The notes below the pieces were generated by a model. That model searched no databases. It was not told where the DNA came from and worked only from the letters and a program-made list of their open reading frames with translations. Of a stretch of 64,000 bases of DNA, positions 1-64,000 are shown in pieces. Made by a program: the position numbers and the translations under genes. How positions within the stretch are numbered: position 1 is the stretch's first letter; each line of letters opens with the position of its first letter. The DNA comes from a virus, in IMG/VR virus record IMGVR_UViG_3300003323_001224, positions 1 to 64,000 of that record. One strand, written 5' to 3'.

Positions 1-36
1 ATTGATGGAAGAATTTTTATAAAAATACGCGTGTAT

Positions 37-273
37 ATGACAGCTACACAATTTAAATCGAAGATCGCTGCTGCCCTTGCGGTTAAGCAGCTCACCACGG
101 ACGTATTGCAGCATGAATACATTCTATCGGTGATCCGAGAGCATACCCACTTGCACGATGAGGCCTATTTATCGAACATTCGTAGCGATTTAGGCGCGAT
201 GATGGGCACATTGTCTCAGGTGATAGAGGTGATTGATGAAACGTACAAAAAAAATACCGCACATGAAGAATAA
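37..273 (+). CDS. Small hypothetical protein (78 aa)
   Basis: Not recognised. A soluble, helix-rich protein with no membrane segment or cysteine motif. A GTG two codons upstream (31) is also possible; the ATG at 37 is preferred. Its 3' end overlaps the start of the next gene by 38 bases in another frame, so the two are probably translated together. It is the first gene of a short rightward run (37-1771). Confidence 0.6.
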   Translation: MTATQFKSKIAAALAVKQLTTDVLQHEYILSVIREHTHLHDEAYLSNIRSDLGAMMGTLSQVIEVIDETYKKNTAHEE

Positions 274-886
274 TGAAAATAGGGTAAGAGTCAATAAGGG
301 GCTGCAACACTGGCTAAGCGGGCAGCCGGCTGAAGTACAGCAGCATTTCTTGCACATGGTGCGGAGCAGATCTTCGGAATTCAAAGAAGCATTCGCCATC
401 GACAAGTTAGGGGCCATGATGGGGGTACACGCGCTGATAGATGAAGTAATGGTCCGATCAAACAGGGAGAACAGCTGTAAGAAGGGGTGCGCCTTTTGCT
501 GCCACATTAATGTGGATGTAACTGATCCAGAAGCAGCATTGATAGCGCAGCATTGCCGTGAAAAGAATATAAAGGTAGATGTCAACTATCTACATGAAAG
601 ACTCCGCAATAGAAAAATGGAGGTGGCACTAAGCAAAGCAGCTGCCTGCGTTTTTTTGAAAAATAACGAATGCAGCATCTACGAGGTGCGGCCTTTGGCT
701 TGTCGCTCCTATCTGGTCGTCAACGAGCCTCAATATTGCGATGCTGTGACTTACCGCCCACCGGCACATGGCACATTGGTCGTCAACGATCCATATGTTG
801 AACTCGAACTTTCAGCGCTCTACGATGCGTTGAAAGCGAAGAATGCGGAGCGCATGGAAAGAATGTTATTAAGGTACTTTAAATAA
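236..886 (+). CDS. YkgJ-type cysteine-cluster protein
   Basis: 216-residue protein with the CxxCC(x)nC metal-binding arrangement of the YkgJ (zinc- or iron-chelating) family: a CKKGCAFCC cluster near residue 85, then a second group of the form C-FL-NN-ECSIYEVRPLACRSY near residue 140. Members are small cytoplasmic metal-binding proteins of uncertain role. The first ATG (236) was chosen over an in-frame TTG just before it; an internal ATG at 263 is also possible. It overlaps the preceding gene. Confidence 0.75.
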   Translation: MKRTKKIPHMKNNENRVRVNKGLQHWLSGQPAEVQQHFLHMVRSRSSEFKEAFAIDKLGAMMGVHALIDEVMVRSNRENSCKKGCAFCCHINVDVTDPEAALIAQHCREKNIKVDVNYLHERLRNRKMEVALSKAAACVFLKNNECSIYEVRPLACRSYLVVNEPQYCDAVTYRPPAHGTLVVNDPYVELELSALYDALKAKNAERMERMLLRYFK

Positions 887-892
887 TGTTTT

Positions 893-1156
893 ATGAAATT
901 AACTGTCGGAGATGCATTGCTCTTGCTCTCTAAATATCCGAAAGATATGCGCATTATGGTCGAAGGCTACGAAGAGGGGTTTGATGACCCCGAGATACAT
1001 CAGCATTTTGTAGTACCGATCAAAGAACCTGATGAGTGGAACGGGGAATATATGCCGTATAAAATGGACGGAGAACAGGTGAATGGCATTGTAAATGCAT
1101 TAGTTCTTCATAGAAGAACTTACAATACAAATAAAATCAACGTTTCCGGATCGTAA
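893..1156 (+). CDS. Small conserved-type hypothetical protein (87 aa)
   Basis: Begins with a pattern common in small bacterial and phage proteins of unknown function: K-L-T-V-G-D-A, then L-L-L-S-K-Y-P-x-D-x-R-I-x-V-x-G-Y-E-x-G. Soluble, acidic, no membrane helices. It starts 6 bases after the previous stop, so it is in the same transcription unit. Function not assigned. Confidence 0.65.
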   Translation: MKLTVGDALLLLSKYPKDMRIMVEGYEEGFDDPEIHQHFVVPIKEPDEWNGEYMPYKMDGEQVNGIVNALVLHRRTYNTNKINVSGS

Positions 1157-1168
1157 CTGGACACTAAT

Positions 1169-1411
1169 ATGGGAAATAAAAAAGCAAGATGGACTGAGAA
1201 GGGGTTGGTTAGATTCGTCGCTGACGTGCCACCAGATATGGCGGAAGCGTTCGATGAATTATTGCTCCTAACAGGAGAAACGGAGCGCAAAAAAGGTTTT
1301 CAGAAATTCGTCACATGGGCCAGTCATTTTTCAAGATGGCAGGAATTCCTAAAGGAAATGAAATTAGAGTATTTAGAAAAAGCGCTGAAGGAGGAAAAGA
1401 AAAAACGATAA
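1169..1411 (+). CDS. Small basic hypothetical protein (80 aa)
   Basis: Lysine-rich, helical protein with a strongly charged C-terminal tail (EKKKR type). No recognised motif. It lies 12 bases after the previous gene. The charge could suit nucleic-acid binding, but nothing specific supports that. Confidence 0.6.
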   Translation: MGNKKARWTEKGLVRFVADVPPDMAEAFDELLLLTGETERKKGFQKFVTWASHFSRWQEFLKEMKLEYLEKALKEEKKKR

Positions 1412-1435
1412 TCTTAAACCCTAAACGAACAATGT

Positions 1436-1771
1436 ATGAAAAGGCAACGAATGGTTTTGAAAAGAGCTGCTGTAGTGTTAGGCGCATTGGATAACGATGT
1501 AAGGTTTGAGATCGTTGTCCTCTTGCTTGACAGGGGCGCCATGGAATTTGCGGATTTACGCCAAATGTTGGCGCCAATCAAGCAACCAGCATTGAGTATG
1601 AACTTGAATGTACTAAAACATGCAAAACTGATTTCGGTGGGGCAAGATGGCAAGGGGCGTAATGATCCGACGAAGCGTTATTCGGCTCAACGGCAGAAAA
1701 TAGAAACTGTATTAAGATGTGCCAATGCGCTGGCGGCGATTGCTCCGGGTGATCTAGTAGGACCGGATTGA
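1436..1771 (+). CDS. ArsR-like winged-helix DNA-binding protein
   Basis: 111 residues with an ArsR-type winged-helix core at about residues 10-70: V-L-G-A-L-D-N-D-V-R-F-E-I-V, then F-A-D-L-R-Q-M-L and a recognition-helix region ending in N-V-L-K-H-A-K-L-I. ArsR proteins are dimeric repressors. No metal-binding cysteine pair is visible, so any ligand is unknown. Last gene of the rightward run; its 3' end forms the left arm of a strong terminator. Confidence 0.7.
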   Translation: MKRQRMVLKRAAVVLGALDNDVRFEIVVLLLDRGAMEFADLRQMLAPIKQPALSMNLNVLKHAKLISVGQDGKGRNDPTKRYSAQRQKIETVLRCANALAAIAPGDLVGPD

Positions 1772-1786
1772 GCCGGTCCTACTTTT
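1757..1786. terminator. Bidirectional terminator between convergent genes
   Basis: A perfect 10-bp stem (GTAGGACCGG and its complement) with a 6-base loop, followed by TTTT on the plus strand. It overlaps the end of the ArsR-like gene and the last codon of the leftward gene ending at 1785, so it probably serves both converging transcripts. Confidence 0.85.
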
Positions 1787-2363
1787 ACCAGCCATAGACA
1801 TCTTGTTTTCGGTTATTAAAGAGATCATGATTGTAGTTTACTTCTTTTTTAGCATTGGACGAGTAGCCGGGCCGCTGGAGGGCAGCGAAAGGGTAGCAAA
1901 CTTTGTATATTCCCCCTGTTTGCGCATCATCTATATGCGAATCGTCTGGCGTAGAGAGAAATCGATCATAGTAGGAGCTATGAATCATATAACAATGAAA
2001 GCCAGCCGGGCGCTGAACTACATTGGTCTCTCCATCGGACATTAGCATAAACTCCCCGTAAGTCCCTCCCAGATACAGGTCATAAAATCTAGGCTTATTC
2101 CGCAAAAACCATTCCCACCCATCCTCTGCCGGAAACATTACATCACTCTCCATAATGCATACTTCTTCCAGATTGTGAAATTTAGCTAACGCCACCAGAT
2201 TCTTGTGGGACGCATTAATGCAATGCGCTACTGACCAATCACCAGGGCATTGAACAGGAAAATGCACCTGGTATTGCGTAATGCCCTGTCGCTGTAGTTC
2301 ATCGGAGCACGCCTGCCAATAGCTGTCGGGGAGGCGGGGGTCATGAAGGACGTAGATGATCAT
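1785..2363 (-). CDS. GT25-like glycosyltransferase
   Basis: 192-residue GT-A-like protein. The N-terminus looks like the first Rossmann strand, and residues 50-75 read S-H-K-N-L-V-A-L-A-K then I-M-E-S-D-V-M-F, the acidic (ExD) nucleotide-sugar site typical of LPS-type GT25 enzymes. Last of a leftward accessory operon holding four further glycosyltransferase-like genes. It overlaps the upstream gene by one base. The acceptor (phage DNA, capsid or host glycan) cannot be told. Confidence 0.65.
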   Translation of the reverse strand: MIIYVLHDPRLPDSYWQACSDELQRQGITQYQVHFPVQCPGDWSVAHCINASHKNLVALAKFHNLEEVCIMESDVMFPAEDGWEWFLRNKPRFYDLYLGGTYGEFMLMSDGETNVVQRPAGFHCYMIHSSYYDRFLSTPDDSHIDDAQTGGIYKVCYPFAALQRPGYSSNAKKEVNYNHDLFNNRKQDVYGW

Positions 2364-2701
2364 TATGGAGGGAATAAAAGATTTTCAATTAATTTTTTTA
2401 TGAGATCGCCTTCGCAGGGGTTTGGAGCGCAGTAGCAAACTAAAAAGATGTCATGCGTGGAAGCAGCCTTCACCATGCGACGAAATTCCGCAGATTGCGC
2501 GCTGGTTGCGTCTGCGAGTTTATCCAGCAACCAAGGGTTATACTTCTTCAGTGCCTCTTCACGCCCAGAGACGAAGTATCTGGCAGCTGTTTTTTTAGAG
2601 GAATTCCCCCAGCTGTATGGGTTGCCCATCACGCTACCACGACCAATATAAAAGTCATAGGCAGTAGGAATGTGCTTTTTCTTATTGACGACAGTGACCA
2701 A
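2363..2701 (-). CDS. DUF4326 family protein
   Basis: 112 residues with the DUF4326 signature: Y-I-G-R-G-S-V-M-G-N-P-Y near residue 18 and V-C-Y-C-A-P-N-P-C-E-G-D near residue 90. The family is widespread in phages and bacteria and its role is unknown; the conserved cysteines suggest metal or nucleotide binding. It overlaps the upstream small membrane-protein gene by 20 bases. Confidence 0.8.
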   Translation of the reverse strand: MVTVVNKKKHIPTAYDFYIGRGSVMGNPYSWGNSSKKTAARYFVSGREEALKKYNPWLLDKLADATSAQSAEFRRMVKAASTHDIFLVCYCAPNPCEGDLIKKLIENLLFPP

Positions 2702-2837
2702 TTATTTTACCGATTGAAAAGCCAAATATAAAACCACATAGCCAAAGCAGCCAAAGTGGTAAAACATGTATGACAAGATCAGAAATTATCATTCCAAGCA
2801 CAAAAGCCGCGGTATATGCAAAAGTAGTACGTGTCAT
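2682..2837 (-). CDS. Small two-helix membrane protein (51 aa)
   Basis: ATG at 2837-2835 shares bases with the TGA of the upstream methyltransferase-like gene (ATGA overlap), which strongly supports translation. The protein is almost entirely hydrophobic, with two likely membrane helices (about residues 6-25 and 27-45) and a charged end. Function unknown; it could be a holin-like or envelope-modifying peptide made with the glycosylation operon. Confidence 0.6.
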   Translation of the reverse strand: MTRTTFAYTAAFVLGMIISDLVIHVLPLWLLWLCGFIFGFSIGKIIGHCRQ

Positions 2838-3949
2838 ATAAATCTAAATTTGCCGAGCGTAACTCCTTTCCAACGCTCAAAATCGTATACATTACTGACG
2901 GCTGTAGTCTGCGGAAATCCTTCAATCAGTAAGTCGCAGCGGTATTTAAATTCATTTAACGTAGTGTCCAAATGATACACATAATTGGCTTCTGGCTCTG
3001 TGTCATGAACGATGATGACGGTAGCCTTATCCGCATATTCATAAAGCAATTTATAACGTTCGATAGCTGGTGCGCAGTCAATAAAAACGATGGAGATCGG
3101 CAGATCGTAGCCGCCATATAAATTTTCATAGCTATCCTCTGCAATCCAGCACGAAACGCCTTCAAATATTTCTGCCCATTCTTTGTTAGTCTCATAGGAA
3201 ATAAATGTTCGCTGCTGTAACTCACAATATCTATATAATAGCATCGTACTCCCGTATCCAGCGCCAAATTCCAACACCACTCCAGGTTTGATATGCTCCA
3301 AAGCCATCCATAACATGGGGCGGTGTGAGCTATACTTATCGTCTACACAAAAGAAACTAGCCGGGTAATAAATGTCGTTCAATTTTGACTGCATGCATTT
3401 AAAGATCTGCCAATAACCAGTTTTCCAAGGACGCGCATCTTGTGCCCTAGCTGGTTCGACAAAAAGATGCGCAGGCCATGGATCGAGCAATCTCCCACCC
3501 ATAATACTATCCCATACCCCTTCCTGGTCCCAGTTATCGCAGATGATAATACCACCATCTGTTATTTTTGTCAGCGCTGCGGCGATGCATTCATCACGGT
3601 AGCTGCCGTCGATGACGATGATATCGAATTGCCCATCGTATTCATAAATAGCCTGAACGTAGGCGCTTTTCAATTCAACCTCCCCAGCAACGACTGGCCG
3701 ATGAATCAGTTTACCATCCGCGCCCCCCATATACAATATCCACATGCCGTCTGCCTCTACTGTACATACTTCTTTGGCATGATGACGCCACCATGTTGTA
3801 CTATGCCCGCCGCCATATTCAAATACCCGTTTATCTTTTAAATCCCAGGTTTTCAGAACATCCAAAAAAGTTTTGGTGAACCAGGGGAAAACGAGTCCAT
3901 TGCGTTCATCAATGTATTGCGTATCTGGATGAGGGGGTGGTAAAGGCAT
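2834..3949 (-). CDS. Tandem Rossmann (methyltransferase-like) protein
   Basis: 371 residues containing two SAM-methyltransferase-like Rossmann units. The first has R-V-F-E-Y-G-G-G-H-S-T near residue 41, then V-E-A-D and F-D-I-I-V-I-D-G. The second has V-V-L-E-F-G-A-G-Y-G-S-T near residue 225, then S-Y-E-T-N and I-V-F-I-D-C-A-P. Both glycine-rich motifs look intact. It sits among glycosyltransferase-like genes, so a sugar or nucleotide substrate is plausible but unproven. ATGA overlap downstream and one-base overlap upstream. Confidence 0.7.
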   Translation of the reverse strand: MPLPPPHPDTQYIDERNGLVFPWFTKTFLDVLKTWDLKDKRVFEYGGGHSTTWWRHHAKEVCTVEADGMWILYMGGADGKLIHRPVVAGEVELKSAYVQAIYEYDGQFDIIVIDGSYRDECIAAALTKITDGGIIICDNWDQEGVWDSIMGGRLLDPWPAHLFVEPARAQDARPWKTGYWQIFKCMQSKLNDIYYPASFFCVDDKYSSHRPMLWMALEHIKPGVVLEFGAGYGSTMLLYRYCELQQRTFISYETNKEWAEIFEGVSCWIAEDSYENLYGGYDLPISIVFIDCAPAIERYKLLYEYADKATVIIVHDTEPEANYVYHLDTTLNEFKYRCDLLIEGFPQTTAVSNVYDFERWKGVTLGKFRFI

Positions 3950-4377
3950 TATTTTAGCGTTTTAAAAATTGAAACATAATACTGCTCCAGGTATTTCCAG
4001 ACCGCATCCGATCCTTCCCGTACGAGCAGATCGAATACGGGTTCGGCTTGCAGATCGCTCCCATCCCCAAAGCACTTGCCACCAATCCATTCGCATTCAT
4101 GGAAGGGATGATCTTCTTCGTAATCATTTAAAGGAAGGGGGGAATGATAACTCAAAAAAGCGCCTTTTGGCCGAATGGATTTTCTTGCTTGCCTATCATA
4201 ATCCAACGACTCTATAAAAACATGGGGGAGATACCAATTAGTAAAAGCCGTAAAAGATACTGCACCTAAATCGCCTTTGAGCACCATAAATAAAGAGCAA
4301 TCACCTATGCCATAGTTCTTGCCAGGATTAGGATCGCGTTTATCCCATGCGGGTGATATTTGAATGATGCGTTCCAT
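3949..4377 (-). CDS. Hypothetical protein (142 aa)
   Basis: Soluble, aromatic-rich protein with no domain I can name. Central tryptophan and histidine clusters (for example H-P-F-H-E-C-E-W) suggest a compact fold. It starts within the TAATG overlap shared with the 47-codon gene upstream, so it is part of the glycosyltransferase operon. Confidence 0.6.
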   Translation of the reverse strand: MERIIQISPAWDKRDPNPGKNYGIGDCSLFMVLKGDLGAVSFTAFTNWYLPHVFIESLDYDRQARKSIRPKGAFLSYHSPLPLNDYEEDHPFHECEWIGGKCFGDGSDLQAEPVFDLLVREGSDAVWKYLEQYYVSIFKTLK

Positions 4378-4520
4378 TATTTCAATGCAGACGCTGAATA
4401 ATATTTTGCAGGGGATCGGCGAAGATTACTTTCTGCAAAAGATGTCATCACATTTCCAATTGATTCAGGGAGATGTTTGGCAGAGGTGGTGACAACCTGT
4501 TTCACCAGATCAGCCACCAT
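4377..4520 (-). CDS. Small hypothetical protein (47 aa)
   Basis: An uninterrupted frame that starts 8 bases after the preceding TAG stop and ends in a TAATG overlap with the next gene. This tight packing is the main evidence. The peptide is amphipathic (V-A-D-L-V-K-Q-V-V near the start) with a basic, serine-rich end. No recognised domain. Confidence 0.5.
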   Translation of the reverse strand: MVADLVKQVVTTSAKHLPESIGNVMTSFAESNLRRSPAKYYSASALK

Positions 4521-4528
4521 CTCCCTTT

Positions 4529-4732
4529 CTAAAAAGGGACGACAGGAATTTTGATTTGATCCATTTGTTCCCGGTATTCGGCGGGAATCTGACTGGCAGC
4601 GAACATCAAAACCGACTGTTCATCCTTGGCAATATGCGAACGGATGTCTTGTACAATTTTTGGCTTTGCACCTTCTTCTTTGATTTGTTTTTCGGTAGGC
4701 TCGAAAAGAATGGCGTACTGATACAGTTTCAT
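4529..4732 (-). CDS. Small hypothetical protein (67 aa)
   Basis: Starts in a 4-base overlap with the upstream GNAT-like gene and ends in TAG. Mixed charged protein with no motif recognised. The operon position is its only functional clue. Confidence 0.55.
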   Translation of the reverse strand: MKLYQYAILFEPTEKQIKEEGAKPKIVQDIRSHIAKDEQSVLMFAASQIPAEYREQMDQIKIPVVPF

Positions 4733-5049
4733 ATATTAAAGTATTTAATGACATTATTCTCACCTTCAGGAACGAAACCGCGTTTTTCGATAAGATGCTT
4801 TTTGAATGGTTGGTTAAAAAATTCCATGATACGGAGGTTTCGTTTATCTCGCTTACAACTAGCTTCAAACCATTCGAGCACATCTTCAAAATGTCCATTT
4901 CCAGGTGTTCGGTTAAAAATGGCAATGATATCATACGAGGTGCCGGAATCATCATAGAGACCATAACAGGTTCCCACACGGAAAGAAATGCATCCAGTCA
5001 AAGAATGGTATGATGCTTCAAAATCCAAATTATGAGTAGTCCTGAACAT
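4729..5049 (-). CDS. GNAT-like acetyltransferase (106 aa)
   Basis: Resembles small phage-type GNAT N-acetyltransferases: a strand ending in I-F-N-R-T-P-G-N-G-H-F-E-D, close to the acetyl-CoA pyrophosphate-binding region, an amphipathic helix, and a closing K-R-G-F-V-P-E-G motif. Short for a full GNAT, so the N-terminal strands may be reduced. The substrate is unknown; it could modify a sugar or a host protein in the surrounding glycosylation operon. Confidence 0.6.
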   Translation of the reverse strand: MFRTTHNLDFEASYHSLTGCISFRVGTCYGLYDDSGTSYDIIAIFNRTPGNGHFEDVLEWFEASCKRDKRNLRIMEFFNQPFKKHLIEKRGFVPEGENNVIKYFNI

Positions 5050-5135
5050 TCCATATAAAGACCTCCAGGGACTTCGGAGGCCGAGCGTAAAGACGCCCAG
5101 TCGCGCGTATCAAACAAAACGATGCCACCTCCCAT
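4998..5135 (-). CDS. Possible small protein or gene fragment (45 aa)
   Basis: An open frame covers the otherwise empty interval 5050-5193. The portion outside the GNAT gene looks protein-like (V-L-F-D-T-R-D-W-A-S, then E-V-P-G-G-L-Y-M) and the open frame continues further upstream without an ATG. It overlaps the GNAT start by 52 bases, where the composition becomes less convincing. Possibly the remnant of a longer gene. Confidence 0.3.
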   Translation of the reverse strand: MGGGIVLFDTRDWASLRSASEVPGGLYMECSGLLIIWILKHHTIL

Positions 5136-5193
5136 GTAAAAGACAACAGCTGATGACCAATATATCAAAGAGCTGGCATTGCCCTTTGCGCAA

Positions 5194-6015
5194 TTATTTC
5201 ATCAGTCCTACATATTCATCTCTATATTGCTTCATCCAAGTATGATCATCATGCGGATAGATTGATTCGAATAAAGAGAAAATCCTATTAAAGTTTTCCT
5301 CTGTGTACCCTGGACGGGGTAGATGCGCATCGATGATATCCGGTGCAACTACCCAGCCATCCCGGTCAGCGCGGCGGGCCGCAAACTGCGTTCCAGGCTT
5401 GGCACGATCATGCTCTATTATGAGATCCGTCATGGCTGAAAGATGCTGGTAGGCGGTCTCCTGGTCCTTCGCCCAGTAGTTACCCCTAAAATGCTCCGCT
5501 TCCAGCTCGCCTAAAAGATCATCCAGGCATTTTTGCAGGATGCGTCCATTGATGCGCATAAAACTGCGCCAGCCAACAGCCGGGGCAATGATGTAACACA
5601 TAGGTACCTGTCCTTCAGGAACCAAATCAATACCTATCACATTGATCCAACCAGTATAATCGAATTGCTGCCAATATTCCTCGTTAAATACGCACATATC
5701 GGCATCAGAAGTTATTAGTATATCCGTTGGATCGATTTTGGGTATGGCTGCCGCATATAGGCGGGCGCACTGCGCATAGGTTGCTTGTTTATGCGGCGGA
5801 GCGCTAAATCGAAAAAAACGGGTTGTCGGTGCTATTTTGCTGCACCAACCATTAGCAAAGCCTAAACGTAATATTTCACCATCCGTCATTGCTGACGGCA
5901 TATCCGGGAATATTATAATACTGTCAATTCCCAGCTTATACCAGCTATAAACAGCAAAAGGAAGATTAAAGGCATACAGATCATCCGCCGTGCAACTCAG
6001 GATCGCTTTCATCAT
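5194..6015 (-). CDS. Glycosyltransferase-like protein (GT-A fold)
   Basis: 273 residues. The N-terminal half reads like a nucleotide-diphospho-sugar transferase: I-L-S-C-T-A-D-D-L-Y near the start, then I-L-I-T-S-D-A-D-M-C-V-F around residue 100, with the DxD metal/nucleotide-sugar motif preceded by hydrophobic residues. Two adjacent ATG codons (6015, 6012) are possible starts. It overlaps the preceding gene by 35 bases. Acceptor unknown. Confidence 0.65.
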   Translation of the reverse strand: MMKAILSCTADDLYAFNLPFAVYSWYKLGIDSIIIFPDMPSAMTDGEILRLGFANGWCSKIAPTTRFFRFSAPPHKQATYAQCARLYAAAIPKIDPTDILITSDADMCVFNEEYWQQFDYTGWINVIGIDLVPEGQVPMCYIIAPAVGWRSFMRINGRILQKCLDDLLGELEAEHFRGNYWAKDQETAYQHLSAMTDLIIEHDRAKPGTQFAARRADRDGWVVAPDIIDAHLPRPGYTEENFNRIFSLFESIYPHDDHTWMKQYRDEYVGLMK

Positions 6016-6205
6016 GAGAAGGTGATTTACGTTTTAATTTTTTGCCCATGTGGACCAGCGCATAGGCAGCGGAGAGCGCACGCGTATCGAATAGCCCATC
6101 GGAGCCCAATTCGGTATGAGGATTGCGCAATAGATATTGTACCTGTCCCTCGTGTTCTTCCACTACAATGACAAACTCATTCCTTTGTAACAAGGCGTAG
6201 TTCAT
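5981..6205 (-). CDS. Small hypothetical protein (74 aa)
   Basis: Starts in an ATGA overlap with the 30-residue membrane protein upstream. Short beta-rich N-terminus and a basic, proline/aspartate-rich tail. No known motif. Translational coupling on both sides supports expression. Confidence 0.55.
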   Translation of the reverse strand: MNYALLQRNEFVIVVEEHEGQVQYLLRNPHTELGSDGLFDTRALSAAYALVHMGKKLKRKSPSHDESDPELHGG

Positions 6206-6294
6206 GAATTACAGCATTTACACAGAATAATTAATGCGATGATTAAAAGTAAGCAGCCTAAATTATCTCCTATTTCAATTTCCTGTTTAGACAT
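6202..6294 (-). CDS. 30-residue single-helix membrane peptide
   Basis: A complete ATG-TGA frame too short for ordinary gene finding. It has a charged N-terminus, one helix made almost only of Leu and Ile (about residues 13-25), then a cysteine-rich end (C-K-C-C). Its ATG directly abuts the TAA of the upstream gene and its TGA overlaps the next ATG. These junctions make it likely to be real. Function unknown. Confidence 0.55.
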   Translation of the reverse strand: MSKQEIEIGDNLGCLLLIIALIILCKCCNS

Positions 6295-6984
6295 TTATAT
6301 TCCATTAATAAAAAATAAACATTTCAGCGCATTGTAGGGAGTCTGATAATAGGCTACAAAATCTTGATCTTCGCCTGTGTGCGTGATACCTATTTCATGC
6401 AATACCATACTGGCAGCACTTTGATCCTGGCGCGCATGCAGGAACAAAGGATGGCGGCTGTCTTCCTCATTTCGGGTGCGATGCCCCTTAAACATCTCGT
6501 CAGCACACATCAAATCCCAGTATTCAAAGAATTGCTTACCATTAGGATTGTCGATGTTAATACCCACCGCTCCGGTGGCGAATTCAGAAACATCATTCAA
6601 TTCTTCGCGGTTTTCAATTCCCACATATTCCAACAACCTGTCAGGGGCGGTTTGCGCGAGACTATATCCTGACTTGAATAAGTATAAGCCATTTTCTTGA
6701 ATATAATCAAAGATGGGCATGGGATTATTGATCGCCCAAAAAGACGCATCCAACCACAATACAATCTTATATCCTCGTTTAAATGCTTCCGCGAACGCGT
6801 ACGGCTTAAAGGCGTACGGATTTTCGTTATGCGGAGGACAACCCGGAGGATATTCATCCCGCCAAAATAAAAAGTCTCCAGGGTAACCGTGATAGATAAG
6901 AGAGCGTTCGAGCCGGTCTATACCTTTTGCATACCAGCCGCCGATCCCGGCGCTAATAATCAGGGGCTTTGTAGATAACTCCAT
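6295..6984 (-). CDS. Glycosyltransferase-like protein
   Basis: 229 residues starting at the first ATG (6984); an in-frame TTG 10 codons upstream falls inside the operator-like palindrome and is rejected. It has a GT-A-type N-terminus (L-I-I-S-A-G-I-G-G-W-Y) and an acidic motif in I-V-L-W-L-D-A-S-F-W-A-I near residue 75, replacing DxD with DxS. Such single-acid variants occur in nucleotide-sugar transferase families, so activity is uncertain. The 19-bp palindrome 29 bases upstream probably controls this half of the operon. Confidence 0.6.
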   Translation of the reverse strand: MELSTKPLIISAGIGGWYAKGIDRLERSLIYHGYPGDFLFWRDEYPPGCPPHNENPYAFKPYAFAEAFKRGYKIVLWLDASFWAINNPMPIFDYIQENGLYLFKSGYSLAQTAPDRLLEYVGIENREELNDVSEFATGAVGINIDNPNGKQFFEYWDLMCADEMFKGHRTRNEEDSRHPLFLHARQDQSAASMVLHEIGITHTGEDQDFVAYYQTPYNALKCLFFINGI

Positions 6985-7012
6985 ACAATGATACAAAAGT
7001 TTTTGAAAAACC

Positions 7013-7031
7013 AATCAATTTTTTATTGATT
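7013..7031. promoter_or_regulatory. Operator-like palindrome AATCAA-N7-TTGATT (site A)
   Basis: AATCAA, seven A/T bases, TTGATT; the flanking C and G extend the arms. It lies 29 bases upstream of the ATG at 6984. The same 19-base arrangement recurs at 52128, 54046 and 54626, always upstream of leftward genes. Inferred binding site of a phage repressor. Confidence 0.6.
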
Positions 7032-7039
7032 GATAAAAA

Positions 7040-7639
7040 TTATTTTATGCCGTATCTTTCGTTGAAAGGGGTAGAAGTGTGTCGGTAGTAGTAGAGAGGG
7101 TGGGGTATGTGAATCTCAGTTTTCAGCAACGGTTTGATAAGCTGGGCAAACCTGTGATCCTCACCCCACCTTATATGTGGTATTTTCACTTTCCTGCAAA
7201 TTTCCGTTTTGATAGGAGTTTTAAAAAAAGGTGTGCGTACATGATCATACCCCCCGACATTTTCTCCCCAATCTACATATTCCAAGCTAAAACGTGAAGT
7301 GCTATCAACGCCATCAATATTGCATAGCTCCAGGAATGTAATGCAATCAGGCGCATGCTGGATGGCATCCAATATTAACGGTATAGCATCAGCTGAGATC
7401 ATGTCGTCATCATCGATTTGCCAAGAATATGTGCCATTGCAATTGGTATATAACTTCTCCCTCTTCTCACCGATGGTCATTTCCTTATCGTCGCATAATG
7501 AAATAATTTCCACTTCGCTTTCCAGTTCGTTCGCCTTGATCATGTATTCCAGTTTAGCAATCAGATCTTCAAAAAGCTCTTTTCGATCATGCGTCGTTGG
7601 TATTTGAATTGAAAGCAGCTTCTGAAAGTTGGTTCCCAT
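7040..7639 (-). CDS. Family 2-like glycosyltransferase
   Basis: 199 residues from the ATG at 7639; the longer open frame upstream runs antisense-like through the next gene and lacks protein character. Contains a GT2-type core: a long helix, then S-W-Q-I-D-D-D-D-M-I-S near residue 77 as the acidic nucleotide-sugar motif, and W-G-E-D-H-R-F near residue 170 resembling the catalytic ED of GT2 enzymes. It overlaps the upstream gene by 53 bases. Likely an active transferase; acceptor unknown. Confidence 0.7.
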   Translation of the reverse strand: MGTNFQKLLSIQIPTTHDRKELFEDLIAKLEYMIKANELESEVEIISLCDDKEMTIGEKREKLYTNCNGTYSWQIDDDDMISADAIPLILDAIQHAPDCITFLELCNIDGVDSTSRFSLEYVDWGENVGGYDHVRTPFFKTPIKTEICRKVKIPHIRWGEDHRFAQLIKPLLKTEIHIPHPLYYYRHTSTPFNERYGIK

Positions 7640-8333
7640 ATTGATCCAAAAGAAAGTTTTTAGATTTACGATAAATGTAATTAAGCTCATCCTCAGCCCA
7701 CAACGCCTGCTGCCGGCGATATTGTTCATCCCAATCTGCAAGTCCATAGGCTGGATGGTAATGATCAAAAATCTGCGTCCCCATGTATACATAGCATCCG
7801 CGCAACTTAGCCGCCTCTTGAGCCTCGTTATCGCACCATAGGCTTTTATAAGAAGGGTGGTATATGTATCCATCCCGATCGTAATATTTTCGATCAATGA
7901 TCGTCATGGTGCATAACATGTTCCTGGCTGTGCTATCCGGGAAATGGAGGAACTTGTCAGGACCATTGCAGCGAAAGCCTTCCCTGATCAGCTCATCCCA
8001 TCCGTAGACCGTGAAGCGCATATCATCAGAAAAATTGACCAGGATATCCCAGTCGTCAACAATAGTTTCTCTATTGATCGCATCAATTTTCGATTTTGAT
8101 CTTCCAATTGAAATTTGCAGGTGGGGATAGTGTATTTTTGATCTTACCTTCTCTAATTCAGCCTTTATTTCGGGCAAAAAATCACCGGCAGAAAACATCG
8201 TATAGTCATCAACATCTAAGGCTGGAGCAATGGTAATATTACCCTTGTCAGCCGCCATATCGATGATGTTGTGCAGCCCCTCAAAAAAGCGAGCAGGACG
8301 GCTCCTGCTCGCGTATTTCACTAAGATATGCAT
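7587..8333 (-). CDS. Glycosyltransferase-like protein (GT2-related)
   Basis: 248 residues. The start (I-L-V-K-Y-A-S-R-S-R-P-A-R-F) matches small GT2-like proteins in phage glycosylation clusters, and I-L-V-N-F-S-D-D-M-R-F near residue 100 supplies the acidic pair. A later H-P-S-Y-K-S-L-W-C-D-N-E segment is also typical. It abuts the preceding gene with a one-base overlap. Confidence 0.65.
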   Translation of the reverse strand: MHILVKYASRSRPARFFEGLHNIIDMAADKGNITIAPALDVDDYTMFSAGDFLPEIKAELEKVRSKIHYPHLQISIGRSKSKIDAINRETIVDDWDILVNFSDDMRFTVYGWDELIREGFRCNGPDKFLHFPDSTARNMLCTMTIIDRKYYDRDGYIYHPSYKSLWCDNEAQEAAKLRGCYVYMGTQIFDHYHPAYGLADWDEQYRRQQALWAEDELNYIYRKSKNFLLDQYGNQLSEAAFNSNTNDA

Positions 8334-8665
8334 CAGAGATTGAGTGTCGCGGTGTCGAACTTTGACTTATGAGTATGTTGATCAGATAAAGCAGCCGGTT
8401 CAGCATCTTTCGGCGCCTCAACGCTTTGTGCATTACCACTTGGCGCAGGTATTGCAGGCAAATCAACCGCGGTAGTTTCCTGGACCTCGTTCCCTTTAAT
8501 ATAATCATATGCTGCGTTCCAAATCGGCGCAATTAATTTCGGATCGGTGTTGTAGGAAAAAATACGTACAATGTCTAAGCGCAGCAGTTCATCAGCGCCA
8601 TTTGATTTTGATTTACGCGGCTGGCGAGGATTTTTGACCTGTGCAGCCTTTTTGGGTCTTGCCAT
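8333..8665 (-). CDS. Hypothetical protein (110 aa), low-complexity ends
   Basis: Lysine/proline-rich N-terminus (A-R-P-K-K-A-A), a short folded middle with I-W-N-A-A-Y-D-Y-I, and an alanine/proline-rich tail. It looks like a largely disordered nucleic-acid-binding or linker protein. No family recognised. Confidence 0.55.
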   Translation of the reverse strand: MARPKKAAQVKNPRQPRKSKSNGADELLRLDIVRIFSYNTDPKLIAPIWNAAYDYIKGNEVQETTAVDLPAIPAPSGNAQSVEAPKDAEPAALSDQHTHKSKFDTATLNL

Positions 8666-8714
8666 GTAATGTATATTTTTTGATAGTTAAGAATCTTCTC
8701 CGCTATGCGTGATT

Positions 8715-8975
8715 TTATTCATATTGCCATGTCGCCGCCTTAACAGCATTCATCTGCGCATCTTCAGCATGCGAAATTGCCTTCGAATAATAACGTTTTG
8801 CCCCCTGACTTTCAGCCTTTGAACGCATATGGTCATGAAATTGAATGATAGCAGCATATTGCTGTTTAATCGCCTCAACAGTAGGATTGGAAGAAGGATT
8901 GAAGGTTATGCCTACTGCCTTCTCTCCAAAGGATAATTCCCTTGTCTCATTTTGAACGCTTTGATTTTCTGTCAT
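8715..8975 (-). CDS. Acb2/Tad1 hairpin-type anti-defence sponge (probable)
   Basis: 86 residues from the ATG at 8975. It carries the pattern of the Acb2/Tad1 hairpin family: L-S-F-G-E-K-A-V-G-I-T-F-N-P-S, a helix with K-Q-x-x-A-x-I-I, then Y-Y-S-K-A-I-S-H-A-x-x-A-Q-M-N-A-V-K-A-x-T-W. Acb2 proteins are phage hexamers that bind cyclic oligonucleotide or gcADPR-type signals and so block CBASS or Thoeris defence. Function is inferred from this motif similarity. Neighbours are the GroES-like gene upstream and the glycosyltransferase operon downstream. Confidence 0.75.
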   Translation of the reverse strand: MTENQSVQNETRELSFGEKAVGITFNPSSNPTVEAIKQQYAAIIQFHDHMRSKAESQGAKRYYSKAISHAEDAQMNAVKAATWQYE

Positions 8976-8985
8976 ATATTTGATT

Positions 8986-9294
8986 TTAGATGATAGCCCA
9001 CACATCGCTCATGATGCCGGTCGTTGGCCCGTTCATGAACTTATATATGATGCCGTTAAACTCCTGTTCCACACCTGTGCCTTTGGGATATAAAATCCGC
9101 TCTCCTGGCTGGAGGTAGGGCGCTACGTCTTCAGATACGATGATGACCGTCCCTTCTTCCAGTGGATTGTTATTGGCTAGTGGGATGATGATCCCGCGTA
9201 CCTCTTTTTCACGGGGCGCATCAGGTCGAACTAAAATTTTACTACCGATACATTTAACTTTTGGTTTATCTTGCTGTAATGAAACTACCTCCAT
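8986..9294 (-). CDS. GroES-like co-chaperonin
   Basis: 102 residues with a GroES layout: V-K-C-I-G-S-K-I-L-V-R-P-D at the start of the beta-barrel, G-I-I-I-P-L-A-N-N-N-P-L-E-E-G-T-V in place of the mobile loop region, P-G-E-R-I-L-Y-P-K-G-T-G, and a closing I-M-S-D-V-W-A-I-I. Phage co-chaperonins such as T4 gp31 redirect host GroEL to fold capsid protein. Its start overlaps by 16 bases the divergent gene at 9279. Confidence 0.8.
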   Translation of the reverse strand: MEVVSLQQDKPKVKCIGSKILVRPDAPREKEVRGIIIPLANNNPLEEGTVIIVSEDVAPYLQPGERILYPKGTGVEQEFNGIIYKFMNGPTTGIMSDVWAII

Positions 9295-9626
9295 ATATCG
9301 AGTTTAAATTCGTCGATCAATCAGATACTGACCTACTTTATGAGTGTGTCATGCAAACCGAAGAGCCTGGTTATTATGCGATCGTATGCAAAGCATATGA
9401 TCCTGGCCCCCCTCTTGAAGTTATTCACAGACAAGATGAGGTTATACAAATTGCTGGCTATGAAATTTACCTGTGGTTTCGCGGTTCCTTATTTAACAGA
9501 TATTTCGCCTTAATTACGCCGCAGCCCAAAATGGAGATACAAGAATTTCTATCTAAAATGGCCAATTGGTATTTACTCAGCGTAATTGGGCAGCGACTTT
9601 CTGAATTCGAGCGTTTTCGCATGTAA
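9279..9626 (+). CDS. Hypothetical protein (115 aa), opposite strand
   Basis: A rightward frame inside a leftward cluster; the ATG at 9279 is used. Composition is protein-like, with a beta-rich N-terminal half (I-E-F-K-F-V-D) and a helical, aromatic C-terminus. Without it the interval 9295-9572 would be empty. It overlaps the divergent GroES start by 16 bases and the convergent gene by 54 bases. Function unknown. Confidence 0.5.
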   Translation: MKLPPYIEFKFVDQSDTDLLYECVMQTEEPGYYAIVCKAYDPGPPLEVIHRQDEVIQIAGYEIYLWFRGSLFNRYFALITPQPKMEIQEFLSKMANWYLLSVIGQRLSEFERFRM

Positions 9627-10004
9627 TTTTAAATTCAGGCAATTTCTTACCAGCCGCATTTTTCTAAGTAAATGCAGATCCCGATCAGCATCATGTTTAT
9701 CGAAAACCAAATGTAATCGTGCGCCATCGCGTTTGTAATCTTCCACTTTGCGGCGGGCAGCTATCATCATTTCCTTATAGCGTAGTGTTTTGCGATTATA
9801 CTCCGTATCCTCAATTCCAGCGTAAGTACAAATATCCTGCATGGTATATCCCCGTTCCTTAGCGCACGCAATAAAAACCATTCGCGCAGTGCCGGTATCG
9901 TGTTTATCAGCATCCCTTGCCGTCTGCAAAAATTCCAATCCAGTTCTATCAAGTACAAAATTCAACCGGATGGCATGTTCTATATCTTGCAACGTTACAT
10001 TCAT
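9573..10004 (-). CDS. Probable HTH protein (DnaA-C/TrpR-like helix-turn-helix)
   Basis: 143 residues from the ATG at 10004, which forms an ATGA overlap with the upstream gene. The central region R-M-V-F-I-A-C-A-K-E-R-G-Y-T-M-Q-D-I-C-T-Y-A-G-I followed by a basic helix with R-K-T-L-R-Y resembles the DnaA C-terminal/TrpR helix-turn-helix. The C-terminal third is strongly basic. A DNA-binding role is inferred. Confidence 0.5.
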   Translation of the reverse strand: MNVTLQDIEHAIRLNFVLDRTGLEFLQTARDADKHDTGTARMVFIACAKERGYTMQDICTYAGIEDTEYNRKTLRYKEMMIAARRKVEDYKRDGARLHLVFDKHDADRDLHLLRKMRLVRNCLNLKLHAKTLEFRKSLPNYAE

Positions 10005-10477
10005 CGAAGATTGCTTAATTTTTGCATGGTAGCTGTCACGGGGCTTAAAGCCCCCGCTCCTAGTGTCGGGCCATTTTTGTACCATTGCTTATCGAGCATA
10101 TCTGTGATCAAATTATTGGGCGATTCTCTTGCCCCCGCTATTGGACCTTGTCCTAATTGCCCCGTTCGCATAATTAAATCGTTAACCTCAGCGTCTTTCG
10201 ATCCCATATCATAAAAACGTTGAAGCCGCTGCTCCGGAGAAAGTGCTACCATATCTGGCCGCTGATTATGCGTGGTCATTTGAATTAACATTCTTCGGGC
10301 CAGATCCGGCCCGAGTTGTCCTCTCAAATAAGAATAAACGCTTTGCGCATTTTCATTAATGGTGCTCCAGTATCCTTTTCCTACAAATGAAGATAGCGCA
10401 TCGCGAACGTTCAGGTAGTCTTCCGGACGTAGAGGGCCACGAGGCGGAGTAACCGCTACTGGTGGCAATGGTCCCAT
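10001..10477 (-). CDS. Hypothetical protein (158 aa)
   Basis: Proline-rich N-terminus, then helical segments; no recognised domain. First gene of the leftward operon. The upstream region (10511-10540) contains a good leftward promoter. Confidence 0.55.
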   Translation of the reverse strand: MGPLPPVAVTPPRGPLRPEDYLNVRDALSSFVGKGYWSTINENAQSVYSYLRGQLGPDLARRMLIQMTTHNQRPDMVALSPEQRLQRFYDMGSKDAEVNDLIMRTGQLGQGPIAGARESPNNLITDMLDKQWYKNGPTLGAGALSPVTATMQKLSNLR

Positions 10478-10510
10478 AAAAAGAGAGATTTAAATGATAG
10501 ATAGGCGTTA

Positions 10511-10540
10511 CAAAAATAATTAGTTTTGCGAGATAACAAA
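10511..10540 (-). promoter_or_regulatory. Bacteroidota-type promoter for the leftward accessory operon
   Basis: On the minus strand: TTTG (10540-10537), 18 bases, then TATTTTTG (10518-10511), fitting the -33 TTTG / -7 TAnnTTTG consensus. It lies about 35 bases upstream of the ATG at 10477. A rightward TAGTTTTG at 10521-10528 could serve the gene at 10546, but no matching -33 box was seen for it. Confidence 0.5.
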
Positions 10541-10545
10541 ATAAA

Positions 10546-11172
10546 ATGCATAAAATAATTTCTGCACAAAATAAAATCATCGTACAGATTGAAAAGAAGT
10601 TTTATGATACCGTTGCTGCACCGGGCGGCATGCAATTTTACCAGGACACTACATTTAATCCGCAAGAATTTTCGATGATCGAAGCTACCGTTGTGTCTCC
10701 GCGCCCTCGCTGTGTATTGAATCGCCACGATTATTTTGGTTTTAATGAATTTCCCAACACCGGCGATACTGTCATGGTCCGATATGACATGGTATACGCA
10801 TATGTTGATCAGCCAGATCGCGCTACCGCCATCCACAAAAACGTTATACTGCATAATGACCAGGAATATTGGCGCGCTGATATCCTCCAGGTATTTGCCG
10901 TAAAAATTAACAAAGGTTGGCGGATGCTGAATCAATACGTAATGTGTGATTTGGTTCAACAGAAGCGGGATATCGGTGAAGTATTGATACTGCCTGAGCA
11001 CCTACGCACGGAAATTAGGCGGGATATAATGCGCGTAAGGCACATTACCCATCCTGCCATTACCCCCGGCTCCATTATATATTGCGCACCCAATGCCGCC
11101 CAGCAGTATAAAATTGGACAAGACGAGTTTTATATCATTAAGCAATCCCACATCCAAGGCGTAGCAGTGTAG
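10546..11172 (+). CDS. GroES-like-fold hypothetical protein (208 aa)
   Basis: Begins I-I-S-A-Q-N-K-I-I-V-Q-I-E and ends I-G-Q-D-E-F-Y-I-I-K-Q-S-H-I-Q-G-V-A-V, the strand pattern of a GroES-type barrel with a long insert between. That makes it a possible second co-chaperonin-like or capsid-decoration protein. First gene of the rightward morphogenesis block. Ends in TAG. Assignment tentative. Confidence 0.45.
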   Translation: MHKIISAQNKIIVQIEKKFYDTVAAPGGMQFYQDTTFNPQEFSMIEATVVSPRPRCVLNRHDYFGFNEFPNTGDTVMVRYDMVYAYVDQPDRATAIHKNVILHNDQEYWRADILQVFAVKINKGWRMLNQYVMCDLVQQKRDIGEVLILPEHLRTEIRRDIMRVRHITHPAITPGSIIYCAPNAAQQYKIGQDEFYIIKQSHIQGVAV

Positions 11173-11177
11173 AATGT

Positions 11178-11205
11178 AGTGTCTGTTTCGGTCGGATTTT
11201 GATGG
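11178..11205 (+). repeat. Shared intergenic motif, copy 1 (5' of connector/tail operon)
   Basis: Starts AGTGTC and continues TTTCGGTC then GATTT; 22 of 28 bases match the copy at 30147-30174. Each copy lies just after a stop codon and before a new late transcription unit. CGGTCG here can pair with CGACCG about 40 bases downstream. Candidate late promoter or 5'-UTR structure. Confidence 0.45.
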
Positions 11206-11247
11206 AATAGTCTCGCATCGATATAATCGACCGGATTAATTTCGTCC

Positions 11248-11931
11248 ATGGCGCTCGATGCGGATTATAAATTCCTAAATTTTTGGGTCAATAAAGAACA
11301 AGGTGCCTACTTCTCCTTTGAGGAACTTGACCTCATAGTGGACAGGGCGCAGATGTCTTTGTATAATGACTATTATAATAAGTTCGGAGCAAGCCAGCGC
11401 CTGAACGATGCCTTAGCTCCTTTTAAAAAGGAGTTTATCTTCACGCAAGCCACCTGTCCGGATGGGCTTATTCTACTTCCAGATGAGTACCAGAACCTCC
11501 TCAGCGTTCATACCATCGTTCAGGATGCCCGGACAGGCTTGCCGGTAAATCGGCCAGTCCCTATTCTTAATGAGGATGAAAAAGTAGCAAGAGACAATAG
11601 CCAGATCTATCCGCCCAGCTTATGGGACCCTTACGGTATGATCACAGTGAATTGGGACATCCAGCTCTATCCGCAAAGCGCCATGGCGGGAAAAGTTTTT
11701 TACTTACGCAGACCACAGGCGCCATTTTATGCTTATTACATTGTAAGTGGACGTGTCCCCGTCTATGACCCCGTTAATTCGGTGCAATTGGAATGGGCAG
11801 AGAAGGATAAGGACTCTATTTTGATCAAAGCCCTTTCCTATCTAGGCATCAACATCAGCGAACAAGACATTATTCAATACGCTGAAATGAAAAGCGGCCA
11901 GAACCTGAGTAATTCACCAGATAAAATATAG
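11248..11931 (+). CDS. Putative head-tail connector/adaptor protein
   Basis: 227 residues resembling structural proteins next to the tail genes of crAss-like podophages: N-terminal F-W-V-N-K-E-Q-G-A-Y-F-S-F-E-E-L-D-L-I-V-D-R-A-Q, a central L-P-D-E-Y-Q-N-L-L-S strand region, and an acidic helical tail with W-A-E-K-D. Inferred virion component, since it leads the tail operon followed by two similar-sized adaptors. No enzyme motif. Confidence 0.55.
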   Translation: MALDADYKFLNFWVNKEQGAYFSFEELDLIVDRAQMSLYNDYYNKFGASQRLNDALAPFKKEFIFTQATCPDGLILLPDEYQNLLSVHTIVQDARTGLPVNRPVPILNEDEKVARDNSQIYPPSLWDPYGMITVNWDIQLYPQSAMAGKVFYLRRPQAPFYAYYIVSGRVPVYDPVNSVQLEWAEKDKDSILIKALSYLGINISEQDIIQYAEMKSGQNLSNSPDKI

Positions 11932-11933
11932 GT

Positions 11934-12599
11934 ATGGCTACTACGAAATACCGATTGGCTGAGGAAATTATGCTGCTACTAAATGGCGGTAGAATCGGGG
12001 ATGCTTCCAAGTACCATATTCGCGAAATTATTATATCCGTATGCCAGGCGGCGAACCAGTTATTGAAATTAGAATATTTCAACACAACATTACCGATAGG
12101 AGAGATGATTCCCAGCGGTGCGGCAATTGCTACGTATGAAAATATTCTTGTGAAAAAATGGAGCAACACTAGTATGATAACGCTGCCTGCTATGCCATTG
12201 CGGCTACCTCGCAACATAGGCGTTTATCAAATCTTTCCGCAATCGGACTATTTCGCAGAATTTATTCCGATGAAATTGGAGCAGGCGGGATTGATCCGAT
12301 CGCAAGGTATCGTTAATGATTTATCTGGATACATCGGCTATGAAACGGCGGGTCTTGATGTCATATTCACCAAAGATTTGACGCTGCCCAATACAGACGT
12401 TTATGTGTCGGTGCGATTAGTGATATTGGATTTCACGCAATATGGAGATTGGGACCCGTTGCCGCTACCACCGGAAATGGAATGGCAGATCAAGCAGGAA
12501 GTAGTGAAGCTATATAGTATTGAAAAAATTCCGGATAAACTCGTTGAACCATTGGTCAAAGAGGGCAACGTACCTACTACGCAACAACAGCAAACATAA
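11934..12599 (+). CDS. Putative virion adaptor/tail-completion protein
   Basis: 221 residues, starting two bases after the previous stop. Helical N-terminus (Y-R-L-A-E-E-I-M-L-L-L-N-G-G), beta-rich middle and a Q-rich tail. No sequence motif, but size and position between connector-like and tail-tube-like genes suggest a head-tail adaptor. Confidence 0.5.
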   Translation: MATTKYRLAEEIMLLLNGGRIGDASKYHIREIIISVCQAANQLLKLEYFNTTLPIGEMIPSGAAIATYENILVKKWSNTSMITLPAMPLRLPRNIGVYQIFPQSDYFAEFIPMKLEQAGLIRSQGIVNDLSGYIGYETAGLDVIFTKDLTLPNTDVYVSVRLVILDFTQYGDWDPLPLPPEMEWQIKQEVVKLYSIEKIPDKLVEPLVKEGNVPTTQQQQT

Positions 12600-12603
12600 A
12601 AAA

Positions 12604-12629
12604 CCCGCTGATTAACTGGCTCAGCGGGC
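12604..12629. terminator. Hairpin after the adaptor gene
   Basis: CCCGCTGA and its perfect complement with a 10-base loop, 5 bases after the stop codon. The A-tract precedes it on the plus strand, so the classical terminator form (hairpin then T-run) reads on the minus strand. On the plus strand it may attenuate transcription or protect RNA. Confidence 0.5.
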
Positions 12630-12685
12630 GAAGCCTTTGCTGATCTATTACCAATGGTAAAGACACGACAAATATAATAATTTTT

Positions 12686-13447
12686 GTGGTCTACCAAAGC
12701 CTTGATAATATTACCCGTTCATTGCTTTTGCAAAAAGGCTTGCCGTTGCATTACTATCTGCAATTTTTAAAGTATTGTGCCGATGGGTTCAGGGAGCTGT
12801 GTATTGACAGCATGAGAGCGATCAATACAAAAATTATTACTATTGATCGGCGCAATATGGCAGCGGATCTTCCATGCGATTACATCGATTGGATAAAGGT
12901 GGGCGTTCCGCAAGGCCAGTTTGTGCAGCCGTTGGTCCAACGAACATCTATAAACAGGTTGACTAAATATACGACAACTGGACAGCCAACAACCTACGGG
13001 ACGCCCAACACAGTAAATATGGACTTCCCCTTCTGGCCCGGGTACTGGATGTTTCAAAACATCGACGACCTGGGAGAGAACGTAGGTCGCTTATTTGGTT
13101 ATAATACAGCATTTACCTCCAACAGCTTTAAAGTCATTCCCGAACGGGGGCAGATACAGTTGAACGAGGCCATTAACGCAAATGTAATTGTACTGGAGTA
13201 CATCAGCTCAGGCATGACCATTGACAACGTAACGAAAGTAGACCCACTTTGTCAGGCGTGTTTAGAGGCATATATGGATTGGAAATACAAGCAACATTCT
13301 ACGCGTTTTTCTCAAGGCGAGGCAGAAGCAGCGTTCCAACATTATAAAATAGAATATCGGCGGTTTAGAGCACGAAAAAATGAGCTTACTCCCTATGACA
13401 TTCGAAATATCATTTATAAGAATTATATAGCAGCTCCCAAAACATAA
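12686..13447 (+). CDS. Putative tail tubular/structural protein
   Basis: 253 residues with an apparent GTG start (12686); no upstream ATG is in frame. The N-terminal helix region H-Y-Y-L-Q-F-L-K-Y-C-A-D-G-F-R-E-L and D-L-P-C-D-Y-I-D-W-I-K-V-G resemble the tail-tube-like structural protein of crAss-like phages. It ends overlapping the next ATG by one base. Role inferred from resemblance and position. Confidence 0.6.
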   Translation: MVYQSLDNITRSLLLQKGLPLHYYLQFLKYCADGFRELCIDSMRAINTKIITIDRRNMAADLPCDYIDWIKVGVPQGQFVQPLVQRTSINRLTKYTTTGQPTTYGTPNTVNMDFPFWPGYWMFQNIDDLGENVGRLFGYNTAFTSNSFKVIPERGQIQLNEAINANVIVLEYISSGMTIDNVTKVDPLCQACLEAYMDWKYKQHSTRFSQGEAEAAFQHYKIEYRRFRARKNELTPYDIRNIIYKNYIAAPKT

Positions 13448-16400
13448 TGCAGCACGAAAAAAATTATTGGGAAGGATTATTGAATGCGGACGATGGCGAT
13501 GCATTTATACAGCTTACCGAATATATAAACTGTACGGATTTTCGTTTTGGCATCTTACCAGATCAAAACGTTTCCAAACAGTTACAAGCCAACGGAGGGA
13601 CTGCCTTAATTCCTAACGCTGGTCTACCATCTGGTGAAAATATAACAATTGGTATTGCTTATGATGACCCTCATAAGCGTACAGTGTATTTTACGTGGAA
13701 CAGCTTAGCGGAACATTGCATATGGTGTTTCGATCAATACGCCGGTGTGATATATAAGATACTGTCTAGTTCGCAGGTGACGGGGGGGCTGTCATTCGAT
13801 AAAGATCACTTGATCCATTCAGCAAGAGTCGCAAATGGATGTGTGTACTGGACCGACGATCTCAATGAGCCTCGTCGTATAAATATTGATGCAGGGATCA
13901 AAATGAACCAATCCGGCTACATTACATCAACGATGCCGTACATCTCGCCTCTTTCCCAAGCGATAATAACAGTAATCAGGAGGCAACCCGGGCTTCCGCC
14001 CAATGCGATCCCATTTACCTCTTCCGTTCTCGCGGATCGGACAGGTTTAGAATCATTTACCTTTTCATATCGTTACATTTATAGGGATTATGAATCATCT
14101 ACACTGTCTGCACAATCATCCGCAGTCTTGTTTAATTCGGATGGCAATCCGAATAATGCAATCAATGCTTCGATTCCTTTTGCAGAACATATAGATCAGG
14201 ACGTTATTGAGATCGATATGGTGGCTAACTACCTGGTGACAGGGGGCGCCTTTATCATTCATTCCTGGAGGAAATCGATAGCCTCAGATGCTGCGGAAAT
14301 AGCAGCTCATAATAACGGTACGACCCCGTTAACCTACTTGTTTTACAATAATACGGCTGGGATCGCGCTTGATCTGGCTTATGCAAACAAGATCTTCGAT
14401 GTAGTACCTATTGCATCAAAGACGCTGGAACTGGCAAAGAATAGATTATATTTCGCAAATATTCTCACCGGGTATACATCGCCTACAACAACCTCGCTTA
14501 ATTTCGCGCCAATAACCATAGATTTTGATGGGAGCGGTTCAGTTATTACGGGGGAATGGTTCTTATTGAAATACGTAACATTTACAGGGTTTGTTTCGAC
14601 TTATGTTCTTCAGACCACGCACAATTTTATTGAATATCCTCCCGGTGCGGTTCAAATATTTACCTGGAGTACGACCGTACCCCCCTTCCCAACGAGCGTA
14701 AATTTCACCGATTTGACTTTCAGGGGCAATTCTCCATTTCAAGCTGCCAAGAGCCTAAACTCGGCTGCGTTAGCTGTTGCTTCTTATATAGACCAGGGAC
14801 GTTCCTCTAATATATTGAGTGCACCAAGCCCTAGTAATAACTTTGGCACCGTATTCAAATCAAATGCTCAATATCAGATCGCGATTCATTTTAAGGATAA
14901 CTATGGCAGAGAATGCGGTGCCGTGACACTACCGGCATTTACATTGAACACACCTGATACAGGTTTAACTACATCGACTTTCTATAAATATATAACGTGG
15001 TCATTGAGTAATGCAAACGCGGTGAATGAAATACCTGATTTTGCTTATTACTATTCCATAGATATTACCAAGTGCTTACGCACCAGATTTTTTGTGCAAT
15101 CGTTAGGAGCCATGATATACGCTGCCAAGGATGCAGATGGAAACTACACATTCACAACGACAACTTATTCATTACAAAATTTTGGAATAGCCATTGATCT
15201 CACCATACTCAATGCGTACGGTATGGGATATTTATTTACGCAAGGCGATTTTGTTGAACTATATGTCAACGGTAACCTGCAAGTGCTGCCGGTCATAGCG
15301 CAGTCGGCTCAATACGTTATTTGTAAGTTAGCCGATGTAGGCACGCTTAGTCCTGCAACAGGGATATTTGAAATTTACACCCCATATCAATCGCAAGCCA
15401 ATGAGCCTTTTTTTGAACAGGGGCAACTATATACCATATTAAATCCTGGAACGCCCAGCAAAATGTATAGTGCCGTTTCGGGCAACTTATCCGGGGATGT
15501 AACGATTTTGAGGCGCGACAACAGCGGTGCTATCTATTTCACAGAGGCTATGAGCCCGCAGGATAAGATGTATAAATACTGGTTTACCAATGCAGGACGC
15601 CCCATTTTCGTAGATTATATTGGGCAGGTCAGAAAAACAAGTTCTTATCAATTCAGTAATACATTCATTGCAGGTTCGCAAAACAATGGGTTATCGACTT
15701 TCGATGCATTGGATAGTGGGGATATCGGTTCTGACTTCGGCGCCATTCAAAAGCTACAATTAAGCAGCAAAGTGCAGAAGATCGGTTCCGTGATGCTGGC
15801 TATCTGCGATGGGCCGGCGACGGCTTCGATGTACCTGGGAGAGAATACACTTATTAGCCAAACAGGGGATGCGGTAGTGGCACAAGCGAATACGGTAGTG
15901 GGCAGTATACATGAATTAAAAGGGGCATTCGGTACACTGCATCCGGAAAGCGTGTTGGAATTTCGAGGTAATATTTATTGGTTCGATGTACAAAACGGCA
16001 AAGTTGTACAATATGCTGAAAATGGTTTATTCGCAATCAGCAATTACAAGATGAGTCGTTTTTGGAAGTTGTTCAGTGATCAATATAAAGCAATGACTGC
16101 TGAACAGATTGAGGCTTTAGGGAATAGACCTTTTATCTTTTCATGCGTGGACCCTCAATCTGAAGATCTGCTTTTTTCCGTGCCAAAGGTATTGCAGTCG
16201 GCCCCAAATGGAAATCTTCCGGACTATCCCAGCATTCCATATCCCTTCGATATTTACGATGGAATCGGGAAAACATTGGTCTATAAATTAACAGCGCAAC
16301 CGAATCGATGGCAGGGGTCATATAGTTTTCAACCAGATTACATGTTTTACCTGGGAAATGAATTGTATTCATTTAAAAATGGGGAGTTGTACATCCATAA

Positions 16401-16803
16401 CCAACAGCAGAACTACTGCCAATATTATGGCGTTCAATACTTCCCCGCTGTTATGTTTTTATGCAACCAGCAATTGAACAAACCCAGGCTTCCGAAGAAT
16501 ATCAGCGCGGAAGCAAACAAGCCCCCGTCTTTTGTATACCTTATGACGCGCTACCCCTATATCCAGGCTACGGATGCTTTAAGTTCAGATTTTGTGAACA
16601 AAGAAGGAATATTCTATGCCGATGTGATGAGGAATAAATTAGATCCGCGCTTCAACAATGAGTATGGGAAGGCGTTGGTTGCCGGTGAGGAACTTAGAGC
16701 TACGGCCATCTATGTAATGGCGCAATGGGATGCTACACAGGGCAACATACAGGTAAAATTTTTCAACATCTCCTATGCGCTTAGTCTGGGACAACCAGTA
16801 TGA
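13447..16803 (+). CDS. Large tail/stabilisation protein (1118 aa)
   Basis: Very long beta-rich protein with repeated short strands and motifs such as V-Y-W-T-D-D-L-N-E-P-R-R-I-N-I near residue 135, as in the large propeller-like 'stabilisation' or nozzle protein of crAss-like phages and functionally like podovirus tail protein B. No signal peptide. It directly follows the tubular protein and is closed by a hairpin. Probably forms the tail hub around the tube. Confidence 0.6.
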   Translation: MQHEKNYWEGLLNADDGDAFIQLTEYINCTDFRFGILPDQNVSKQLQANGGTALIPNAGLPSGENITIGIAYDDPHKRTVYFTWNSLAEHCIWCFDQYAGVIYKILSSSQVTGGLSFDKDHLIHSARVANGCVYWTDDLNEPRRINIDAGIKMNQSGYITSTMPYISPLSQAIITVIRRQPGLPPNAIPFTSSVLADRTGLESFTFSYRYIYRDYESSTLSAQSSAVLFNSDGNPNNAINASIPFAEHIDQDVIEIDMVANYLVTGGAFIIHSWRKSIASDAAEIAAHNNGTTPLTYLFYNNTAGIALDLAYANKIFDVVPIASKTLELAKNRLYFANILTGYTSPTTTSLNFAPITIDFDGSGSVITGEWFLLKYVTFTGFVSTYVLQTTHNFIEYPPGAVQIFTWSTTVPPFPTSVNFTDLTFRGNSPFQAAKSLNSAALAVASYIDQGRSSNILSAPSPSNNFGTVFKSNAQYQIAIHFKDNYGRECGAVTLPAFTLNTPDTGLTTSTFYKYITWSLSNANAVNEIPDFAYYYSIDITKCLRTRFFVQSLGAMIYAAKDADGNYTFTTTTYSLQNFGIAIDLTILNAYGMGYLFTQGDFVELYVNGNLQVLPVIAQSAQYVICKLADVGTLSPATGIFEIYTPYQSQANEPFFEQGQLYTILNPGTPSKMYSAVSGNLSGDVTILRRDNSGAIYFTEAMSPQDKMYKYWFTNAGRPIFVDYIGQVRKTSSYQFSNTFIAGSQNNGLSTFDALDSGDIGSDFGAIQKLQLSSKVQKIGSVMLAICDGPATASMYLGENTLISQTGDAVVAQANTVVGSIHELKGAFGTLHPESVLEFRGNIYWFDVQNGKVVQYAENGLFAISNYKMSRFWKLFSDQYKAMTAEQIEALGNRPFIFSCVDPQSEDLLFSVPKVLQSAPNGNLPDYPSIPYPFDIYDGIGKTLVYKLTAQPNRWQGSYSFQPDYMFYLGNELYSFKNGELYIHNQQQNYCQYYGVQYFPAVMFLCNQQLNKPRLPKNISAEANKPPSFVYLMTRYPYIQATDALSSDFVNKEGIFYADVMRNKLDPRFNNEYGKALVAGEELRATAIYVMAQWDATQGNIQVKFFNISYALSLGQPV

Positions 16804-16807
16804 AGAA

Positions 16808-16827
16808 AGCCGCATGGATATGCGGCT
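16808..16827 (+). terminator. Hairpin terminator after tail hub gene
   Basis: AGCCGCAT, loop GGAT, ATGCGGCT: a perfect 8-bp stem four bases after the stop codon, followed by CGATTTAG. The weak T-tract suggests partial termination. Confidence 0.6.
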
Positions 16828-16886
16828 CGATTTAGTGTAATGGTTCTGAAACCACTATAGACTGAAGCAAATGTACAAAAAAAATC

Positions 16887-17609
16887 ATGAACCCACTCAG
16901 CTTGCTCAACTTAGGTGTAGGAGGCATAGGCGCCATTGGCGGTCTTGTCAATATGTTCGGCAGCGGCAACAAGCTGGCGTCGCTGTATAAACAGGACCCC
17001 ACCTACACGGCTAACCCCATCGCCAACCAACGCATGGGGATGGCGCAGACCCTGCTGAACGCCCGCATGCCTGGGGCTACAGCGATGGAGCGTAATATAT
17101 ATGGTAATCAGGCAAATCAATTAGCTAATGTCAACAGAAATGCGACAGATGCCAGCCAGGCTCTGGCGTTAGGTGCCGCTGCACAAGGGCAAACGAATCA
17201 GGCATTTCAAAATCTGGGCACACAGGAACAGCAGGACTATTATAATAGGTTGCAGAACCTAACCAGTGCACAGCAAGGGGTGATCGCTGAAGGGGATAAG
17301 GTGTATCAAGATAAAGTACGGCGCTTTAACGACTTGGCTTCGTTGAAGGGCGCGCAGATGCAGAATACACAGAACGCATGGAACAGTCTGGCCAATCTGG
17401 GATTTGGCGCTGCCGGCATATCTTCTATGTGGGGTGGGGGCGGCGCTGGTGGCAATAACAGAATGGTAAATCCTTCTGCCGCAGCTAATAGTTTCATGGG
17501 CATGAATCCGGCTGCAACTGGCAATTCTGTTGGCGGGAGTTATGCGCCCGGCTGGATAAACCCCTATGCAGCTCAAGGCATGAATCCTACGTGGATGCAA
17601 CAATTTTAA
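16887..17609 (+). CDS. Putative internal virion (ejection) protein, 240 aa
   Basis: Hydrophobic glycine-rich N-terminus (G-V-G-G-I-G-A-I-G-G-L), then a long Gln/Asn/Ala-rich helical region, then a second glycine-rich hydrophobic stretch near residue 180 and a flexible tail. This is the usual composition of small podovirus core/ejection proteins that enter the host envelope. It precedes two larger ejection candidates by a few bases. Confidence 0.55.
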   Translation: MNPLSLLNLGVGGIGAIGGLVNMFGSGNKLASLYKQDPTYTANPIANQRMGMAQTLLNARMPGATAMERNIYGNQANQLANVNRNATDASQALALGAAAQGQTNQAFQNLGTQEQQDYYNRLQNLTSAQQGVIAEGDKVYQDKVRRFNDLASLKGAQMQNTQNAWNSLANLGFGAAGISSMWGGGGAGGNNRMVNPSAAANSFMGMNPAATGNSVGGSYAPGWINPYAAQGMNPTWMQQF

Positions 17610-17613
17610 GAAG

Positions 17614-19512
17614 ATGGCACTTAATGCGAATGAATTTATTTTACCCGGTTTTGGCGGCGGCGATCCAGCTGCCGCGCTCCAGACCTTCGGCAATAAGCTG
17701 TATTTGAGGAATATGCAGGCTGAGCGACTTCGCCTTGCTAAAGAAGGTAAGCGTCAACAGGCTGGCAAGTTCCTAGAGGACTACCTTTCACCTAAAGACT
17801 ATTTGACGGGAACCGCCTATGATCCGGTCATCAACCAGGGATTACAAGCTGCATTACAGCACGGGGCTGCATTAGCTGAGCAGGGGGCGGATATACCGCA
17901 GCTGTTGACGCAGCTTGGCCCCATGATGGGGCAGATTACTGAGTACAGTACAAAAGCAAAAGCGATCAATAGTCAAATTGACAATCAGATTAAAGAAATG
18001 CGGGCCATGGGTTATGCGGGTCATGACTATATGAAAGTGGCGGACATGGCCCGTAAAATGGCCTTTCATCAGTTCGACCCAAATACGGGACAAGATGTAG
18101 GGCTAAATGAAATTTCCAAGGTTGACCCATCGGTAAATTGGGTGCAACGTGCAATTCAGGAACATCCGGAAGAGGTGACAACGGCTGAAGGGCTAGACCA
18201 GTATGTGAAGAATTATCCGCAGGTAAAAAACTCTACGGATGCAACGACTTATACGCCTAGTGGACAAATGAGTCGGAATAAAGTGAATCTCGTTGGACAG
18301 GGCTATTTGCAACCGGAGGTAGATGAAAGAGGAGTTGTAACAGGGTTAGTGCCCGCCTACGAGCATGCAACAGATCAGGGACAACCTATTTTGCACGACT
18401 TCGTAAATAATGAAGGCAAGCATGTAACTGCTCCTGTCCGTTTATTGGATGAGGGATACTTCAATGAAGCAGTAAGTCATAAAGGCATCGGCGATTGGCT
18501 GAGAGGACAGGTCAAACAACATCTTAATGAATACCAAACACGCACCGGTCAGCCTATAGACATGAATAGCGTGCAAGCGCATCAGGTAGCGAGGGCTATA
18601 ATGTACGATGAACTGAAGCGCCGCTCTCCCGGCAGCATCCAGTACCAGGATGTCATTGGTAAACCCAGCGCCGCGCAGGTTCAACTGAACACGTTTGGCG
18701 ATAAGCGGCAGCAGGCATACGACAATACGATGGGGAAAATGGATGCTTATAATGAATTGGGCATCCCTTACCCTGGAGCGACAAAGAGTGAAAAACCTTT
18801 GAATCCCATTGAGACAATACACCAGTTGTTCAAAAATAATGAAAACTATCTCACAGGAGATTTTGAAACAATTAATGGCCATGACGTGATAGATGTAACA
18901 CCGAATTTCAAAGGGGGGCTTTTCAAATTTGGAAAAGGGCAAAGTGGAACTTACTCTCATGTTTACTTTGACCCACGTCGTCGTAAATTAATGTTAGAAG
19001 ACGCTGAGGGGGGTAAGATTGTCGAACAGGGCGAACAAGGGTTAAAGGAATTCGCTAAGAAAATTGCAGCTGTGAATAATGTAAATCCAGATGTTGTAGA
19101 TCCAAGCTTTAGAAATGCTGGGTATAACAATAAAAATCAGACATATTCGAATACAGATTTGCCTGCTGCTATACAACAGCGATATACAGATCTTGCAAAT
19201 GAAAGAGAAGCGAAAATAAATAAGAGTATTGATGATTTTATAACCAATAAAAATTGGGATGCCTTGAAGGGGATTAAAACCCCTCAAGGAAAAATCACAG
19301 ATGTCAGTAGCGCATGGTATGGCGGTAAGTACAAAATAGAATATAAGGACAAGAATGGCACTACACAGGTAAAGCGAATTAAAGATAAGGCAGAGCTTGA
19401 GCAGTTTATTAAGGGAACAATAAGCACTTCTCAACCAGCAACCGCAGTAAAATCGGATAGCACATCCAAAAAAGAACCTTCGGATATAGACCTCATTAAT
19501 AAATATCGGTAG
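17614..19512 (+). CDS. Putative internal virion (ejection) protein, 632 aa
   Basis: Mostly helical, Gln- and Lys-rich, without recognised enzymatic motifs. It starts 4 bases after the previous gene. It ends in two successive TAG codons, and the frame then runs CAA-ATG straight into the next gene, so amber readthrough would fuse the two. A spacer near the old end of the CRISPR array (43965-43994) encodes a peptide loosely similar to residues 206-215, too weak to call a protospacer. Confidence 0.55.
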   Translation: MALNANEFILPGFGGGDPAAALQTFGNKLYLRNMQAERLRLAKEGKRQQAGKFLEDYLSPKDYLTGTAYDPVINQGLQAALQHGAALAEQGADIPQLLTQLGPMMGQITEYSTKAKAINSQIDNQIKEMRAMGYAGHDYMKVADMARKMAFHQFDPNTGQDVGLNEISKVDPSVNWVQRAIQEHPEEVTTAEGLDQYVKNYPQVKNSTDATTYTPSGQMSRNKVNLVGQGYLQPEVDERGVVTGLVPAYEHATDQGQPILHDFVNNEGKHVTAPVRLLDEGYFNEAVSHKGIGDWLRGQVKQHLNEYQTRTGQPIDMNSVQAHQVARAIMYDELKRRSPGSIQYQDVIGKPSAAQVQLNTFGDKRQQAYDNTMGKMDAYNELGIPYPGATKSEKPLNPIETIHQLFKNNENYLTGDFETINGHDVIDVTPNFKGGLFKFGKGQSGTYSHVYFDPRRRKLMLEDAEGGKIVEQGEQGLKEFAKKIAAVNNVNPDVVDPSFRNAGYNNKNQTYSNTDLPAAIQQRYTDLANEREAKINKSIDDFITNKNWDALKGIKTPQGKITDVSSAWYGGKYKIEYKDKNGTTQVKRIKDKAELEQFIKGTISTSQPATAVKSDSTSKKEPSDIDLINKYR

Positions 19513-19518
19513 TAGCAA

Positions 19519-22500
19519 ATGGCAGAAGAGGAGATTATAGCATCCCCAGAAGAAGAGCAGCAAGTCGATGACCAGCCTCAAGGCCCTGGTCCAGGCCCTC
19601 AATTACCTGAAGCTAATCAAAGGGAGCTGGCCAATATAATACGAAAGATGCAGGCGGATAATATTCCGGACGATAGGATCAAGTCAGTTGTGCATACTTA
19701 CTATAGCAAATATGCAACAGCCCCTATTGAGCAACCGAACTATAGACAGATCCCCCGAGAACAAAGACGCCAGGAGGGCGTAACTCCCACTCAGCAAACT
19801 GAACAGCGCTTGGATATCAGCCAAGATCCGAACGCTGTCGCCCGCAGGGAACGATATGGTAACATGCGCAAGCAGGCCATCCAGGAAATAGAAAGTCCCG
19901 AATGGCAGAAAAAGATATTTGGGGGCGAAAGACCCGCATTGACAGATTATCCGGATATGCCCGTGCAGGCTTTTCAAAAAGTAAATCCAAAAGCGCTGGA
20001 TGAGTATCTCAATACGGTTGATCTCGACCCTGCTAATAAATATTGGCTACGCAATCAGCTATTAAATTATGGTAAGTTCCGCCAGTCGCAATTTTATGTT
20101 GAGCAAAGAGCAAAGGCAAAGATTGACGCTATGCCGGAAGCCGATCGTAATAATGAGGTGCTTGTCAATAAGGCCTATCAACAAGCTTCTCAAGAATTTG
20201 ACAAGCATGAGACGGATGCGATAGCTAATAGGCTTAATAATATCGGCCTGGATGACAGACCGCTGCGAGGTTCATCGCCCTTTCACGATCAGATCACCGG
20301 GGCTAACAAGGCGCTTATGGGGGTTATGAATTATGCTGCTGACTTGGGACAGCAGGTAAGCTCCATCTTGGAGCTGGGGCATGTGCCTGGATTAAGCGAT
20401 TTAGGGTACAAGCTCAAAACAACTGCTGATAATCTAAAAGCCAAAAATGAAATTCCGCAAAATGGGGAAGCAGGGAATTTACTTGCTGGAGAAATTCTTC
20501 CCATGGCGTTGGATATGGAAGCGCTCCGTAGGCTAACGGGAGCAGCGGGAAGACCATTATATCGTTCACTAGCGGGAGCAAGAGCTTCCGGGACATTAGG
20601 CAAATTCGCCGAGGGGGCTTTAGGAGGGGTGGCGGTAAGCCCCGTGAATAGTTATATCATCGCCCATCAATACTATAATGATCTGGTTAAAAACGGGGAA
20701 GAGCCTGGCAAAGCGGCTACGAAGGCCGATCAGCTGCTGGGTAAAAACCTGGCGACGGACATGCTAATGACGCCATTGCAAATGGGCTTGTTGAAAATAC
20801 CGGCAGGAAACTGGATTAAGAAAGCATTGCTCGTTGCTCCAGCTGAAGGGGTTGTCGCCGGCACCCATTTCACTTTACAGGATTTCAATCAAAAGAGCAC
20901 AGAGAATCCGGCCATGCATATCATGGATTACCTGGGAAATGGAGAATGGAAAAGTCCTTTCATAACTGGCGCAGCTTTGGGAATGCTCCAGAAGAGCGCT
21001 GTCGATGCGATGGAAAACTGGAGTGTGAATTCCGAAAGCAGGAATATGTTTTCGTTTGGTCGCCAATATGGCGGCGATGTGCGCCGTAGTCTCCCCAGCA
21101 ATGAAACGATAGCGAACAATGTACTTGCCGCTATGGAGATAAAAGATGTGCCTAGAAGGACCAATGAATTAAAGGAGCTTACCAATACGTTGCACGAAGA
21201 GGGCATCTACTCCAAGAAAGAACTGGACATTGTTGATGGGATTATAGATGATGTGAGCGCCGTAAAAGATAAGGTGCCAAAATTTGGCTCACCGCAGCAG
21301 CGAATGGCGGTATTTAATGAATTACTCAACATCCATTCTACAGAGAAATTTCTTGCTCAAGCCGGAAACGAGGCGGGCGAAAAATACATTAATGAATTCA
21401 ATAAAGCAAGTCAGGCCCGCATTCAGCGCATTTTAGCCGGTGAAGAACCATTGTATTTTATTAACGGCAATGAAACAAACAAAGAGCAATTGTTAAGAGC
21501 ATTGAATGAAAACCCGGAACTACTCGAAAGCAAAGGTGTAAAAATTGATATTCATAACGACCCTACTACGATAAAGCAAATTGAACAATTAAAAACGGAA
21601 AGAGATGCCATTCAAAAGCAAAGCGCAACAGCGCCTGATGTTCGCCCTGCATCCGACAATAGCGAAGCGATGGGCGGACGAAATGAAGGCGAACGGCCAG
21701 TCGATCAAGAAGCTGCCGGAGAAGAAACAGGAGAAGAAGAGCTGAATAAAATGCCTGGAGCAGATAAAGTCGCTGAAGAAATAGACAGCGGCAAGATTAC
21801 CGATGATGACCTGTTACGCACTATACAATCGTCTATCAATGAAACACAACAATCATTACAGGAACTTCCTGAAGGCGCTCCAGCAGAAGCCGGAGGTGAT
21901 CAAACTAATGGAGGGGTTGGACAGGGAAGCGAGACGGAGGGTGCTGCATCAGTCCTTCCTGAAACTGGCGAAAGGGCAACACCTGGAGACCAGGATACAG
22001 GCACCGAACCCCTATCCAGTGATACAGGCACCGCAGACGAGGCTGGGGTAGTACAAGAGGCGGGCATGCCATCCGCCTACATTCCGGAGTTTTATGAACA
22101 GGATGTAAAACCAACACTCAAAAACATCTCTGAGAATATTAGCGATGCCTATAACCTACTGAAAAGGGCCTATGATCCTCGTGCCGGTGTTTCAGAAAAG
22201 GCGTTGACGCATATCATGAAGGCGCTGGGCGATCGCAACCACGTTATGGCGATAATGGATGCCGGAATGCGCTCTTTTGAAAAGATGTTTAATAAAATGC
22301 CTGATCAGGATCGGATCGATTTTATTGATCGCATGAAGCGCGGTGTGCCACAGGCGACGCCAGAGCTGGATAAAGTGGCAAAGCTGATTCGCGGGTTGGA
22401 TGACGCGCTGTATTCGGAGCTAAATAAATTCAAGGCGAATATACCATGGAAAGAAAATCACTTTCGGGTATTATGGAAAGAGATCCCTGGTTCAAAAAGC

Positions 22501-24660
22501 GGGAAAGAGCAATTCTTTACTGGTAACCGGCCATTTGAAGGCAACCGTGGCTTTATGCACCGGGCCACGCTGGCGGATATGTCAGAGGGGATTAAGCGAG
22601 GTGGTGTACCTGTGTCAACCAATCCTATTACCATGTTTAAAATAGCCTACGCGGATGGCATGAAATACATCACCGCGCAGCGCATGTGGGAAGGTTTGAA
22701 AAAGGATAAGCTCGTAAAATTTGTTCGGCTGGGGCAAGATCCGCCAGAGGGATTTGTTAAGCTCAATGATCGGTTGGCGAATGTGTACTTCCGCACCCCT
22801 GGAGAACAAACATTGCAGTCAGCTCCAGCAGCAAATGCGATGCCGCATAAACCAGGAACAGTAATACCCATACCTGAAGGCCATGCTGTTTATCAAGGGC
22901 AGCTCCATGAAGTTGAATACAAGCCGGGTGTAGGACCTGTGAAAGCTGGTGAATATTGGATCGACAAAGGTGCCGGCAGGCTATTGAATAATTTTCTTTC
23001 GCGTGATCATATTCGAGAAACCCGTATAGGCCGTGGTCTAATGGAGATCAAAAATCTTTATACAGCAGCTGAATTGGGATACAGTGGCTTCCATGCACTA
23101 GCTGAAGGACTGGAAGCGATAGGCTCACAGATCGGCACCGGCATTCGTAAAATGGTTAACCTCGGGGATTTTAAAGGTGGGGTGAAAGACATCATTACGT
23201 CGCCCGCTTCGTTGAAAACAACAGCCTCCTTAGGGGCAAGAGCGATAAAATATGCAACGAGTGAACAATTCAGGCAATCCAAAATGGGACAAGAATTCCT
23301 TCGGAGGATGCCTGACATAGATCAATACATCGATGATATGTTCCAGGGCGGTGGATTATTGAAACAGCATGAGGATTTTCAAGCCAAAACAAAAGAGATT
23401 TTTCAAGAACAGTTTAATAAAAAAAATTATATCGGAGCTGCTGTACGGGCGATTCCCGCTATCAATGATCTGGTAATGAGTCCACTTTTTCAAATTTACA
23501 TTCCACGCCTTAAAGTTGGCATGTTTATGAAAGAATTCCCGCTAAGACTTCAGGAAAATGCCGAAAGATTAGCAAAGGGAGATGTTACCCGGCAGCAGCT
23601 GGCGCGAGAAACAATTGATTTCGTTGATGACCGATTGGGCGAAATGAATTTCGATAACCTTTTTTGGAATAAGACGTTCAAAACTGCTCAACAATTCTTT
23701 TTACGTTCAGTTACGTGGAAATTGGGTTCTATTAGAGCCATAGGTGGGATATTACCAGAGCAATTTCGCGAATTCAAGGCAGCGGCGGATGAGGGGCGGA
23801 AACCCAAATTAATGCCAAAAGCAGCTTGGGCCTTGGGCCTCGTGACGATGCAAGTAGCTTTAGCTACGCTCATTCAACATATGCTTGCGCATAAAGATAT
23901 CGAATCGGGAACAGATCTCGTAGCGCCACAGATCAATCCGGATGATCCTACTGAAAGAACAGTATTGCCGACCTATATTAAAGACTTCCTCCACATCTAT
24001 CATAGCGCCACGTCCAAAGATAAACTTAGCTACATTACCTCATCGACAGCGGGGCAGCTCAGTAAACTGTATGACTTATGGCAGAATAAAGATTTCTATG
24101 GATATGAAATACGGGATGCGAATGCAGGCTTCTTAAAGCAAGCGGAACAATCGCTGTTATATGTAGCCCCTAAACCTTTTTCCGCCTCTTCTACCTACGA
24201 AATGATTAAAAGTGGCGAACCCTGGAGCAAGGCACTTCTCAGTTTTGCTGGTCTACAAAAAGCACCTGGGTGGTTAACCCACACCGATCTTGAAAACAAG
24301 ATCATGGAATTGTACGGCGAAAGAAATGCTGGCACGAAGCCTTATAATGAAAGGGAGGCAAACCAGGTAAAGAAAGAAATTAGGCAATTATTCAAAGAGG
24401 GGGAGAATGATGCGGCTCACGAAAAACTGGATCAGGCAATTAAAGGAGGCATTATCCGTAGGTCACAAGTTAAAAATCTCGTGCAATCTGCTCGCAAGAG
24501 CGGGGACGCCTCTCAATATTTCTTTTCCCGCCTGCCTTTTGACGATAAACGGGCTTTATACGAAGACATGAACGAGGAAGAAAAAAAGATCTACGACCCG
24601 AAAGGCAAACTAAAAGCACAATTGGAACAATTGCAACGCGATAAAGAAAAAGAAGAATGA
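19519..24660 (+). CDS. Giant internal virion/ejection protein (1713 aa)
   Basis: Largest protein in the window. Disordered acidic N-terminus (P-G-P-G-P-Q), alternating helical domains, a hydrophobic glycine-rich segment near residue 370, a long disordered acidic linker at about 700-850, then a folded C-terminal half with a probable membrane helix near residue 1440 (A-W-A-L-G-L-V-T-M-Q-V-A-L-A). Large multi-domain proteins encoded beside the tail genes of podophages are usually ejected into the cell; no lytic transglycosylase motif was recognised. ATGA overlap with the next gene. Confidence 0.55.
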   Translation: MAEEEIIASPEEEQQVDDQPQGPGPGPQLPEANQRELANIIRKMQADNIPDDRIKSVVHTYYSKYATAPIEQPNYRQIPREQRRQEGVTPTQQTEQRLDISQDPNAVARRERYGNMRKQAIQEIESPEWQKKIFGGERPALTDYPDMPVQAFQKVNPKALDEYLNTVDLDPANKYWLRNQLLNYGKFRQSQFYVEQRAKAKIDAMPEADRNNEVLVNKAYQQASQEFDKHETDAIANRLNNIGLDDRPLRGSSPFHDQITGANKALMGVMNYAADLGQQVSSILELGHVPGLSDLGYKLKTTADNLKAKNEIPQNGEAGNLLAGEILPMALDMEALRRLTGAAGRPLYRSLAGARASGTLGKFAEGALGGVAVSPVNSYIIAHQYYNDLVKNGEEPGKAATKADQLLGKNLATDMLMTPLQMGLLKIPAGNWIKKALLVAPAEGVVAGTHFTLQDFNQKSTENPAMHIMDYLGNGEWKSPFITGAALGMLQKSAVDAMENWSVNSESRNMFSFGRQYGGDVRRSLPSNETIANNVLAAMEIKDVPRRTNELKELTNTLHEEGIYSKKELDIVDGIIDDVSAVKDKVPKFGSPQQRMAVFNELLNIHSTEKFLAQAGNEAGEKYINEFNKASQARIQRILAGEEPLYFINGNETNKEQLLRALNENPELLESKGVKIDIHNDPTTIKQIEQLKTERDAIQKQSATAPDVRPASDNSEAMGGRNEGERPVDQEAAGEETGEEELNKMPGADKVAEEIDSGKITDDDLLRTIQSSINETQQSLQELPEGAPAEAGGDQTNGGVGQGSETEGAASVLPETGERATPGDQDTGTEPLSSDTGTADEAGVVQEAGMPSAYIPEFYEQDVKPTLKNISENISDAYNLLKRAYDPRAGVSEKALTHIMKALGDRNHVMAIMDAGMRSFEKMFNKMPDQDRIDFIDRMKRGVPQATPELDKVAKLIRGLDDALYSELNKFKANIPWKENHFRVLWKEIPGSKSGKEQFFTGNRPFEGNRGFMHRATLADMSEGIKRGGVPVSTNPITMFKIAYADGMKYITAQRMWEGLKKDKLVKFVRLGQDPPEGFVKLNDRLANVYFRTPGEQTLQSAPAANAMPHKPGTVIPIPEGHAVYQGQLHEVEYKPGVGPVKAGEYWIDKGAGRLLNNFLSRDHIRETRIGRGLMEIKNLYTAAELGYSGFHALAEGLEAIGSQIGTGIRKMVNLGDFKGGVKDIITSPASLKTTASLGARAIKYATSEQFRQSKMGQEFLRRMPDIDQYIDDMFQGGGLLKQHEDFQAKTKEIFQEQFNKKNYIGAAVRAIPAINDLVMSPLFQIYIPRLKVGMFMKEFPLRLQENAERLAKGDVTRQQLARETIDFVDDRLGEMNFDNLFWNKTFKTAQQFFLRSVTWKLGSIRAIGGILPEQFREFKAAADEGRKPKLMPKAAWALGLVTMQVALATLIQHMLAHKDIESGTDLVAPQINPDDPTERTVLPTYIKDFLHIYHSATSKDKLSYITSSTAGQLSKLYDLWQNKDFYGYEIRDANAGFLKQAEQSLLYVAPKPFSASSTYEMIKSGEPWSKALLSFAGLQKAPGWLTHTDLENKIMELYGERNAGTKPYNEREANQVKKEIRQLFKEGENDAAHEKLDQAIKGGIIRRSQVKNLVQSARKSGDASQYFFSRLPFDDKRALYEDMNEEEKKIYDPKGKLKAQLEQLQRDKEKEE

Positions 24661-25250
24661 GCGGATTATATAATAAGAAGTCGTTCGAGCATTGTCAATT
24701 CAACCCAATGCATACAGGGAAGATGCTACAGGCCTTTCCTGTGATTAATGAGATCATATTGCCTGAATGGGTTGATGATATGCTGGATACGATCATACGC
24801 TATACCATCATGGTATATGATCCTAAGAGCCCGTTGACGGTAGGAGAAAGAGATTTAAACTACCGCAAAGGGATCGCCATGGAATTGTTAGAAGTGACAG
24901 ATGAGGAGACCATGCAAGCCTTTTACACTTGCAACTATCCGAACCTTGTTGAATTCACTGTAAAATACCTGATCCGATTTATACGCAGTCGCGAATGGGC
25001 AGCTATCTGCGCATTTGAAGCCAAATATTGGGAGGCCATTAAGTTGATTATGCTACCCATTTCTACTGATAAGTCTGACAAAGAGCAGTTAGAAGCCGCC
25101 AATAAAAAAGATGTCTTATCAGCAAGCATAGATGAAGGGTTAAATAAACTGGACCTCTATTACCGCAGGTTCTTCGGCGACGATGAAGAGATGCTCAATC
25201 GCGCGAAGCGGCGTCTTACACCGGAATTAATGGCCGGAAAAGTTACGTAA
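24657..25250 (+). CDS. Hypothetical packaging-region protein (197 aa)
   Basis: Helical soluble protein immediately upstream of the terminase large subunit, in the slot often used by a small terminase. No helix-turn-helix is clear; a tryptophan-rich middle (R-E-W-A-A-I-C-A-F-E-A-K-Y-W-E-A) and an acidic helical C-terminus are visible. Small terminase is possible only by position. Confidence 0.5.
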   Translation: MSGLYNKKSFEHCQFNPMHTGKMLQAFPVINEIILPEWVDDMLDTIIRYTIMVYDPKSPLTVGERDLNYRKGIAMELLEVTDEETMQAFYTCNYPNLVEFTVKYLIRFIRSREWAAICAFEAKYWEAIKLIMLPISTDKSDKEQLEAANKKDVLSASIDEGLNKLDLYYRRFFGDDEEMLNRAKRRLTPELMAGKVT

Positions 25251-27254
25251 ATGTATTATCCCATTGAGAACGGGACCGTGGAGGTCATACAGGACTATCC
25301 CTGTCAACTGCCCCCTGTTGGCTATGGAAAGAATAGGCTGACGGGCGAAGTGGAATACGTAGGTATTGTAAAGACCGATGCAAAGAAGGAAAAACAAAAA
25401 TGGAAAAGGTTTGAACTGCCGAAGGATTATGAGAAGAAAAAGAAACAGGAAGAGCAGCGCCAAAAGGAAGAACCAGATCATTATAATCCTGACCTGGAAA
25501 AGATCCGGACACAACATTGGAAATACCGCCTCTGCGGTTTTTGGTTATATATAAATGGCATACCGACCTACATTCCGCCGTCCTATTATATGTATCTGCA
25601 ATGGTGCCCGCTGGATATTGGTTACCCGGCTTATCGTGATACGGATAGGAGATTTTTTTATGTATGGGAATATTGCGTGGAAGATCCGCGCTGTGCTGGT
25701 CTGATTGATATTGAACGCCGACGGATGGGAAAAACCTATAAGAGCGGGTCTATATTACTAGACAGAACATCGATAGCCAGCCACCACCACGGCGGTATAC
25801 AAAGCAAGACAGGACAGGATGCCAAGGCGGTCTTTTTAAAGACAGTAGTTCCGTTTTTTAAAAAATACCCTGATTTCTTTCGGCCAGTATTTGATCAATC
25901 CAAGGGTATGTCACCGACCACTGAGCTAAGGTTTTTTCAGACCAGTATTAAAGGCAAACGCGCCAGCGAGATCGTCGATGCGCCTGAATTGGAATCATGG
26001 ATTGATTGGGGAACAGCAGAACCTTTTCATTATGACGGATCGAAGTTGAATACTTATGTGTGCGATGAATTTGGCAAAACCCTTGAATCGAGCGTTGTTG
26101 ACCGTTGGGATGTAGTCCGCTTCTGTTTAGATCAAGATGGAGATTGGTGCGGTAAAGCTCTCTTTACTTCTACAATAGAAGAGATGGAGAACGGCGGGGT
26201 AGATGCGAAAAAATTATGGGAAAATAGCAATCCCGCTGATAGAAATGAGAATGACAGAACCAAAACAGGACTATACAGATTTTTCTTACCTGCATACGAA
26301 ACGACATATTTTGATGAATATGGTATGCCAGAAGTTGAGAGAGCAAAAACTTTCTACCTGAATGAACGGGCGGGCTTGGTGAAGGACCCAAGACAGTTGT
26401 CATCTATCATTAGAAAGAATCCTTTCTCGATTGAAGAGGCATTTCGAATCGATGGAGATACGTGTTTATTCGATGCGATGAAATTAAATGATCAACTGGA
26501 TTTTTTGTCCTGGCGAGAGAACATAACAGAACGTGGAAACTTCGAATGGGAGAATGGAGAACGTTACACAAAAGTGGTTTGGAAGAAAAATGCGAACGGT
26601 AGATTTGAGATGCCTGTCGGTTTTCATTTCGACAATCCAAACGAAGTAAAAAAGATTAATGATCAGTTTATACCCCAGAATAATGTTCGGTTTGTATGCG
26701 GATGCGACCCTTTTAAATATGACCGCGTAAAAGATCAGCGCCGTTCCGATTGCGCGGCATTTGTATTCCAAAAATTCTCCCCAGGAGATGATACGTTTAA
26801 TGATTCGTTTGTTTGTAGATACAAACATAGGGCACCAACCACGGGCATGCAATATGATGATGTCATTAAGATGTGTTGGTATTTCGGCTGTCAGTGCCTT
26901 TTTGAATGCAATATCGATAACTGGAAAGAATATTTTAGGAATGCACATTGTTGGGCATTCCTGATGATCTTACCTGGAGAATCAGATCCGGGTCTTTACG
27001 CCGATGGAGGCGGTAAAACCCATCAGCTAATATGCGACTTGACTGAAGATTATATTGATAAGAATATTAAAAAGGTACTGTTTAAAGCGATGATTGAGGA
27101 TTGGTTGCTGTTTAAGTTGGACAAGACAACCGACTTCGATGAAACCATGGGCGCCGGCTATACATTGATTGCAGCTCGAAAGAAGCTCTACAGAAAAAAT
27201 GGAGATATCCAGCGTGACCTGACAGACTTTTTCAGAATTTATAAAGCAAGTTAA
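25251..27254 (+). CDS. terL: Terminase large subunit
   Basis: 667 residues, the usual length for a crAss-like TerL. The N-terminal region has G-I-P-T-Y-I-P-P-S-Y-Y-M-Y-L-Q-W and a Walker-A-like loop I-E-R-R-R-M-G-K-T-Y-K-S near residue 160; Walker B follows as Y-V-C-D-E-F-G near residue 278. A C-terminal nuclease half contains acidic clusters including F-V-C-G-C-D-P. It translocates DNA into proheads through the portal encoded just downstream. Codons 611-620 are matched by a CRISPR spacer in this same genome. Confidence 0.85.
   Translation: MYYPIENGTVEVIQDYPCQLPPVGYGKNRLTGEVEYVGIVKTDAKKEKQKWKRFELPKDYEKKKKQEEQRQKEEPDHYNPDLEKIRTQHWKYRLCGFWLYINGIPTYIPPSYYMYLQWCPLDIGYPAYRDTDRRFFYVWEYCVEDPRCAGLIDIERRRMGKTYKSGSILLDRTSIASHHHGGIQSKTGQDAKAVFLKTVVPFFKKYPDFFRPVFDQSKGMSPTTELRFFQTSIKGKRASEIVDAPELESWIDWGTAEPFHYDGSKLNTYVCDEFGKTLESSVVDRWDVVRFCLDQDGDWCGKALFTSTIEEMENGGVDAKKLWENSNPADRNENDRTKTGLYRFFLPAYETTYFDEYGMPEVERAKTFYLNERAGLVKDPRQLSSIIRKNPFSIEEAFRIDGDTCLFDAMKLNDQLDFLSWRENITERGNFEWENGERYTKVVWKKNANGRFEMPVGFHFDNPNEVKKINDQFIPQNNVRFVCGCDPFKYDRVKDQRRSDCAAFVFQKFSPGDDTFNDSFVCRYKHRAPTTGMQYDDVIKMCWYFGCQCLFECNIDNWKEYFRNAHCWAFLMILPGESDPGLYADGGGKTHQLICDLTEDYIDKNIKKVLFKAMIEDWLLFKLDKTTDFDETMGAGYTLIAARKKLYRKNGDIQRDLTDFFRIYKAS
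27081..27110 (+). other. Protospacer-like site in terL (28/30 to a spacer of this genome)
   Basis: Matches the crRNA-sense spacer at 45505-45476 at 28 of 30 positions; the two differences (TTT/TTC and GCG/GCA) are synonymous. The 5' flank ends TACTG and the 3' flank is TTTAAG. The crRNA is sense to terL mRNA, so it could pair only with the template DNA strand. Confidence 0.85.
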
Positions 27255-27782
27255 ATGGAACAAGAAGTTTGGAAAGACATCCAGGGCTATGAAGGATATT
27301 ATCAAATTTCGAATCTCGGCAGGTGCAAATCTTTAGCGAAGACTGTTCGTGGTAGGCGTGGCGCACTTGCGGAGAGGATATTAAAGCCACAATTTAATGG
27401 GCATTATTATCACCTCAGATTATCAAAGGATTCAATTTGCATGATGCATCTTTTGCATCGACTAATTGCTACGGCTTTTATCCCTAATCCTAAAAATCTT
27501 CCAGTAGTCAATCATTTAGATGGGGATAAGCTAAATAACAAAGTTTCAAATTTGGAATGGACAACTATTGGTGATAATACGCGGCATGCCATTAATGAGC
27601 TGGGAATTGTCTTGGGTGGTGAAAAACATCATGCAGCTAAGCTGACAGAAAAGAAAGTTAAGAAAATAATAGAGCTGGCAAATACAGGCCTATCCCATAG
27701 CAAAATAGCTAAAATGTTCAGTGTCAGCAGGCCGAATATAAGTTATATCGCTAGGGGTGCGACGTGGAAACATGTAAAATAA
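27255..27782 (+). CDS. HNH homing-type endonuclease (NUMOD4-HNH-HTH)
   Basis: 175 residues in the classic order: NUMOD4 (W-K-D-I-Q-G-Y-E-G-Y-Y-Q-I-S-N-L-G-R) at 6-23, HNH region (H-R-L-I-A-T-A-F-I-P-N-P and V-N-H-L-D-G-D-K-L-N-N) at about 72-100, and a C-terminal repeat helix-turn-helix (L-S-H-S-K-I-A-K-M-F-S-V-S-R-P). Free-standing nucleases like this nick DNA near their own insertion site. It is wedged between terL and portal, and its first four codons repeat those of the portal gene. Confidence 0.85.
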   Translation: MEQEVWKDIQGYEGYYQISNLGRCKSLAKTVRGRRGALAERILKPQFNGHYYHLRLSKDSICMMHLLHRLIATAFIPNPKNLPVVNHLDGDKLNNKVSNLEWTTIGDNTRHAINELGIVLGGEKHHAAKLTEKKVKKIIELANTGLSHSKIAKMFSVSRPNISYIARGATWKHVK

Positions 27783-27790
27783 TTTAAATC

Positions 27791-30136
27791 ATGGAACAAG
27801 AACAATTATTTCAGGCATATCCTTCCCATAACATCGATCCAAGAAAGAAAGATAAAGCATGGGCTATGCAATATCTCAAGGCCGGATGGTATGACTGGAA
27901 TTATACTATACCACGTACCATATTTTACAACTCTGCGGATAAGTACGAGGAACTTCGACTATACGCCAACGGGAAACAACCAATTTCGAAATATAAGAAG
28001 CTTATGGGCGTAGATGAACAGACAAACCAGACATACCTCAATCTGGATTGGTCTGTTCGTCCTTTCATCGCGCAAAAGCGAGATGTTGCTATTAGCAAAA
28101 TGATGCAGCAGGGACATACGATTGTTGCAACACCGATAGATCCTACGGCCAAAGCAGAGCTGGATAAATTCTTTGCGGAAGTTAAGGCCAAGATCGCCAT
28201 GCGGCAGGTATTGGAACAACAGAACCCAGAGTTGGCACAGCATCCCATGCTCCAGCCACAACCTGGTGAGCCTGTCGATTGGGAAGAAATGCAGATGAGG
28301 ATAGATTTTGGTGAGCAATTCAACCGTGCCAAGGATGCGGAAGAAGCCATACAGTTGGGCTTTTATGAGAATAGTCTTGAACAATTCATAAAAAAACTTT
28401 ATGAAGATCTTTTCGATCTCGGTGTGGCCGGTTACAGAGAATGGCTGGGAGATGATAACAAGCCAAAATTCCGAAATGTAAATCCGGAGGCCGTTGTTAC
28501 CAGTATATGCAAGTGGGCCGATTTCAGAGATATGATCCATGCAGGTGAGGCCATTGACGTATCGGTCATCGACTTGGCTGAGTTGGAAGAAGATGGAAAG
28601 CCGGTATTCACGGAAGAGCAGATCCAGAATATCATTAACAACGTCGCAGGGAAATGGAGCAACCCTTCTATGGTTGGCAGGAGCACCAACTATTTCAAGC
28701 CATACGATAAATGGAAGGCAAAAGTCTTGGATATGGAATTCTATTCTTATAATGATTATGATTATAAGATCGGCAAAGATAGCCGTGGCAATACCAGGGT
28801 GAGCAGAGAAGAATACCGGGATAAGCCTTCTGAGAAGACTACGCGCAAAAGGATTAAGGTGGTATATTGTTGCAAATGGGTGATAGGGACCGACTATGCA
28901 TACGATTTCTATCTTAAAGAAGATATGAAACGTTCAGTTGATCCGAAGAAAAAGGCAGAAACGCAGCTCAGCTTCCGTTTTATTGCGACTAACTTTTATG
29001 AAATGCGGGCGCTTGGAATGATGGAAAGGCTTCGACCATTGATTGATGAATATCAGATCGATATTTATAAAGTACAGAACATAGCTAATCGTATTGTACC
29101 CAACGGATGGTGGATAGATTTAGATGCGTTGGAAAATGTGGCGCTCAATAAAGGCGGGGAAAATATGAAGCCAATCGATTTGATACAAATGTTTATGGAG
29201 ACAGGTGTATTGGTGGGGAGATCACAGGGCGTCATGGGCGATAACGTCAACTATAAGCCCATTATCCCCATTCAAAATTCAATAGCCGCCGAGCTGGTAG
29301 CCTACTACCAGAAAATGGAAATCACCATGAACCAGATTCAGGCAATGATAGGCTTGAACGATATTACCGATGCCAGTACTCCAAATCCAAAATTGCTAAA
29401 TGGGGTTGCAACCATGATGGATCAGGGTACTAACAATTCCCTGTATCCAATGATACAAGCCAAAAAGCATCTGATGACCCTGTTAGCTAATGATGTTTTA
29501 ATTCGAATACAACAAGGTCTGCGCAAAGGGGGCGTAGCGGGATATGCTCCGGCATTGAATACGAACACGCTCAAATTTATTCAAGTTTCCGAAACGCTAA
29601 CGCTTCGCGATTACGGTATTATGTTGGAAGAAAAGCCGACAGATGAACAGAAGCAGATGTTGATACAACAAATGCAATTTGATATTCAAAATGGATTCCT
29701 GGATACCAGCGATGTGTTTTACGTTATTAATGTCTATAACATCAAACAGGCACAACAAATATTGGCGTATCGGGCCAAACGGAATAAACAGGCAATTGAG
29801 CAACAGAAGCAAGCCGCGGCAGCACAGACGATACAAGGGCAACAGCAGAGCGCGATGCTATCCGCCCAAGCTGCCCAGCAATTGGAAATGATCAAGCACC
29901 GAAATGCGATGGAATTGCAGCAATTGAAAGGCGTCCAGGCGCTGGATGAAATTCGCTTAAAAATGGGTATGCAGGCGGCCTCAACAACAGAAACGAATCA
30001 AACGAAGGTTGCTACACAAATGATAGCTGCTCAATCACAAGAGAAGATGCAGAAGCGGGACTTGGGCATGCCGGAAGAGGAAGAACCTGGAGAGATTGCC
30101 ATGGAGAGAAATATACCTGAAGAAGAGATGATGTAA
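27791..30136 (+). CDS. Portal protein
   Basis: 781 residues directly downstream of terL (apart from the inserted HNH gene). Mixed alpha/beta core with W-S-V-R-P-F-I-A-Q-K-R near residue 90, an acidic E-L-E-E-D region, a long helical stem region around 500-560 and a Gln-rich coiled C-terminus that would form the portal crown. Size and position match crAss-like portals. It forms the dodecameric DNA gate that docks TerL and the tail. Confidence 0.75.
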   Translation: MEQEQLFQAYPSHNIDPRKKDKAWAMQYLKAGWYDWNYTIPRTIFYNSADKYEELRLYANGKQPISKYKKLMGVDEQTNQTYLNLDWSVRPFIAQKRDVAISKMMQQGHTIVATPIDPTAKAELDKFFAEVKAKIAMRQVLEQQNPELAQHPMLQPQPGEPVDWEEMQMRIDFGEQFNRAKDAEEAIQLGFYENSLEQFIKKLYEDLFDLGVAGYREWLGDDNKPKFRNVNPEAVVTSICKWADFRDMIHAGEAIDVSVIDLAELEEDGKPVFTEEQIQNIINNVAGKWSNPSMVGRSTNYFKPYDKWKAKVLDMEFYSYNDYDYKIGKDSRGNTRVSREEYRDKPSEKTTRKRIKVVYCCKWVIGTDYAYDFYLKEDMKRSVDPKKKAETQLSFRFIATNFYEMRALGMMERLRPLIDEYQIDIYKVQNIANRIVPNGWWIDLDALENVALNKGGENMKPIDLIQMFMETGVLVGRSQGVMGDNVNYKPIIPIQNSIAAELVAYYQKMEITMNQIQAMIGLNDITDASTPNPKLLNGVATMMDQGTNNSLYPMIQAKKHLMTLLANDVLIRIQQGLRKGGVAGYAPALNTNTLKFIQVSETLTLRDYGIMLEEKPTDEQKQMLIQQMQFDIQNGFLDTSDVFYVINVYNIKQAQQILAYRAKRNKQAIEQQKQAAAAQTIQGQQQSAMLSAQAAQQLEMIKHRNAMELQQLKGVQALDEIRLKMGMQAASTTETNQTKVATQMIAAQSQEKMQKRDLGMPEEEEPGEIAMERNIPEEEMM

Positions 30137-30146
30137 TGTGGAAACG

Positions 30147-30174
30147 AGTGTCGATTTCGGTCAGATTTAAATCG
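30147..30174 (+). repeat. Shared intergenic motif, copy 2 (5' of scaffold/capsid operon)
   Basis: Starts AGTGTC, then TTTCGGTC and GATTT; 22 of 28 bases match 11178-11205. TCGGT here can pair with ACCGA about 25 bases downstream, a different pairing from copy 1 that still gives a hairpin. It lies between portal and the small gene preceding the scaffold. Confidence 0.45.
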
Positions 30175-30216
30175 AAAAATTACCGATAGCTTCCATGGTG
30201 CTTAATAATTTTGAAG

Positions 30217-30543
30217 ATGCCAGAATACTATAAAAAAGTAGTCTGTAAGCAATTCACGCTCACGCCTGCCGAAAAAGAGGCTATTGATACTGGATGTACC
30301 ATCTACTTTGAAGGACAGCCCGTGAAGCAATCCGGGGGCGGTAGATACCACATATTATTACCTCTTGAAGACCGGTTATACCCCGTGCATGAGACCGACT
30401 GGATAATTAAGCATCCTGCGGTCGAGATTAAAAGAGACCACGAGTTTCGCGCTCAATATATAGAAGTAGAAGCGTTTGATCCTATTGCCACACAACAGAA
30501 GCTAGAGGCTTTCATGCGCGATAAAAACCAACAATCATTATGA
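30217..30543 (+). CDS. Hypothetical protein in capsid operon (108 aa)
   Basis: ATG at 30217 is preferred over an in-frame TTG two codons earlier. Beta-rich small protein containing F-E-G-Q-P-V-K-Q-S-G-G-G-R-Y-H. Its stop overlaps the scaffold start by 4 bases, so it is co-translated with scaffold and may be a minor capsid or assembly factor. Confidence 0.55.
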   Translation: MPEYYKKVVCKQFTLTPAEKEAIDTGCTIYFEGQPVKQSGGGRYHILLPLEDRLYPVHETDWIIKHPAVEIKRDHEFRAQYIEVEAFDPIATQQKLEAFMRDKNQQSL

Positions 30544-31664
30544 ATAAGTTTTTTGCCGATGAGGCGACTCCCGCAGGGGGTGGTGCGGCGCTTGATATCG
30601 CAGCGGCGCTTGCTAAGAATGGGGTTATGACAACAGAAGATACTGCACCTGAGATCCCCAATATCGTGATCAGTACACATAAAGAAGAAAAACTTGCGGA
30701 CGCTGAACCGGCTAAATCTGAACCAGCTCCAGCACCAGCTCCGCAGGAAACTACAATAGAAAAGCCTGTCGAAAGTGCCGCCCCTGAAACAGTACCAGCG
30801 GTAAGTGATTGGCGAGAAGAATTAAAAAGGGCCGAAAAGGCGGAAATCCTTAAAGAACTTGGGTTCGATGAAAGAATGATTGGTTTTTATAACACCTGGG
30901 CAACCGGTGGGGATGTCGGGAATTACCTCAAAGCCGTTTCGATCGACTATACAAAAATGACCCCCGAACAGCTGTTGAAACAACAATTGTTTGAAAGCTA
31001 TCCTGAATTTTCGGCAGAAGATCTTGAAGAGCTTTTTAGGGCAAAAGTGGTAGATCAGTATAAGCTTGACCCGGAAGTTTATTCCGAACAAGAGGTAAGA
31101 AGAGGCAAATTGCTATTGCAAGCAGATGCAAAAGCAATTCGCGAAAGTATGATTGAAAAACAAAAACAATACATACTTAGTGCAAAGCCTCCCCAGATGC
31201 CGGATTATCGTAAAGAGGCAGAAGAGCAGGCAAAGGCGCGGGATGAGGCCAATATGAAAGTGCTAGAAGAATACAAAGCAGCACTCAATAACCATCCTGC
31301 CACAAAAGAGTTGGTAAATAATAAGCGGTTGGTAATAGGACAAGGCGAAGATACCTTTAACTATGAGGTATCTGATCCAGGTAAAGCACTCGCAGTACTC
31401 CAAGATCCACGCTTATGGGCACAAAGCATTTGGAACGCAGATGGGACTCCTAATATAGAGCGACAACTTTTTTTAGCTGCTGCTGTACTCGATCATGAAG
31501 CCGTTGCGCGGGAGATTTTTAAAGCCGGAAAGGCGATAGGAGCCAAACAAGTCATCGAACCCATTGAGAATGCGAAAAAGATGGAAAACCCATCAACTAC
31601 GAGCGGGCCTGCCCTAACACCTGCGCAGGCGCTGGCAAAAAATGGCGTTCTCACTCACGGATAA
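30540..31664 (+). CDS. Putative scaffolding protein (374 aa)
   Basis: Sits directly before the capsid gene. Highly charged and helical, with a long Pro/Ala/Glu-rich disordered N-terminal third, coiled-coil-like middle and helical C-terminus, as expected for a capsid scaffold. Curiously, nearly the same motif A-L-A-K-N-G-V-[ML]-T occurs at both ends (about residues 22-30 and 364-372), which may be a capsid-docking element present twice per chain. Confidence 0.65.
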   Translation: MNKFFADEATPAGGGAALDIAAALAKNGVMTTEDTAPEIPNIVISTHKEEKLADAEPAKSEPAPAPAPQETTIEKPVESAAPETVPAVSDWREELKRAEKAEILKELGFDERMIGFYNTWATGGDVGNYLKAVSIDYTKMTPEQLLKQQLFESYPEFSAEDLEELFRAKVVDQYKLDPEVYSEQEVRRGKLLLQADAKAIRESMIEKQKQYILSAKPPQMPDYRKEAEEQAKARDEANMKVLEEYKAALNNHPATKELVNNKRLVIGQGEDTFNYEVSDPGKALAVLQDPRLWAQSIWNADGTPNIERQLFLAAAVLDHEAVAREIFKAGKAIGAKQVIEPIENAKKMENPSTTSGPALTPAQALAKNGVLTHG

Positions 31665-31704
31665 GTCTGGCCCAATACCATTAATATATTAAACTCTACC
31701 AGAC

Positions 31705-33054
31705 ATGGCAGCAGGAGCACAAGGCACCTTAAACAAAGCGTTTATCAGTGCCATTTCTTTCCTCGATCAAAGGGACATCAACCCCAATTTATTGAATATT
31801 CAGCGGGACGATCAGTTTACGGATATTATGAAACTGGTGGGTCGGTACAAAGAGGCAAAGGTGCCGACTTATAACCATTTCGTCAACAACCCCGTATTTG
31901 CGACGGGAACAATATCCTCAGTGTCCAGCGGATATGGTACGGCCATCATGACCGTCGTCCTCACTTCCGCGACATCTGGTTATGCACGTGTAGGTGATCT
32001 TGCACGTTCAAATAATACTAACATGGTGGGGCAACAGGCATGGGTCTCCCAGGTTACAAGTGTATCCGGAGTGGATACCATCAAATTACAGTCGGTCAAT
32101 AATATGCCGCTGTATGGCGTTGCTAACGATATCCTATCTTTCTCCTCCAACGCGTTTGGTGAAAAATCCGATGCGCCGGTCAACCGGAAATATGGCGTAA
32201 CCCGGTACGTCAATCAGGTGCAAATCTTCCGTGAAGTGGATGAGATCACAGATGTACAGAAAGTTTCCAAGGTGGAAATTACGGTTGAGGGGCAACCGTA
32301 TTATACGCCCGTTCAGCACATCTATAAGTTGATTGCACTGAATGGTTTTATTTCTGCGCAAATGATCATTGGCGTGCAGTCATCTACACTCTTCTCGGAT
32401 GCTGCACCTTATTTAGCTGACGCTAACGGGAATCCCATTCAAACGACCATGGGGCTCGACGAGTATGTCACCACCTATGGGATGACCAGCACTGTTACCA
32501 CATTGGGGACAGTTGGCTTCACGGATGTGAATAATCTCATCGACAATTTCCTTTCGAAGAAGGCGCCTCATCAGTATATGGGGTGGGGCGGCAGTAAATC
32601 TAAACGTCCATATGATGTATGGTTAAAGAATCTCGGCTCATCTGGCGTCAATTCAGTACGTATGGTGGTCGATGGAAAAAGTGTGGATATGGAAGTTGAT
32701 CAATTTTCTTATGGAAATTTCGAATTTCAATTCATTAACCTTCCCATTTTTGACCAGCCGGAATTAATGGGACCCACCGTGCTGCCTGATGTTAATGGTT
32801 CCATTTATTGGACGCCAAAAGATAAGATTCAGGTCGTCGGCGGAGGTATGGAAGCACGTATGCAGATCAGGTATCTTCCAAAGGCGATGGCGGGTGGCAC
32901 CAGCATAAGTAATGGTATCATTACGGAATGGAATACCGGTGCACTGGCGCCCATTCCGACCAATGATTCCATGTACTGGCGTACAAACTGGTATACTAAC
33001 CAGGGCCTGGAAGTTTTGGGGGCCACCGTCTTTCAAAAGCAAAGAGTGGTTTAA
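31705..33054 (+). CDS. Major capsid protein
   Basis: 449 residues, following scaffold, with an N-terminus like crAss-like capsid proteins (G-T-L-N-K-A-F-I-S-A-I-S-F-L-D-Q-R-D-I-N-P-N) and a long beta-rich HK97-type body ending in a Q-R-V-V tail. It is isolated by about 40 bases from the scaffold and closed by a strong hairpin terminator, as expected for a highly expressed coat gene. Confidence 0.75.
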   Translation: MAAGAQGTLNKAFISAISFLDQRDINPNLLNIQRDDQFTDIMKLVGRYKEAKVPTYNHFVNNPVFATGTISSVSSGYGTAIMTVVLTSATSGYARVGDLARSNNTNMVGQQAWVSQVTSVSGVDTIKLQSVNNMPLYGVANDILSFSSNAFGEKSDAPVNRKYGVTRYVNQVQIFREVDEITDVQKVSKVEITVEGQPYYTPVQHIYKLIALNGFISAQMIIGVQSSTLFSDAAPYLADANGNPIQTTMGLDEYVTTYGMTSTVTTLGTVGFTDVNNLIDNFLSKKAPHQYMGWGGSKSKRPYDVWLKNLGSSGVNSVRMVVDGKSVDMEVDQFSYGNFEFQFINLPIFDQPELMGPTVLPDVNGSIYWTPKDKIQVVGGGMEARMQIRYLPKAMAGGTSISNGIITEWNTGALAPIPTNDSMYWRTNWYTNQGLEVLGATVFQKQRVV

Positions 33055-33077
33055 TCTCAGTATCCCTTCCACATACA

Positions 33078-33103
33078 GAGGAAGAGCCCGTAAGCTCTTC
33101 CTC
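33078..33103 (+). terminator. Strong hairpin after capsid gene
   Basis: GAGGAAGAGC, loop CCGTAA, GCTCTTCCTC: a perfect 10-bp stem 24 bases after the capsid stop codon. The downstream tract is A-rich rather than T-rich, so it may set the 3' end of a capsid mRNA by pausing or RNA stability. Confidence 0.7.
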
Positions 33104-33128
33104 ATCTAATAAACCAAAAATCAAATCT

Positions 33129-34007
33129 ATGCTTCGCATTTACAAGGACCTGAACAATATTTCACCCGAGCTGCGGAAAAAACTAAATGAAGAACTAAAA
33201 GCAGTAGGCAAGATTGTAAAATATAAGTTTTACATCGCAAAAAAGAACCCCGATCCCGAGCACAAGCCTAATGAAGAGTATCTCTATCCTGCTCTTTATA
33301 CTCTTACCCCGGTCGTATTCTTTATCCCGGATGGAGAAGATAGGCGACAAGTAAGGATCGGACTGTTTGATACTATTGTGAGAAACAAAGATCAGGACGA
33401 GGAAAAATTCAATAGGGTGGCTTTGCATAATAGAGATGAAGGTATCCTAACCTTGGACCTGACACAACGAGAACATCAGGAGATGTTTGAATATTTGGAA
33501 CTTCATCCGAAAAATGAAAATGGTTTTTTCCGAGATAAGAACATCCCTGCCATGTTCTGCCGTATCGATGAGCTAAAGGAAGCTAAACAACGTTTGCGTA
33601 CACGGGAAATGAGGGGGCAGGCTATGATGGTGGCAACAAGATTAGACGAAGAAACGACGCGCAGTTTCGCCGCTGCAATGAACTGGAACGACTTGGATGA
33701 CTATGAAATCTTAAAGGATAAGATCACTACACTAGCTGATCAAGATCCTGAGTTTTTCAGAAAAGTAATTGATGATCCTTCTTTGGAGTTTAGAGCGACC
33801 GTCAAAAGAGCCATAGATGCAAATATTGTTAGTTGGCATCCGGCTGAAGGTAAATTAACCTGGACCTCTAATAATGGCACTATTTGCGTATTAGATCGTA
33901 ACAGTGCCGAAAAATATATTGAATCATTGGGCGAATGGCTAATGACCTCTAAGAACGGCCCTGAAACATTTAAAAAGATCAAAGCACTTCTTAGCGGCAA
34001 GGCCTAG
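33129..34007 (+). CDS. Putative virion structural protein (292 aa)
   Basis: Charged, mixed alpha/beta protein downstream of capsid; the N-terminal R-I-Y-K-D-L-N-N-I-S-P-E-L and a central D-E-E-K-F-N-R-V-A-L-H-N-R are the most distinctive stretches. Position matches a conserved post-capsid structural gene of crAss-like phages. Ends in TAG. Confidence 0.5.
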   Translation: MLRIYKDLNNISPELRKKLNEELKAVGKIVKYKFYIAKKNPDPEHKPNEEYLYPALYTLTPVVFFIPDGEDRRQVRIGLFDTIVRNKDQDEEKFNRVALHNRDEGILTLDLTQREHQEMFEYLELHPKNENGFFRDKNIPAMFCRIDELKEAKQRLRTREMRGQAMMVATRLDEETTRSFAAAMNWNDLDDYEILKDKITTLADQDPEFFRKVIDDPSLEFRATVKRAIDANIVSWHPAEGKLTWTSNNGTICVLDRNSAEKYIESLGEWLMTSKNGPETFKKIKALLSGKA

Positions 34008-34075
34008 CAATTGTTTAGATTTTGATTTTGGTTTATCGCTTTGTCTTCACCTGGCGATTTTATTAAAGATAGAAA

Positions 34076-35320
34076 ATGGCAGATCTGTCACAATACATAT
34101 CTATTGCTGTAGTGTTGGACAAAAGCCAACCAAGCCCCATTTTTCGTATTGTTGATAATAGCAACTATCCGCTGGGTGTGGCGCAAACGATTGCGGGGAT
34201 CTTGAGTGTAACCCAGCCAGATAATATTACCATTCAGAATACGGATTTCTCACAGCCAGATATATACTGGAATACGAGTGCCCTCGTACCTGCTGATCTT
34301 GAGCTGAGATTAGATAATACGGGCAGCTTCCAAAGAGGAGGCAGCGGCTATCGTATTATTTATACAGTTCGGGCGCCTGGGTATGATGATACTATTTTGA
34401 CGAAAGTCTTTTCGCTTTCTTACACTCCTCCTGCCATTGTCATCACCAATAATTTTGATATATTCACGCCGGATCTATCCGTCCAAGATAGCACCAACTA
34501 CAACCAATTATCCCTAGATTTTATTTCCGTTGTCAGGGCGTGGTTAGCGAACATTATTTCTGTTGAAGGCACCACGCAAATCATCAGCGGGACCGATCAG
34601 GTGTTCGATCTCAATTATCTTGGGAGTTACTACGACTCCCAATATGATATTACCCTATCCATCACTCCTCAATGGCGCTTACAGGGGACATCCAATTTTG
34701 TTACGATCATCGATGAATTGGCCGATGACATTACGCTCTATGCGCAAATACCGCCTTCATTAGCTGACCTACAAGTAGACCTTGCGACACTCAAAAGTGA
34801 ACTTGATGCAGCAGTCTGTGATTGCAATTTATACCGCATATTGTTTGATCGATACAATTTAGCTAATTCCATCTATTCGCAATTGGTGGCAAGAGGACAG
34901 GCAGGGTCGTTGTCTGGATTGGATGTATATATATATCAACTGGAAAAGATTTTCAATAATAATGTTAACCCCACCTATGAAAACACGAATGAGATAATTC
35001 CGGCTTATGACTGGAATACCGGTGGCGGAGGCAGTGTGGCTTGGACCAATATAACCGGAAAGCCCAGTTCTATCACTGTTGAATGGGTCGTCGGGCAAAT
35101 GGGGTATCCTGGTGAAGGGGCGACTACTTACACGAATACTAATATGGTCAATGTACCCGTAAGTAGGATTTATGTTTTTCGAAACGGATTTCCGCAATTC
35201 TCCTCCAATCCGCCAGATGGAGACACCTATTACACTAAGAATCTTGCTGATAACTTCCTGACTTTTTCGGTAGCGTTGGGTCTAAACGAAAAAATTATCA
35301 TACTCATACTTCCTCTATAA
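34076..35320 (+). CDS. Putative tail/virion protein (414 aa)
   Basis: Beta-rich protein with an Ig-like N-terminal half, a short helical segment near residues 225-300 and a glycine-rich C-terminal beta domain of the type seen at the ends of tail proteins (W-T-N-I-T-G-K-P-S-S). It overlaps the fibre gene by one base (TAATG). Residues 293-302 are coded by a sequence matched at 27/30 positions by a CRISPR spacer of this same genome. Confidence 0.55.
   Translation: MADLSQYISIAVVLDKSQPSPIFRIVDNSNYPLGVAQTIAGILSVTQPDNITIQNTDFSQPDIYWNTSALVPADLELRLDNTGSFQRGGSGYRIIYTVRAPGYDDTILTKVFSLSYTPPAIVITNNFDIFTPDLSVQDSTNYNQLSLDFISVVRAWLANIISVEGTTQIISGTDQVFDLNYLGSYYDSQYDITLSITPQWRLQGTSNFVTIIDELADDITLYAQIPPSLADLQVDLATLKSELDAAVCDCNLYRILFDRYNLANSIYSQLVARGQAGSLSGLDVYIYQLEKIFNNNVNPTYENTNEIIPAYDWNTGGGGSVAWTNITGKPSSITVEWVVGQMGYPGEGATTYTNTNMVNVPVSRIYVFRNGFPQFSSNPPDGDTYYTKNLADNFLTFSVALGLNEKIIILILPL
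34953..34982 (+). other. Protospacer-like site in tail gene (27/30 to a spacer of this genome)
   Basis: Matches the crRNA-sense spacer at 44322-44293 at 27 of 30 positions. Of the three differences two are synonymous (AAT/AAC, GTT/GTA) and one changes Asn to Asp. The 5' flank ends GATTT. The crRNA is again sense to the gene. Confidence 0.85.
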
Positions 35321-37749
35321 TGAAGCTGTTTTTAACATTAGTCTCCGTTATTTTTTGCTTTTTGGCACCGGGGCAAACCATTCAATACTTAGGGAGTCCA
35401 ACGACTCAAATATATGTTCGAGGACAACTGCGCATTGACACGGTGGTATATTTTCCTTTGCGGGATACTAATTTTACGCCTTCTCAGGTTGGTGCGCTCG
35501 TAGTAAAATCAACCGTGCCATATCTTTGGACCGGTACAAAATGGACGGCGATCGCTACAGGCAATCCTATATGGGGAACCCTGCAAGGAACGCTTGCTGA
35601 TCAGACTGACCTGCAAAGCGCCCTGAACGCCAAACAAAATAGTTTATCAGCAGGATATGGCATAAAGATAGCCACCAACACGGTTCTTTTCGATAGCGCT
35701 ACTGTGCGTAAGGTAGATACGATCTATCGACAGAATGATTCCACACTCATTTTTACGGTTAACGGCGCAACGAGATCAGTTTTGTTACGGGGGACTGCTG
35801 CGGGCGGCATTAATTCACTAGTACTTAATGTGCCTTCGACGGTGTTTAGCGACCCGATCACTTTTAATAATACCGGAGGCGCATGGTCTGGAACCATGGC
35901 CCTGGTAAACCAGGATGCGAATACTTTTTTCGGTGGTCCCTCTATTGGGTCCCCTGGACAACCTTCTTTCAGAGCATTAGCAACGGCAGATCTACCCACT
36001 GGTATCCCTAATGCGAACTTGCAAAATGCTAGTATTGGCGTATCGATTGGCAGTAGCGGCACCAACATTACTGCCAGCCCCAGCCCTGTTGCATTAGGAT
36101 CTACAATTACGATATCGATCCCGACCGCCAGCTCAGCGGCGAGAGGGGCGCTGACTGCAAATGATTGGACATTTTTCAATGGCAAACTAGATAGCATTCA
36201 TATTTCCAATGATTCGGTTTACAATTGCGTAAATGGAGATTGCAGCCTGGTAAGTGTGTTACCTATACTTACTGTCTCATTTAATCAGGGATTGTTCGAT
36301 AGTGCAAATACTATACAATTGGGTGAACCTTTGAATGAGAGTGGGAATCCTGCTCAATTTTACCAGCATCGGGAAATTCCTTTAGGCGGTAAGTCTTTAA
36401 CTTGGTGGGATACGGCCAATAACGTCCTGGGGGGTAGGTTGGTTTTGAATGACACCCAATATACCAGTCTAATAGGCAATGTAAAGGTGCAGATGCGGCA
36501 ATTTGCCGATCGGGGCAACGATGCACATATGTGGAATACATGGTATCCACGGAATTATACCACCTTGTATGCCGCCGGGAAACCGAATGGCGCTCCCATG
36601 AAGGCGCTTGGCTGGAGCTGGGGTTATTCGGAGAATACATCTGGAGGTCTCCCCGCACCGGATAATGTGTTTGGCGGCGGATATAATATTGTGAATGCCA
36701 CTGCGCGCGCAGATACAGGGGACGCTGCCCTATCATTGCGGGTTGAAACAAATTTCAATGTACTGGGCACATACGGAGCCTTTGAAATGCATTGGCCTGA
36801 GTTGACGCGATTCAGTGGCACCCAACAACGGGTCAACAGCTGGTATTCAGATAAAACGACCGGAAATACTTTATGGGAAAGCAATCTAAACAACCATGAA
36901 TACAAGAAAATCTTTCAGCATGTAGGAGAAGATTGGCTTCAATTCAATTCCAACGGGGATGACTATCCAAGCATAACGATGACGGGGACGCACAATGCTG
37001 GCATTGATGGATTGATACAAATGGTAGACAGCAACGGTCATTCAGTGCAATTGCGAAGCATTGATGGAGACTTTAGTTTTATACAAAACAGCGTATATAA
37101 TACTCAGCCGCTTTATATTGATCCAAGTGCCATTATTTATTTAAATAATCGCTTTACTAATGCCGCTCCCGTTGGCTACACCGTTATTGGCAATTATGAT
37201 GACGGATCGCAGCCTTCTGGCGTAGCTACAGCGCAATTGGCTGTTACGAGTCAGCACAAGGGATTTTTGCCGCCCATCATGACGACCACACAGATGAACG
37301 CGATAACTTCTCCAGCAGCTGGGTTATGTATTATCAATTCTACGGATAAACAATTGGCTGTTTTTTCCAATTTTTATTGGGAAACACATCCCGGATTAGT
37401 TGGCGAGGCGGATGTGACGGGGCAGACAGGTTCTGTTAATTTGGTAACTTTTGAGCCGGTCACCAATGGAACATACCGGGTGGGTGGCTATATTACCATT
37501 TCGGCAATTTCTACAGACGTCATTCAATTACAGGTAACCTATACCGATGAGACAAGCACCAATCGGACAGTTGCCTTTTATCCCATGGGCGCAGCAACCC
37601 CGAGCCTTTCCACAACTGGCTTTTATGTTTTTCCCACTGTGGATATTCGCGCTCAAGCGGCTAATCCTATTACGGTAAGCGCTACGCTTACCGTTGGAGG
37701 GGGTAGCATTACTTATGACGCAGGAGGTTCACTTATGCGTATAAAATAA
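35320..37749 (+). CDS. Tail fibre/spike protein with signal-like N-terminus
   Basis: 809 residues. The first 20 residues form a clear hydrophobic signal-like segment (K-L-F-L-T-L-V-S-V-I-F-C-F-L-A-P-G). The rest is beta-rich and fibre-like: L-A-D-Q-T-D-L-Q-S-A-L-N-A-K repeats near residue 90, a long receptor-type region, and the T-S-Q-H-K-G-F-L-P-P-I-M-T-T-T-Q-M motif near residue 645 that is common in Bacteroidota phage fibres. A secretion-type leader on a virion protein is unusual. Confidence 0.65.
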   Translation: MKLFLTLVSVIFCFLAPGQTIQYLGSPTTQIYVRGQLRIDTVVYFPLRDTNFTPSQVGALVVKSTVPYLWTGTKWTAIATGNPIWGTLQGTLADQTDLQSALNAKQNSLSAGYGIKIATNTVLFDSATVRKVDTIYRQNDSTLIFTVNGATRSVLLRGTAAGGINSLVLNVPSTVFSDPITFNNTGGAWSGTMALVNQDANTFFGGPSIGSPGQPSFRALATADLPTGIPNANLQNASIGVSIGSSGTNITASPSPVALGSTITISIPTASSAARGALTANDWTFFNGKLDSIHISNDSVYNCVNGDCSLVSVLPILTVSFNQGLFDSANTIQLGEPLNESGNPAQFYQHREIPLGGKSLTWWDTANNVLGGRLVLNDTQYTSLIGNVKVQMRQFADRGNDAHMWNTWYPRNYTTLYAAGKPNGAPMKALGWSWGYSENTSGGLPAPDNVFGGGYNIVNATARADTGDAALSLRVETNFNVLGTYGAFEMHWPELTRFSGTQQRVNSWYSDKTTGNTLWESNLNNHEYKKIFQHVGEDWLQFNSNGDDYPSITMTGTHNAGIDGLIQMVDSNGHSVQLRSIDGDFSFIQNSVYNTQPLYIDPSAIIYLNNRFTNAAPVGYTVIGNYDDGSQPSGVATAQLAVTSQHKGFLPPIMTTTQMNAITSPAAGLCIINSTDKQLAVFSNFYWETHPGLVGEADVTGQTGSVNLVTFEPVTNGTYRVGGYITISAISTDVIQLQVTYTDETSTNRTVAFYPMGAATPSLSTTGFYVFPTVDIRAQAANPITVSATLTVGGGSITYDAGGSLMRIK

Positions 37750-37755
37750 AATGCT

Positions 37756-39036
37756 ATGAAGAAAACTCTCTTTATTATACTGTCTTTTTTGCAAACTTTA
37801 TTAGTCGAGGGGCAGGACAGTCTTGTTCCTAACGGCACAATCATTGGAAACCAAACGGCTATTCCCATACCTGTTGGTCCATCGGGTGCGGCGCTGGGGC
37901 AAGCCTTGATCTACTATCCGGATGATTATTTTCAGGCTCAAAATGCAAATAAAAGATATCCATTGTATGTATTTCTCCATGGCGCAGGAGAAGGGAGATA
38001 TCTGAATATATCTGAGGTTACCAATACCTCTTTGCCCTATTTAATCAAGGGTGGGTTAAAGCCATATGGCATAGATCAGCTAACAGGTGACACCATTAAA
38101 TTCATTGTGATAAGTCCTCATTGTGCCCGGTGTAACGGCTCTTATTCTTATCCCCAACTCCAATATACAATACCTTACTTATTTAAGGCATATCGTGTGG
38201 ATACTTCTTGTGTGTGGGTAGGTGGTCTCTCTGCCGGTGCACGCGGTACTTGGAGTGTAGTGATGGGGGGTAAGGTAGGCGATACGGCACTGGGCAAACG
38301 GATCACGGGCATTATGCCAATGGCCAACGGAGGATATGACGAGTACCTTTCTTCGTTAGGTCCGAACCTTGATACTATTGCCAGGCGCGGCCTGGGTTGT
38401 CTATATGTGATTGGCGACCAGGACCCGGGCTATAACAGCATTGGTTTTTTCGCTTACCAAGCCGTTATGCGCAAATATTCATTGCCCGGTAGATATTTTG
38501 ATAGTGTAATAATTGGCGGCACACACAGCGCCAATGTTTGGAATCCTCCTTTTTTATTGACCTCGCGGTTATGGTCGAAAATCATGAATGCATGGACGCA
38601 AATGTGGTCGATGAGGAAAAAAATGGATACATCGCCGATACCCAACCCACTTAAAGCCAGGATATGGATCGACAGTCTTGTCATCCATTATCCAAATACT
38701 TCAGTGCAATTAGCGGACTCTTCTGAGGGAAAGCACAATTTTGTCAGTTGGGGTGCAACAAATTATCCAACAGGATCGCCAGGTAGATGGGCAGGAGGGT
38801 ATACCTTCTATGATATGCTTTACGCAAATTTAGTTGAGGGGGCATATAAAATTCAATTAGTGATAGGAGATAATTTCGGAAATACGGATACCGCCTTTGT
38901 CAATTTGAGAGTCTATGGGCCTCCGATTTGCCCGGTTCCCCGCACGTTAGTTGGATTGGAAATGACAATTATCAATGGCGCTCTAGCCTGGAAATTGACC
39001 TATTCTGATGGCTTCGTTGAAATTAAACAACAATAA
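37756..39036 (+). CDS. Secreted alpha/beta-hydrolase esterase (putative depolymerase)
   Basis: 426 residues: signal peptide (K-K-T-L-F-I-I-L-S-F-L-Q-T-L-L-V-E-G-Q), an esterase-type alpha/beta-hydrolase domain with L-Y-V-F-L-H-G-A-G-E, nucleophile elbow G-G-L-S-A-G-A-R-G near residue 160, acid region I-G-D-Q-D-P and a histidine in I-I-G-G-T-H-S-A, then a C-terminal Ig-like domain. This fits a carbohydrate esterase that deacetylates host surface glycans. It follows the fibre gene by 6 bases. Confidence 0.7.
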   Translation: MKKTLFIILSFLQTLLVEGQDSLVPNGTIIGNQTAIPIPVGPSGAALGQALIYYPDDYFQAQNANKRYPLYVFLHGAGEGRYLNISEVTNTSLPYLIKGGLKPYGIDQLTGDTIKFIVISPHCARCNGSYSYPQLQYTIPYLFKAYRVDTSCVWVGGLSAGARGTWSVVMGGKVGDTALGKRITGIMPMANGGYDEYLSSLGPNLDTIARRGLGCLYVIGDQDPGYNSIGFFAYQAVMRKYSLPGRYFDSVIIGGTHSANVWNPPFLLTSRLWSKIMNAWTQMWSMRKKMDTSPIPNPLKARIWIDSLVIHYPNTSVQLADSSEGKHNFVSWGATNYPTGSPGRWAGGYTFYDMLYANLVEGAYKIQLVIGDNFGNTDTAFVNLRVYGPPICPVPRTLVGLEMTIINGALAWKLTYSDGFVEIKQQ

Positions 39037-39037
39037 A

Positions 39038-39292
39038 ATGAATAATAATTTTTTTGCAGAATTTATTTCTCGTCTTGGGAAAAGCAACCCCAAATTCTTT
39101 GATTACATACAAATAGTCGCATTGGGCTTAGGTGCATTGTCCACTGCCTTCAAATTCATCGACGCGCACAACACCGTCTTGCCTGATTGGCTGCAATGGA
39201 TTAAAAGTACAAGCGTGCTGATTGGAAGCGCCATTGCATTGGTCATGGGGCAGTTGCCTAATAAGGATGTCAATAATCTTACAAAAAAATAA
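39038..39292 (+). CDS. Holin-like membrane protein (84 aa)
   Basis: Starts at 39038, next to the preceding TAA. Two hydrophobic segments (about residues 20-38 and 53-70) separated by a charged turn, with a lysine-rich C-terminus: a typical small holin topology. It stands at the head of the lysis cassette, ahead of the M15 endolysin. Confidence 0.6.
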   Translation: MNNNFFAEFISRLGKSNPKFFDYIQIVALGLGALSTAFKFIDAHNTVLPDWLQWIKSTSVLIGSAIALVMGQLPNKDVNNLTKK

Positions 39293-39295
39293 ACT

Positions 39296-39760
39296 ATGAG
39301 CCTGAAGTCATTTATTGCCGGTATATGGTCCGCTATTAAAGGACTATTTCATAATCTGGCTGAAGAAGAAAAAAAATTGCTACCGATCGTCATTGGTGTT
39401 GTGAACAACATTAAATATGTCACCGATACTCCTATCGCAGATGTTGTAACGGCTTTGATTCCCGGCGATGTGGATGATAAAATTCGGGAAAAACTGCAAG
39501 CTTTTTTACCGAAGATCTTACTGGAATTGAATATGCTGAATACGTGTCAGCAGCTGCCGGATACGAATGCTCAATTACAATGCATTCTGAATAACCTTAA
39601 ACTATCCAGCGATCAGGCAAAGGATATTTACTATCATGGATTGGCTTCACTCATTCTCACTGAGCTTTCAGATGGGAAATTAAGCTGGTCCGACTGCACT
39701 GCCATCGCAGAGTATTATTATAAGAAGATTTGGAAAGAACAACCCGCTCAGGCAGCTTAA
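39296..39760 (+). CDS. Hypothetical lysis-region protein (154 aa)
   Basis: Begins with an amphipathic helix (S-F-I-A-G-I-W-S-A-I-K-G-L-F) and continues as a helical soluble protein with two cysteines in a C-x-x-x-x-x-x-x-x-x-x-C arrangement near residue 83. Three bases after the holin-like gene. May be a peripheral-membrane lysis regulator. Function not known. Confidence 0.5.
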   Translation: MSLKSFIAGIWSAIKGLFHNLAEEEKKLLPIVIGVVNNIKYVTDTPIADVVTALIPGDVDDKIREKLQAFLPKILLELNMLNTCQQLPDTNAQLQCILNNLKLSSDQAKDIYYHGLASLILTELSDGKLSWSDCTAIAEYYYKKIWKEQPAQAA

Positions 39761-39766
39761 AAATAG

Positions 39767-39792
39767 AGTCCTCATCAGGAATGACGAGGACT
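39767..39792 (+). terminator. Hairpin between lysis genes
   Basis: AGTCCTC / GAGGACT, with two further internal pairs across a single mismatch, seven bases after the stop codon; followed by AGTTTAAAC. Probably a partial terminator. Confidence 0.55.
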
Positions 39793-39818
39793 AGTTTAAA
39801 CCTAAACACCCGCTCTCA

Positions 39819-40325
39819 ATGCTGAAAAGCGACTGTTACTTCGTAAATATAGGGAAATATATGAAAGATCCAAAAAATCAGGCCATAATAGATCGCCTCC
39901 ATCCTATTTTCCGTCCCATAGCCGTCAATTTTATAGAGGAGATTGAAAAAGATTTCGGCGTCACTATACATATTGATAGTGGATACAGGAGCTTTACTGA
40001 GCAACAGGGTATTTATAACCAAGGTAGAAGCAAGCCGGGAAAGATCATTAGTTGGGCAAAGCCCGGTAGTAGCTGGCACAATTATGGTTTAGCCATTGAC
40101 ATCTGTCCTTGGGCGGCGGATCATAGTAAGCTGGATTGGAACTATGATTTCAGTAAATGGCGCGCATGTGCGGAAAAGTATCGGCTGACGTGGGGTGGTA
40201 ATTTCCCTAAAGGTAAAATAGATGAAGATCATTATGAGTACAAGGCGGGGTACACAATTAAGCAGTTATTACAAAAACACATTGCTGGCGATTTTATTCC
40301 CGGAACTGAATATGTAAAATTATAA
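39819..40325 (+). CDS. Endolysin, M15 peptidase (L-Ala-D-Glu / D-Ala-D-Ala type)
   Basis: 168 residues with all M15 landmarks: D-S-G-Y-R-S-F-T-E-Q-Q near 52-62, the zinc motif S-W-H-N-Y-G-L-A-I-D-I near 87-97 (SxHxxGxAxD) and D-E-D-H-Y-E-Y near 138 for the third ligand. It cleaves peptide bonds of peptidoglycan during lysis. No signal peptide, so release needs the holin. TAATG overlap with the next gene. Confidence 0.85.
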   Translation: MLKSDCYFVNIGKYMKDPKNQAIIDRLHPIFRPIAVNFIEEIEKDFGVTIHIDSGYRSFTEQQGIYNQGRSKPGKIISWAKPGSSWHNYGLAIDICPWAADHSKLDWNYDFSKWRACAEKYRLTWGGNFPKGKIDEDHYEYKAGYTIKQLLQKHIAGDFIPGTEYVKL

Positions 40326-40573
40326 TGGAAGACAAGGAGCTGCTTATACGGCAAACGGTACTTATCGAAGAGATTGTAAAAAAAGTAACGATTATAGAGG
40401 GGCGTTTAAATCAGCTAAACGATGAAGAAGTGAGGGAATTGGCGACACAGCAGGCGGTAATCAGCGAAAAGGTAGCACGTCTGGAAACCATAATCTATGG
40501 TGCGCTGAGTATCATTTTTATCCAAATAGTTGCATTAATATTTTTATGGATACAAGCAGCGAAAAAAATTTGA
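40325..40573 (+). CDS. Small coiled-coil/TM protein (XhlA- or spanin-like, 82 aa)
   Basis: Amphipathic N-terminal helix (I-E-E-I-V-K-K-V-T-I-I-E-G-R-L), further heptad-like stretch, then one C-terminal membrane helix (about residues 58-75) and a KKI end. This matches XhlA-type hemolysin or C-tail-anchored lysis accessory proteins. It overlaps endolysin by one base and the PAS gene by 28 bases. Confidence 0.6.
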   Translation: MEDKELLIRQTVLIEEIVKKVTIIEGRLNQLNDEEVRELATQQAVISEKVARLETIIYGALSIIFIQIVALIFLWIQAAKKI

Positions 40574-40974
40574 TGGCTCAGATAGCTGAATTAAAGAAGG
40601 AGTCTATTCGGAACGCTCGTCCAATATTTGATGCGCTGATAGCGCAATGCGTTGAAGCGGCTATAGTGGATATGAAGGATGGGACGATATTATACACCAC
40701 CGAAGCTGCTCATAAGCTTTTTGGTTATGTCAATGGAGAAATAGATGGAGGGAACATTAAAATGCTGATGCCGGAGCGTTTTAGAACAATCCATGATGGG
40801 CATCTGATAAATTTTGCGCACAGTCCAAAACAAAGGGGTATGGGAGCTGCTGCCATGGATCTTTATGGCGTGACAAAGAAAGGAGAAGAATTTCGGATTG
40901 AAATCAGTCTCTATCCAGTCGAGGCTATCGGGCGGCAATGTGTGGTAGTAACCTTTATGAGAACCAGGCAATAA
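40546..40974 (+). CDS. Stand-alone PAS-domain protein (142 aa)
   Basis: After a 25-residue helical lead, residues about 30-140 form a single PAS domain: A-A-I-V-D-M-K-D-G-T-I-L-Y-T-T-E-A-A-H-K-L-F-G-Y, I-K-M-L-M-P-E-R-F-R, then a closing strand pair I-E-I-S-L-Y-P-V. No kinase, cyclase or DNA-binding partner is fused. PAS domains sense light, oxygen, redox or ligands, or mediate dimerisation. As the last gene of the lysis cassette it might time lysis, but that is speculation. Confidence 0.75.
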   Translation: MDTSSEKNLMAQIAELKKESIRNARPIFDALIAQCVEAAIVDMKDGTILYTTEAAHKLFGYVNGEIDGGNIKMLMPERFRTIHDGHLINFAHSPKQRGMGAAAMDLYGVTKKGEEFRIEISLYPVEAIGRQCVVVTFMRTRQ

Positions 40975-40976
40975 AA

Positions 40977-40998
40977 AGAGTCCCATTGCTGGGACTCT
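40977..40998 (+). terminator. Terminator of the late operon
   Basis: AGAGTCCCA, loop TTGC, TGGGACTCT: a 9-bp perfect stem directly after the PAS gene stop codon, ending the rightward late block. Confidence 0.75.
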
Positions 40999-41124
40999 AC
41001 CCTTGAAAACATACATGTATCTCGAAATAGCCATTAAAATTCAAAAATAAAGTTGGATTTTCAAAAAATATTTTTTTCCTTTGCTGAGATATGAATTGTT
41101 GTAACACGATATTTGTTTTCTCAT

Positions 41125-41159
41125 CCCTCCCGCCGCAAGTCGTTAGGCGACCGGGAGGG
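41125..41159. terminator. GC-rich hairpin upstream of tRNA pair
   Basis: CCCTCCCG / CGGGAGGG enclosing a smaller GTCG/CGAC stem. It lies in the gene-free interval 40999-41225, which holds only this hairpin and the next terminator. May stop readthrough into the tRNAs. Confidence 0.45.
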
Positions 41160-41188
41160 TAATGTTGTTTTTCTTCTGGCTGAAGAAT

Positions 41189-41225
41189 ACCCCAGCCCCG
41201 GCAGCAATGCTGGGGTTCTTTTTTT
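41189..41225 (+). terminator. Rho-independent terminator before tRNA-Pro
   Basis: ACCCCAGC / GCTGGGGT 8-bp stem with a 12-base loop followed by TC and a run of seven or more T, a classic rightward terminator. It abuts the tRNA-Pro gene at 41226. Confidence 0.75.
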
Positions 41226-41301
41226 CGGGTAGTGCGGAAGTGGTCATCCTCCGTGCCTTGGAAGCACGGCAACGCTGGTTCGAATCCAGTCTACCCGACC
41301 A
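41226..41301 (+). tRNA. tRNA-Pro(TGG)
   Basis: Acceptor CGGGTAG pairs with CTACCCG; anticodon stem CGTGC/GCACG encloses CTTGGAA (anticodon TGG); T-loop TTCGAAT present; discriminator A and encoded CCA (41299-41301). All arms look normal. The tRNA-Ser starts at the very next base. Confidence 0.85.
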
Positions 41302-41390
41302 GGAAGGTATGCCAGGCGGTTGGTAGCGCCAGCCTGTCTTGAAAACAGGAACCCATTCAGTTGGGCGGGGTTCGAATCCTCTGCCTTCCG
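41302..41390 (+). tRNA. tRNA-Ser(TGA)
   Basis: Acceptor GGAAGGT pairs with GCCTTCC; anticodon stem CCTGT/ACAGG with loop CTTGAAA (TGA); long variable arm as in serine tRNAs; T-loop TTCGAAT. No encoded CCA. It directly follows tRNA-Pro, implying one processed precursor. Confidence 0.85.
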
Positions 41391-41398
41391 CAAATGAA

Positions 41399-41424
41399 AA
41401 GGGCACCTTGTTTTTGGTGCCCTT
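41399..41424 (+). terminator. Terminator after tRNA-Ser
   Basis: AAGGGCACC, T-rich loop, GGTGCCCTT: a 9-bp stem just downstream of the tRNA pair. Confidence 0.6.
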
Positions 41425-41426
41425 GT

Positions 41427-41492
41427 AGCGAGAGCGGGAATCGAAGCGGTGCTGCCCGATCATGCAGCCCAGGCTCCTATTGCACTTGCTCT
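41427..41492 (-). other. Degenerate tRNA-like sequence
   Basis: On the minus strand AGAGC and GCTCT could pair as an acceptor, and a TTCGATTCCCG segment resembles a T-arm like that of the tRNA-Met at 41899, but the T-stem and a regular 7-base anticodon loop do not form. Probably a decayed tRNA. Confidence 0.3.
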
Positions 41493-41896
41493 GAACTTAC
41501 ATATTCCGGTCTATCAAACGCGTCTCTTCTACGACAAGATATCTCAAAATTTTTCTTTTGATCGTTCCATTTTACTGTAATCATGAACTGTCCTGGTAGC
41601 CATTGCTGCTCTGTACAATGCAAATATCCGTGATCAGCCGGCGCATATCTGCCTGCAATGTAATAATAGATCGAGTCGCCTAATCCATGGCGCCTCTCTA
41701 TTCGAACCCATTTACCAGGCGTTAACAAGATTCCGTTAAGCTCTTGTTCACCATGCAAGGCGCAGCCAAATTCGAGATACTTTTTGTCCAGGTTCATCAC
41801 CCATAAAGTATCTACTTGGTTACACATTGTAGCAGAATGCTGTGCGGATGCGGTGTAACTCATCAGCACAACAAGTACTGTTGCGATCATTCTCAT
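41477..41896 (-). CDS. Exported small protein with signal peptide (139 aa)
   Basis: Clear signal peptide: basic start, hydrophobic V-L-V-V-L-M-S-Y, then T-A-S-A-Q cleavage region at about residue 19. The mature part is beta-rich with four cysteines and a G-K-W-V-R-I-E-R segment. Placed between tRNA genes, outside operons, it resembles a moron-type gene possibly altering the lysogen's envelope. Family not recognised. Confidence 0.55.
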   Translation of the reverse strand: MRMIATVLVVLMSYTASAQHSATMCNQVDTLWVMNLDKKYLEFGCALHGEQELNGILLTPGKWVRIERRHGLGDSIYYYIAGRYAPADHGYLHCTEQQWLPGQFMITVKWNDQKKNFEISCRRRDAFDRPEYVSSEQVQ

Positions 41897-41898
41897 AG

Positions 41899-41972
41899 TA
41901 GCGAGATCGGGAATCGAACCCGAGACCTTTGAGTTATGAATCCAATGCTCTTACCATCTGAGCTATCTCGCC
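41899..41972 (-). tRNA. tRNA-Met(CAT)
   Basis: GGCGAGA pairs with TCTCGCT (one G-T); D-loop normal; anticodon loop TTCATAA gives CAT, closed by an A-C mismatch; T-stem CGGG/CCCG with TTCGATT. Discriminator A, no CCA encoded. It lies 24 bases from the integrase stop, a usual attachment-site arrangement. Confidence 0.75.
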
Positions 41973-41995
41973 TTTAAATGCAAGATAGCAAAAAA

Positions 41996-43363
41996 TTAAA
42001 ATTTCCTTGAAAAATCATGCTCCATATTTCCTAGCATAAGGCCTAACCCATCCTTTAAATATTCTTCCGTCATGCTGGGTGTAGCATGCCCGCAGTATTG
42101 TTGGATAAGCGCAATAATAACCCCCCCCATGTACATATGGATGCAGCGGGTATGCTTCCAGGAATAATTAGTTAATTTAGGTGAAAATCCTCCAGGCTCC
42201 CGTACTTCATCCCTGAATTTGTCGCTAAAAAAAGCGCGATTCGTAGGGACCGGTCCCGGTGGCCCATCTATACCAAAGATGTAGTAGTGACCCGGACAAT
42301 CCTTTAAACCCATTCTGATAAAAAGTTCTATCAGTTCCGGTTCCATGTGAATGAATCTGCCGCGCCCCTTTTTTGCCTTTTCGTCGGGAATCATTAATTT
42401 ATTTCGACCCCAAAGAATATTTTCCACTTGTAAGTTACGTGTTTCCTTATCAGGCCGGGTGCCCGTGTAGTATATTACCTCACTAAAATCATGCAGGTAT
42501 TTTCCCCAATAAGGGACAGCCAGAATTGCCTTTTTCACAGCCGGTATGATACTATCTTCAAAAGGAGTATGCCTGATCTTAGTTCCCTTCCTCATCAACT
42601 CGACACCTTCAGCAGGGCTTTTGCTTATAATCTGTAGTTCGTCTTTACAATAATTAAAAAATGTAACAAACTTTTTTACCTTATCATTGTATGTCAAAGG
42701 CGCCCATTCCTTTTCCTCTCTCTTTGCCGCGAGAAAATCTTCCAGGTCATCTTGCGTGAAGGTCGCAATATCATCATACCACTGGCTTTCTTCCAATAGC
42801 GTATTTTTAGCTATATGCTTTTTCAACAAATTCAAGGGCACTGCATATGACTTTCGGTTCACTTCATCATAGTGTTGCAAAAAAAGCTCACTGGCCGCAT
42901 TCAAGGTAATGACCTGCTTTTTAGCTTTCTTTTCTGCCTCTTGTTCGGCTAAGATCCTATTATACTCGTCTATCTCATATTGGAATGGGCTGAAGCCATT
43001 CTCTAGCTCTTTAAGCATGGTGGCCAACAGCTGGAGCGCAAATTCAGGGTCCTGCGCGACTCCTTTGAAAACGCGAAAACGTTCCCATTCTCCCGGCGCA
43101 TTGTGTCGCTGTTGCAATACGGGCGGTAGCCCAGGAGGCACCTTAAAATAGTATTCAATATACTTTTTCTTCCCCTCAACGAGCTTGGGCGGTTTCCAGG
43201 TTATGTATTTTCCCGTTGACACTTTTTTGGCAATTTCCTTTGTCAAAAATACGAACTTTTTGATTTTCAGGTCTTTGTTTTTTTTAGGGTTGATCGCGTG
43301 TATCAACTCGGCATTTTCGACTTCCGGAGTATTGCTGATTTTCAGCGCTTTAGATTTTTGCAT
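41996..43363 (-). CDS. int: Tyrosine recombinase (phage integrase)
   Basis: 455 residues from the ATG at 43363; the open frame continues 27 codons upstream without better evidence. SAM-like N-terminal DNA-binding region at about 170-280, then the catalytic domain: Y-Y-T-G-T-R-P-D-K-E (box I Arg), Y-S-W-K-H-T-R-C-I-H in place of HxLRHT, C-G-H-A-T-P-S-M-T-E-E-Y-L with the His and nucleophile Tyr. It integrates and excises phage DNA. Located between tRNA-Met and the CRISPR array. Confidence 0.85.
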   Translation of the reverse strand: MQKSKALKISNTPEVENAELIHAINPKKNKDLKIKKFVFLTKEIAKKVSTGKYITWKPPKLVEGKKKYIEYYFKVPPGLPPVLQQRHNAPGEWERFRVFKGVAQDPEFALQLLATMLKELENGFSPFQYEIDEYNRILAEQEAEKKAKKQVITLNAASELFLQHYDEVNRKSYAVPLNLLKKHIAKNTLLEESQWYDDIATFTQDDLEDFLAAKREEKEWAPLTYNDKVKKFVTFFNYCKDELQIISKSPAEGVELMRKGTKIRHTPFEDSIIPAVKKAILAVPYWGKYLHDFSEVIYYTGTRPDKETRNLQVENILWGRNKLMIPDEKAKKGRGRFIHMEPELIELFIRMGLKDCPGHYYIFGIDGPPGPVPTNRAFFSDKFRDEVREPGGFSPKLTNYSWKHTRCIHMYMGGVIIALIQQYCGHATPSMTEEYLKDGLGLMLGNMEHDFSRKF

Positions 43364-43471
43364 GGTGATCTTTTTTAGGCGATTTTGGCAATTTTTTGAC
43401 AATTTTTCTGAGCCAAATCTACATCGAATTCGCCATTTCTGCAATTAAATCCGGAGGATTTTACAATTAGG

Positions 43472-45740
43472 GTTGTGAATTCCTTTTAAAATTGAACGCT
43501 CAGTAACTAGAATACAAACTGATGTTCAACCTTTACTGTTGTAATTACATTTACAAAAAGTGCATTCAACATTGATACATATTACGGCAAGCAACATGAA
43601 TGTTGTGACTTCCTTTTCAAACATATTATTTAGGGAGGGCAATAAAATAAGATGGATTATAAAGCATTATAGTCGTACTATCCTTAGTACGCTACTAAGC
43701 TTGCGTTGTGACTTCCTTGTTCAGTGGTTCAATATCTTGCGATCTTCTCTAAAAAACAACAGTCAATGAGTGGCCAAAACTCTGGCAGTTGTGAATTCCT
43801 TTCAAAATGGATTTTCCTACAACCCAAGCTGCGTAGGTAAACCTTCCTGTTGTTGTGATTTCCTTTTAAATAGATGCAGCCTACAATTCCCCTTCAACTA
43901 ACTTTCAAAGCCATATAACCATTTTCTCGTTGTGATTTCCTTTTAAATAGATGCAGCCTACAACTGGTGAGTAGGTTGTTGTTTCCGAGGAGCAGTTGTG
44001 ACTTCCTTTCAAAATTAAGCTTCCTACAGCCAACCTCCTCTATCCTTATATTCCTGAGTTGTTGTGACTTCCTTTCAAAATTGAGCTTTCTACAACAAAT
44101 GCTTAAAATTGGATTCCATAGCCATAGTTGTGAATTCCTTTCAAAATTAAGCTTCCTACTACTGGACAGGGCCTGGGGTAACAGGACATAGGTTGTGATT
44201 TCCTTTCAAAATTAAGCTTCCTACAAAGTATAGCTTTTTGGATATTTTTCACGGTAGTTGTGACTTCCTTTCAAAGGAAAGGTTCTTGCAACTTTCATAG
44301 GTGGGGTTTACATTGTTATCGAGTTGCGACTTCATTTCAAAAATTGAGGTTGATACAAATGGCGCCCCTGGACAAGTTCTTTGTCACCGTTGTGACTTCC
44401 TTTCGAAATCAAGCTTTCTACAACCCTAGCCCACATAGGCACGGGATACCATTGGTTGTGACTTCCTTTCGAAATTAAGCTTTCTACAACTCATTAATCC
44501 TGCCTCCGCTTATCGTTCCTGTTGTGAATTCATTTCAAAATTAAGCTTCCTACAACAATTATGGCAAATATATATAACGACTCCTAAGTTGTGACTTCCT
44601 TTCAAAATTAAGCTTCCTACAACCCCTGGCGATTAACGTGACGTCCCATTAATGTTGTGACTTCCTTTCAAAATTAAGCTTCCTACAACCAAACAATGTC
44701 ATACTTTTATAATTAACTCGTTGTGACTTCCATTCAAAATTAAGCTTCCTACAACTAAGTTCACGAACATCATATGAAGATAGGAGTTGTGACTTCCTTT
44801 CAAAATTAAGCTTCCTACAACCAGCCGACGGGCGGCTATTTAAATAGGTTTGTTGTGACTTCCTTTGAAAATAAAGCTTCCTACAACAGTCAGCCCAATT
44901 ATAAGAGATACACCTATGTTGTGACTTCCTTTAAAAATAAAGCCTCCTACAACTTACCAAAACCAGTGACAACAACGGGACGTGTTGTGACTTCCTTTCA
45001 AAATTAAGCTTCCTACAACAATGTTCGATCATTCCTTTTTTGAAAGTACGTTGTGACTTCCTTATAAGCTTCCTACAACCGGCGCATGGCATGGGTACGC
45101 AAATGAAGTGTTGTGACTTCCTTTCAAAATTAAGCCTCCTACAACACATCAGCAGCGCAGATACCGGCAATTGCCGTTGTGACTTCCTTTCAAAATTAAG
45201 CTCCCTACAACAAAAATGAAAAAGGTTTACAATGTCTCGTAGTTGTGACTTCCTTTCAAAATAAAGCTTCCTACTACGGTCGATGTTTTGATAAGTCATC
45301 ACTCATAGTTGTGACTTCCTTTGAAAATAAAGCTTCCTACAACTGTTGTGAGCAACTACGTATAGGCGTGCTCTGTTGCGACTTCCTTTAAAAATAACCT
45401 TCCTACAACAGCGTGCCCAAGATCAGCTACGACGCCAATGTTGTGACTTCCTTTCAAAATTAAGCTTCCTGCAACCAGCAACCAATCCTCAATCATTGCT
45501 TTGAAGTTGTGACTTCCTTTCAAAAATAAGCTTCCTACAACAGGACCTGATAACAGGCCACACGACATTACGTTGTGAATTCCTTTCAAAATTAAGCTTC
45601 CTACAACCGAGATCCTTTTCACGTCAAACGACCAGCAGGTTGTGAATTCCTTTCAAAATTAAGCTTCCTACAACAGGCCCAGTCCGCTCCCGTCCGTCAG
45701 CCGCGTTGTGAATTCCTTTCAAAATTAAGCTTCCTACAAC
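43472..45740 (-). CRISPR. CRISPR array: 34 repeats (36 nt) and 33 spacers (mostly 30 nt)
   Basis: Repeats begin every 66-67 bases over most of the block. Typical repeat on the plus strand: GTTGTGACTTCC...CTTCCTACAAC, with complementary GTTGT/ACAAC ends. Repeats 32-34 (45572-45740) are identical and carry GAATT in place of GACTT; those at 43472-43760 are badly eroded and irregularly spaced, so the leader is at the effector side and the crRNA reads leftward, ending GGAATTCACAAC. One repeat (45050) lacks 6 bases and another (45375) one. Two spacers match terL and the tail gene at 34076 of this genome. Confidence 0.97.
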
Positions 45741-45827
45741 CTGTTTCGCTAGAAAGCACACCTCTCCTGCATTACAGCCTATATTGTCACAATAAAAATG
45801 CGAAACATTCTCGAAAAAATGAGAATA
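45741..45827 (-). promoter_or_regulatory. Array leader region
   Basis: AT-rich segment between the youngest repeat and the presumed tracrRNA. Contains a perfect 13-base palindrome TATTGTCACAATA (45782-45794) and a hairpin ATTCTC/GAGAAT (45807-45826). No clear TTTG/TAnnTTTG promoter was seen, so the array may be read from the effector promoter. Confidence 0.5.
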
Positions 45828-45919
45828 ATAAATTAAAAAAAGGATTCAGGAGTGCTTCACGGCCTCCCGCTCAGGACGTACAACCGCCCCCTAATATTTT
45901 CAAAGAACTTGATGAGATT
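45828..45919 (-). ncRNA. Candidate tracrRNA
   Basis: Directly downstream of the effector stop codon. On the minus strand it contains a hairpin (ACGTCCT/AGGCCGT with one mismatch, 45879-45859) and then TGAATCCTTTT (45848-45838), which can pair with AAAGGAATTCA of the crRNA repeat with a single bulge. That stem-then-anti-repeat order resembles Cas12f tracrRNAs. The 5' and 3' ends are not defined. Inference from sequence only. Confidence 0.45.
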
Positions 45920-47014
45920 TTATTGTATCAAAAGTTCAATCCCAAACTTTTTGCATTTGTATTGTATCATGTTTATCAATCCATGATACGACCAGTTTCT
46001 TAACAAGAACTGATTTTTTGGATCTTTCGCTTCCTCCTCTTTCTCCTTCTGATCAACGAGAATCAATTTGCCGCATCGATATGCGACGCACAAATCTACC
46101 AATTTCTTACTATAACTGTGCAATTTGGTCTGCACATAATGTCTTTCTTCTTCAGAGAAACGTTCAGTGGCTTGCAGCTTCCGTTTTCTACCTTTGCCTC
46201 CTTTGTTGAACCGAGCGGCTCTTTGCGCTCTTCTTAGTCCCTCTTGTATACTAATTCTACCGTATAAGAACTCATCTTTGGTCCCGATGGATAATTCCTT
46301 TCTATTTACTTTGGCCACAATAGGTACATCCAGGCTGAGAGAAGCTGTCATAGCAACGTCCACATCCAAAACTACTGGTTTTTTTTCAATTTCAAAGACT
46401 GCTAATAAAAAAATTTTCTTTTTCTTCAACTGTATAGAACTATCGCAAAGAGAATGTATGCCTTTCAAAGCTTCCTCCATCAGCAACCGGTTATTGCTAA
46501 AGTCATAACCGAAATGCGTTCGAAACGGAATGCCCCACACTTCAAATTTGTAATTTTCGCTGTCTTCAGATAAAGACCAATTGCGCATAAGAATAGTTGG
46601 CAGCGGCATTGGAATGTCTCGGCGATAGGTTCGCAAAGCGCGCTTTCCGGAAAAATATTCCTTCCGCTCCTTGCTAATGTTTGCTGTGACGAGGTTGTTT
46701 ATCGCAGAAACACTTGCCATTGGCGCCTCGCCCTTGAACTTTTTTGAATTTACCTGGTAGGTTGTATTGGGACGGCTCGTAGTTAATATCCCCTCTTCCG
46801 CTTTAATTCTATCCTTCAATGTGATTTTGAAATCATCATGAAGATAAAAGAATTCGGAAATATTTTCCTGAAAATATTGATGGGTGGCCGTGTGGTTAGC
46901 AGCCCTAAATATTATTTCATTCCATTTGCGCAATTTTGCATAATTATCTTTAAACTCTTTTTTATCAGAATCTATAAATAATTGAATTTTTCTTGTTATG
47001 ATATTTTTAGCCAT
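45920..47014 (-). CDS. Miniature type V effector (Cas12f/TnpB-like), predicted nuclease-dead
   Basis: 364 residues. Family landmarks: H-F-G-Y-D-F-S-N-N-R near 167 and D-S-S-I-Q-L-K-K-K-K-I-F-L-L near 191 lead into the RuvC fold; L-S-I-G-T-K-D-E-F-L (241-250); K-G-G-K-G-R-K-R-K-L (271-280); L-R-N-W-S-Y-H-G-L-I-N-M-I-Q-Y-K near 338. In the usual family register the RuvC-I aspartate is Ser225 and the RuvC-II glutamate is Val320. The chain ends at I-E-L-L-I-Q, before the zinc finger and RuvC-III; neither other frame after the stop codon restores them. Expected activity is crRNA-guided DNA binding without cutting. Own promoter upstream; tracrRNA and array follow. Confidence 0.85.
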   Translation of the reverse strand: MAKNIITRKIQLFIDSDKKEFKDNYAKLRKWNEIIFRAANHTATHQYFQENISEFFYLHDDFKITLKDRIKAEEGILTTSRPNTTYQVNSKKFKGEAPMASVSAINNLVTANISKERKEYFSGKRALRTYRRDIPMPLPTILMRNWSLSEDSENYKFEVWGIPFRTHFGYDFSNNRLLMEEALKGIHSLCDSSIQLKKKKIFLLAVFEIEKKPVVLDVDVAMTASLSLDVPIVAKVNRKELSIGTKDEFLYGRISIQEGLRRAQRAARFNKGGKGRKRKLQATERFSEEERHYVQTKLHSYSKKLVDLCVAYRCGKLILVDQKEKEEEAKDPKNQFLLRNWSYHGLINMIQYKCKKFGIELLIQ

Positions 47015-47030
47015 TAGGTATTATTTCGGG

Positions 47031-47061
47031 CAAAATATGCGAAATTAGTTACATTGGCAAA
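47031..47061 (-). promoter_or_regulatory. Promoter of the miniature effector
   Basis: On the minus strand: TTTG (47061-47058), 20 bases, TATTTTG (47037-47031), close to the Bacteroidota -33/-7 consensus. It lies 17 bases upstream of the ATG and would give a very short leader, independent of the upstream small genes. Confidence 0.5.
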
Positions 47062-47106
47062 TAAACTTCGATGTTAGCGGGGCAATTAAATAATTGAGAT
47101 AATCAT

Positions 47107-47394
47107 TCAATTTTTGTATTCTGAATTCGGCTTGACATCCTCCATCCCCATGAACTCATCAATAGGTTGGATAATGTATTTATCGTTGCTTATGATGTCG
47201 ATTAAAATAAGTGATTGACCCAATCGTTCTGATTTAAAATTGGTATGTCTTAGAGATCCCCTGATAGCACCCTGCGCTTCATTCAAATCCCAAAAGAAGA
47301 GACCTTTCCATATTCGGTGTGCATGCATAACAACAAATAGTTGTCCTCTTTTAGGCATTACTTTTTCTTTATTTCGATAGATTTCGGTCATCAT
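47107..47394 (-). CDS. Hypothetical protein (95 aa)
   Basis: Small beta-rich protein (Q-L-F-V-V-M-H-A-H-R-I-W-K-G-L-F-F-W-D-L). Two tandem ATG codons at the start. Overlaps the upstream gene by one base. Unrecognised; nearest protein gene upstream of the CRISPR effector on the same strand, so a link cannot be excluded. Confidence 0.5.
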   Translation of the reverse strand: MMTEIYRNKEKVMPKRGQLFVVMHAHRIWKGLFFWDLNEAQGAIRGSLRHTNFKSERLGQSLILIDIISNDKYIIQPIDEFMGMEDVKPNSEYKN

Positions 47395-47636
47395 TATTTC
47401 GTGGTTTTATTTGCTTCGTGTGCATTGTAAATAAATTTCACGGCTTCACCCGCGCATTTAATAAAATCGACATCAATAAATTTTTTGCCCATTGCGTGAA
47501 TTCTCCAGGTCGATTTTTTGCCAATTTGATATTTACCACTTCCTGGAGAACCATACTCCAATATAATCTTTAATCTATAAATATTGGCAACCGCTTCCAG
47601 CGCGGCAATTGCGTCTATTGCGGATGGACCTTTCAT
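47394..47636 (-). CDS. Hypothetical protein (80 aa)
   Basis: Soluble alpha/beta protein with I-I-L-E-Y-G-S-P-G-S-G-K-Y, a glycine-rich turn that resembles a P-loop only superficially. One-base overlaps with both neighbours show a three-gene operon. Function unknown. Confidence 0.5.
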   Translation of the reverse strand: MKGPSAIDAIAALEAVANIYRLKIILEYGSPGSGKYQIGKKSTWRIHAMGKKFIDVDFIKCAGEAVKFIYNAHEANKTTK

Positions 47637-47872
47637 TAATTATCGCCGGCTTTTTCAATTTGATCATTCCATTTCACAAGCCCTGGCATGATCTGAGCCA
47701 AAGCATGGACGAGTTCTTTAGGATCTACTCCGGGTCCCAATACGACTCGATATTTGTCTTCGCCGAGTTCTTTCACAAGGCATAACATGGGCCATCCATT
47801 TGTTTGGTTGCACAATTCTTTTATGTTGCGCAAAATTTCGCTCGTCAGTTCTTTTCGTGTTTCTTCGGTCAT
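47636..47872 (-). CDS. Hypothetical protein (78 aa)
   Basis: Acidic, helical with a beta-hairpin centre (L-C-L-V-K-E-L-G-E-D-K-Y-R-V-V-L-G). First gene of the three-gene unit, starting directly after tRNA-Met. No family recognised. Confidence 0.5.
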   Translation of the reverse strand: MTEETRKELTSEILRNIKELCNQTNGWPMLCLVKELGEDKYRVVLGPGVDPKELVHALAQIMPGLVKWNDQIEKAGDN

Positions 47873-47874
47873 AG

Positions 47875-47944
47875 GTGCGGTCGCCGGATTCGAACCGATC
47901 TTTAGGGTTATGAGCCCTATGTGCTGCCGTTACACTACCCCGCA
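47875..47944 (-). tRNA. tRNA-Met(CAT), slightly degenerate acceptor
   Basis: Anticodon stem TAGGG/CCCTA with loop CTCATAA (CAT), as in initiator-type tRNAs; D-arm GTGT/GCAC; T-loop TTCGAAT. The acceptor TGCGGGG pairs with GACCGCA except for its two innermost positions. Could be initiator, elongator or, if modified, Ile. Confidence 0.6.
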
Positions 47945-47953
47945 AAATTACAG

Positions 47954-48025
47954 TTCTCCCTACGGGATTCGAACCCGTGATGACGCCGTGAAAGGGCGCC
48001 GACTTAACCGCTTGTCGAAGGGAGC
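47954..48025 (-). tRNA. tRNA-Glu(TTC)
   Basis: Anticodon loop CTTTCAC on a GCGCC/GGCGT stem; T-arm CGGG-TTCGAAT-CCCG; acceptor GCTCCCT/AGGGAGA with one end mismatch; discriminator A. No CCA encoded. Confidence 0.8.
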
Positions 48026-48028
48026 GGG

Positions 48029-48122
48029 TGCGGAGGGGAGGATACGAGCCCCCACGAAATTAACCTAGAATAAATTTCCATTCATTAGACTGAATGCCGT
48101 CTACCAGTTCCGGCACCTCCGC
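48029..48122 (-). tRNA. Leu-type class II tRNA with apparent CTA anticodon (amber)
   Basis: Perfect acceptor GCGGAGG/CCTCCGC; D-stem CCG/CGG typical of leucine tRNAs; long variable arm with GAAATT/AATTTC; T-stem GGGGG/CCTCC. The anticodon stem ATTCA/TGAAT leaves a 6-base loop GTCTAA (or 8 bases with CATTC/GAATG). With T at position 33 the anticodon is CTA, which reads UAG. The irregular loop makes this uncertain. Confidence 0.6.
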
Positions 48123-48142
48123 AAATCCAATACTTTAAAATA

Positions 48143-48168
48143 GGGGCAGGTCGTATCCTGCCTGCCCC
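48143..48168. terminator. GC-rich hairpin in tRNA spacer
   Basis: GGGGCAGG / CCTGCCCC 8-bp stem. On the minus strand it is followed by TATTTTAAA, a weak terminator tail. Confidence 0.45.
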
Positions 48169-48281
48169 CAATCATTGTTACGGTTTACAAGACCGCTGCT
48201 GATAATGAGTCAGCTGGCAAATTGAAGTTTTCAAACAGCCTAATGCTCATGCTGTCGTCTGACGATCTACCATCTGATCTA
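48169..48281 (-). other. tRNA-like debris
   Basis: No gene. On the minus strand GCGGT-CTTGTAA-ACCGT (around 48180-48197) looks like an intact tRNA-Thr(TGT) anticodon arm, but no acceptor or regular T-arm surrounds it. Likely a decayed tRNA. Confidence 0.3.
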
Positions 48282-48315
48282 CCCCCCCTCCGGGGCGGCT
48301 GCTCCGGAGGGGGGG
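48282..48315. terminator. Very strong 12-bp GC hairpin
   Basis: Seven C then TCCGG, a 10-base loop, and the perfect complement ending in seven G. Both strands can fold it. It sits between tRNA-like fragments and would block readthrough from either side. Confidence 0.55.
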
Positions 48316-48380
48316 ACAGGACTCGAACCTGCGACTTTCAGATTACCGACTGCTTGACTTCAACAAGTGAAACTTAGCTT
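48316..48380 (-). other. tRNA-like 3' half (T-arm)
   Basis: On the minus strand GCAGG-TTCGAGT-CCTGT forms a perfect T-arm, and the C-run of the adjacent hairpin would be its acceptor strand, but no pairing 5' acceptor or clear anticodon arm is found. The remaining bases to 48458 show only AAGCTTT-type repeats. Confidence 0.3.
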
Positions 48381-48458
48381 AAAGCTTTTGACGCAATGCT
48401 TACGCTCATATCTAGGATCTGTTTAAGCTGATGCTAAAGCTAAAGCTTTGTCAAAGAT

Positions 48459-49250
48459 TTATTTTCCGTGAATATATCCAAAGATCTTTTCAGCTGTTAG
48501 GCCAGACTGTACAACTTCAACTTCATTGGCTTTTGCCAAAGCCTCCCGCACTGACTCCTTAAGTTTACTAAGCCTATACAACATTGCCGCTCTATCGCGA
48601 TGGGAAATCTCACCGGAAAAATGCTGTACTGTCTGCATCCCCAAAACGACTTGCGTATCCTTAGAAGCTATTTGAGGCTTATAACCAGATCCATCCTTTA
48701 GCAGTTGAATATTTGGATCGGGGAGAATGTATGATTCCTTCAAGGTAGTTCTATTGGCACTTTCGAAAACTTCTGTTTCCCAAATATTTTCTGACTTCAT
48801 CTCGCTGTCGTTGGATCGCACCCATTTGATATCATCTCTCCGGACAGGTAGCGTTTCGTACATTTTTGATAATTCTTTCGAATCCAAAAATGACCGCAAG
48901 CGCAAAAGTTCAAGTGTCGTATACTTCCCCCAATCTTCGCCATCAACAATAAGATTGGCGGTCGCTTTGCCGGTGGCATTTGTCGCCTCAATGGCAAACA
49001 AATTTGTTATGTGATCGCCGCAGGTGTCCAGAAAATATTTGAGATACTCCGGCACTGAATTTTGTACCGGTTTGAATCCCCTTTTCGAAGGTTCATCTAA
49101 GTAATCGCCTTCTGCTTGATAAGTTTGCCGCACTCCCACGAAAATTTGGGACTTATGCTTATCAGCAAAAGTGGCTACATATTCCTTCAGCAATGCATTG
49201 TACTGAGTACCTGAATGTTCTGTTTTGGCAAGCAAAGCATTTTGTTTCAT
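48459..49250 (-). CDS. Hypothetical phage protein (263 aa)
   Basis: Starts at the first ATG (49250). Helical N-terminus followed by a beta-rich centre (A-N-L-I-V-D-G-E-D-W-G-K-Y-T-T-L-E-L-L-R) and a helical C-terminus ending in a possible oligomerisation helix. Resembles a conserved phage protein family of unknown function that I cannot name with confidence. Flanked by tRNA-Lys. Confidence 0.55.
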   Translation of the reverse strand: MKQNALLAKTEHSGTQYNALLKEYVATFADKHKSQIFVGVRQTYQAEGDYLDEPSKRGFKPVQNSVPEYLKYFLDTCGDHITNLFAIEATNATGKATANLIVDGEDWGKYTTLELLRLRSFLDSKELSKMYETLPVRRDDIKWVRSNDSEMKSENIWETEVFESANRTTLKESYILPDPNIQLLKDGSGYKPQIASKDTQVVLGMQTVQHFSGEISHRDRAAMLYRLSKLKESVREALAKANEVEVVQSGLTAEKIFGYIHGK

Positions 49251-49268
49251 AATCCTTTTTTTTAATTG

Positions 49269-49341
49269 TTCCGCAACCACGGATCGAACGTGGCACTCCC
49301 TGCTTAAAAGGCAGGTGCTCTAACCACTGAGCTATTGCGGA
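49269..49341 (-). tRNA. tRNA-Lys(TTT)
   Basis: Acceptor TCCGCAA/TTGCGGA perfect; anticodon stem CTGCC with loop TTTTAA (TTT); T-arm CACG-TTCGATC-CGTG; discriminator A. Intact cloverleaf. Confidence 0.85.
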
Positions 49342-49581
49342 TTAATTCATCTTTTTCCTTTGCTGCATCCAAAAATCATTTACTTGTTTGAAAATATGCT
49401 CCCACCACGCTGTCAATTCATCTATATTGGGATTCGCATGGCTCTCTTTCATCTTATCGATTAATACCATGATACCACCCATAAAAGCCTCTTTCATCAT
49501 TTGCCATTGATCTGGTGGCGTAATGCTTTTAAACAATGATAAACGTTCCATGAAAGTTTCATATTCTTTGTCCAAATCCAT
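49342..49581 (-). CDS. Hypothetical protein (79 aa)
   Basis: Short acidic helical protein with several Met and Trp residues. Its stop abuts the tRNA-Lys gene. Not recognised. Confidence 0.45.
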   Translation of the reverse strand: MDLDKEYETFMERLSLFKSITPPDQWQMMKEAFMGGIMVLIDKMKESHANPNIDELTAWWEHIFKQVNDFWMQQRKKMN

Positions 49582-49586
49582 AACGA

Positions 49587-49853
49587 TTAATTCGATTTAG
49601 GTCGCTGCATTATTTTTCTCTCAATCGTCATGAATTCACTTCCCGAAAGCAACAAATCCGTTCCGTATTTCGTCCTTACCTTCATTCTCAGATCTCGCCC
49701 CGTTTTACTTTTTGGATCGGCGGCGCTGCCATCCAATTCGCACATTTCCACAAAATCGGTCTCCTCTCCTGACCATTCATGTCCAGGTAGCACAAGTATT
49801 TTTCGCCCTTGAAAGAAAGCGTTCAGGTCACCAATAGTTTTAAATTTTTTCAT
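49587..49853 (-). CDS. Hypothetical protein (88 aa)
   Basis: Beta-rich small protein (K-I-L-V-L-P-G-H-E-W then K-V-R-T-K-Y-G-T-D-L-L), ending in a basic tail. Five bases separate it from the next gene downstream. Function unknown. Confidence 0.5.
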   Translation of the reverse strand: MKKFKTIGDLNAFFQGRKILVLPGHEWSGEETDFVEMCELDGSAADPKSKTGRDLRMKVRTKYGTDLLLSGSEFMTIERKIMQRPKSN

Positions 49854-49860
49854 TGCGTAT

Positions 49861-50070
49861 TCATTTATCCAAAAACGGTATCCCTGACTTTATCTCCATA
49901 TGTATATGGTATTGCAATTGTGTTTTGGCTGAATTAATGATCTTGCCCGCCAACTGGCTAATGTGGCCAATCTCTTTCACATTTACCTGACCCTTTCTAG
50001 CTTGCTCATAATACGACAATAGATCTTCTCTCAGATCGGTGATACCAATAATTTTTTCAGGGTGTTCCAT
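49861..50070 (-). CDS. Hypothetical protein (69 aa)
   Basis: Helical, with D-L-R-E-D-L-L-S-Y-Y-E-Q-A-R-K-G-Q-V near the start, a pattern common in small phage regulatory or accessory proteins. Overlaps the upstream gene by 14 bases. Confidence 0.5.
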   Translation of the reverse strand: MEHPEKIIGITDLREDLLSYYEQARKGQVNVKEIGHISQLAGKIINSAKTQLQYHIHMEIKSGIPFLDK

Positions 50071-50284
50071 TTTTCAAAGTCCACTTTAATGCTTGAAGGA
50101 TAATTATACAATCAACAAGATCGGTTTGTTTCATTAAAATTCTTCTATAATATGGCCTATCAGCTGTTGGTATCTTCCATGCACATATCATCCATGCAAC
50201 ATGCATAGCTCGTTGCCTATTTATGTTTCGTTCACAATGGTTGGAACAAATAGAACAGCCACATAAAAGTTGGTCATTACCCAT
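50057..50284 (-). CDS. Cysteine-rich small protein (75 aa)
   Basis: N-terminal C-G-C-S-I-C-S-N-H-C cluster suggests one zinc site; the rest is basic and helical. It starts two bases before tRNA-Gln and overlaps the next gene. No family recognised. Confidence 0.45.
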   Translation of the reverse strand: MGNDQLLCGCSICSNHCERNINRQRAMHVAWMICAWKIPTADRPYYRRILMKQTDLVDCIIILQALKWTLKNGTP

Positions 50285-50285
50285 G

Positions 50286-50357
50286 CTCCCGCACCTGGAT
50301 TCGAACCAGGGACCTAGAGATCCAAATTCTCTTATTCTACCGCTGAACTATGCGGGG
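50286..50357 (-). tRNA. tRNA-Gln(TTG)
   Basis: Anticodon stem AGAGA/TCTCT with loop ATTTGGA (TTG); acceptor CCCGCA/TGCGGG plus a terminal C-A mismatch; T-arm CTGG-TTCGAAT-CCAG; discriminator G. Confidence 0.8.
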
Positions 50358-50627
50358 TTATAGCATTCGTATTTTACTTAACTTTTCTCTATATAGCTTC
50401 TCCCTATTCACCCAAAATTCCTTTGGTACCTTCGTAACTTCTTCCAGCTTGCCTGCAAGATCTTGCGTGATCTTTTTATCCCCTTTTAATAGCCTCCACG
50501 TCATGTTGCCCGATAGTCCTAATCTTTCTGCCAACATTCTCACATTCCATCCTCTATCTTCCATTATCTCTTTTAGCGTATCCCCAGGGCAGGATAATAA
50601 TTCGAGTTCAATCTTTTTGTTGCTCAT
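50358..50627 (-). CDS. HigA-like XRE antitoxin/regulator (89 aa)
   Basis: XRE helix-turn-helix in HigA style: P-G-D-T-L-K-E-I-M-E-D-R-G-W-N-V-R-M-L-A-E-R-L-G-L, N-M-T-W-R-L-L-K-G-D, then V-P-K-E-F-W-V-N-R-E-K-L-Y at the end. No HigB toxin gene is adjacent, so it may be an orphan antitoxin or a phage regulator. Overlaps the upstream gene by 20 bases. Confidence 0.75.
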   Translation of the reverse strand: MSNKKIELELLSCPGDTLKEIMEDRGWNVRMLAERLGLSGNMTWRLLKGDKKITQDLAGKLEEVTKVPKEFWVNREKLYREKLSKIRML

Positions 50628-50889
50628 GTGCTTCCAGTTTATATTCCTGCGGCCATTTATCTCCTGTCCATAAAATAGGCGAAGTCAAGGCTAATTGTTG
50701 TAAATTAAATTCTTCTTGAATTTCTGCAATGTCATCACCTCCTATAGCATGTCCACGATCACCATACGATGTTGGCTTACCTTCTTCATCGTAATATACT
50801 GTCCTTATCTCCAGGTAGACCGAAGATTCGATACCAGAAAAATTTTGTTCAATAGCCATTACGCGATAATTCCAAGTCATAATTCTCAT
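50608..50889 (-). CDS. Conserved small protein, MTWNYR type (93 aa)
   Basis: Recognisable small family: T-W-N-Y-R-V-M near the start, then E-I-R-T-V-Y-Y-D-E-E-G-K-P-T-S-Y and an I-G-G-D-D-I-A-E-I segment. Found in many bacteria and phages, function unknown. ATG at 50889 or three codons later. Confidence 0.65.
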   Translation of the reverse strand: MRIMTWNYRVMAIEQNFSGIESSVYLEIRTVYYDEEGKPTSYGDRGHAIGGDDIAEIQEEFNLQQLALTSPILWTGDKWPQEYKLEAHEQQKD

Positions 50890-50897
50890 TTTAATAA

Positions 50898-50994
50898 AGC
50901 GAGTTGCCCATCACGCGCACCTGGGCCAGGTGTTGAACCGAAGTCTCGCCAGTCCGCCGGAAAGGAGAGATAATCGTGCGCTTATTGACTCGCT
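50898..50994 (-). ncRNA. Structured non-coding RNA candidate
   Basis: Nested long-range pairing: AGCGAGT/ACTCGCT (7 bp, 97 bases apart), then GCGCAC/GTGCGC (6 bp) inside, then CACCTGG/CCAGGTG-type and TCTC/GAGA elements. It is not a normal tRNA although it sits between tRNA-Gln and tRNA-Phe. Could be a processed small RNA or an aberrant tRNA-like element. Confidence 0.4.
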
Positions 50995-51033
50995 CAGGAT
51001 TTACCCCTTTATAAATCCTACACCGTAAGAAGG

Positions 51034-51105
51034 TGGCACCGGGCAGAGTCGAACTGCCTACGCCGGGATTTTCGGTCCCGCGCTCTACCGCTGAGCTACG
51101 ATGCC
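51034..51105 (-). tRNA. tRNA-Phe(GAA)
   Basis: Acceptor GGCATCG/CGGTGCC with one G-T; anticodon stem CGGGA/TCCCG; loop CCGAAAA gives GAA, with unusual C at position 33; T-arm GGCAG-TTCGACT-CTGCC; discriminator A. Confidence 0.75.
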
Positions 51106-51296
51106 TTTTTAGATAACCTATAGACGACAATTGCCCATATAAAAGCTGCAATCTGCACCGCTAACCAAAAAACCGTCCCTGATCTCACCTGACCATGAAA
51201 ATAATACATATCCTTCCCCACATCACTCATGCTAACCAAAACCATCACGGCATTGAAACAAACCACGTTCTTTGGCCAATCAATTTCTAATATCAT
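51096..51296 (-). CDS. Small membrane protein (66 aa)
   Basis: The first ATG in the frame is at 51296; the longer frame upstream starts only with TTG. Two hydrophobic helices (about residues 10-25 and 42-60) end in a basic tail. Its stop overlaps the tRNA-Phe 5' end by 10 bases. The interval 51297-51372 upstream holds no feature I can support. Confidence 0.5.
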   Translation of the reverse strand: MILEIDWPKNVVCFNAVMVLVSMSDVGKDMYYFHGQVRSGTVFWLAVQIAAFIWAIVVYRLSKKAS

Positions 51297-51372
51297 ATTT
51301 TTTATGCTCGTTTGCGACAACGATAAAAAATAATCCAGGTATAGATGGTAACCCTCACCTTTAAATAAACAC

Positions 51373-51777
51373 TCATTCAATTTCAGTTATATATCTGTGC
51401 TCATCCGTTTTTACCTTAAAGCCTAAGTGCCTTATGTAATCATCCAACATGAAAAACTTATTACCATTCGAAATAATCCTGACATCTTTCTTCCAAAACG
51501 GCTTCAATTTCCCTTTGTTGAAGATGATAACATCGCCTACGTCTACACTCACCAAATGAACTAAGCTAATAATAAATTCTTTTTCTTCCACGTTTTGCCA
51601 AGCTTCAACTAATTTGTAGGCTCTTTCCAGGTCTATAGCGACCCCCTCTTCATAAGTAATCGAAATCCATTGAATGTCACCCAGGACCTTTCCCTCATCA
51701 AATAGATCTGCGGCCTTCATTAAATGATTCATATGCGCCGGAGCCGCAATAATCAATAGATTTGCCTTATGGCTCAT
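51373..51777 (-). CDS. Hypothetical protein (134 aa)
   Basis: Starts in an ATGA overlap with the upstream gene (51777). Alpha/beta protein beginning L-L-I-I-A-A-P-A-H-M-N-H-L-M-K-A-A, with V-D-V-G-D-V-I-I-F-N-K-G in the middle. No enzyme motif identified. Confidence 0.55.
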   Translation of the reverse strand: MSHKANLLIIAAPAHMNHLMKAADLFDEGKVLGDIQWISITYEEGVAIDLERAYKLVEAWQNVEEKEFIISLVHLVSVDVGDVIIFNKGKLKPFWKKDVRIISNGNKFFMLDDYIRHLGFKVKTDEHRYITEIE

Positions 51778-52007
51778 AGCCAAACTTCTTTAATACAGGG
51801 ATCGTCGTTTTGAAAACGCTCTAATCTATGAAGCCCTAACCGCTGGAGATGCGTTTCGATGGGTGCGTAATTATCCTCGATCATGTCAGGCAGTTGGTTA
51901 GGTTTGGGAGATCCTGAACCAACAATGAACCAACGCCTAAGCACAAATTTTCCAGGATAATCAGGTGGATTATAATAAACGCAATAATGCGTCACAAAGA
52001 TGCTCAT
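51774..52007 (-). CDS. Hypothetical protein (77 aa)
   Basis: ATG at 52007 chosen because upstream codons are proline-rich and unconvincing. Aromatic N-terminus (H-Y-C-V-Y-Y-N-P-P-D-Y-P-G-K-F-V-L-R-R-W). First gene of an operon lying downstream of an operator-like palindrome at 52128. Confidence 0.5.
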   Translation of the reverse strand: MSIFVTHYCVYYNPPDYPGKFVLRRWFIVGSGSPKPNQLPDMIEDNYAPIETHLQRLGLHRLERFQNDDPCIKEVWL

Positions 52008-52127
52008 AGGATGAAAGTTAAATGGAGCGGGTTCCCTGGCCTTCGATACAAATTGCAATCATATGAATTCCTTGACCCCCGCCCCGCAACGAATGTATTA
52101 AATAATTTGAAAAAATAAAATTTATTT

Positions 52128-52146
52128 AATCAATTTTTTTTTGATT
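52128..52146. promoter_or_regulatory. Operator-like palindrome (site B)
   Basis: AATCAA, seven T, TTGATT. It lies in the gene-free gap 52008-52149, upstream of the leftward operon beginning at 52007 and 3' of the gene ending at 52150. Same architecture as sites A, C and D. Confidence 0.6.
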
Positions 52147-52149
52147 GGG

Positions 52150-52380
52150 TTAACCGGTAATAAATATAAATATGCCATCAATACCTTTCTTTTCAACATT
52201 CATGGGCACAAATACCACCGACTCCAACAAGCAGTCCACATGTACTACTTTGGCCTCAATGTTACCACTTTCATCTTGCGTGCCCGCAATAGGCACGAAT
52301 ATGGCGTCTTTCTGATCCTGCTTGCCGCAGATAGGACAGGTGTCGCCGTCGCGTTCGTATTGTGATGGGAAGGTTTTCAT
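52150..52380 (-). CDS. Zinc-knuckle small protein (76 aa)
   Basis: Contains C-P-I-C-G-K near residue 15 and a later H-V-D-C, giving a plausible CxxC...HxxC zinc site. Beta-rich. ATGA overlap with the 42-residue gene upstream. Function unknown. Confidence 0.5.
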   Translation of the reverse strand: MKTFPSQYERDGDTCPICGKQDQKDAIFVPIAGTQDESGNIEAKVVHVDCLLESVVFVPMNVEKKGIDGIFIFITG

Positions 52381-52505
52381 TCGTCACCAAATTTTACGGG
52401 ATAGCCTAAAAATTCAAGCAGACGGATCACATCGGCCTCTTTGTATCCTATCTCGCCCAGCTCAATTTCCACTATCGCAGTCACTGTATTAATTACGAAG
52501 TTCAT
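52377..52505 (-). CDS. Small hypothetical protein (42 aa)
   Basis: Starts in a TAATG overlap with the ParB-like gene and ends in an ATGA overlap with the next gene; both junctions support translation. Acidic, with a central helix (Y-K-E-A-D-V-I-R-L-L-E-F-L). No family. Confidence 0.5.
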   Translation of the reverse strand: MNFVINTVTAIVEIELGEIGYKEADVIRLLEFLGYPVKFGDE

Positions 52506-54013
52506 TATCTGGAGATCTTTGGAAGTTCATTAGCCGATGTATCAACTTTCAATTTTTCAATTTCGACAGGGCGCCCTTTTCCATCCCGCTCCCTATATAA
52601 ATTCCACGCTTCTATCATCCAGTGGACCTTGGCATTCGAGGAGGTTCTGCCATTTGCCCTATCAGCTTTATTTCCCCAATTTAAAAGCTCTTTCCTCAAG
52701 AAATAAATTTGTGAGCCATCGTACCTACTGATTCCCTCTCCCGTAGCTAACTTTTCCATGAAAGTATGCCCCTCCGTTTTGTGCTTCGATGTGAAGGCAT
52801 AGTACATACCAGTCCATTGCGTTAAAGTCAACATGGTTTTAGGAGCGTTTTTTTTGGGCACCGTATCAGCCCAAGACATGCACTCTTTCAATTTTCTATA
52901 ATTCCGCTCATCCTTGATCCATTTGTTGATGTCGTGATTAGTAACATTGACACGCTTAGTCGTCACTACACCATATTCTAGCAACAAAATAATAAACTTT
53001 ACGCAGGCGGCTGCCTGATTGGCATTGGGCACATTTTCAACCGAAAGCGTATCGCCTGGAGTTCTTTTCCTACCAGAATCAACAACTTCGAAGGCTTCAA
53101 CCGGTGAGCCGGTAAAAATAACCATATTGTATGTTTTACCCGCTTTTATCATCGCTAACAATTTATGTTGCCCATCGTACAATTTCCCATTAATATCAAT
53201 CCCAATAGTTGCTTGGTTTGTATCAATCCATAATTCATTAGCCATTTGTTCCGCATGTCCAAAAACTTCTTCCAGATAAATGTGCCTATTTTTTGTATTA
53301 AGCATCATTATATCTTCTGCCATTGTCGGGGTAACATCGATAATTATTTTGCCTTTTGTGGGCGTCGCCTTTTTTATTCTTTCTATAATATCAGTATCCG
53401 GTCTTTCCTTTGCTGGTTTTACATTTTGGATAAATCTTTGATTGTATTTCAATTTTTTATGATAGTTGCTTTCATTGGCTTCGTTTTCGTTTCTTTCTAT
53501 TTTCTCAATTTTAACTTGGTAGAATTTTTGTCCTGAAACTGGAACCAGTGAACACTCGACGATGACAGAAGCACCTTGTTTTATGGGTTTGGGAATCATT
53601 TGCCCATTAGCTTTTGCGACTTCCAGGAACTGTTCTATGATTCTCTTGCTATCCGATTTTCCCACTTTAAATTTGACATCATCATCTTTCTGCACAACTT
53701 CAATAGCAGTAGCATTGTTTCGCAAATGATCGCTTTGCGGGTCTATTTGACAAAGAATTTCTCCGTAATTCTTTCCTATAAAAAATATGATAGCTGCTAT
53801 GTCCGTATGTTCTCTGAAGAAATTTCCGGCGCGTAAAATATAGGAAAAACCGCCAAAACGAGCGTCAGCGGTTTGAATGATAATTTGAAAATCATAGGTG
53901 ATGATTGTTTTCCCTTTGATGACAAGCTTACCGGGGACACTGCCTTGTCTTAGGTATTTTACAAAGGTGGCATCATCCATTGGTTTTCCCGGCCTAATTA
54001 AATCGGTACTCAT
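52505..54013 (-). CDS. ParB/sulfiredoxin-fold phage protein (502 aa)
   Basis: N-terminal half unrecognised and basic; the C-terminal half from about residue 225 carries a ParB-type fold: a domain with T-I-G-I-D-I-N-G-K-L-Y-D-G-Q-H-K-L-L-A-M-I (the DGQHR-like core), then V-E-A-F-E-V-V-D-S-G-R-K-R-T, then a helical domain. Phage relatives are DNA-associated proteins of poorly known role. Under the palindrome at 54046. Confidence 0.65.
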   Translation of the reverse strand: MSTDLIRPGKPMDDATFVKYLRQGSVPGKLVIKGKTIITYDFQIIIQTADARFGGFSYILRAGNFFREHTDIAAIIFFIGKNYGEILCQIDPQSDHLRNNATAIEVVQKDDDVKFKVGKSDSKRIIEQFLEVAKANGQMIPKPIKQGASVIVECSLVPVSGQKFYQVKIEKIERNENEANESNYHKKLKYNQRFIQNVKPAKERPDTDIIERIKKATPTKGKIIIDVTPTMAEDIMMLNTKNRHIYLEEVFGHAEQMANELWIDTNQATIGIDINGKLYDGQHKLLAMIKAGKTYNMVIFTGSPVEAFEVVDSGRKRTPGDTLSVENVPNANQAAACVKFIILLLEYGVVTTKRVNVTNHDINKWIKDERNYRKLKECMSWADTVPKKNAPKTMLTLTQWTGMYYAFTSKHKTEGHTFMEKLATGEGISRYDGSQIYFLRKELLNWGNKADRANGRTSSNAKVHWMIEAWNLYRERDGKGRPVEIEKLKVDTSANELPKISR

Positions 54014-54045
54014 AAAATTGATTTCGGTTATTGATTCTGGTTATT

Positions 54046-54064
54046 AATCAAAAAAATATTGATT
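54046..54064. promoter_or_regulatory. Operator-like palindrome (site C)
   Basis: AATCAA, seven A/T, TTGATT, with arms extended by one base to TAATCAA/TTGATTA. It lies 32 bases upstream of the ATG at 54013. The surrounding gap 54014-54165 is AT-rich with a C-run at 54104 and no other feature I can support. Confidence 0.6.
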
Positions 54065-54165
54065 AGAATTTGAAGTTATAATTTTTTTAACTAAATTTAT
54101 CTCCCCCCCTTAAAATAAAGTCGGATTATCAATAGTTAAAAGCCTCGTCATGCGTAGAAAGAAAC

Positions 54166-54582
54166 CTAAAAAGTACCTTCAGCTTTCCATTTCTCCAGCT
54201 GCGCTAATCGGTCCTGTTCGATTATTGCCTCTGCCTCCATCCTATCCTTCGCTGGTAAAGAAGAAAAAACAATACTCATTAAATAAGCGACTTCGGCCCG
54301 AAGCCTGATAATTTCCTTCGCCTGTTCGCTCAACACCTTCTCTTCTTCTACTTTGGCCATTACAGGCTTCAGAAATTTCTTGTGCGCTACTTTGATCTTG
54401 TAAAGCAACTCTTGAGGGGCCGGCTTGTTTTTTTTCTCCCTCGTCAGCCACCGGCTTATGGTCTCCCGTGCTACGCCTGCTCTCGTGGCAATAGCAGTTT
54501 GATCCAACGTATACCCGGACGCTTGTATTATTTCGTCAATCAGGGAACGGAGAGGTGGCTGTGCAAGTGACTGCTTTGCCAT
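54166..54582 (-). CDS. XRE-like repressor (probable)
   Basis: 138 residues from the ATG at 54582; an upstream TTG would overlap operator D. Helix-turn-helix at about 20-55: Y-T-L-D-Q-T-A-I-A-T-R-A-G-V-A-R-E-T-I-S-R-W-L, followed by a long coiled-coil-like C-terminus (E-E-E-K-V-L-S-E-Q-A-K-E-I-I-R-L-R-A-E-V). It faces the rightward early genes across a region packed with palindromes and phased repeats, the usual place for a lysogeny switch. Confidence 0.7.
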   Translation of the reverse strand: MAKQSLAQPPLRSLIDEIIQASGYTLDQTAIATRAGVARETISRWLTREKKNKPAPQELLYKIKVAHKKFLKPVMAKVEEEKVLSEQAKEIIRLRAEVAYLMSIVFSSLPAKDRMEAEAIIEQDRLAQLEKWKAEGTF

Positions 54583-54625
54583 TTGTGAAACGTTTTGGGG
54601 TAAATCTTGATTTTTTTTCAACGTT

Positions 54626-54644
54626 CAATCAAAAAAATTTTGAT
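54626..54644. promoter_or_regulatory. Operator-like palindrome (site D)
   Basis: CAATCAA, seven A/T, TTGATTG; with outer T/A the arms reach 8 bases. Lies 44 bases upstream of the repressor-like ATG, so it suggests autoregulation. Confidence 0.65.
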
Positions 54645-54666
54645 TGACTGAAATCTCGTCAAAAAT

Positions 54667-54711
54667 TGATCACATGTGATCGTGTGTGACTACATGTGAC
54701 TATATTTGATC
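54667..54711. repeat. Helically phased direct repeats TGTGAYY with a 14-bp palindrome
   Basis: GATCACATGTGATC (54668-54681) is a perfect palindrome. TGTGATC, TGTGACT, TGTGACT and TTTGATC begin at 54675, 54685, 54695 and 54705, each 10 bases apart, so all would face one side of the helix. Candidate operator or iteron cluster ahead of the rightward early genes. Confidence 0.6.
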
Positions 54712-54750
54712 GTGATGGATGCAATATACTAAACGCTATCCAATTCGACA

Positions 54751-54990
54751 ATGAATTCGACACTAATATCTAAGAAAAAAGTCAGAGAAATTTTTGAAGT
54801 GCTGAGCGAGAGCGAGTTAAGGCAGCTCGAAGATCGCGTTGCGGGGTATGGTTGGCTGAGCGATACGGCACGCAGGGCGGAGGTACATGTCAATACGATC
54901 AAAAAAATCTTGATGAAGGGGTATGGCTACCCGACAACTATTCAAAAAATTCGCAACATCCTGACCCATGAAAATAGTACACATCAATAA
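54751..54990 (+). CDS. Small helix-turn-helix regulator (79 aa)
   Basis: HTH at about residues 30-52: G-W-L-S-D-T-A-R-R-A-E-V-H-V-N-T-I-K-K-I-L, preceded by a helical lead. First gene of the rightward early operon, directly after the phased repeats; likely the counterpart (Cro/activator-like) of the leftward repressor. Overlaps the next gene by 23 bases. Confidence 0.65.
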   Translation: MNSTLISKKKVREIFEVLSESELRQLEDRVAGYGWLSDTARRAEVHVNTIKKILMKGYGYPTTIQKIRNILTHENSTHQ

Positions 54991-55120
54991 AGGGAAAATA
55001 CGCCGGGAGGCCGTGCAGGACCAGCTGCAACGGGATATGCGTACCCATTTGATCTCTCTGGCCAAGAAAAGCGCCCGGCGCAAAATGGCGCAACTGCTTA
55101 ACCAATCAACCAATATATAA
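54968..55120 (+). CDS. Small basic protein (50 aa)
   Basis: Complete ATG-TAA frame that starts inside the HTH gene and ends 3 bases before the next gene. Arg/Lys/Gln-rich (K-I-R-R-E-A-V, then K-K-S-A-R-R-K-M). Likely nucleic-acid binding, but no domain is recognised. Confidence 0.5.
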   Translation: MKIVHINKGKIRREAVQDQLQRDMRTHLISLAKKSARRKMAQLLNQSTNI

Positions 55121-55123
55121 TAT

Positions 55124-55801
55124 ATGTCCCAACAACTCACGACTACCAGCACCGAAGATGTCCTCTCGTCCGTCGTCATCCATGGGGATCTTTCCAAATT
55201 AACGGATACACAAAAAGTCATCTATTATCGCCAATTCTGCGATTCATTAGGACTCAATCCCCTTACGCAACCCTTTGCCATTATTAAATTCCAGGGGAAA
55301 GAAGTACTCTATGCGAAGAAGGATGCTACCGAACAGTTGCGTAAAGTGCATGGCATCAGCGTCACCGATCTCACCGGCGAGGTACAGCATGATAGCACCT
55401 ATGTCGTTACCTGTAAAGTTCGGGATAAGCAGGGGAAAACAGACATCGCCACCGGCGTGGTTGCGCTGGAAGGGCTTAAAGGTGCCCCACTCTCCAATGC
55501 AAAAATGGTGGCAGAAACCAAAGCCAAGCGCCGCGCTACTCTGAGCATCTGCGGTCTCGGTATGATGGACGAATCGGAGATCGGCACTGTAGATGGGAGC
55601 TACGTGACAGTAGACGTTCCTGTTCAGGAAAAATCATCCGCCAAACCGCCCTTGACAGATAAAGCTTTCGGTCAAGCAGTGGAGCGCATCCAGAAAGGGG
55701 AAAAAGGATTGATCGAAAAGCTCAGGCAGTCCTACGCGCTATCGCAGGCGCAAATCGATACGCTTGTAGGAATGGAGGATGCTAATATTGTCAGCGCATG
55801 A
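55124..55801 (+). CDS. RecT/Red-beta-like single-strand annealing protein (probable)
   Basis: 225 residues. The N-terminal half resembles phage annealing proteins: Y-Y-R-Q-F-C-D-S-L-G-L-N-P-L-T-Q-P-F-A-I-I near residue 32 (the 'LNP' region of Red-beta/RecT), then K-K-D-A-T-E-Q-L-R-K and A-K-R-R-A-T-L-S-I-C-G-L. Such proteins anneal single strands in phage recombination. The nuclease downstream at 56541 could serve as partner. Assignment by motif resemblance only. Confidence 0.65.
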   Translation: MSQQLTTTSTEDVLSSVVIHGDLSKLTDTQKVIYYRQFCDSLGLNPLTQPFAIIKFQGKEVLYAKKDATEQLRKVHGISVTDLTGEVQHDSTYVVTCKVRDKQGKTDIATGVVALEGLKGAPLSNAKMVAETKAKRRATLSICGLGMMDESEIGTVDGSYVTVDVPVQEKSSAKPPLTDKAFGQAVERIQKGEKGLIEKLRQSYALSQAQIDTLVGMEDANIVSA

Positions 55802-56004
55802 AAAAGATAATCACCATAGAAATTGAGGAACCTCGGCAGGCACATGATAATTTAGCCGATCTACTATGTTGGTGGCAAGGGTATATGGCCGGCCTTAAAG
55901 CCGCAGCACCGTATACCGACACAAATTTTGTAGCCGATAATGGCATAGCGACAGCGCGTATTATTTTGAATAAAATTAAAGCTGCGTTATGCGAATCAAA
56001 CTAA
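55798..56004 (+). CDS. Hypothetical protein (68 aa)
   Basis: ATGA overlap with the annealing-protein gene. Contains L-L-C-W-W-Q-G-Y-M-A-G-L-K-A-A, a tryptophan-rich helix. Not recognised. Confidence 0.5.
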   Translation: MKKIITIEIEEPRQAHDNLADLLCWWQGYMAGLKAAAPYTDTNFVADNGIATARIILNKIKAALCESN

Positions 56005-56090
56005 CCCCTGAGCAAGAAAACGCCTTGTGGGTGTTAATCTTCTGCCTGGGCAGCATATTAATTGTTCTTCTTATACTTATTTTCTTATGA
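55989..56090 (+). CDS. 33-residue single-helix membrane peptide
   Basis: Complete ATG-TGA frame starting inside the previous gene and ending in an overlap with the ATG at 56087. Polar lead of about 12 residues, then one hydrophobic helix rich in Leu and Ile. Function unknown. Confidence 0.45.
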   Translation: MRIKLTPEQENALWVLIFCLGSILIVLLILIFL

Positions 56091-56326
56091 CAGAAATATA
56101 TGAACTGGAATGCGGGGACATTAAGCAACGTGGATCGCTGGCGGAGCTTATCAAGCTCAGCGGAACATTGGCGGCAGGACTTCCGCGTCAATTTTTTCTC
56201 ATTAAAAAATCTAAACTCAATGGCGCATCTTATCAAGACGAACCCGCAACATGTCTGGAATCTGGATGGCAGCAAGCTGGAAGGGGAAGTGGCGGCAGCT
56301 CAGGAGAGGAAAAACTACCTGCATGA
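56087..56326 (+). CDS. Possible small protein (79 aa)
   Basis: Starts in a TTATGAC overlap with the membrane peptide. The first ~45 residues look genuine (L-A-E-L-I-K-L-S-G-T-L-A-A-G-L); the rest overlaps the next gene by 107 bases and becomes Gly/Ser-rich, as expected for a shadow frame. The true 3' end may be an older, truncated gene. Confidence 0.35.
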   Translation: MTEIYELECGDIKQRGSLAELIKLSGTLAAGLPRQFFLIKKSKLNGASYQDEPATCLESGWQQAGRGSGGSSGEEKLPA

Positions 56327-56528
56327 GCTAGAGATCCCTCACTTTTTGCAAGCCAAGCAAGGACGCGTCTCGATGATCATTCCCGCTGACATGCCCCTGG
56401 CTGTTGATGATGTCCTCACCAATGAATATGGCTGGGAAGGGGTGGTCGTAGACATCCTGGAGCGCAGACCGGCCAGGGGCGAGTGGGGGGGCAGGAAAGT
56501 AGACTATGTGCGGGTGCAGTTTTTATAA
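56220..56528 (+). CDS. Hypothetical protein (102 aa)
   Basis: ATG at 56220 preferred over one 120 bases upstream. Beta-rich protein with M-I-I-P-A-D-M-P-L-A-V-D-D-V-L and a C-terminal V-D-Y-V-R-V-Q-F strand, suggesting a small barrel. Function unknown; within the replication operon. Confidence 0.5.
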   Translation: MAHLIKTNPQHVWNLDGSKLEGEVAAAQERKNYLHELEIPHFLQAKQGRVSMIIPADMPLAVDDVLTNEYGWEGVVVDILERRPARGEWGGRKVDYVRVQFL

Positions 56529-56540
56529 AAATGGTTTCAT

Positions 56541-57407
56541 ATGGAACATGGAAGAGACGCTGCGCGCAAGATTCGAAAGGTGGGGCAAAGAAAAAGAGAA
56601 TGCTCTTCATGCAATGCGCCTATCGAGGAGACACGCTGGACTTCTAGTCGGTATTGCAGGGAATGTGCAAAAAAAATGGAGGATAAAGAGAAGAAGAAAG
56701 CTAGAAATCATTCTCCTGACCAACTGCTGAAGAATATTTGTCGTTCAAAAGCACGTAACGCTTTAAAGAGTGGAAAAATATTACGGCAGATTTGTGAAAT
56801 ATGCGGCGCAACACAAACTGAAATGCACCACGATGATTATTCGAAACCATTAGATGTTAGATGGTTTTGTAAACGTTGCCATGTTAAAAAACATAAATAT
56901 GAACGCATGAGCCTTTCTCAAAAAAGTTGGCGCGCAGAATATAAACGCATGTACTATGCGGATCTTAAAAAAAGATCACCCGCCTTTTATGAATCAGGCG
57001 GCGGAGATAGCTACCAAATACCAATACCTTCAGAAAAGAACACGAATGGCCTGACCAAAATTATTATGAAATTCTTAAAACTCAAAGGTCACTACGCTAA
57101 CCGAATCAACACGCAGGGACAGGCGCGCATGGGGCGGAAGATTGTATATTACGAAGCTTTCACTAATAAGCCGGTATATGCGGAAGGAATTACATACACA
57201 AAAGGCACTACCCGGCGCGGCACGCCCGACATCGACGCCATCATATATGGCAAAACCGTGAAGATCGAAGTGAAGGTCGGTCGTGACAGCATGCGCGATG
57301 AGCAATGGGATGAGAAATGCGCTATTGAATCAGCTGGCGGATTCTACTTCATCGCGCGTAGCATGCAACCTTTTTATGAATGGTACATTGAAACTTTTGA
57401 AAAATGA
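56541..57407 (+). CDS. HNH-type zinc domain fused to VRR-NUC nuclease (288 aa)
   Basis: N-terminal zinc ribbon C-S-S-C...Y-C-R-E-C (residues 20-44), then an HNH-like C-E-I-C-G...M-H-H-D-D-Y-S-K-P...W-F-C-K-R-C-H-V-K-K-H (about 90-125), then a C-terminal VRR-NUC (PD-D/ExK) domain: T-K-G-T-T-R-R-G-T-P-D-I-D-A-I-I and K-I-E-V-K-V-G near 225-250. VRR-NUC enzymes cut branched DNA or serve recombination. The combination suggests a nuclease partner for the annealing protein upstream, or an HNH that invaded the gene start. Confidence 0.75.
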   Translation: MEHGRDAARKIRKVGQRKRECSSCNAPIEETRWTSSRYCRECAKKMEDKEKKKARNHSPDQLLKNICRSKARNALKSGKILRQICEICGATQTEMHHDDYSKPLDVRWFCKRCHVKKHKYERMSLSQKSWRAEYKRMYYADLKKRSPAFYESGGGDSYQIPIPSEKNTNGLTKIIMKFLKLKGHYANRINTQGQARMGRKIVYYEAFTNKPVYAEGITYTKGTTRRGTPDIDAIIYGKTVKIEVKVGRDSMRDEQWDEKCAIESAGGFYFIARSMQPFYEWYIETFEK

Positions 57408-57637
57408 ACGTAATTAATATAGATGAAATCGGAATAACAATCCGACCTTGTTCGCCTGATGAAGTGTTGATCATTATAGATGAAAAGAGACGACAGGCAG
57501 CCAAAGTGTTATCGATCGCCGATCTCGCGAATTTTATTACCCAATGTCGAATTCTATTGGAGGAAATGAAATTCACTGCGACATCTTCATGCGCTGACCC
57601 TGATCTGTATTCTACCGGTCCCGATTACCCTTATTAA
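57404..57637 (+). CDS. Hypothetical protein (77 aa)
   Basis: ATGA overlap with the nuclease gene. N-terminal I-N-I-D-E-I-G-I-T-I-R-P and a central helix; C-terminal tail disordered. Unrecognised. Confidence 0.5.
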   Translation: MNVINIDEIGITIRPCSPDEVLIIIDEKRRQAAKVLSIADLANFITQCRILLEEMKFTATSSCADPDLYSTGPDYPY

Positions 57638-57671
57638 ACAACATTGCATAACGCTACCTATATCAAAAGAC

Positions 57672-60146
57672 ATGGGCGAAACCCTCTCCGCCGTCTGGGA
57701 GCAAGTAAAATCGCTCCTCCATGCCGGTATCTCTGTCATCCCCGTTCGGGATCACGAAGACAAAGGCAAACCGCCCAAAACACCGTACGCCCAGTGGAAA
57801 CAATACCAGGAGCGCGTTACCACCGAACAGGAATTATGGGGCCAGATGGAGCGCCACAATACCGCCGCCGTCGCCATGATCTGCGGCAAGGTTTCAGGCC
57901 ACCTGGAAGCGATCGACATTGATGTAAAGAACTGGCCGGGCATTGATGCCCGGTATTTTGAAGCGATCCGGGAGTTATACCCCGATCTATGGGAGACCAT
58001 CCGTATCCACAGCACGCCTTCGGGCGGCTACCACATATTATACCGGATAGATAGGCCCGGTATACCCGGTAACCAGAAACTTGCCACTGCGGCGGGATCA
58101 ACGCAGGCAGGGATCGAAACAAGGGGGGAGGGGGGCTACGTTGTGGCTCCCCCCTCCCTGGGTTACCAGATCTATAAAGATCGACCGCTTCCCGTCTATA
58201 CCTGGGAACAACGTGAAGCCCTGATCAATCTTGCGAGGAGCTTTGATGAAAAGATCAAGGTCGCAGCAGCCCCTCCCTTACCCAAAAGTAAAAATGACTA
58301 TTATGATGAAAATCCATTCGAACATTTTAATGGTTCACCTGCCGCTGAAGAGATCCTTACTGATCAAGGATGGAGCCGGCTTCGAAATAGAAATAGCAGT
58401 TATCGATATTTTACACGACCGGGTAAATCTGCTGGTATCAGTGCCTCCTTCATTGTCGGGTCCCGACTATACTATATCTTCACTTCCAGCACCCACCTGG
58501 AACCTTCGACCGCCTACAGTCCTTCCGCTCTGCTCTGCCGACTTCGATTTAATGGAGATGGAAAAGCCCTCTACCAATACCTCGTCGAACAGGGCTACGG
58601 CAAAATAAAGTCCCGGATAGAACAACGCCTCGTACGTTCCAAGATCCTCAGCGGCGATGACCTACCCGGCAACGTCTCTTCCGCCGCCAAAGAATTATAT
58701 ACCAAAGAAAAAGACCGCCTATGCAGGACATACGCACACGGCACCTACTGGGTGCAGGACGATATAGACGATGTGGTCAAGATCAACCGGGAACGCTTGT
58801 ACACCGTAGCCTCCGGACTCGGCTTTCGGCACTACAACGGCAAGGTCGTACAGATCGATGGCTATATCGTCCGGTCTGTCACGGACCGGCTGTTCTACGA
58901 TACGCTGAAATCTTACTGCGTAGAAGAAGAAGCAGATTTTCTCGAAGCTATCCGCAACGCATTCGAAGCTTTTGTTCAGAAGGCTGGCGAGTTTACTATT
59001 ACCCGGATCGAGGAGCTAGACGAACGTCATATTCTTACAAGTGCGAAACATACCTCTTTCAAGTTTTATAATAACGGCTTTATCAAGATCTGGGCTACGG
59101 AAATTTCTTTTCATTCATACAGCGAAATTTCTCACTGGCTCATCTGGGAACAACAGATCATCCAAAGAGATTACCAATCTTTTGAAGGTGATGTTACCCA
59201 ATCGCTTTTTTATCAATTCCTGGAAAAGGCCCTCGGCATATCCGACTACTTATGGCAAGTCCTGGGTTATATCATCCATGACTACAAAGATGAAACCATG
59301 GGCTACATCTTCGCCCTTGTCGAAAAGTGCGAAGATCCCCGACAAGGCGGTGGCACCGGCAAAAACCTCCTTTGCAACCTGCTCTCCCATATCACCACGG
59401 TGAAGGTAGTGGCCGGCTCACAAGTCCAGTTGAATGAAAAGCTTCTCCAGTCCTGGAATTACGAAAAGCTCCTGGTCATCAGCGATGTCCCTAAGCGCTT
59501 TGACTGGAGCTTTCTGAAAGAACCTTCCATGGGACACGCCACTAAAAAAAATCTCTTTAAAGATGAAATCGTTATCCCGCCTGATAAAATGTGCAAGTTC
59601 CTGGTCCTTACCAATTATTCTTATGATAATGTTGATGGAGGACTTAGACGACGCATACGGCCACTGGAGTTTACCTCCTTTTTTACCCATTCCGGCGGTG
59701 TGGACGGGCACTTCGGTAGACTCTTTCCCTACGATTGGAATGACCTGGAATGGGCCGCCTACGATCACCTTTTGCATCACGCGATACAACGATACCTGCA
59801 ATCTGATGGTAAGATTCCTGCGACCGATCTTTCCCCTACCGGATGGCTCAAACAGTTCGATCAAACCTATCACTTCGCCACACGGGGATTTATCCAGGAA
59901 CAATGGGACTTCTGGTTACGTAGTGGCTTCATCTCCAACGAAAGTTTTAAACAAGCCTATGACCTTTATTGCAATACCAACGGCATTCATCCACGCTATC
60001 GCCTTACCATGCACAAACTCAACCAGGCCATAAGAGAGTGGTGTGATTACAATAAAGTCTTTTTCGATGTCGATGCGATCGAACGGTATAACAGTATTCC
60101 CTTCCGGGGTAAACGTTTTACTTTGCTGGAGGCGCCACCGTTTTAA
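57672..60146 (+). CDS. Primase-polymerase fused to SF3-type helicase (824 aa)
   Basis: N-terminal prim-pol domain: G-I-S-V-I-P-V-R-D near 19, catalytic I-D-I-D-V-K-N near 77 and H-S-T-P-S-G-G-Y-H-I-L-Y-R near 115. The C-terminal helicase half has Walker A Q-G-G-G-T-G-K-N near 560, Walker B region L-L-V-I-S-D-V-P-K and an SF3-type sensor L-V-L-T-N-Y-S-Y-D near 645, as in NrS-1-like phage replicases. It probably primes and unwinds phage DNA, and no other replicase is in the window. Followed by a terminator. Confidence 0.8.
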   Translation: MGETLSAVWEQVKSLLHAGISVIPVRDHEDKGKPPKTPYAQWKQYQERVTTEQELWGQMERHNTAAVAMICGKVSGHLEAIDIDVKNWPGIDARYFEAIRELYPDLWETIRIHSTPSGGYHILYRIDRPGIPGNQKLATAAGSTQAGIETRGEGGYVVAPPSLGYQIYKDRPLPVYTWEQREALINLARSFDEKIKVAAAPPLPKSKNDYYDENPFEHFNGSPAAEEILTDQGWSRLRNRNSSYRYFTRPGKSAGISASFIVGSRLYYIFTSSTHLEPSTAYSPSALLCRLRFNGDGKALYQYLVEQGYGKIKSRIEQRLVRSKILSGDDLPGNVSSAAKELYTKEKDRLCRTYAHGTYWVQDDIDDVVKINRERLYTVASGLGFRHYNGKVVQIDGYIVRSVTDRLFYDTLKSYCVEEEADFLEAIRNAFEAFVQKAGEFTITRIEELDERHILTSAKHTSFKFYNNGFIKIWATEISFHSYSEISHWLIWEQQIIQRDYQSFEGDVTQSLFYQFLEKALGISDYLWQVLGYIIHDYKDETMGYIFALVEKCEDPRQGGGTGKNLLCNLLSHITTVKVVAGSQVQLNEKLLQSWNYEKLLVISDVPKRFDWSFLKEPSMGHATKKNLFKDEIVIPPDKMCKFLVLTNYSYDNVDGGLRRRIRPLEFTSFFTHSGGVDGHFGRLFPYDWNDLEWAAYDHLLHHAIQRYLQSDGKIPATDLSPTGWLKQFDQTYHFATRGFIQEQWDFWLRSGFISNESFKQAYDLYCNTNGIHPRYRLTMHKLNQAIREWCDYNKVFFDVDAIERYNSIPFRGKRFTLLEAPPF

Positions 60147-60151
60147 AATGA

Positions 60152-60173
60152 GCCCCGCGTAGAAACGCAGGGC
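60152..60173 (+). terminator. Terminator of the early/replication operon
   Basis: GCCC-C-GCGT, loop AGAA, ACGC-A-GGGC: 8 pairs with one internal mismatch, 5 bases after the replicase stop codon. Confidence 0.65.
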
Positions 60174-60204
60174 GTGTTGTTGATGTGTTCTAACTTCAAA
60201 ACAG

Positions 60205-60275
60205 AGACCATCCAGGGAGTCGAACCCTGCTGCACGGTTTTGCAGACCGCGTGCTAACCGCTCACACAGATGGTC
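60205..60275 (-). tRNA. tRNA-Cys(GCA)
   Basis: Acceptor GACCATC/GATGGTC perfect; anticodon stem CGGT/ACCG with loop CTGCAAA (GCA); T-arm AGGG-TTCGACT-CCCT; discriminator T. Overlaps the HNH gene end by two bases. Confidence 0.85.
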
Positions 60276-60768
60276 AGTCCTTTTTCTTCACCTTGTATTT
60301 CGAAGCTTTCTTCTCATTTCTCTTTACTTCGTCCAAAACCCTTTTTATATTCACTCCCATTAGCTCCATTCTCTGTATGGTATATTCGTTACTGTATATC
60401 TTTTTCTGTTTTATTAGGCGCTCAATCTCCTTTAACCAAATATGCAATGGACGATCTTTTTTCCATTGATTACAACCATAGCAGCAATCTACCCTATTTT
60501 CCTTATGATCCAGGCCTCCGCGCGACAAGGGAACCACATGATCCTTTGTTCTATCTAATCCAAAGTCATCAAAATTGCGCCTGCAATATCTACACGTGGC
60601 TTTAAACTTCTTCTGTGCTATCTGCTGGCCTTCTTTTGCTCTTTTTTGTAAATGCACTGCAATATATTCATCGAAAGACATAATCTTTTTAGGCCATTTT
60701 TCGATGAATTCAATCATGTACTTATGAAGGATTTTTAGCTTTCGTGCAGGACTGATTGCGGTACTCAT
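60274..60768 (-). CDS. HNH endonuclease (164 aa)
   Basis: Helical N-terminal half, then a compact HNH with zinc: C-R-Y-C-R-R-N-F near 59, D-H-V-V-P-L-S-R-G-G near 76, E-N-R-V-D-C-C-Y-G-C-N-Q-W-K near 90, matching the CxxC...DH...N...CxxCN layout. Free-standing HNH in an accessory region; might be a homing nuclease or a restriction-type nickase. ATGA overlap with the gene upstream. Confidence 0.8.
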   Translation of the reverse strand: MSTAISPARKLKILHKYMIEFIEKWPKKIMSFDEYIAVHLQKRAKEGQQIAQKKFKATCRYCRRNFDDFGLDRTKDHVVPLSRGGLDHKENRVDCCYGCNQWKKDRPLHIWLKEIERLIKQKKIYSNEYTIQRMELMGVNIKRVLDEVKRNEKKASKYKVKKKD

Positions 60769-61100
60769 ATATTATCCCCTTCCTTTCTATTACACGGCGG
60801 TAACTTTACGCCGGTGTATTTCACAAGCGATCCTCCTTTCTCTTTATAGCCTACAACAGAATGAGCTGAGCCAATACCATTATAACGTTTTTGATAACGC
60901 TCCAAGTCACAATATATACATATACCTGATCTTGTTTCCTTATTCGCAGCAACTTTTTTCCAAGGACTATTCTTAAAGACATGTCCATTTACCACCAGCG
61001 GTTTCTTCCGTGCTTTGACTTCGGGAAATGTTGGGAGTGCAGTTAAAGTGCAGATAGGCAGCGGTTGCTTAATGCGCGGCACCCAGTCGCTTCCAGGCAT
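60765..61100 (-). CDS. Hypothetical protein with CxxC (111 aa)
   Basis: Contains G-I-C-I-Y-C-D-L-E-R-Y-Q-K-R near residue 60, possibly a zinc or HNH-like fragment, and a basic C-terminus. Overlaps the upstream gene by 32 bases. Function unknown. Confidence 0.45.
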   Translation of the reverse strand: MPGSDWVPRIKQPLPICTLTALPTFPEVKARKKPLVVNGHVFKNSPWKKVAANKETRSGICIYCDLERYQKRYNGIGSAHSVVGYKEKGGSLVKYTGVKLPPCNRKEGDNI

Positions 61101-61260
61101 AATTATACATTGCGCTGCCCCTTTGCTTCCGTTTTTGCTTCCACATGCCGCAATTACATTTATAAATAATGGAGCCTTTAATCACCTGTTCTTCAGGAGG
61201 CGCCTGCGTCCAGCTATGGCTGATAGCTCTGCTCTGCTTACGGAGTATCGGTCTTTGCAT
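61069..61260 (-). CDS. Small basic hypothetical protein (63 aa)
   Basis: Arg/Lys-rich, with C-N-C-G-M-W-K-Q-K-R-K. Overlaps both neighbours (32 and 23 bases), so expression is plausible but not certain. Confidence 0.4.
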   Translation of the reverse strand: MQRPILRKQSRAISHSWTQAPPEEQVIKGSIIYKCNCGMWKQKRKQRGSAMYNYAWKRLGAAH

Positions 61261-61636
61261 CTGGTGCTGTTGTAATGTCTGGTAATAGGTTTAATGCAAA
61301 CTTCAATGCTTCTTCCATGCCCATTTCGTAGTTATTAAATACAGGTGTGTTATTTATTTTATTATGATGCAGAATCACTCCATAGAATCCAAATTCAAAC
61401 CCCTTGTTCGTGACGAAATTCTCCCAGTCTGGTTCAACCCATACATAAATTTTATGCCCTTCCCTCAACCACCTGGCCAATAGCGTCTGCGTGATGCCGG
61501 CCATTTCAGACATGATCACCTCTCCAGACGATTGACGCACGAGGACGGGACCTACGAAAGAAACCAGCTTACAGCCTTTCCTTGCGGCTAATAACTGCGT
61601 CTCCCTGGTGACTGCTTCATCTTTTAGTTTGTGCAT
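61238..61636 (-). CDS. RWLRE-type paralogue 1 (132 aa)
   Basis: Member of a local paralogous family: N-terminal L-A-A-R-K-G-C, central T-Q-T-L-L-A-R-W-L-R-E-G-H-K-I-Y-V, and a closing E-E-A-L-K-F-A-L-N-L-L-P-D. Two relatives lie at 61971 and 62449-62996. Phage and Bacteroidota accessory proteins of this type have no known function. Confidence 0.6.
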   Translation of the reverse strand: MHKLKDEAVTRETQLLAARKGCKLVSFVGPVLVRQSSGEVIMSEMAGITQTLLARWLREGHKIYVWVEPDWENFVTNKGFEFGFYGVILHHNKINNTPVFNNYEMGMEEALKFALNLLPDITTAPDAKTDTP

Positions 61637-61640
61637 GTTA

Positions 61641-61874
61641 TCATTTTGAATAACCTAAGAGATCATTTGGTGTGCAATGAAAGATATCACATAATATTAT
61701 TAAGCTGGTAATCGAAGGATGACGGATTGATTTTTCATTTTCCCAGTTATGTATATCACCCTTACTCGTATTAAGCTTGCCTGCCAATTCTTCCAGGGTA
61801 TATTCATACATTTTCCTATACATTTTAATGTTACGCGCTAATACTACATTTAATCTATCATCAACGCTATACAT
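61641..61874 (-). CDS. XRE-family regulator (77 aa)
   Basis: Complete small XRE helix-turn-helix: Y-T-L-E-E-L-A-G-K-L-N-T-S-K-G-D-I-H-N-W-E-N, then T-S-L-I-I-L-C-D-I-F-H-C-T-P-N-D-L-L-G. Resembles transposon-type Cro/CI regulators. Inserted between family paralogues; may control them. The gap 61875-61970 shows nothing further. Confidence 0.75.
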   Translation of the reverse strand: MYSVDDRLNVVLARNIKMYRKMYEYTLEELAGKLNTSKGDIHNWENEKSIRHPSITSLIILCDIFHCTPNDLLGYSK

Positions 61875-61970
61875 CGAGTTTACTGAATTTAAAATGAATA
61901 TCCATTTTCAACCAAAAGGAGCGCATAGTAACCGTTCCCGTATATGATTTCATTTACTTGCCAGTCTGTG

Positions 61971-62456
61971 CTATGCATCAGGTAATAAATTTAAAGCTTT
62001 CTGAATAGCTACCTCCCGCGCCATTTCAAACGTTTCATATCGTGTTTGATACAATGGCGTTTTAGGATCTACATTATCCAAAGCAAAAGCTACCGCCAGG
62101 TATCCGGATATGAGATTTTCTTTGAGTATAGGGGCCTGTCCTGAAATAATCCTATGCTTCTCTCTGAGCCAGCGTTCGATGAGATCTTGGGTAGGGCGCC
62201 CGTAAATGTAAAGCGGCAATTTGGAATTTTGTGTTTTATGTGATTCGATTTCAATTTTCATTGCCTCAATTGTTTCCCTATCTCTATTACCTGCTTCCAC
62301 GATTTCAAAGGCTCTTGTTACTAATTGATTGATAGTTGGTTCTCCTATTGCACGAGGAGGTTGTGTGTCTGCGTAAAAAACATTTCTGCACACTTCATCA
62401 AACCCTTTGCGCCTTGCAAGGACAGCTGTTTCAAATGATACCAATTCTTCATGCAT
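61971..62456 (-). CDS. RWLRE-type paralogue 2 (161 aa)
   Basis: Intact family copy: E-E-L-V-S-F-E-T-A-V-L-A-R-R-K-G-F-D-E at the start, Y-G-R-P-T-Q-D-L-I-E-R-W-L-R-E-K-H near 90, and A-L-N-L-L-P-D-A at the end. Overlaps the neighbouring broken paralogue by 8 bases. Confidence 0.65.
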   Translation of the reverse strand: MHEELVSFETAVLARRKGFDEVCRNVFYADTQPPRAIGEPTINQLVTRAFEIVEAGNRDRETIEAMKIEIESHKTQNSKLPLYIYGRPTQDLIERWLREKHRIISGQAPILKENLISGYLAVAFALDNVDPKTPLYQTRYETFEMAREVAIQKALNLLPDA

Positions 62457-62996
62457 CCGGTAACAAATTTAAAGCGTGTTGTAAAGCGGCTTCGCGGGCC
62501 AGTTCGTGAGTATCGAATCTAATACCATTAAATACCATATTAGATAATTCAGTTCCGATCCTGTCATAAACATTTGCCGAAAATTGTGGCGGAACAGGAC
62601 GTCCTAATGTATCATTCCATCCAGGATAGCGGACCATCCAGGATAGCGGACCATCATTATATCTATCCCATGTACCTCCCTCAACCACCTCTCCAGCAGG
62701 TCCTGGGTGGGACGTGCGTATAGCCAGGGAGGGAGCAACAAATTTTTGAATGATGGGAGTTTAAATACTTTCTCAGCTAAACCTAGTGCATTGCGCGTAG
62801 GCTCATCTAAATTTCTTGCATATTCATAATACATTTCATTTGGTGGTGCGTAATTATTCCCTTCAGCAGATATTTCTTTAGGCCCATATATCTTGCCATT
62901 AAACTCATAATACTCCCATCCTTGCCTACACGGCTCATCAAAACCCTTCTTTCGTGCAAGGATGGCGGTCGGATAGGTGATTAGTTCTTCAGTCAT
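62449..62996 (-). pseudogene. RWLRE-type paralogue 3, frameshifted by a 17-bp duplication
   Basis: Two overlapping frames (62604-62996 and 62449-62688) are the 5' and 3' parts of one gene. The first reads E-E-L-I-T-Y-P-T-A-I-L-A-R-K-K-G-F-D-E...W-L-R-E-V-H; the second ends A-L-Q-H-A-L-N-L-L-P-D-A. Removing one copy of the 17-base tandem duplication at 62617-62650 joins them in frame across R-Y-P-G-W. A recent inactivation, or a reversible slippage switch. Confidence 0.8.
62617..62650. repeat. 17-bp tandem duplication
   Basis: Unit CCATCCAGGATAGCGGA occurs twice in direct succession and is followed by the first five bases of a third unit. Seventeen is not a multiple of three, so it shifts the reading frame of the paralogue gene it lies in. 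Confidence 0.95.
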
Positions 62997-62998
62997 GA

Positions 62999-63349
62999 TT
63001 AATTATTTTCTGGTTTATCTCCTGCTATCATCACATATCTATGAAACGTGTGCTTCGGCGATTCAGTCATTATAGTGGTAATTTTATGCTTTATCGGTTC
63101 ACAAGTCCCCACATATTCCCGTAGCGCTTCCGCCGTTTCAAGATCATTAAGCATCACAATCTTAATAAAATATTCTATCAGGTTGGCCAGTCGTAAAGGT
63201 ATGACATCCCCTCTATCATAAAAATCAAGAAGATCTTCTTTAAATACACCACAATATAAAAACTCCCAATTGTCATATCCATTCATCTTTTCTTGCCCAA
63301 AGGAAAGGACGAACCGCCGAAAAATATCCAAATCTTTTTCTTGTATCAT
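62999..63349 (-). CDS. Hypothetical protein (116 aa)
   Basis: Acidic alpha/beta protein with aromatic patches (N-W-E-F-L-Y-C-G-V-F-K-E-D-L-L-D-F-Y-D). Two bases separate it from the broken paralogue. No family recognised. Confidence 0.55.
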   Translation of the reverse strand: MIQEKDLDIFRRFVLSFGQEKMNGYDNWEFLYCGVFKEDLLDFYDRGDVIPLRLANLIEYFIKIVMLNDLETAEALREYVGTCEPIKHKITTIMTESPKHTFHRYVMIAGDKPENN

Positions 63350-63352
63350 GCA

Positions 63353-63718
63353 TCAGTTTTTAGGCGTTCGGTAATATCTCAATCGTAATTCACGCTTCGT
63401 ATCATCTGTTCGGCGCTCTTCCGGCGTCATGGCTACATAGGCATCAAACCAATCTGCCAATTCTTTTCCCTTCTTATTGATATAGTCTAATATTGCCTGT
63501 GCGGAAAACAACTTTTCACAGACCATCAGGTCCATCAGATATTCAATAGTAAGGGCCATGTCTTTTGAATATGCCGAGCGTACCTTTGCCGTTAGTGCCG
63601 CATCCGGACCGGTGAAGATCAGTAAGTGGATCCTCTCCAGCTGTTCACGCGTCAGATCCTTGTGGTCGAACTTAGCAAAGAGCTGCTGCAAGGCTTGTAC
63701 TTCGGTTTCATTGATCAT
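63353..63718 (-). CDS. Hypothetical protein (121 aa)
   Basis: Mostly helical (L-Q-Q-L-F-A-K-F-D-H-K-D-L-T-R-E-Q-L), first gene of this leftward unit after a terminator. Function unknown. Confidence 0.55.
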   Translation of the reverse strand: MINETEVQALQQLFAKFDHKDLTREQLERIHLLIFTGPDAALTAKVRSAYSKDMALTIEYLMDLMVCEKLFSAQAILDYINKKGKELADWFDAYVAMTPEERRTDDTKRELRLRYYRTPKN

Positions 63719-63735
63719 AGTAAGGAATTTAAAAA

Positions 63736-63757
63736 GGCCCTGATAGATATCGGGGCC
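63736..63757 (-). terminator. Leftward terminator
   Basis: GGCCC / GGGCC with inner GATA/TATC pairs; on the minus strand the hairpin is followed by TTTTT. Ends transcription of the gene at 63802. The rest of 63719-63801 is AT-rich with no supported feature. Confidence 0.7.
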
Positions 63758-63801
63758 GGATTGCTTTACAAAACTTCTAACTGTTTGAATAAAAATAATG
63801 A

Positions 63802-64000
63802 TTATTCTTTAATATCAAATAAATTTATTAAAAGGGGCTTCCCGTTTTCCCAGCGGTATTGGTTCTGGAGTTCGTGGAGATAGCGGATGGCGATGATGTT
63901 ATAATGCATGTTTTTGGGCCTTACGAAATCGTAGGCGCCAAAGTTAAAAACTAAGCCATCTAAATCGCTTTTCTTTTCAGTGGGTTTGTAACATTTCTTA
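63802..64000 (-). CDS. Partial gene cut by the window edge (65 codons visible)
   Basis: Open from the right edge to TAA at 63802. The visible C-terminal part is basic and aromatic (L-V-F-N-F-G-A-Y-D-F-V-R-P, then N-I-I-A-I-R-Y-L-H-E-L). The start lies beyond 64000. Not recognised. Confidence 0.55.
   Translation of the reverse strand, partial: KKCYKPTEKKSDLDGLVFNFGAYDFVRPKNMHYNIIAIRYLHELQNQYRWENGKPLLINLFDIKE

What the first reader, a model, noticed from the sequence alone, without database searches (positions are those of the whole stretch)
45920..47014. Phage-borne miniature Cas12 that has lost all three RuvC catalytic positions
Seen: a 364-residue protein with clear Cas12f/TnpB-family landmarks beside a CRISPR array. 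From family motifs recalled from memory, the RuvC-I Asp aligns with Ser225 and the RuvC-II Glu with Val320. The chain ends before the zinc finger and RuvC-III, and both other frames downstream of the stop codon fail to restore them. Inference: crRNA-guided DNA binding without cutting, a natural CRISPR interference system carried by a virus. Loss at three independent sites with a long array retained argues for selection on binding rather than decay.
Basis: partly seen in the sequence, partly recalled or inferred. Interest (0 to 1): 0.96.

Follow-up and report, generated by a model that had tools for sequence, protein, structure and literature searches.

The report
Phage-borne nuclease-dead Cas12f CRISPR system
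A virus of bacteria carries a small CRISPR protein that has lost its DNA-cutting machinery but kept its guide RNAs; it belongs to a family of such viral proteins and is among the nearest viral relatives found of a bacterial system that pairs the same dead protein with a gene-switching (sigma) factor.

Summary
The 364-aa ORF is a Cas12f whose RuvC-I Asp is Ser225 and RuvC-II Glu is Val320; it ends before the zinc finger and RuvC-III. Its best PDB match is 9n9c, "nuclease-deactivated Cas12f" (44% identity, E 1e-91). The losses are not private to this phage: viral dead homologues (19 in the tree) and about 30 Bacteroidota chromosomal ones share them and end at the same place; intact phage Cas12f proteins (L093-L096) are the outgroup. 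The locus is a complete guide system: a tracrRNA directly after the gene (covariation in 9 of 11 pairs; found by a model built without the window) and 30 repeats. Relatives show purifying selection (dN/dS 0.02-0.06). All chromosomal loci examined have a sigma-factor gene directly upstream; the viral ones do not, bar one sigma-linked contig (L078). The window protein and L099 are sister to the sigma clade (100/99). Some spacers match phage genes: terminase and structural-region genes of the phage itself with 2-3 mismatches, capsid and exonuclease genes in relatives. Best reading: RNA-guided binding that silences related phages' genes. Repression is inferred, not shown. A phage "dCas14" was suggested in 2020, so this is a new variant of a known kind.

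The parts
45920..47014 (-). dCas12f, 364 aa; RuvC-I D->S225, RuvC-II E->V320, no zinc finger or RuvC-III
   Evidence: fold matches 9n9c/9n9m
45840..45893 (-). tracrRNA core: two conserved hairpins, directly after the dCas12f stop
   Evidence: found as the only hit in 82.6 kb by model R2 built without the window sequence, E 5e-7; covariation in the family
43788..45740 (-). CRISPR array, 30 recognisable repeats (consensus GTTGTAGGAAGCTTAATTTTGAAAGGAAGTCACAAC), 29 spacers, mostly 30 nt; distal end degenerate
43472..43637 (-). strongly degenerate further repeats at the distal end of the array
   Evidence: 21-26 of 36 positions match
27081..27110 (+). site in the phage's own terminase large subunit gene matched by spacer 4, 2 mismatches of 30, both synonymous
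34953..34982 (+). site in ORF 34076-35320 (414 aa, unassigned, in the structural gene region) matched by spacer 22, 3 mismatches of 30
25251..27254 (+). terminase large subunit (phage identity; spacer 4 target gene)
   Evidence: phrog_6681 E 8e-90; homologues in Flavobacterium and Cellulophaga phages
41996..43444 (-). phage integrase next to the array
   Evidence: phrog_1 E 4e-25

Best explanation
A type V-F-derived, nuclease-dead CRISPR system carried by an integrase-bearing phage of (probably) Bacteroidota. dCas12f (shown: fold and family) binds a tracrRNA encoded directly after it (shown: conserved covarying RNA; inferred: binding) and crRNAs from the adjacent array (shown: array; inferred: processing and pairing). 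The complex binds matching DNA without cutting it (inferred from loss of all three catalytic positions). Spacers derive at least partly from related phages' genes (supported for a few window spacers and two in relatives), so the likely outcome is silencing of essential genes of competing relatives during co-infection or lysogeny, as Cas12m does for plasmids and phages (inferred). Because nothing is cut, near or exact matches in the phage's own genome are survivable.
For: Residue losses and common truncation in the clade. Tracr core: 99.5% of pair cells standard, 9 of 11 pairs with compensatory change, covariation score 0.75 against 0.19 shuffled; independent model hit in the window. Own repeat/tracr pairing across 14 loci stronger than swapped, 2 of 10,000 permutations (the window's own pairing is not distinctive, rank 7 of 14). 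dN/dS 0.02-0.06 for informative phage dCas12f pairs. Window spacers 4, 14, 22 and 20 match the phage's own genome with 2, 2, 3 and 6 mismatches, none expected from shuffles; a G019 spacer matches the relative G018 with 3 mismatches; a G009 spacer matches its own capsid-like gene 29/29. The base 5' of the site is G in four of the five best matches. Precedent for binding-only interference: Cas12m, PMC10442227 and PMC11013384; phage arrays aimed at other phages: PMC7162821.
Against: No binding or repression measured. No spacer has an exact match in another phage: two spacer patterns found nothing in viral contigs and the array nothing in the phage collection. 25 of 29 spacers have no known target. 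Self-matches could equally mean self-regulation. The window's tracr/anti-repeat pairing is not distinctive in a simple duplex calculation. dN/dS could not be measured for the window itself (nearest relative 51% identity).
Confidence: 0.58

Rival explanations
1. RNA-guided activator: the phage dCas12f recruits a host sigma factor in trans and starts transcription at guided sites, like the chromosomal sigma-dCas12f pair.
For: Window protein and L099 are sister to the sigma-linked clade, support 100/99; the best PDB match is a member of that clade (the 9n9c sequence is that of L026, Allomuricauda taeanensis).
Against: No sigma factor in the viral dead records other than L078 by Sigma70_r2 or by similarity to the partner sigma, whereas the chromosomal loci have it directly upstream (22 of 22; 8 of 8 in an independent sample). 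The best spacer matches lie inside or at the end of genes, not upstream of them; spacer 20 (6 mismatches) is intergenic.
Confidence: 0.13
2. Control of the phage's own genes: guides bind the phage's late genes (terminase, structural, capsid in G009) to hold them down in lysogeny.
For: Perfect self-match in the capsid-like gene of G009; 2-3 mismatch self-matches in the window phage; a dead nuclease permits it.
Against: Window matches carry mismatches that in genes are mostly synonymous, as expected of spacers taken from relatives; only 4 of 29 spacers match self.
Confidence: 0.15
3. Control of host genes by the other spacers.
For: 25 of 29 spacers have no known target; a phage dCas14 with a host-targeting spacer is reported in PMC7162821.
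Against: Host genome unknown and no host match found here, though hosts were not searched exhaustively.
Confidence: 0.07
4. Decoy that ties up host crRNAs or tracrRNA, an anti-CRISPR.
For: An inactivated phage Cas9 with a tracrRNA is proposed to do so (PMC11656645).
Against: Carries its own large array with diverse spacers, some matching phage genes.
Confidence: 0.04
5. Decaying remnant of an active Cas12f.
For: Distal array repeats are degenerate.
Against: Intact frame, conserved family-wide truncation point, covarying tracrRNA, dN/dS 0.02-0.06 in relatives.
Confidence: 0.03

Closest known systems
Chromosomal sigma-linked dCas12f (PDB 9n9c, 9n9m; Allomuricauda/Flagellimonas taeanensis), RNA-guided transcription
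   Same: Dead residues of the same kind (S at RuvC-I; M, V or similar at RuvC-II), same C-terminal end, 44% identity, homologous RNA scaffold after the gene
   Different: No sigma gene; viral; long array. Sigma loci have the sigma gene directly upstream; the Flavobacteriaceae ones show no array next to the gene, several Sphingobacterium ones do. The activation mechanism is the author's recollection of 2025 work, not read here.
Phage 'dCas14' of huge phages (PMC7162821)
   Same: Phage-borne miniature Cas12 with a lost catalytic residue, proposed to repress
   Different: That one lacks one residue; here all three positions are lost, in a defined clade with a common truncation. Whether it is in the same clade was not tested.
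Cas12m, type V-M (PMC10442227, PMC11013384)
   Same: Binds without cutting and silences plasmids or phages
   Different: Larger protein (596 aa for Cas12m2) with a non-canonical HDD site and a single crRNA; Foldseek match far weaker
TldR, dead TnpB of prophages (PMC13418256)
   Same: Phage-borne dead RuvC protein acting as RNA-guided repressor
   Different: TnpB-derived, represses host flagellin; no CRISPR array (author's knowledge)
Active Cas12f (CRISPR type V-F)
   Same: Fold; tracrRNA architecture (L093 matched by R1)
   Different: Has the D-E-D site and zinc finger; lost here

Membership tests
CRISPR type V-F (Cas12f) | Cas12f sequence and fold | tested here: met
   PADLOC Cas12f E 8.7e-46; Foldseek Cas12f hits
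CRISPR type V-F (Cas12f) | RuvC D-E-D catalytic site | tested here: not met
   S225, V320, third position absent
CRISPR type V-F (Cas12f) | tracrRNA and CRISPR array | tested here: met
dCas12f clade | Shared loss of catalytic positions and common C-terminal end | tested here: met
   branch support 100/100
Sigma-dCas12f RNA-guided transcription system | Sigma-factor gene next to dCas12f | tested here: not met
Sigma-dCas12f RNA-guided transcription system | Guided transcription start | not testable with these tools
   needs experiment
Type V-M (Cas12m) | Cas12m sequence, single crRNA without tracrRNA | tested here: not met
   tracrRNA present; best matches are Cas12f
TldR | TnpB-derived, adjacent single guide, no array | tested here: not met
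   array present; Cas12f relationship
Complete adaptive CRISPR system | Cas1 adaptation gene | tested here: not met
   no Cas1 in G000 or 20 other viral records

The most novel reading that the evidence does not exclude
Nuclease-dead Cas12f arose once in phages as a binding-only CRISPR system used against related phages, and the bacterial sigma-dCas12f RNA-guided transcription systems were taken from such a phage lineage, of which this window and L099 are the closest members found.
Probability: 0.45. Interest if true: 0.82.

Novelty: new variant of a known kind. Interest (0 to 1): 0.68.

Why it matters
It shows that dead Cas12f is an established viral family with its own guide RNAs and arrays, not a one-off mutation, and it places phage proteins next to the root of the bacterial sigma-dCas12f transcription systems. 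That makes two questions directly testable: what dCas12f did before it acquired a sigma factor, and whether phages run natural CRISPR interference against each other without cutting DNA.

Tried and rejected
Single-protein scan of viral contigs found no relatives; alignment queries did. Phage and plasmid collections gave only distant hits. Sigma factor elsewhere in the phage: a weak region-4 match at 65988-66065 lies in a 123-aa HTH protein with no region 2; rejected. Spacer patterns in viral contigs and the array in the phage collection: nothing. Papers on sigma-dCas12f: not in the held library. Assembly error or frameshift as cause of the short C-terminus: rejected, relatives end there too. 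Conserved neighbour gene as partner: a small protein is shared by 9 viral groups but is absent from the window. Long-branch rows were left out of a second tree; the window's place held.

Full report
Check. The ORF is present at 45920-47014 (-), 364 aa. Cas12f profiles match it strongly and TnpB profiles weakly. Aligned with intact phage Cas12f proteins (L093, L094, L096), the RuvC-I Asp is Ser225, the RuvC-II Glu is Val320, and the chain ends before the zinc finger and RuvC-III.

Family. phmmer against the PDB puts 9n9c, 'nuclease-deactivated Cas12f', first (E 1.4e-91; 44% identity), ahead of active Cas12f (E 1e-34). The predicted structure (pLDDT 79, pTM 0.58) matches 9n9c and 9n9m best; global TM-scores are modest (0.55-0.58), as a free multi-domain chain is compared with RNA-bound states. 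Two viral scans gave the viral dead homologues (19 in the tree with the window) and a genome scan gave 22 chromosomal loci. All readable ones lack the RuvC-II Glu and end at the same place; the RuvC-I Asp is S, T, F, Y or E. One chromosomal homologue from a later sample, L119, still has an Asp at the RuvC-I position but is truncated likewise. L034 has a broken frame.

Tree. The dead proteins are separated from intact phage Cas12f by a 100/100 branch. The 22 sigma-linked rows form one clade (97/94). The window protein and L099 (51% identity) are its sister, with 100/99 for the joint group; this holds when long-branch rows are removed. The root is set only by the intact proteins, which are distant, so the direction of transfer is inferred.

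Sigma factor. Every chromosomal locus of the first set has a sigma-factor gene, mostly 258-270 aa, directly upstream of dCas12f (22 of 22). In a sample of 396 Bacteroidota genomes drawn evenly from the phylum, 8 have dCas12f and all 8 have the sigma gene (in two it is split over frames). None of the viral dead loci does, except L078, a contig catalogued as viral that falls in the sigma clade. G000 has no Sigma70_r2 match. Many viral records are fragments, so absence is firm only for the flanks read.

Guide RNA. A conserved element follows the dCas12f stop in the viral loci. On 17 copies, two hairpins have 99.5% standard pairs and compensatory changes in 9 of 11 pairs; sliding the pairing by one to three columns destroys this. 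A model built without the window finds the window copy as its only hit, E 5e-7. Repeats pair better with their own tracrRNA than with others' overall (2 of 10,000 permutations), but the window's own pairing ranks 7 of 14.

Selection. For phage pairs close enough to measure, dN/dS is 0.02-0.06; one pair with four changes in all gives 0.24 and is uninformative.

Targets. The window has 29 spacers. Four match the phage's own genome outside the array: spacer 4 in the terminase gene (2 mismatches, both synonymous), spacer 14 at 73264-73293 over the end of a 203-aa ORF (2), spacer 22 in ORF 34076-35320 (3) and spacer 20 between genes at 71809 (6). Shuffled and reversed spacers give none at that level. 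In the relatives, a G009 spacer matches that phage's own capsid-like gene perfectly and a G019 spacer matches an exonuclease-like gene of its close relative G018 with 3 mismatches; one reversed control passes the looser threshold. The gene names for these two are read from the sequence by the author. The base before the site is G in four of the five best matches. Synonymous mismatches suggest spacers taken from related phages. No Cas1 is present in any viral record, so new spacers would need host machinery.

Mechanism. Shown: dead, conserved, guide RNA kept, phage genes among the targets. Inferred: guided binding without cutting and silencing of competitors. Binding-only immunity is established for Cas12m (PMC10442227, PMC11013384), and inter-phage targeting by phage arrays is reported in PMC7162821.

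Novelty. A repressing phage 'dCas14' was proposed in PMC7162821 and the sigma-linked family has solved structures. New here, as far as the held library shows, are the clade-wide viral dead Cas12f family with its covarying tracrRNA, and the sister position of phage proteins to the sigma-dCas12f systems. The sigma-dCas12f papers could not be read, so overlap with them cannot be excluded.

Noticed in passing
L006-L015, L080-L084, within about 1 kb of dCas12f: A conserved 61-92 aa protein (YMADLLERN...LKQMNNRSRL...) sits next to dCas12f or its arrays in 9 distinct groups of viral loci; two members have no PHROGs match. Possible partner of phage dCas12f, or shared synteny.
   Followed up: partly
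L021:5900-6900 and other Sphingobacterium loci: Sigma-linked dCas12f loci of Sphingobacterium carry a CRISPR array upstream of the sigma gene, so sigma systems are not all array-free.
   Followed up: partly
L006, L010, L012, L013, L099: Several phages have two or three separate tracrRNA-plus-array units, some lying directly upstream of a gene start.
   Followed up: no
L099 (G020:12514-14133): Nearest relative of the window protein has arrays with a quite different repeat, 37-38 nt spacers and one spacer present twice.
   Followed up: no
L119: Sigma-linked, truncated dCas12f that still has Asp at the RuvC-I position (EADLSL), an apparent intermediate or reversion.
   Followed up: no
L093-L096: Phage-borne intact Cas12f proteins of 439-459 aa with D-E-D site and zinc finger; L093 and L094 have arrays after the gene, L093 with a tracrRNA match.
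   Followed up: partly
window 47874-51105: Six of the phage's ten tRNA genes lie within 4 kb upstream of dCas12f, one with an unusual two-base anticodon call.
   Followed up: no
window 50358-50627: 89-aa HTH protein resembling plasmid antitoxins (PHROG 1381) with no partner toxin recognised.
   Followed up: no

Follow-up and report, generated by a model that had tools for sequence, protein, structure and literature searches.

A dispersed 19-bp palindrome as the candidate operator of a single regulator in a temperate Bacteroidota podovirus

Does a palindrome that recurs at distant positions in a phage genome mark the targets of one phage repressor? An earlier note had proposed as much for AATCAA-N7-TTGATT. 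The stretch of DNA analysed here (the window; 64,000 nucleotides) is part of a 76,638-base (76.6 kb) virus record, and the phage is a podovirus of Bacteroidota. It is temperate, as it carries a tyrosine integrase gene (41996 to 43444, minus strand); this gene adjoins a tRNA-Met (41898 to 41972), and from its gene content the phage appears able to integrate. Relatives of its terminase (25251 to 27254; the portal is encoded at 27791 to 30136) were found in Cellulophaga, Flavobacterium and Maribacter phages, and a 42% relative in a Chitinophagaceae genome. The genes are arranged in blocks of alternating direction, with leftward blocks at 1785 to about 10480, 41477 to 54582 and 60274 to 64640, and rightward blocks at 10546 to 40974, 54751 to 60146 and from 65485 onward.

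Scanning both strands identified four exact copies of the motif in the window, at 7013, 52128, 54046 and 54627, which agrees with the number first claimed, although the last had been placed one base too early, at 54626. Dinucleotide shuffles gave an expectation of 0.03 copies in the window, and none of 100 shuffles produced four. The 12.6 kb of the record beyond the window contribute a fifth exact copy, at 64943, and a sixth with one mismatch (TATCAAAAAAATGTTGATT), at 66941. Five sites have 6-bp arms that are exact inverted repeats of each other, giving a symmetric operator, and the half-site centres in the palindrome are separated by 13 bp. When spacers of 0 to 24 were tried, AATCAA...TTGATT pairs were found at spacer 7 only. 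The spacers of the four window copies had been described as identical; they are indeed all 7 nt long and all A/T, but comprise four different sequences (TTTTTTA, TTTTTTT, AAAAATA and AAAAATT). When all inverted repeats having 6-base arms and a spacer of 0 to 20 were counted, AATCAA/TTGATT was the sole family, A/T runs aside, with at least three copies, and no family of that size arose in 20 first-order Markov simulations. Intergenic DNA is A/T-rich and could be thought to yield such palindromes by chance, but with four copies in the window and five in the record against so low an expectation, all at a single spacing, and none in the simulations, this explanation is refuted.

All of the sites are intergenic; only the copy at 64943 overlaps an ORF of the mechanical gene model, and that ORF is itself doubtful. 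Copy 1 (7013 to 7031; AATCAATTTTTTATTGATT) lies 28 bp before the leftward gene at 6295 to 6984 (minus strand; 229 aa). Copy 2 (52128 to 52146; AATCAATTTTTTTTTGATT) lies 120 bp before the leftward gene at 51774 to 52007 (minus strand), the first in a series of small genes and tRNAs extending past tRNA-Phe, tRNA-Gln and tRNA-Lys to about 48459. Copy 3 (54046 to 54064; AATCAAAAAAATATTGATT) precedes the start of a ParB-like gene (54013) by 32 bp, and copy 4 (54627 to 54645; AATCAAAAAAATTTTGATT) precedes that of the candidate regulator gene (54582) by 44 bp, so that three copies share a start-codon distance of 28 to 44 bp. Additional TTGATT half-sites accompany copy 3 (at 54018 and 54031) and a further half-site accompanies copy 4 (at 54607), making 3 against 0.65 expected around these two copies. 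The symmetry at copy 4 reaches further, to perfect 9-base arms (TCAATCAAA...TTTGATTGA) over 23 bp.

The description of the sites as always lying upstream of leftward genes holds for the four window copies but not for the other two, as 64943 sits in a divergent gap (64640 to 65485) and 66941 is directly upstream of a rightward Bacteroidota-type promoter, TTG-N19-TATATTTG, at 66964 to 66993. These two sites also extend the list of targets originally named. Accessory glycosylation genes had been placed on that list through copy 1; however, the glycosyltransferase matches (7040 to 7897 and 7587 to 8333) are on the upstream side of copy 1, and the gene downstream, 6295 to 6984, gave no family match. 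A full-consensus promoter adjoins the operator at 66941 only. The leftward −7 boxes are one-mismatch matches and ambiguous: the operator overlaps a −7-like TTTTTTTG with one mismatch at copies 3 and 4, while copy 1 overlaps a possible −33 TTG, likewise a one-mismatch match. An E. coli-type promoter scan of 45700 to 55300 returned hits near the shuffle level. The overlaps at copies 1, 3 and 4 would fit repression; at 66941 the site immediately precedes the −33 element, a placement also compatible with activation. Separately, an A/T-rich gap at 65050 to 65460 of the record contains long inverted repeats, such as TTTTGTTACAGATTTTGTA, perfect over 19 nt with the copies 363 nt apart, and is a possible replication origin or regulatory region.

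The motif is scarce elsewhere. The 20 phage records related by terminase hold one copy in total, and the prophage region of LY-5, whose TerL is the 42% relative, has virion genes in common with this phage but neither the motif nor the candidate regulator. Across 395 Bacteroidia genomes (∼1.4 Gb, a rough estimate from listed sizes), 48 copies with an A/T spacer were counted, with a maximum of four in any genome, compared with four in this 77-kb record, and none of these sampled genomes holds a set of such sites. With any N7 spacer, four whole genomes with related terminases contain 16 copies in ∼16.5 Mb, approximately one per Mb. A collection scan with a 21-bp extended motif returned at least 120 stretches, with one site each among the matches listed, and was uninformative. 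The frequency of the motif in coding DNA and in unrelated AT-rich genomes had been proposed as a test of the claim, and the claim withstood it, the motif being very rare in Bacteroidia genomes. The dispersed sites are a phage-specific, spacing-specific, intergenic, repeated palindrome.

This distribution bears on whether a host transcription factor or an architectural protein of the IHF or HU type could bind the palindromes. A/T spacers suggest DNA bending, and AATCAA fits the beginning of the IHF consensus, WATCAANNNNTTR. IHF sites are asymmetric, however, whereas all copies here are symmetric with the spacing fixed at 7 bp, and by eye only copy 1 fits the consensus. Given also that no sampled Bacteroidia genome has a set and that the four whole genomes carry so few copies, a host factor is disfavored and improbable.

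Which phage protein, then, would bind? The leading candidate, P0001, is encoded at 54166 to 54582 (minus strand; 138 aa) and has an HTH-like segment at about residues 15 to 58 followed by a C-terminal half modeled as helical. Its Pfam scores were all below the curated cut-offs (LacI, 16.6 bits against 27; HTH_3, 16.4 against 23; Phage_CI_repr, 16.5 against 22), and no HTH domain exceeded its cut-off. Matches to PHROG families were obtained for 4494 (E value, 5e−5; function labeled unknown), 8 (3.5e−4) and 4779 (1.5e−3), two of which are transcription regulators. A single-sequence AlphaFold model was too poor (mean pLDDT, 52) for a fold search. No significant homologues of P0001 were identified in the phage collection, viral contigs, the 20 related records, the four genomes or the 395 Bacteroidia genomes, and the operator was not conserved in any of the relatives examined; when PHROG 4494 was used as a bridge to relatives, its matches lay mostly inside longer frames.

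Divergent from P0001 is a gene for a small HTH-like protein, P0002 (54751 to 54990, plus strand; 79 aa), in the position of a Cro-like gene. The pair flanking copy 4 would correspond to the arrangement of a lysogeny switch. Between them, a 10-bp direct repeat of about TGTGAYYRYR occurs five times in tandem (54667 to 54717, plus strand) across a rightward −7 box, TATATTTG, at 54701. About 65 bp separate copy 4 from this box, which bears a different repeat array, and the direct repeats may constitute a second, different set of operators. With two operator types at the junction, at least two DNA-binding proteins probably act there.

The palindromes could accordingly be real operators of a phage DNA-binding protein other than P0001, possibly an activator: P0002, or the product of 65958 to 66329 or of 67279 to 67653. 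P0002 borders the same divergent junction as copy 4, the 65958-66329 product has weak HTH and sigma-region-4 matches, and the 66941 site is followed downstream by 67279-67653, whose product resembles the DUF4364 family, below cut-off; the place of 66941, just upstream of a −33 element, is a usual one for an activator as well. P0001, on the other hand, has better transcription-regulator matches than the other HTH-like proteins and an operator copy before its own start. Leftward genes outside replication account for most sites; P0002, by contrast, is the first gene of the replication block, and that block's promoter carries the other array. Binding by one of these three proteins is possible but would not be our first choice.

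The ParB-like protein itself (P0003; 52505 to 54013, minus strand) invites another reading, in which the palindromes are partition or replication sites akin to parS. Scattered palindromic sites do resemble parS arrays, and copies flank the regulator gene on both sides, one of them just before the ParB-like gene. The protein matches only PHROG 5931 (E value, 1.5e−42), though, a widespread phage family without a demonstrated partition role, and the proteins that were scanned yielded no ParA. A phage with an integrase and with three sites at promoter distance from start codons is also a poor fit, and a partition function is very improbable.

The palindromes are best explained as dispersed operators of one phage-encoded dimeric regulator, most likely P0001, a reading to which we assign a probability of about 60%. 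The sequence gives good support to the view that, in this temperate phage, they form the operator set of a single regulator, on account of the specificity of the motif, the intergenic position and symmetry of the sites, and the presence of one at the regulator's own promoter. To that extent the one-repressor regulon of the earlier note can be retained, while its choice of the 54166-54582 product as the binder is put more cautiously here, beside three other HTH-like candidates. We infer that P0001 is the binder, that it dimerizes, that it represses rather than activates, and how far the regulon extends. Each regulator subunit would read one AATCAA half-site, and the A/T spacer would be read by shape or bending. 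In a lysogen, the bound regulator would control its own promoter through copy 4, beside the divergent early promoter. It would further act on the ParB-like gene, the series of small genes and tRNAs, an accessory block around 7 kb and the divergent junction at 64.9 kb, with the rightward unit at 66.9 kb as a probable additional target. To our knowledge, the repressor-operator systems of temperate Bacteroidota phages are poorly described, and a repeated operator with a candidate regulator nearby makes the lysogeny control of this phage group directly testable.

Dispersed operators have precedents in other phages. The C1 repressor of P1 acts at 22 dispersed operators, which are asymmetric 17-bp sequences (ATTGCTCTAATAAATTT) (PMC8546580). 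As here, a single repressor serves numerous sites of almost the same sequence, spread across the genome of a large temperate phage and found beside its own gene too, but the present site is a 19-bp palindrome in five or six copies, and repressor homology was not detected. In SPβ, SPBRE elements occupy the intergenic promoter regions of about ten genes; sequence analysis picked them out first, and they later proved to be the site of the MrpR repressor (PMC10516654). The logic of a repeated element in intergenic promoter regions is similar, although MrpR adopts a tyrosine-recombinase fold and its motif is 15 bp long, in contrast to the small HTH-like protein proposed here. The stoperators of Cluster A mycobacteriophages are asymmetric sites at which a repressor binds as a monomer and elongation is stopped (PMC9283540). 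They share with the present sites the presence of numerous repressor sites across a phage genome; the sites described here differ in being symmetric and in that three copies lie close to start codons. Their symmetry sets this phage apart from the asymmetric-site types represented by P1 C1 and the Cluster A stoperators. By analogy, its operators may nonetheless work like those of P1 C1, MrpR and the stoperators. The sequence is new, the regulator is probably new as well, and the style of phage control is probably one already known.

A related phage, G008 (IMGVR_UViG_3300005530_000035; terminase at 37% to that of this phage), carries 13 exact copies of GATACA-N3-TGTATC between 1865 and 30050, mostly just ahead of virion-gene starts. 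Most have a TAACTTTG or TAATTTTG box (the Bacteroidota −7) a few bases downstream, and these palindromes are likely a late-promoter set. A CTCCCC-T-run was also observed upstream of them. The two phages are alike in having related virion genes and dispersed identical palindromes ahead of genes, and differ in the sequence of the palindrome, its 13 copies and its location mostly at virion genes. Within this phage group, then, promoter sets marked by palindromes exist that differ in sequence and in the genes they serve, and the placement of a different palindrome at virion genes in G008 suggests that such sets change quickly within the group.

The leftward run downstream of copy 2 leads toward a gene at 45920 to 47014 (minus strand) whose 364-aa product is a full-length match to PDB 9n9c, "Nuclease-deactivated Cas12f" (phmmer E value, 1.4e−91). 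A CRISPR array at 43472 to 45740 adjoins it, with 33 repeats (GTTGTGACTTCCTTTCAAAATTAAGCTTCCTACAAC) at a period of 66; the array had no match in the phage collection. The protein ends short of the C-terminal part that would carry the last catalytic residue and the zinc ribbon of TnpB/Cas12f. A phage-borne, nuclease-dead Cas12f together with an array would possibly be an RNA-guided regulator. Copy 2 might then gate the dead-Cas12f gene at the end of the leftward run, with protein and guide RNA forming a two-layer control of lysogeny or superinfection, an idea we consider unlikely. The gaps between copy 2 and the Cas12f gene measure 142, 335 and 92 bp, the second with a terminator-like hairpin, and a single transcript across them is therefore uncertain. 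This GC-rich hairpin (CCCCCCCTCCGGGGCGGCTGCTCCGGAGGGGGGG; 48162 to 48145), in the gap at 48123 to 48459, adjoins a tRNA-like stretch that ARAGORN and Rfam left unresolved. Three spacers of the array nearly match the phage's own sequence: that at 45476 at 26 of 27 bases (27084 to 27110, in the terminase gene), that at 44293 at 25 of 27 (34956 to 34982, in a gene of the structural block) and that at 44822 at 28 of 30 (73264 to 73293 of the record, in the 73.3-kb region). These near matches suggest targeting of the phage's own lineage or of close rivals.
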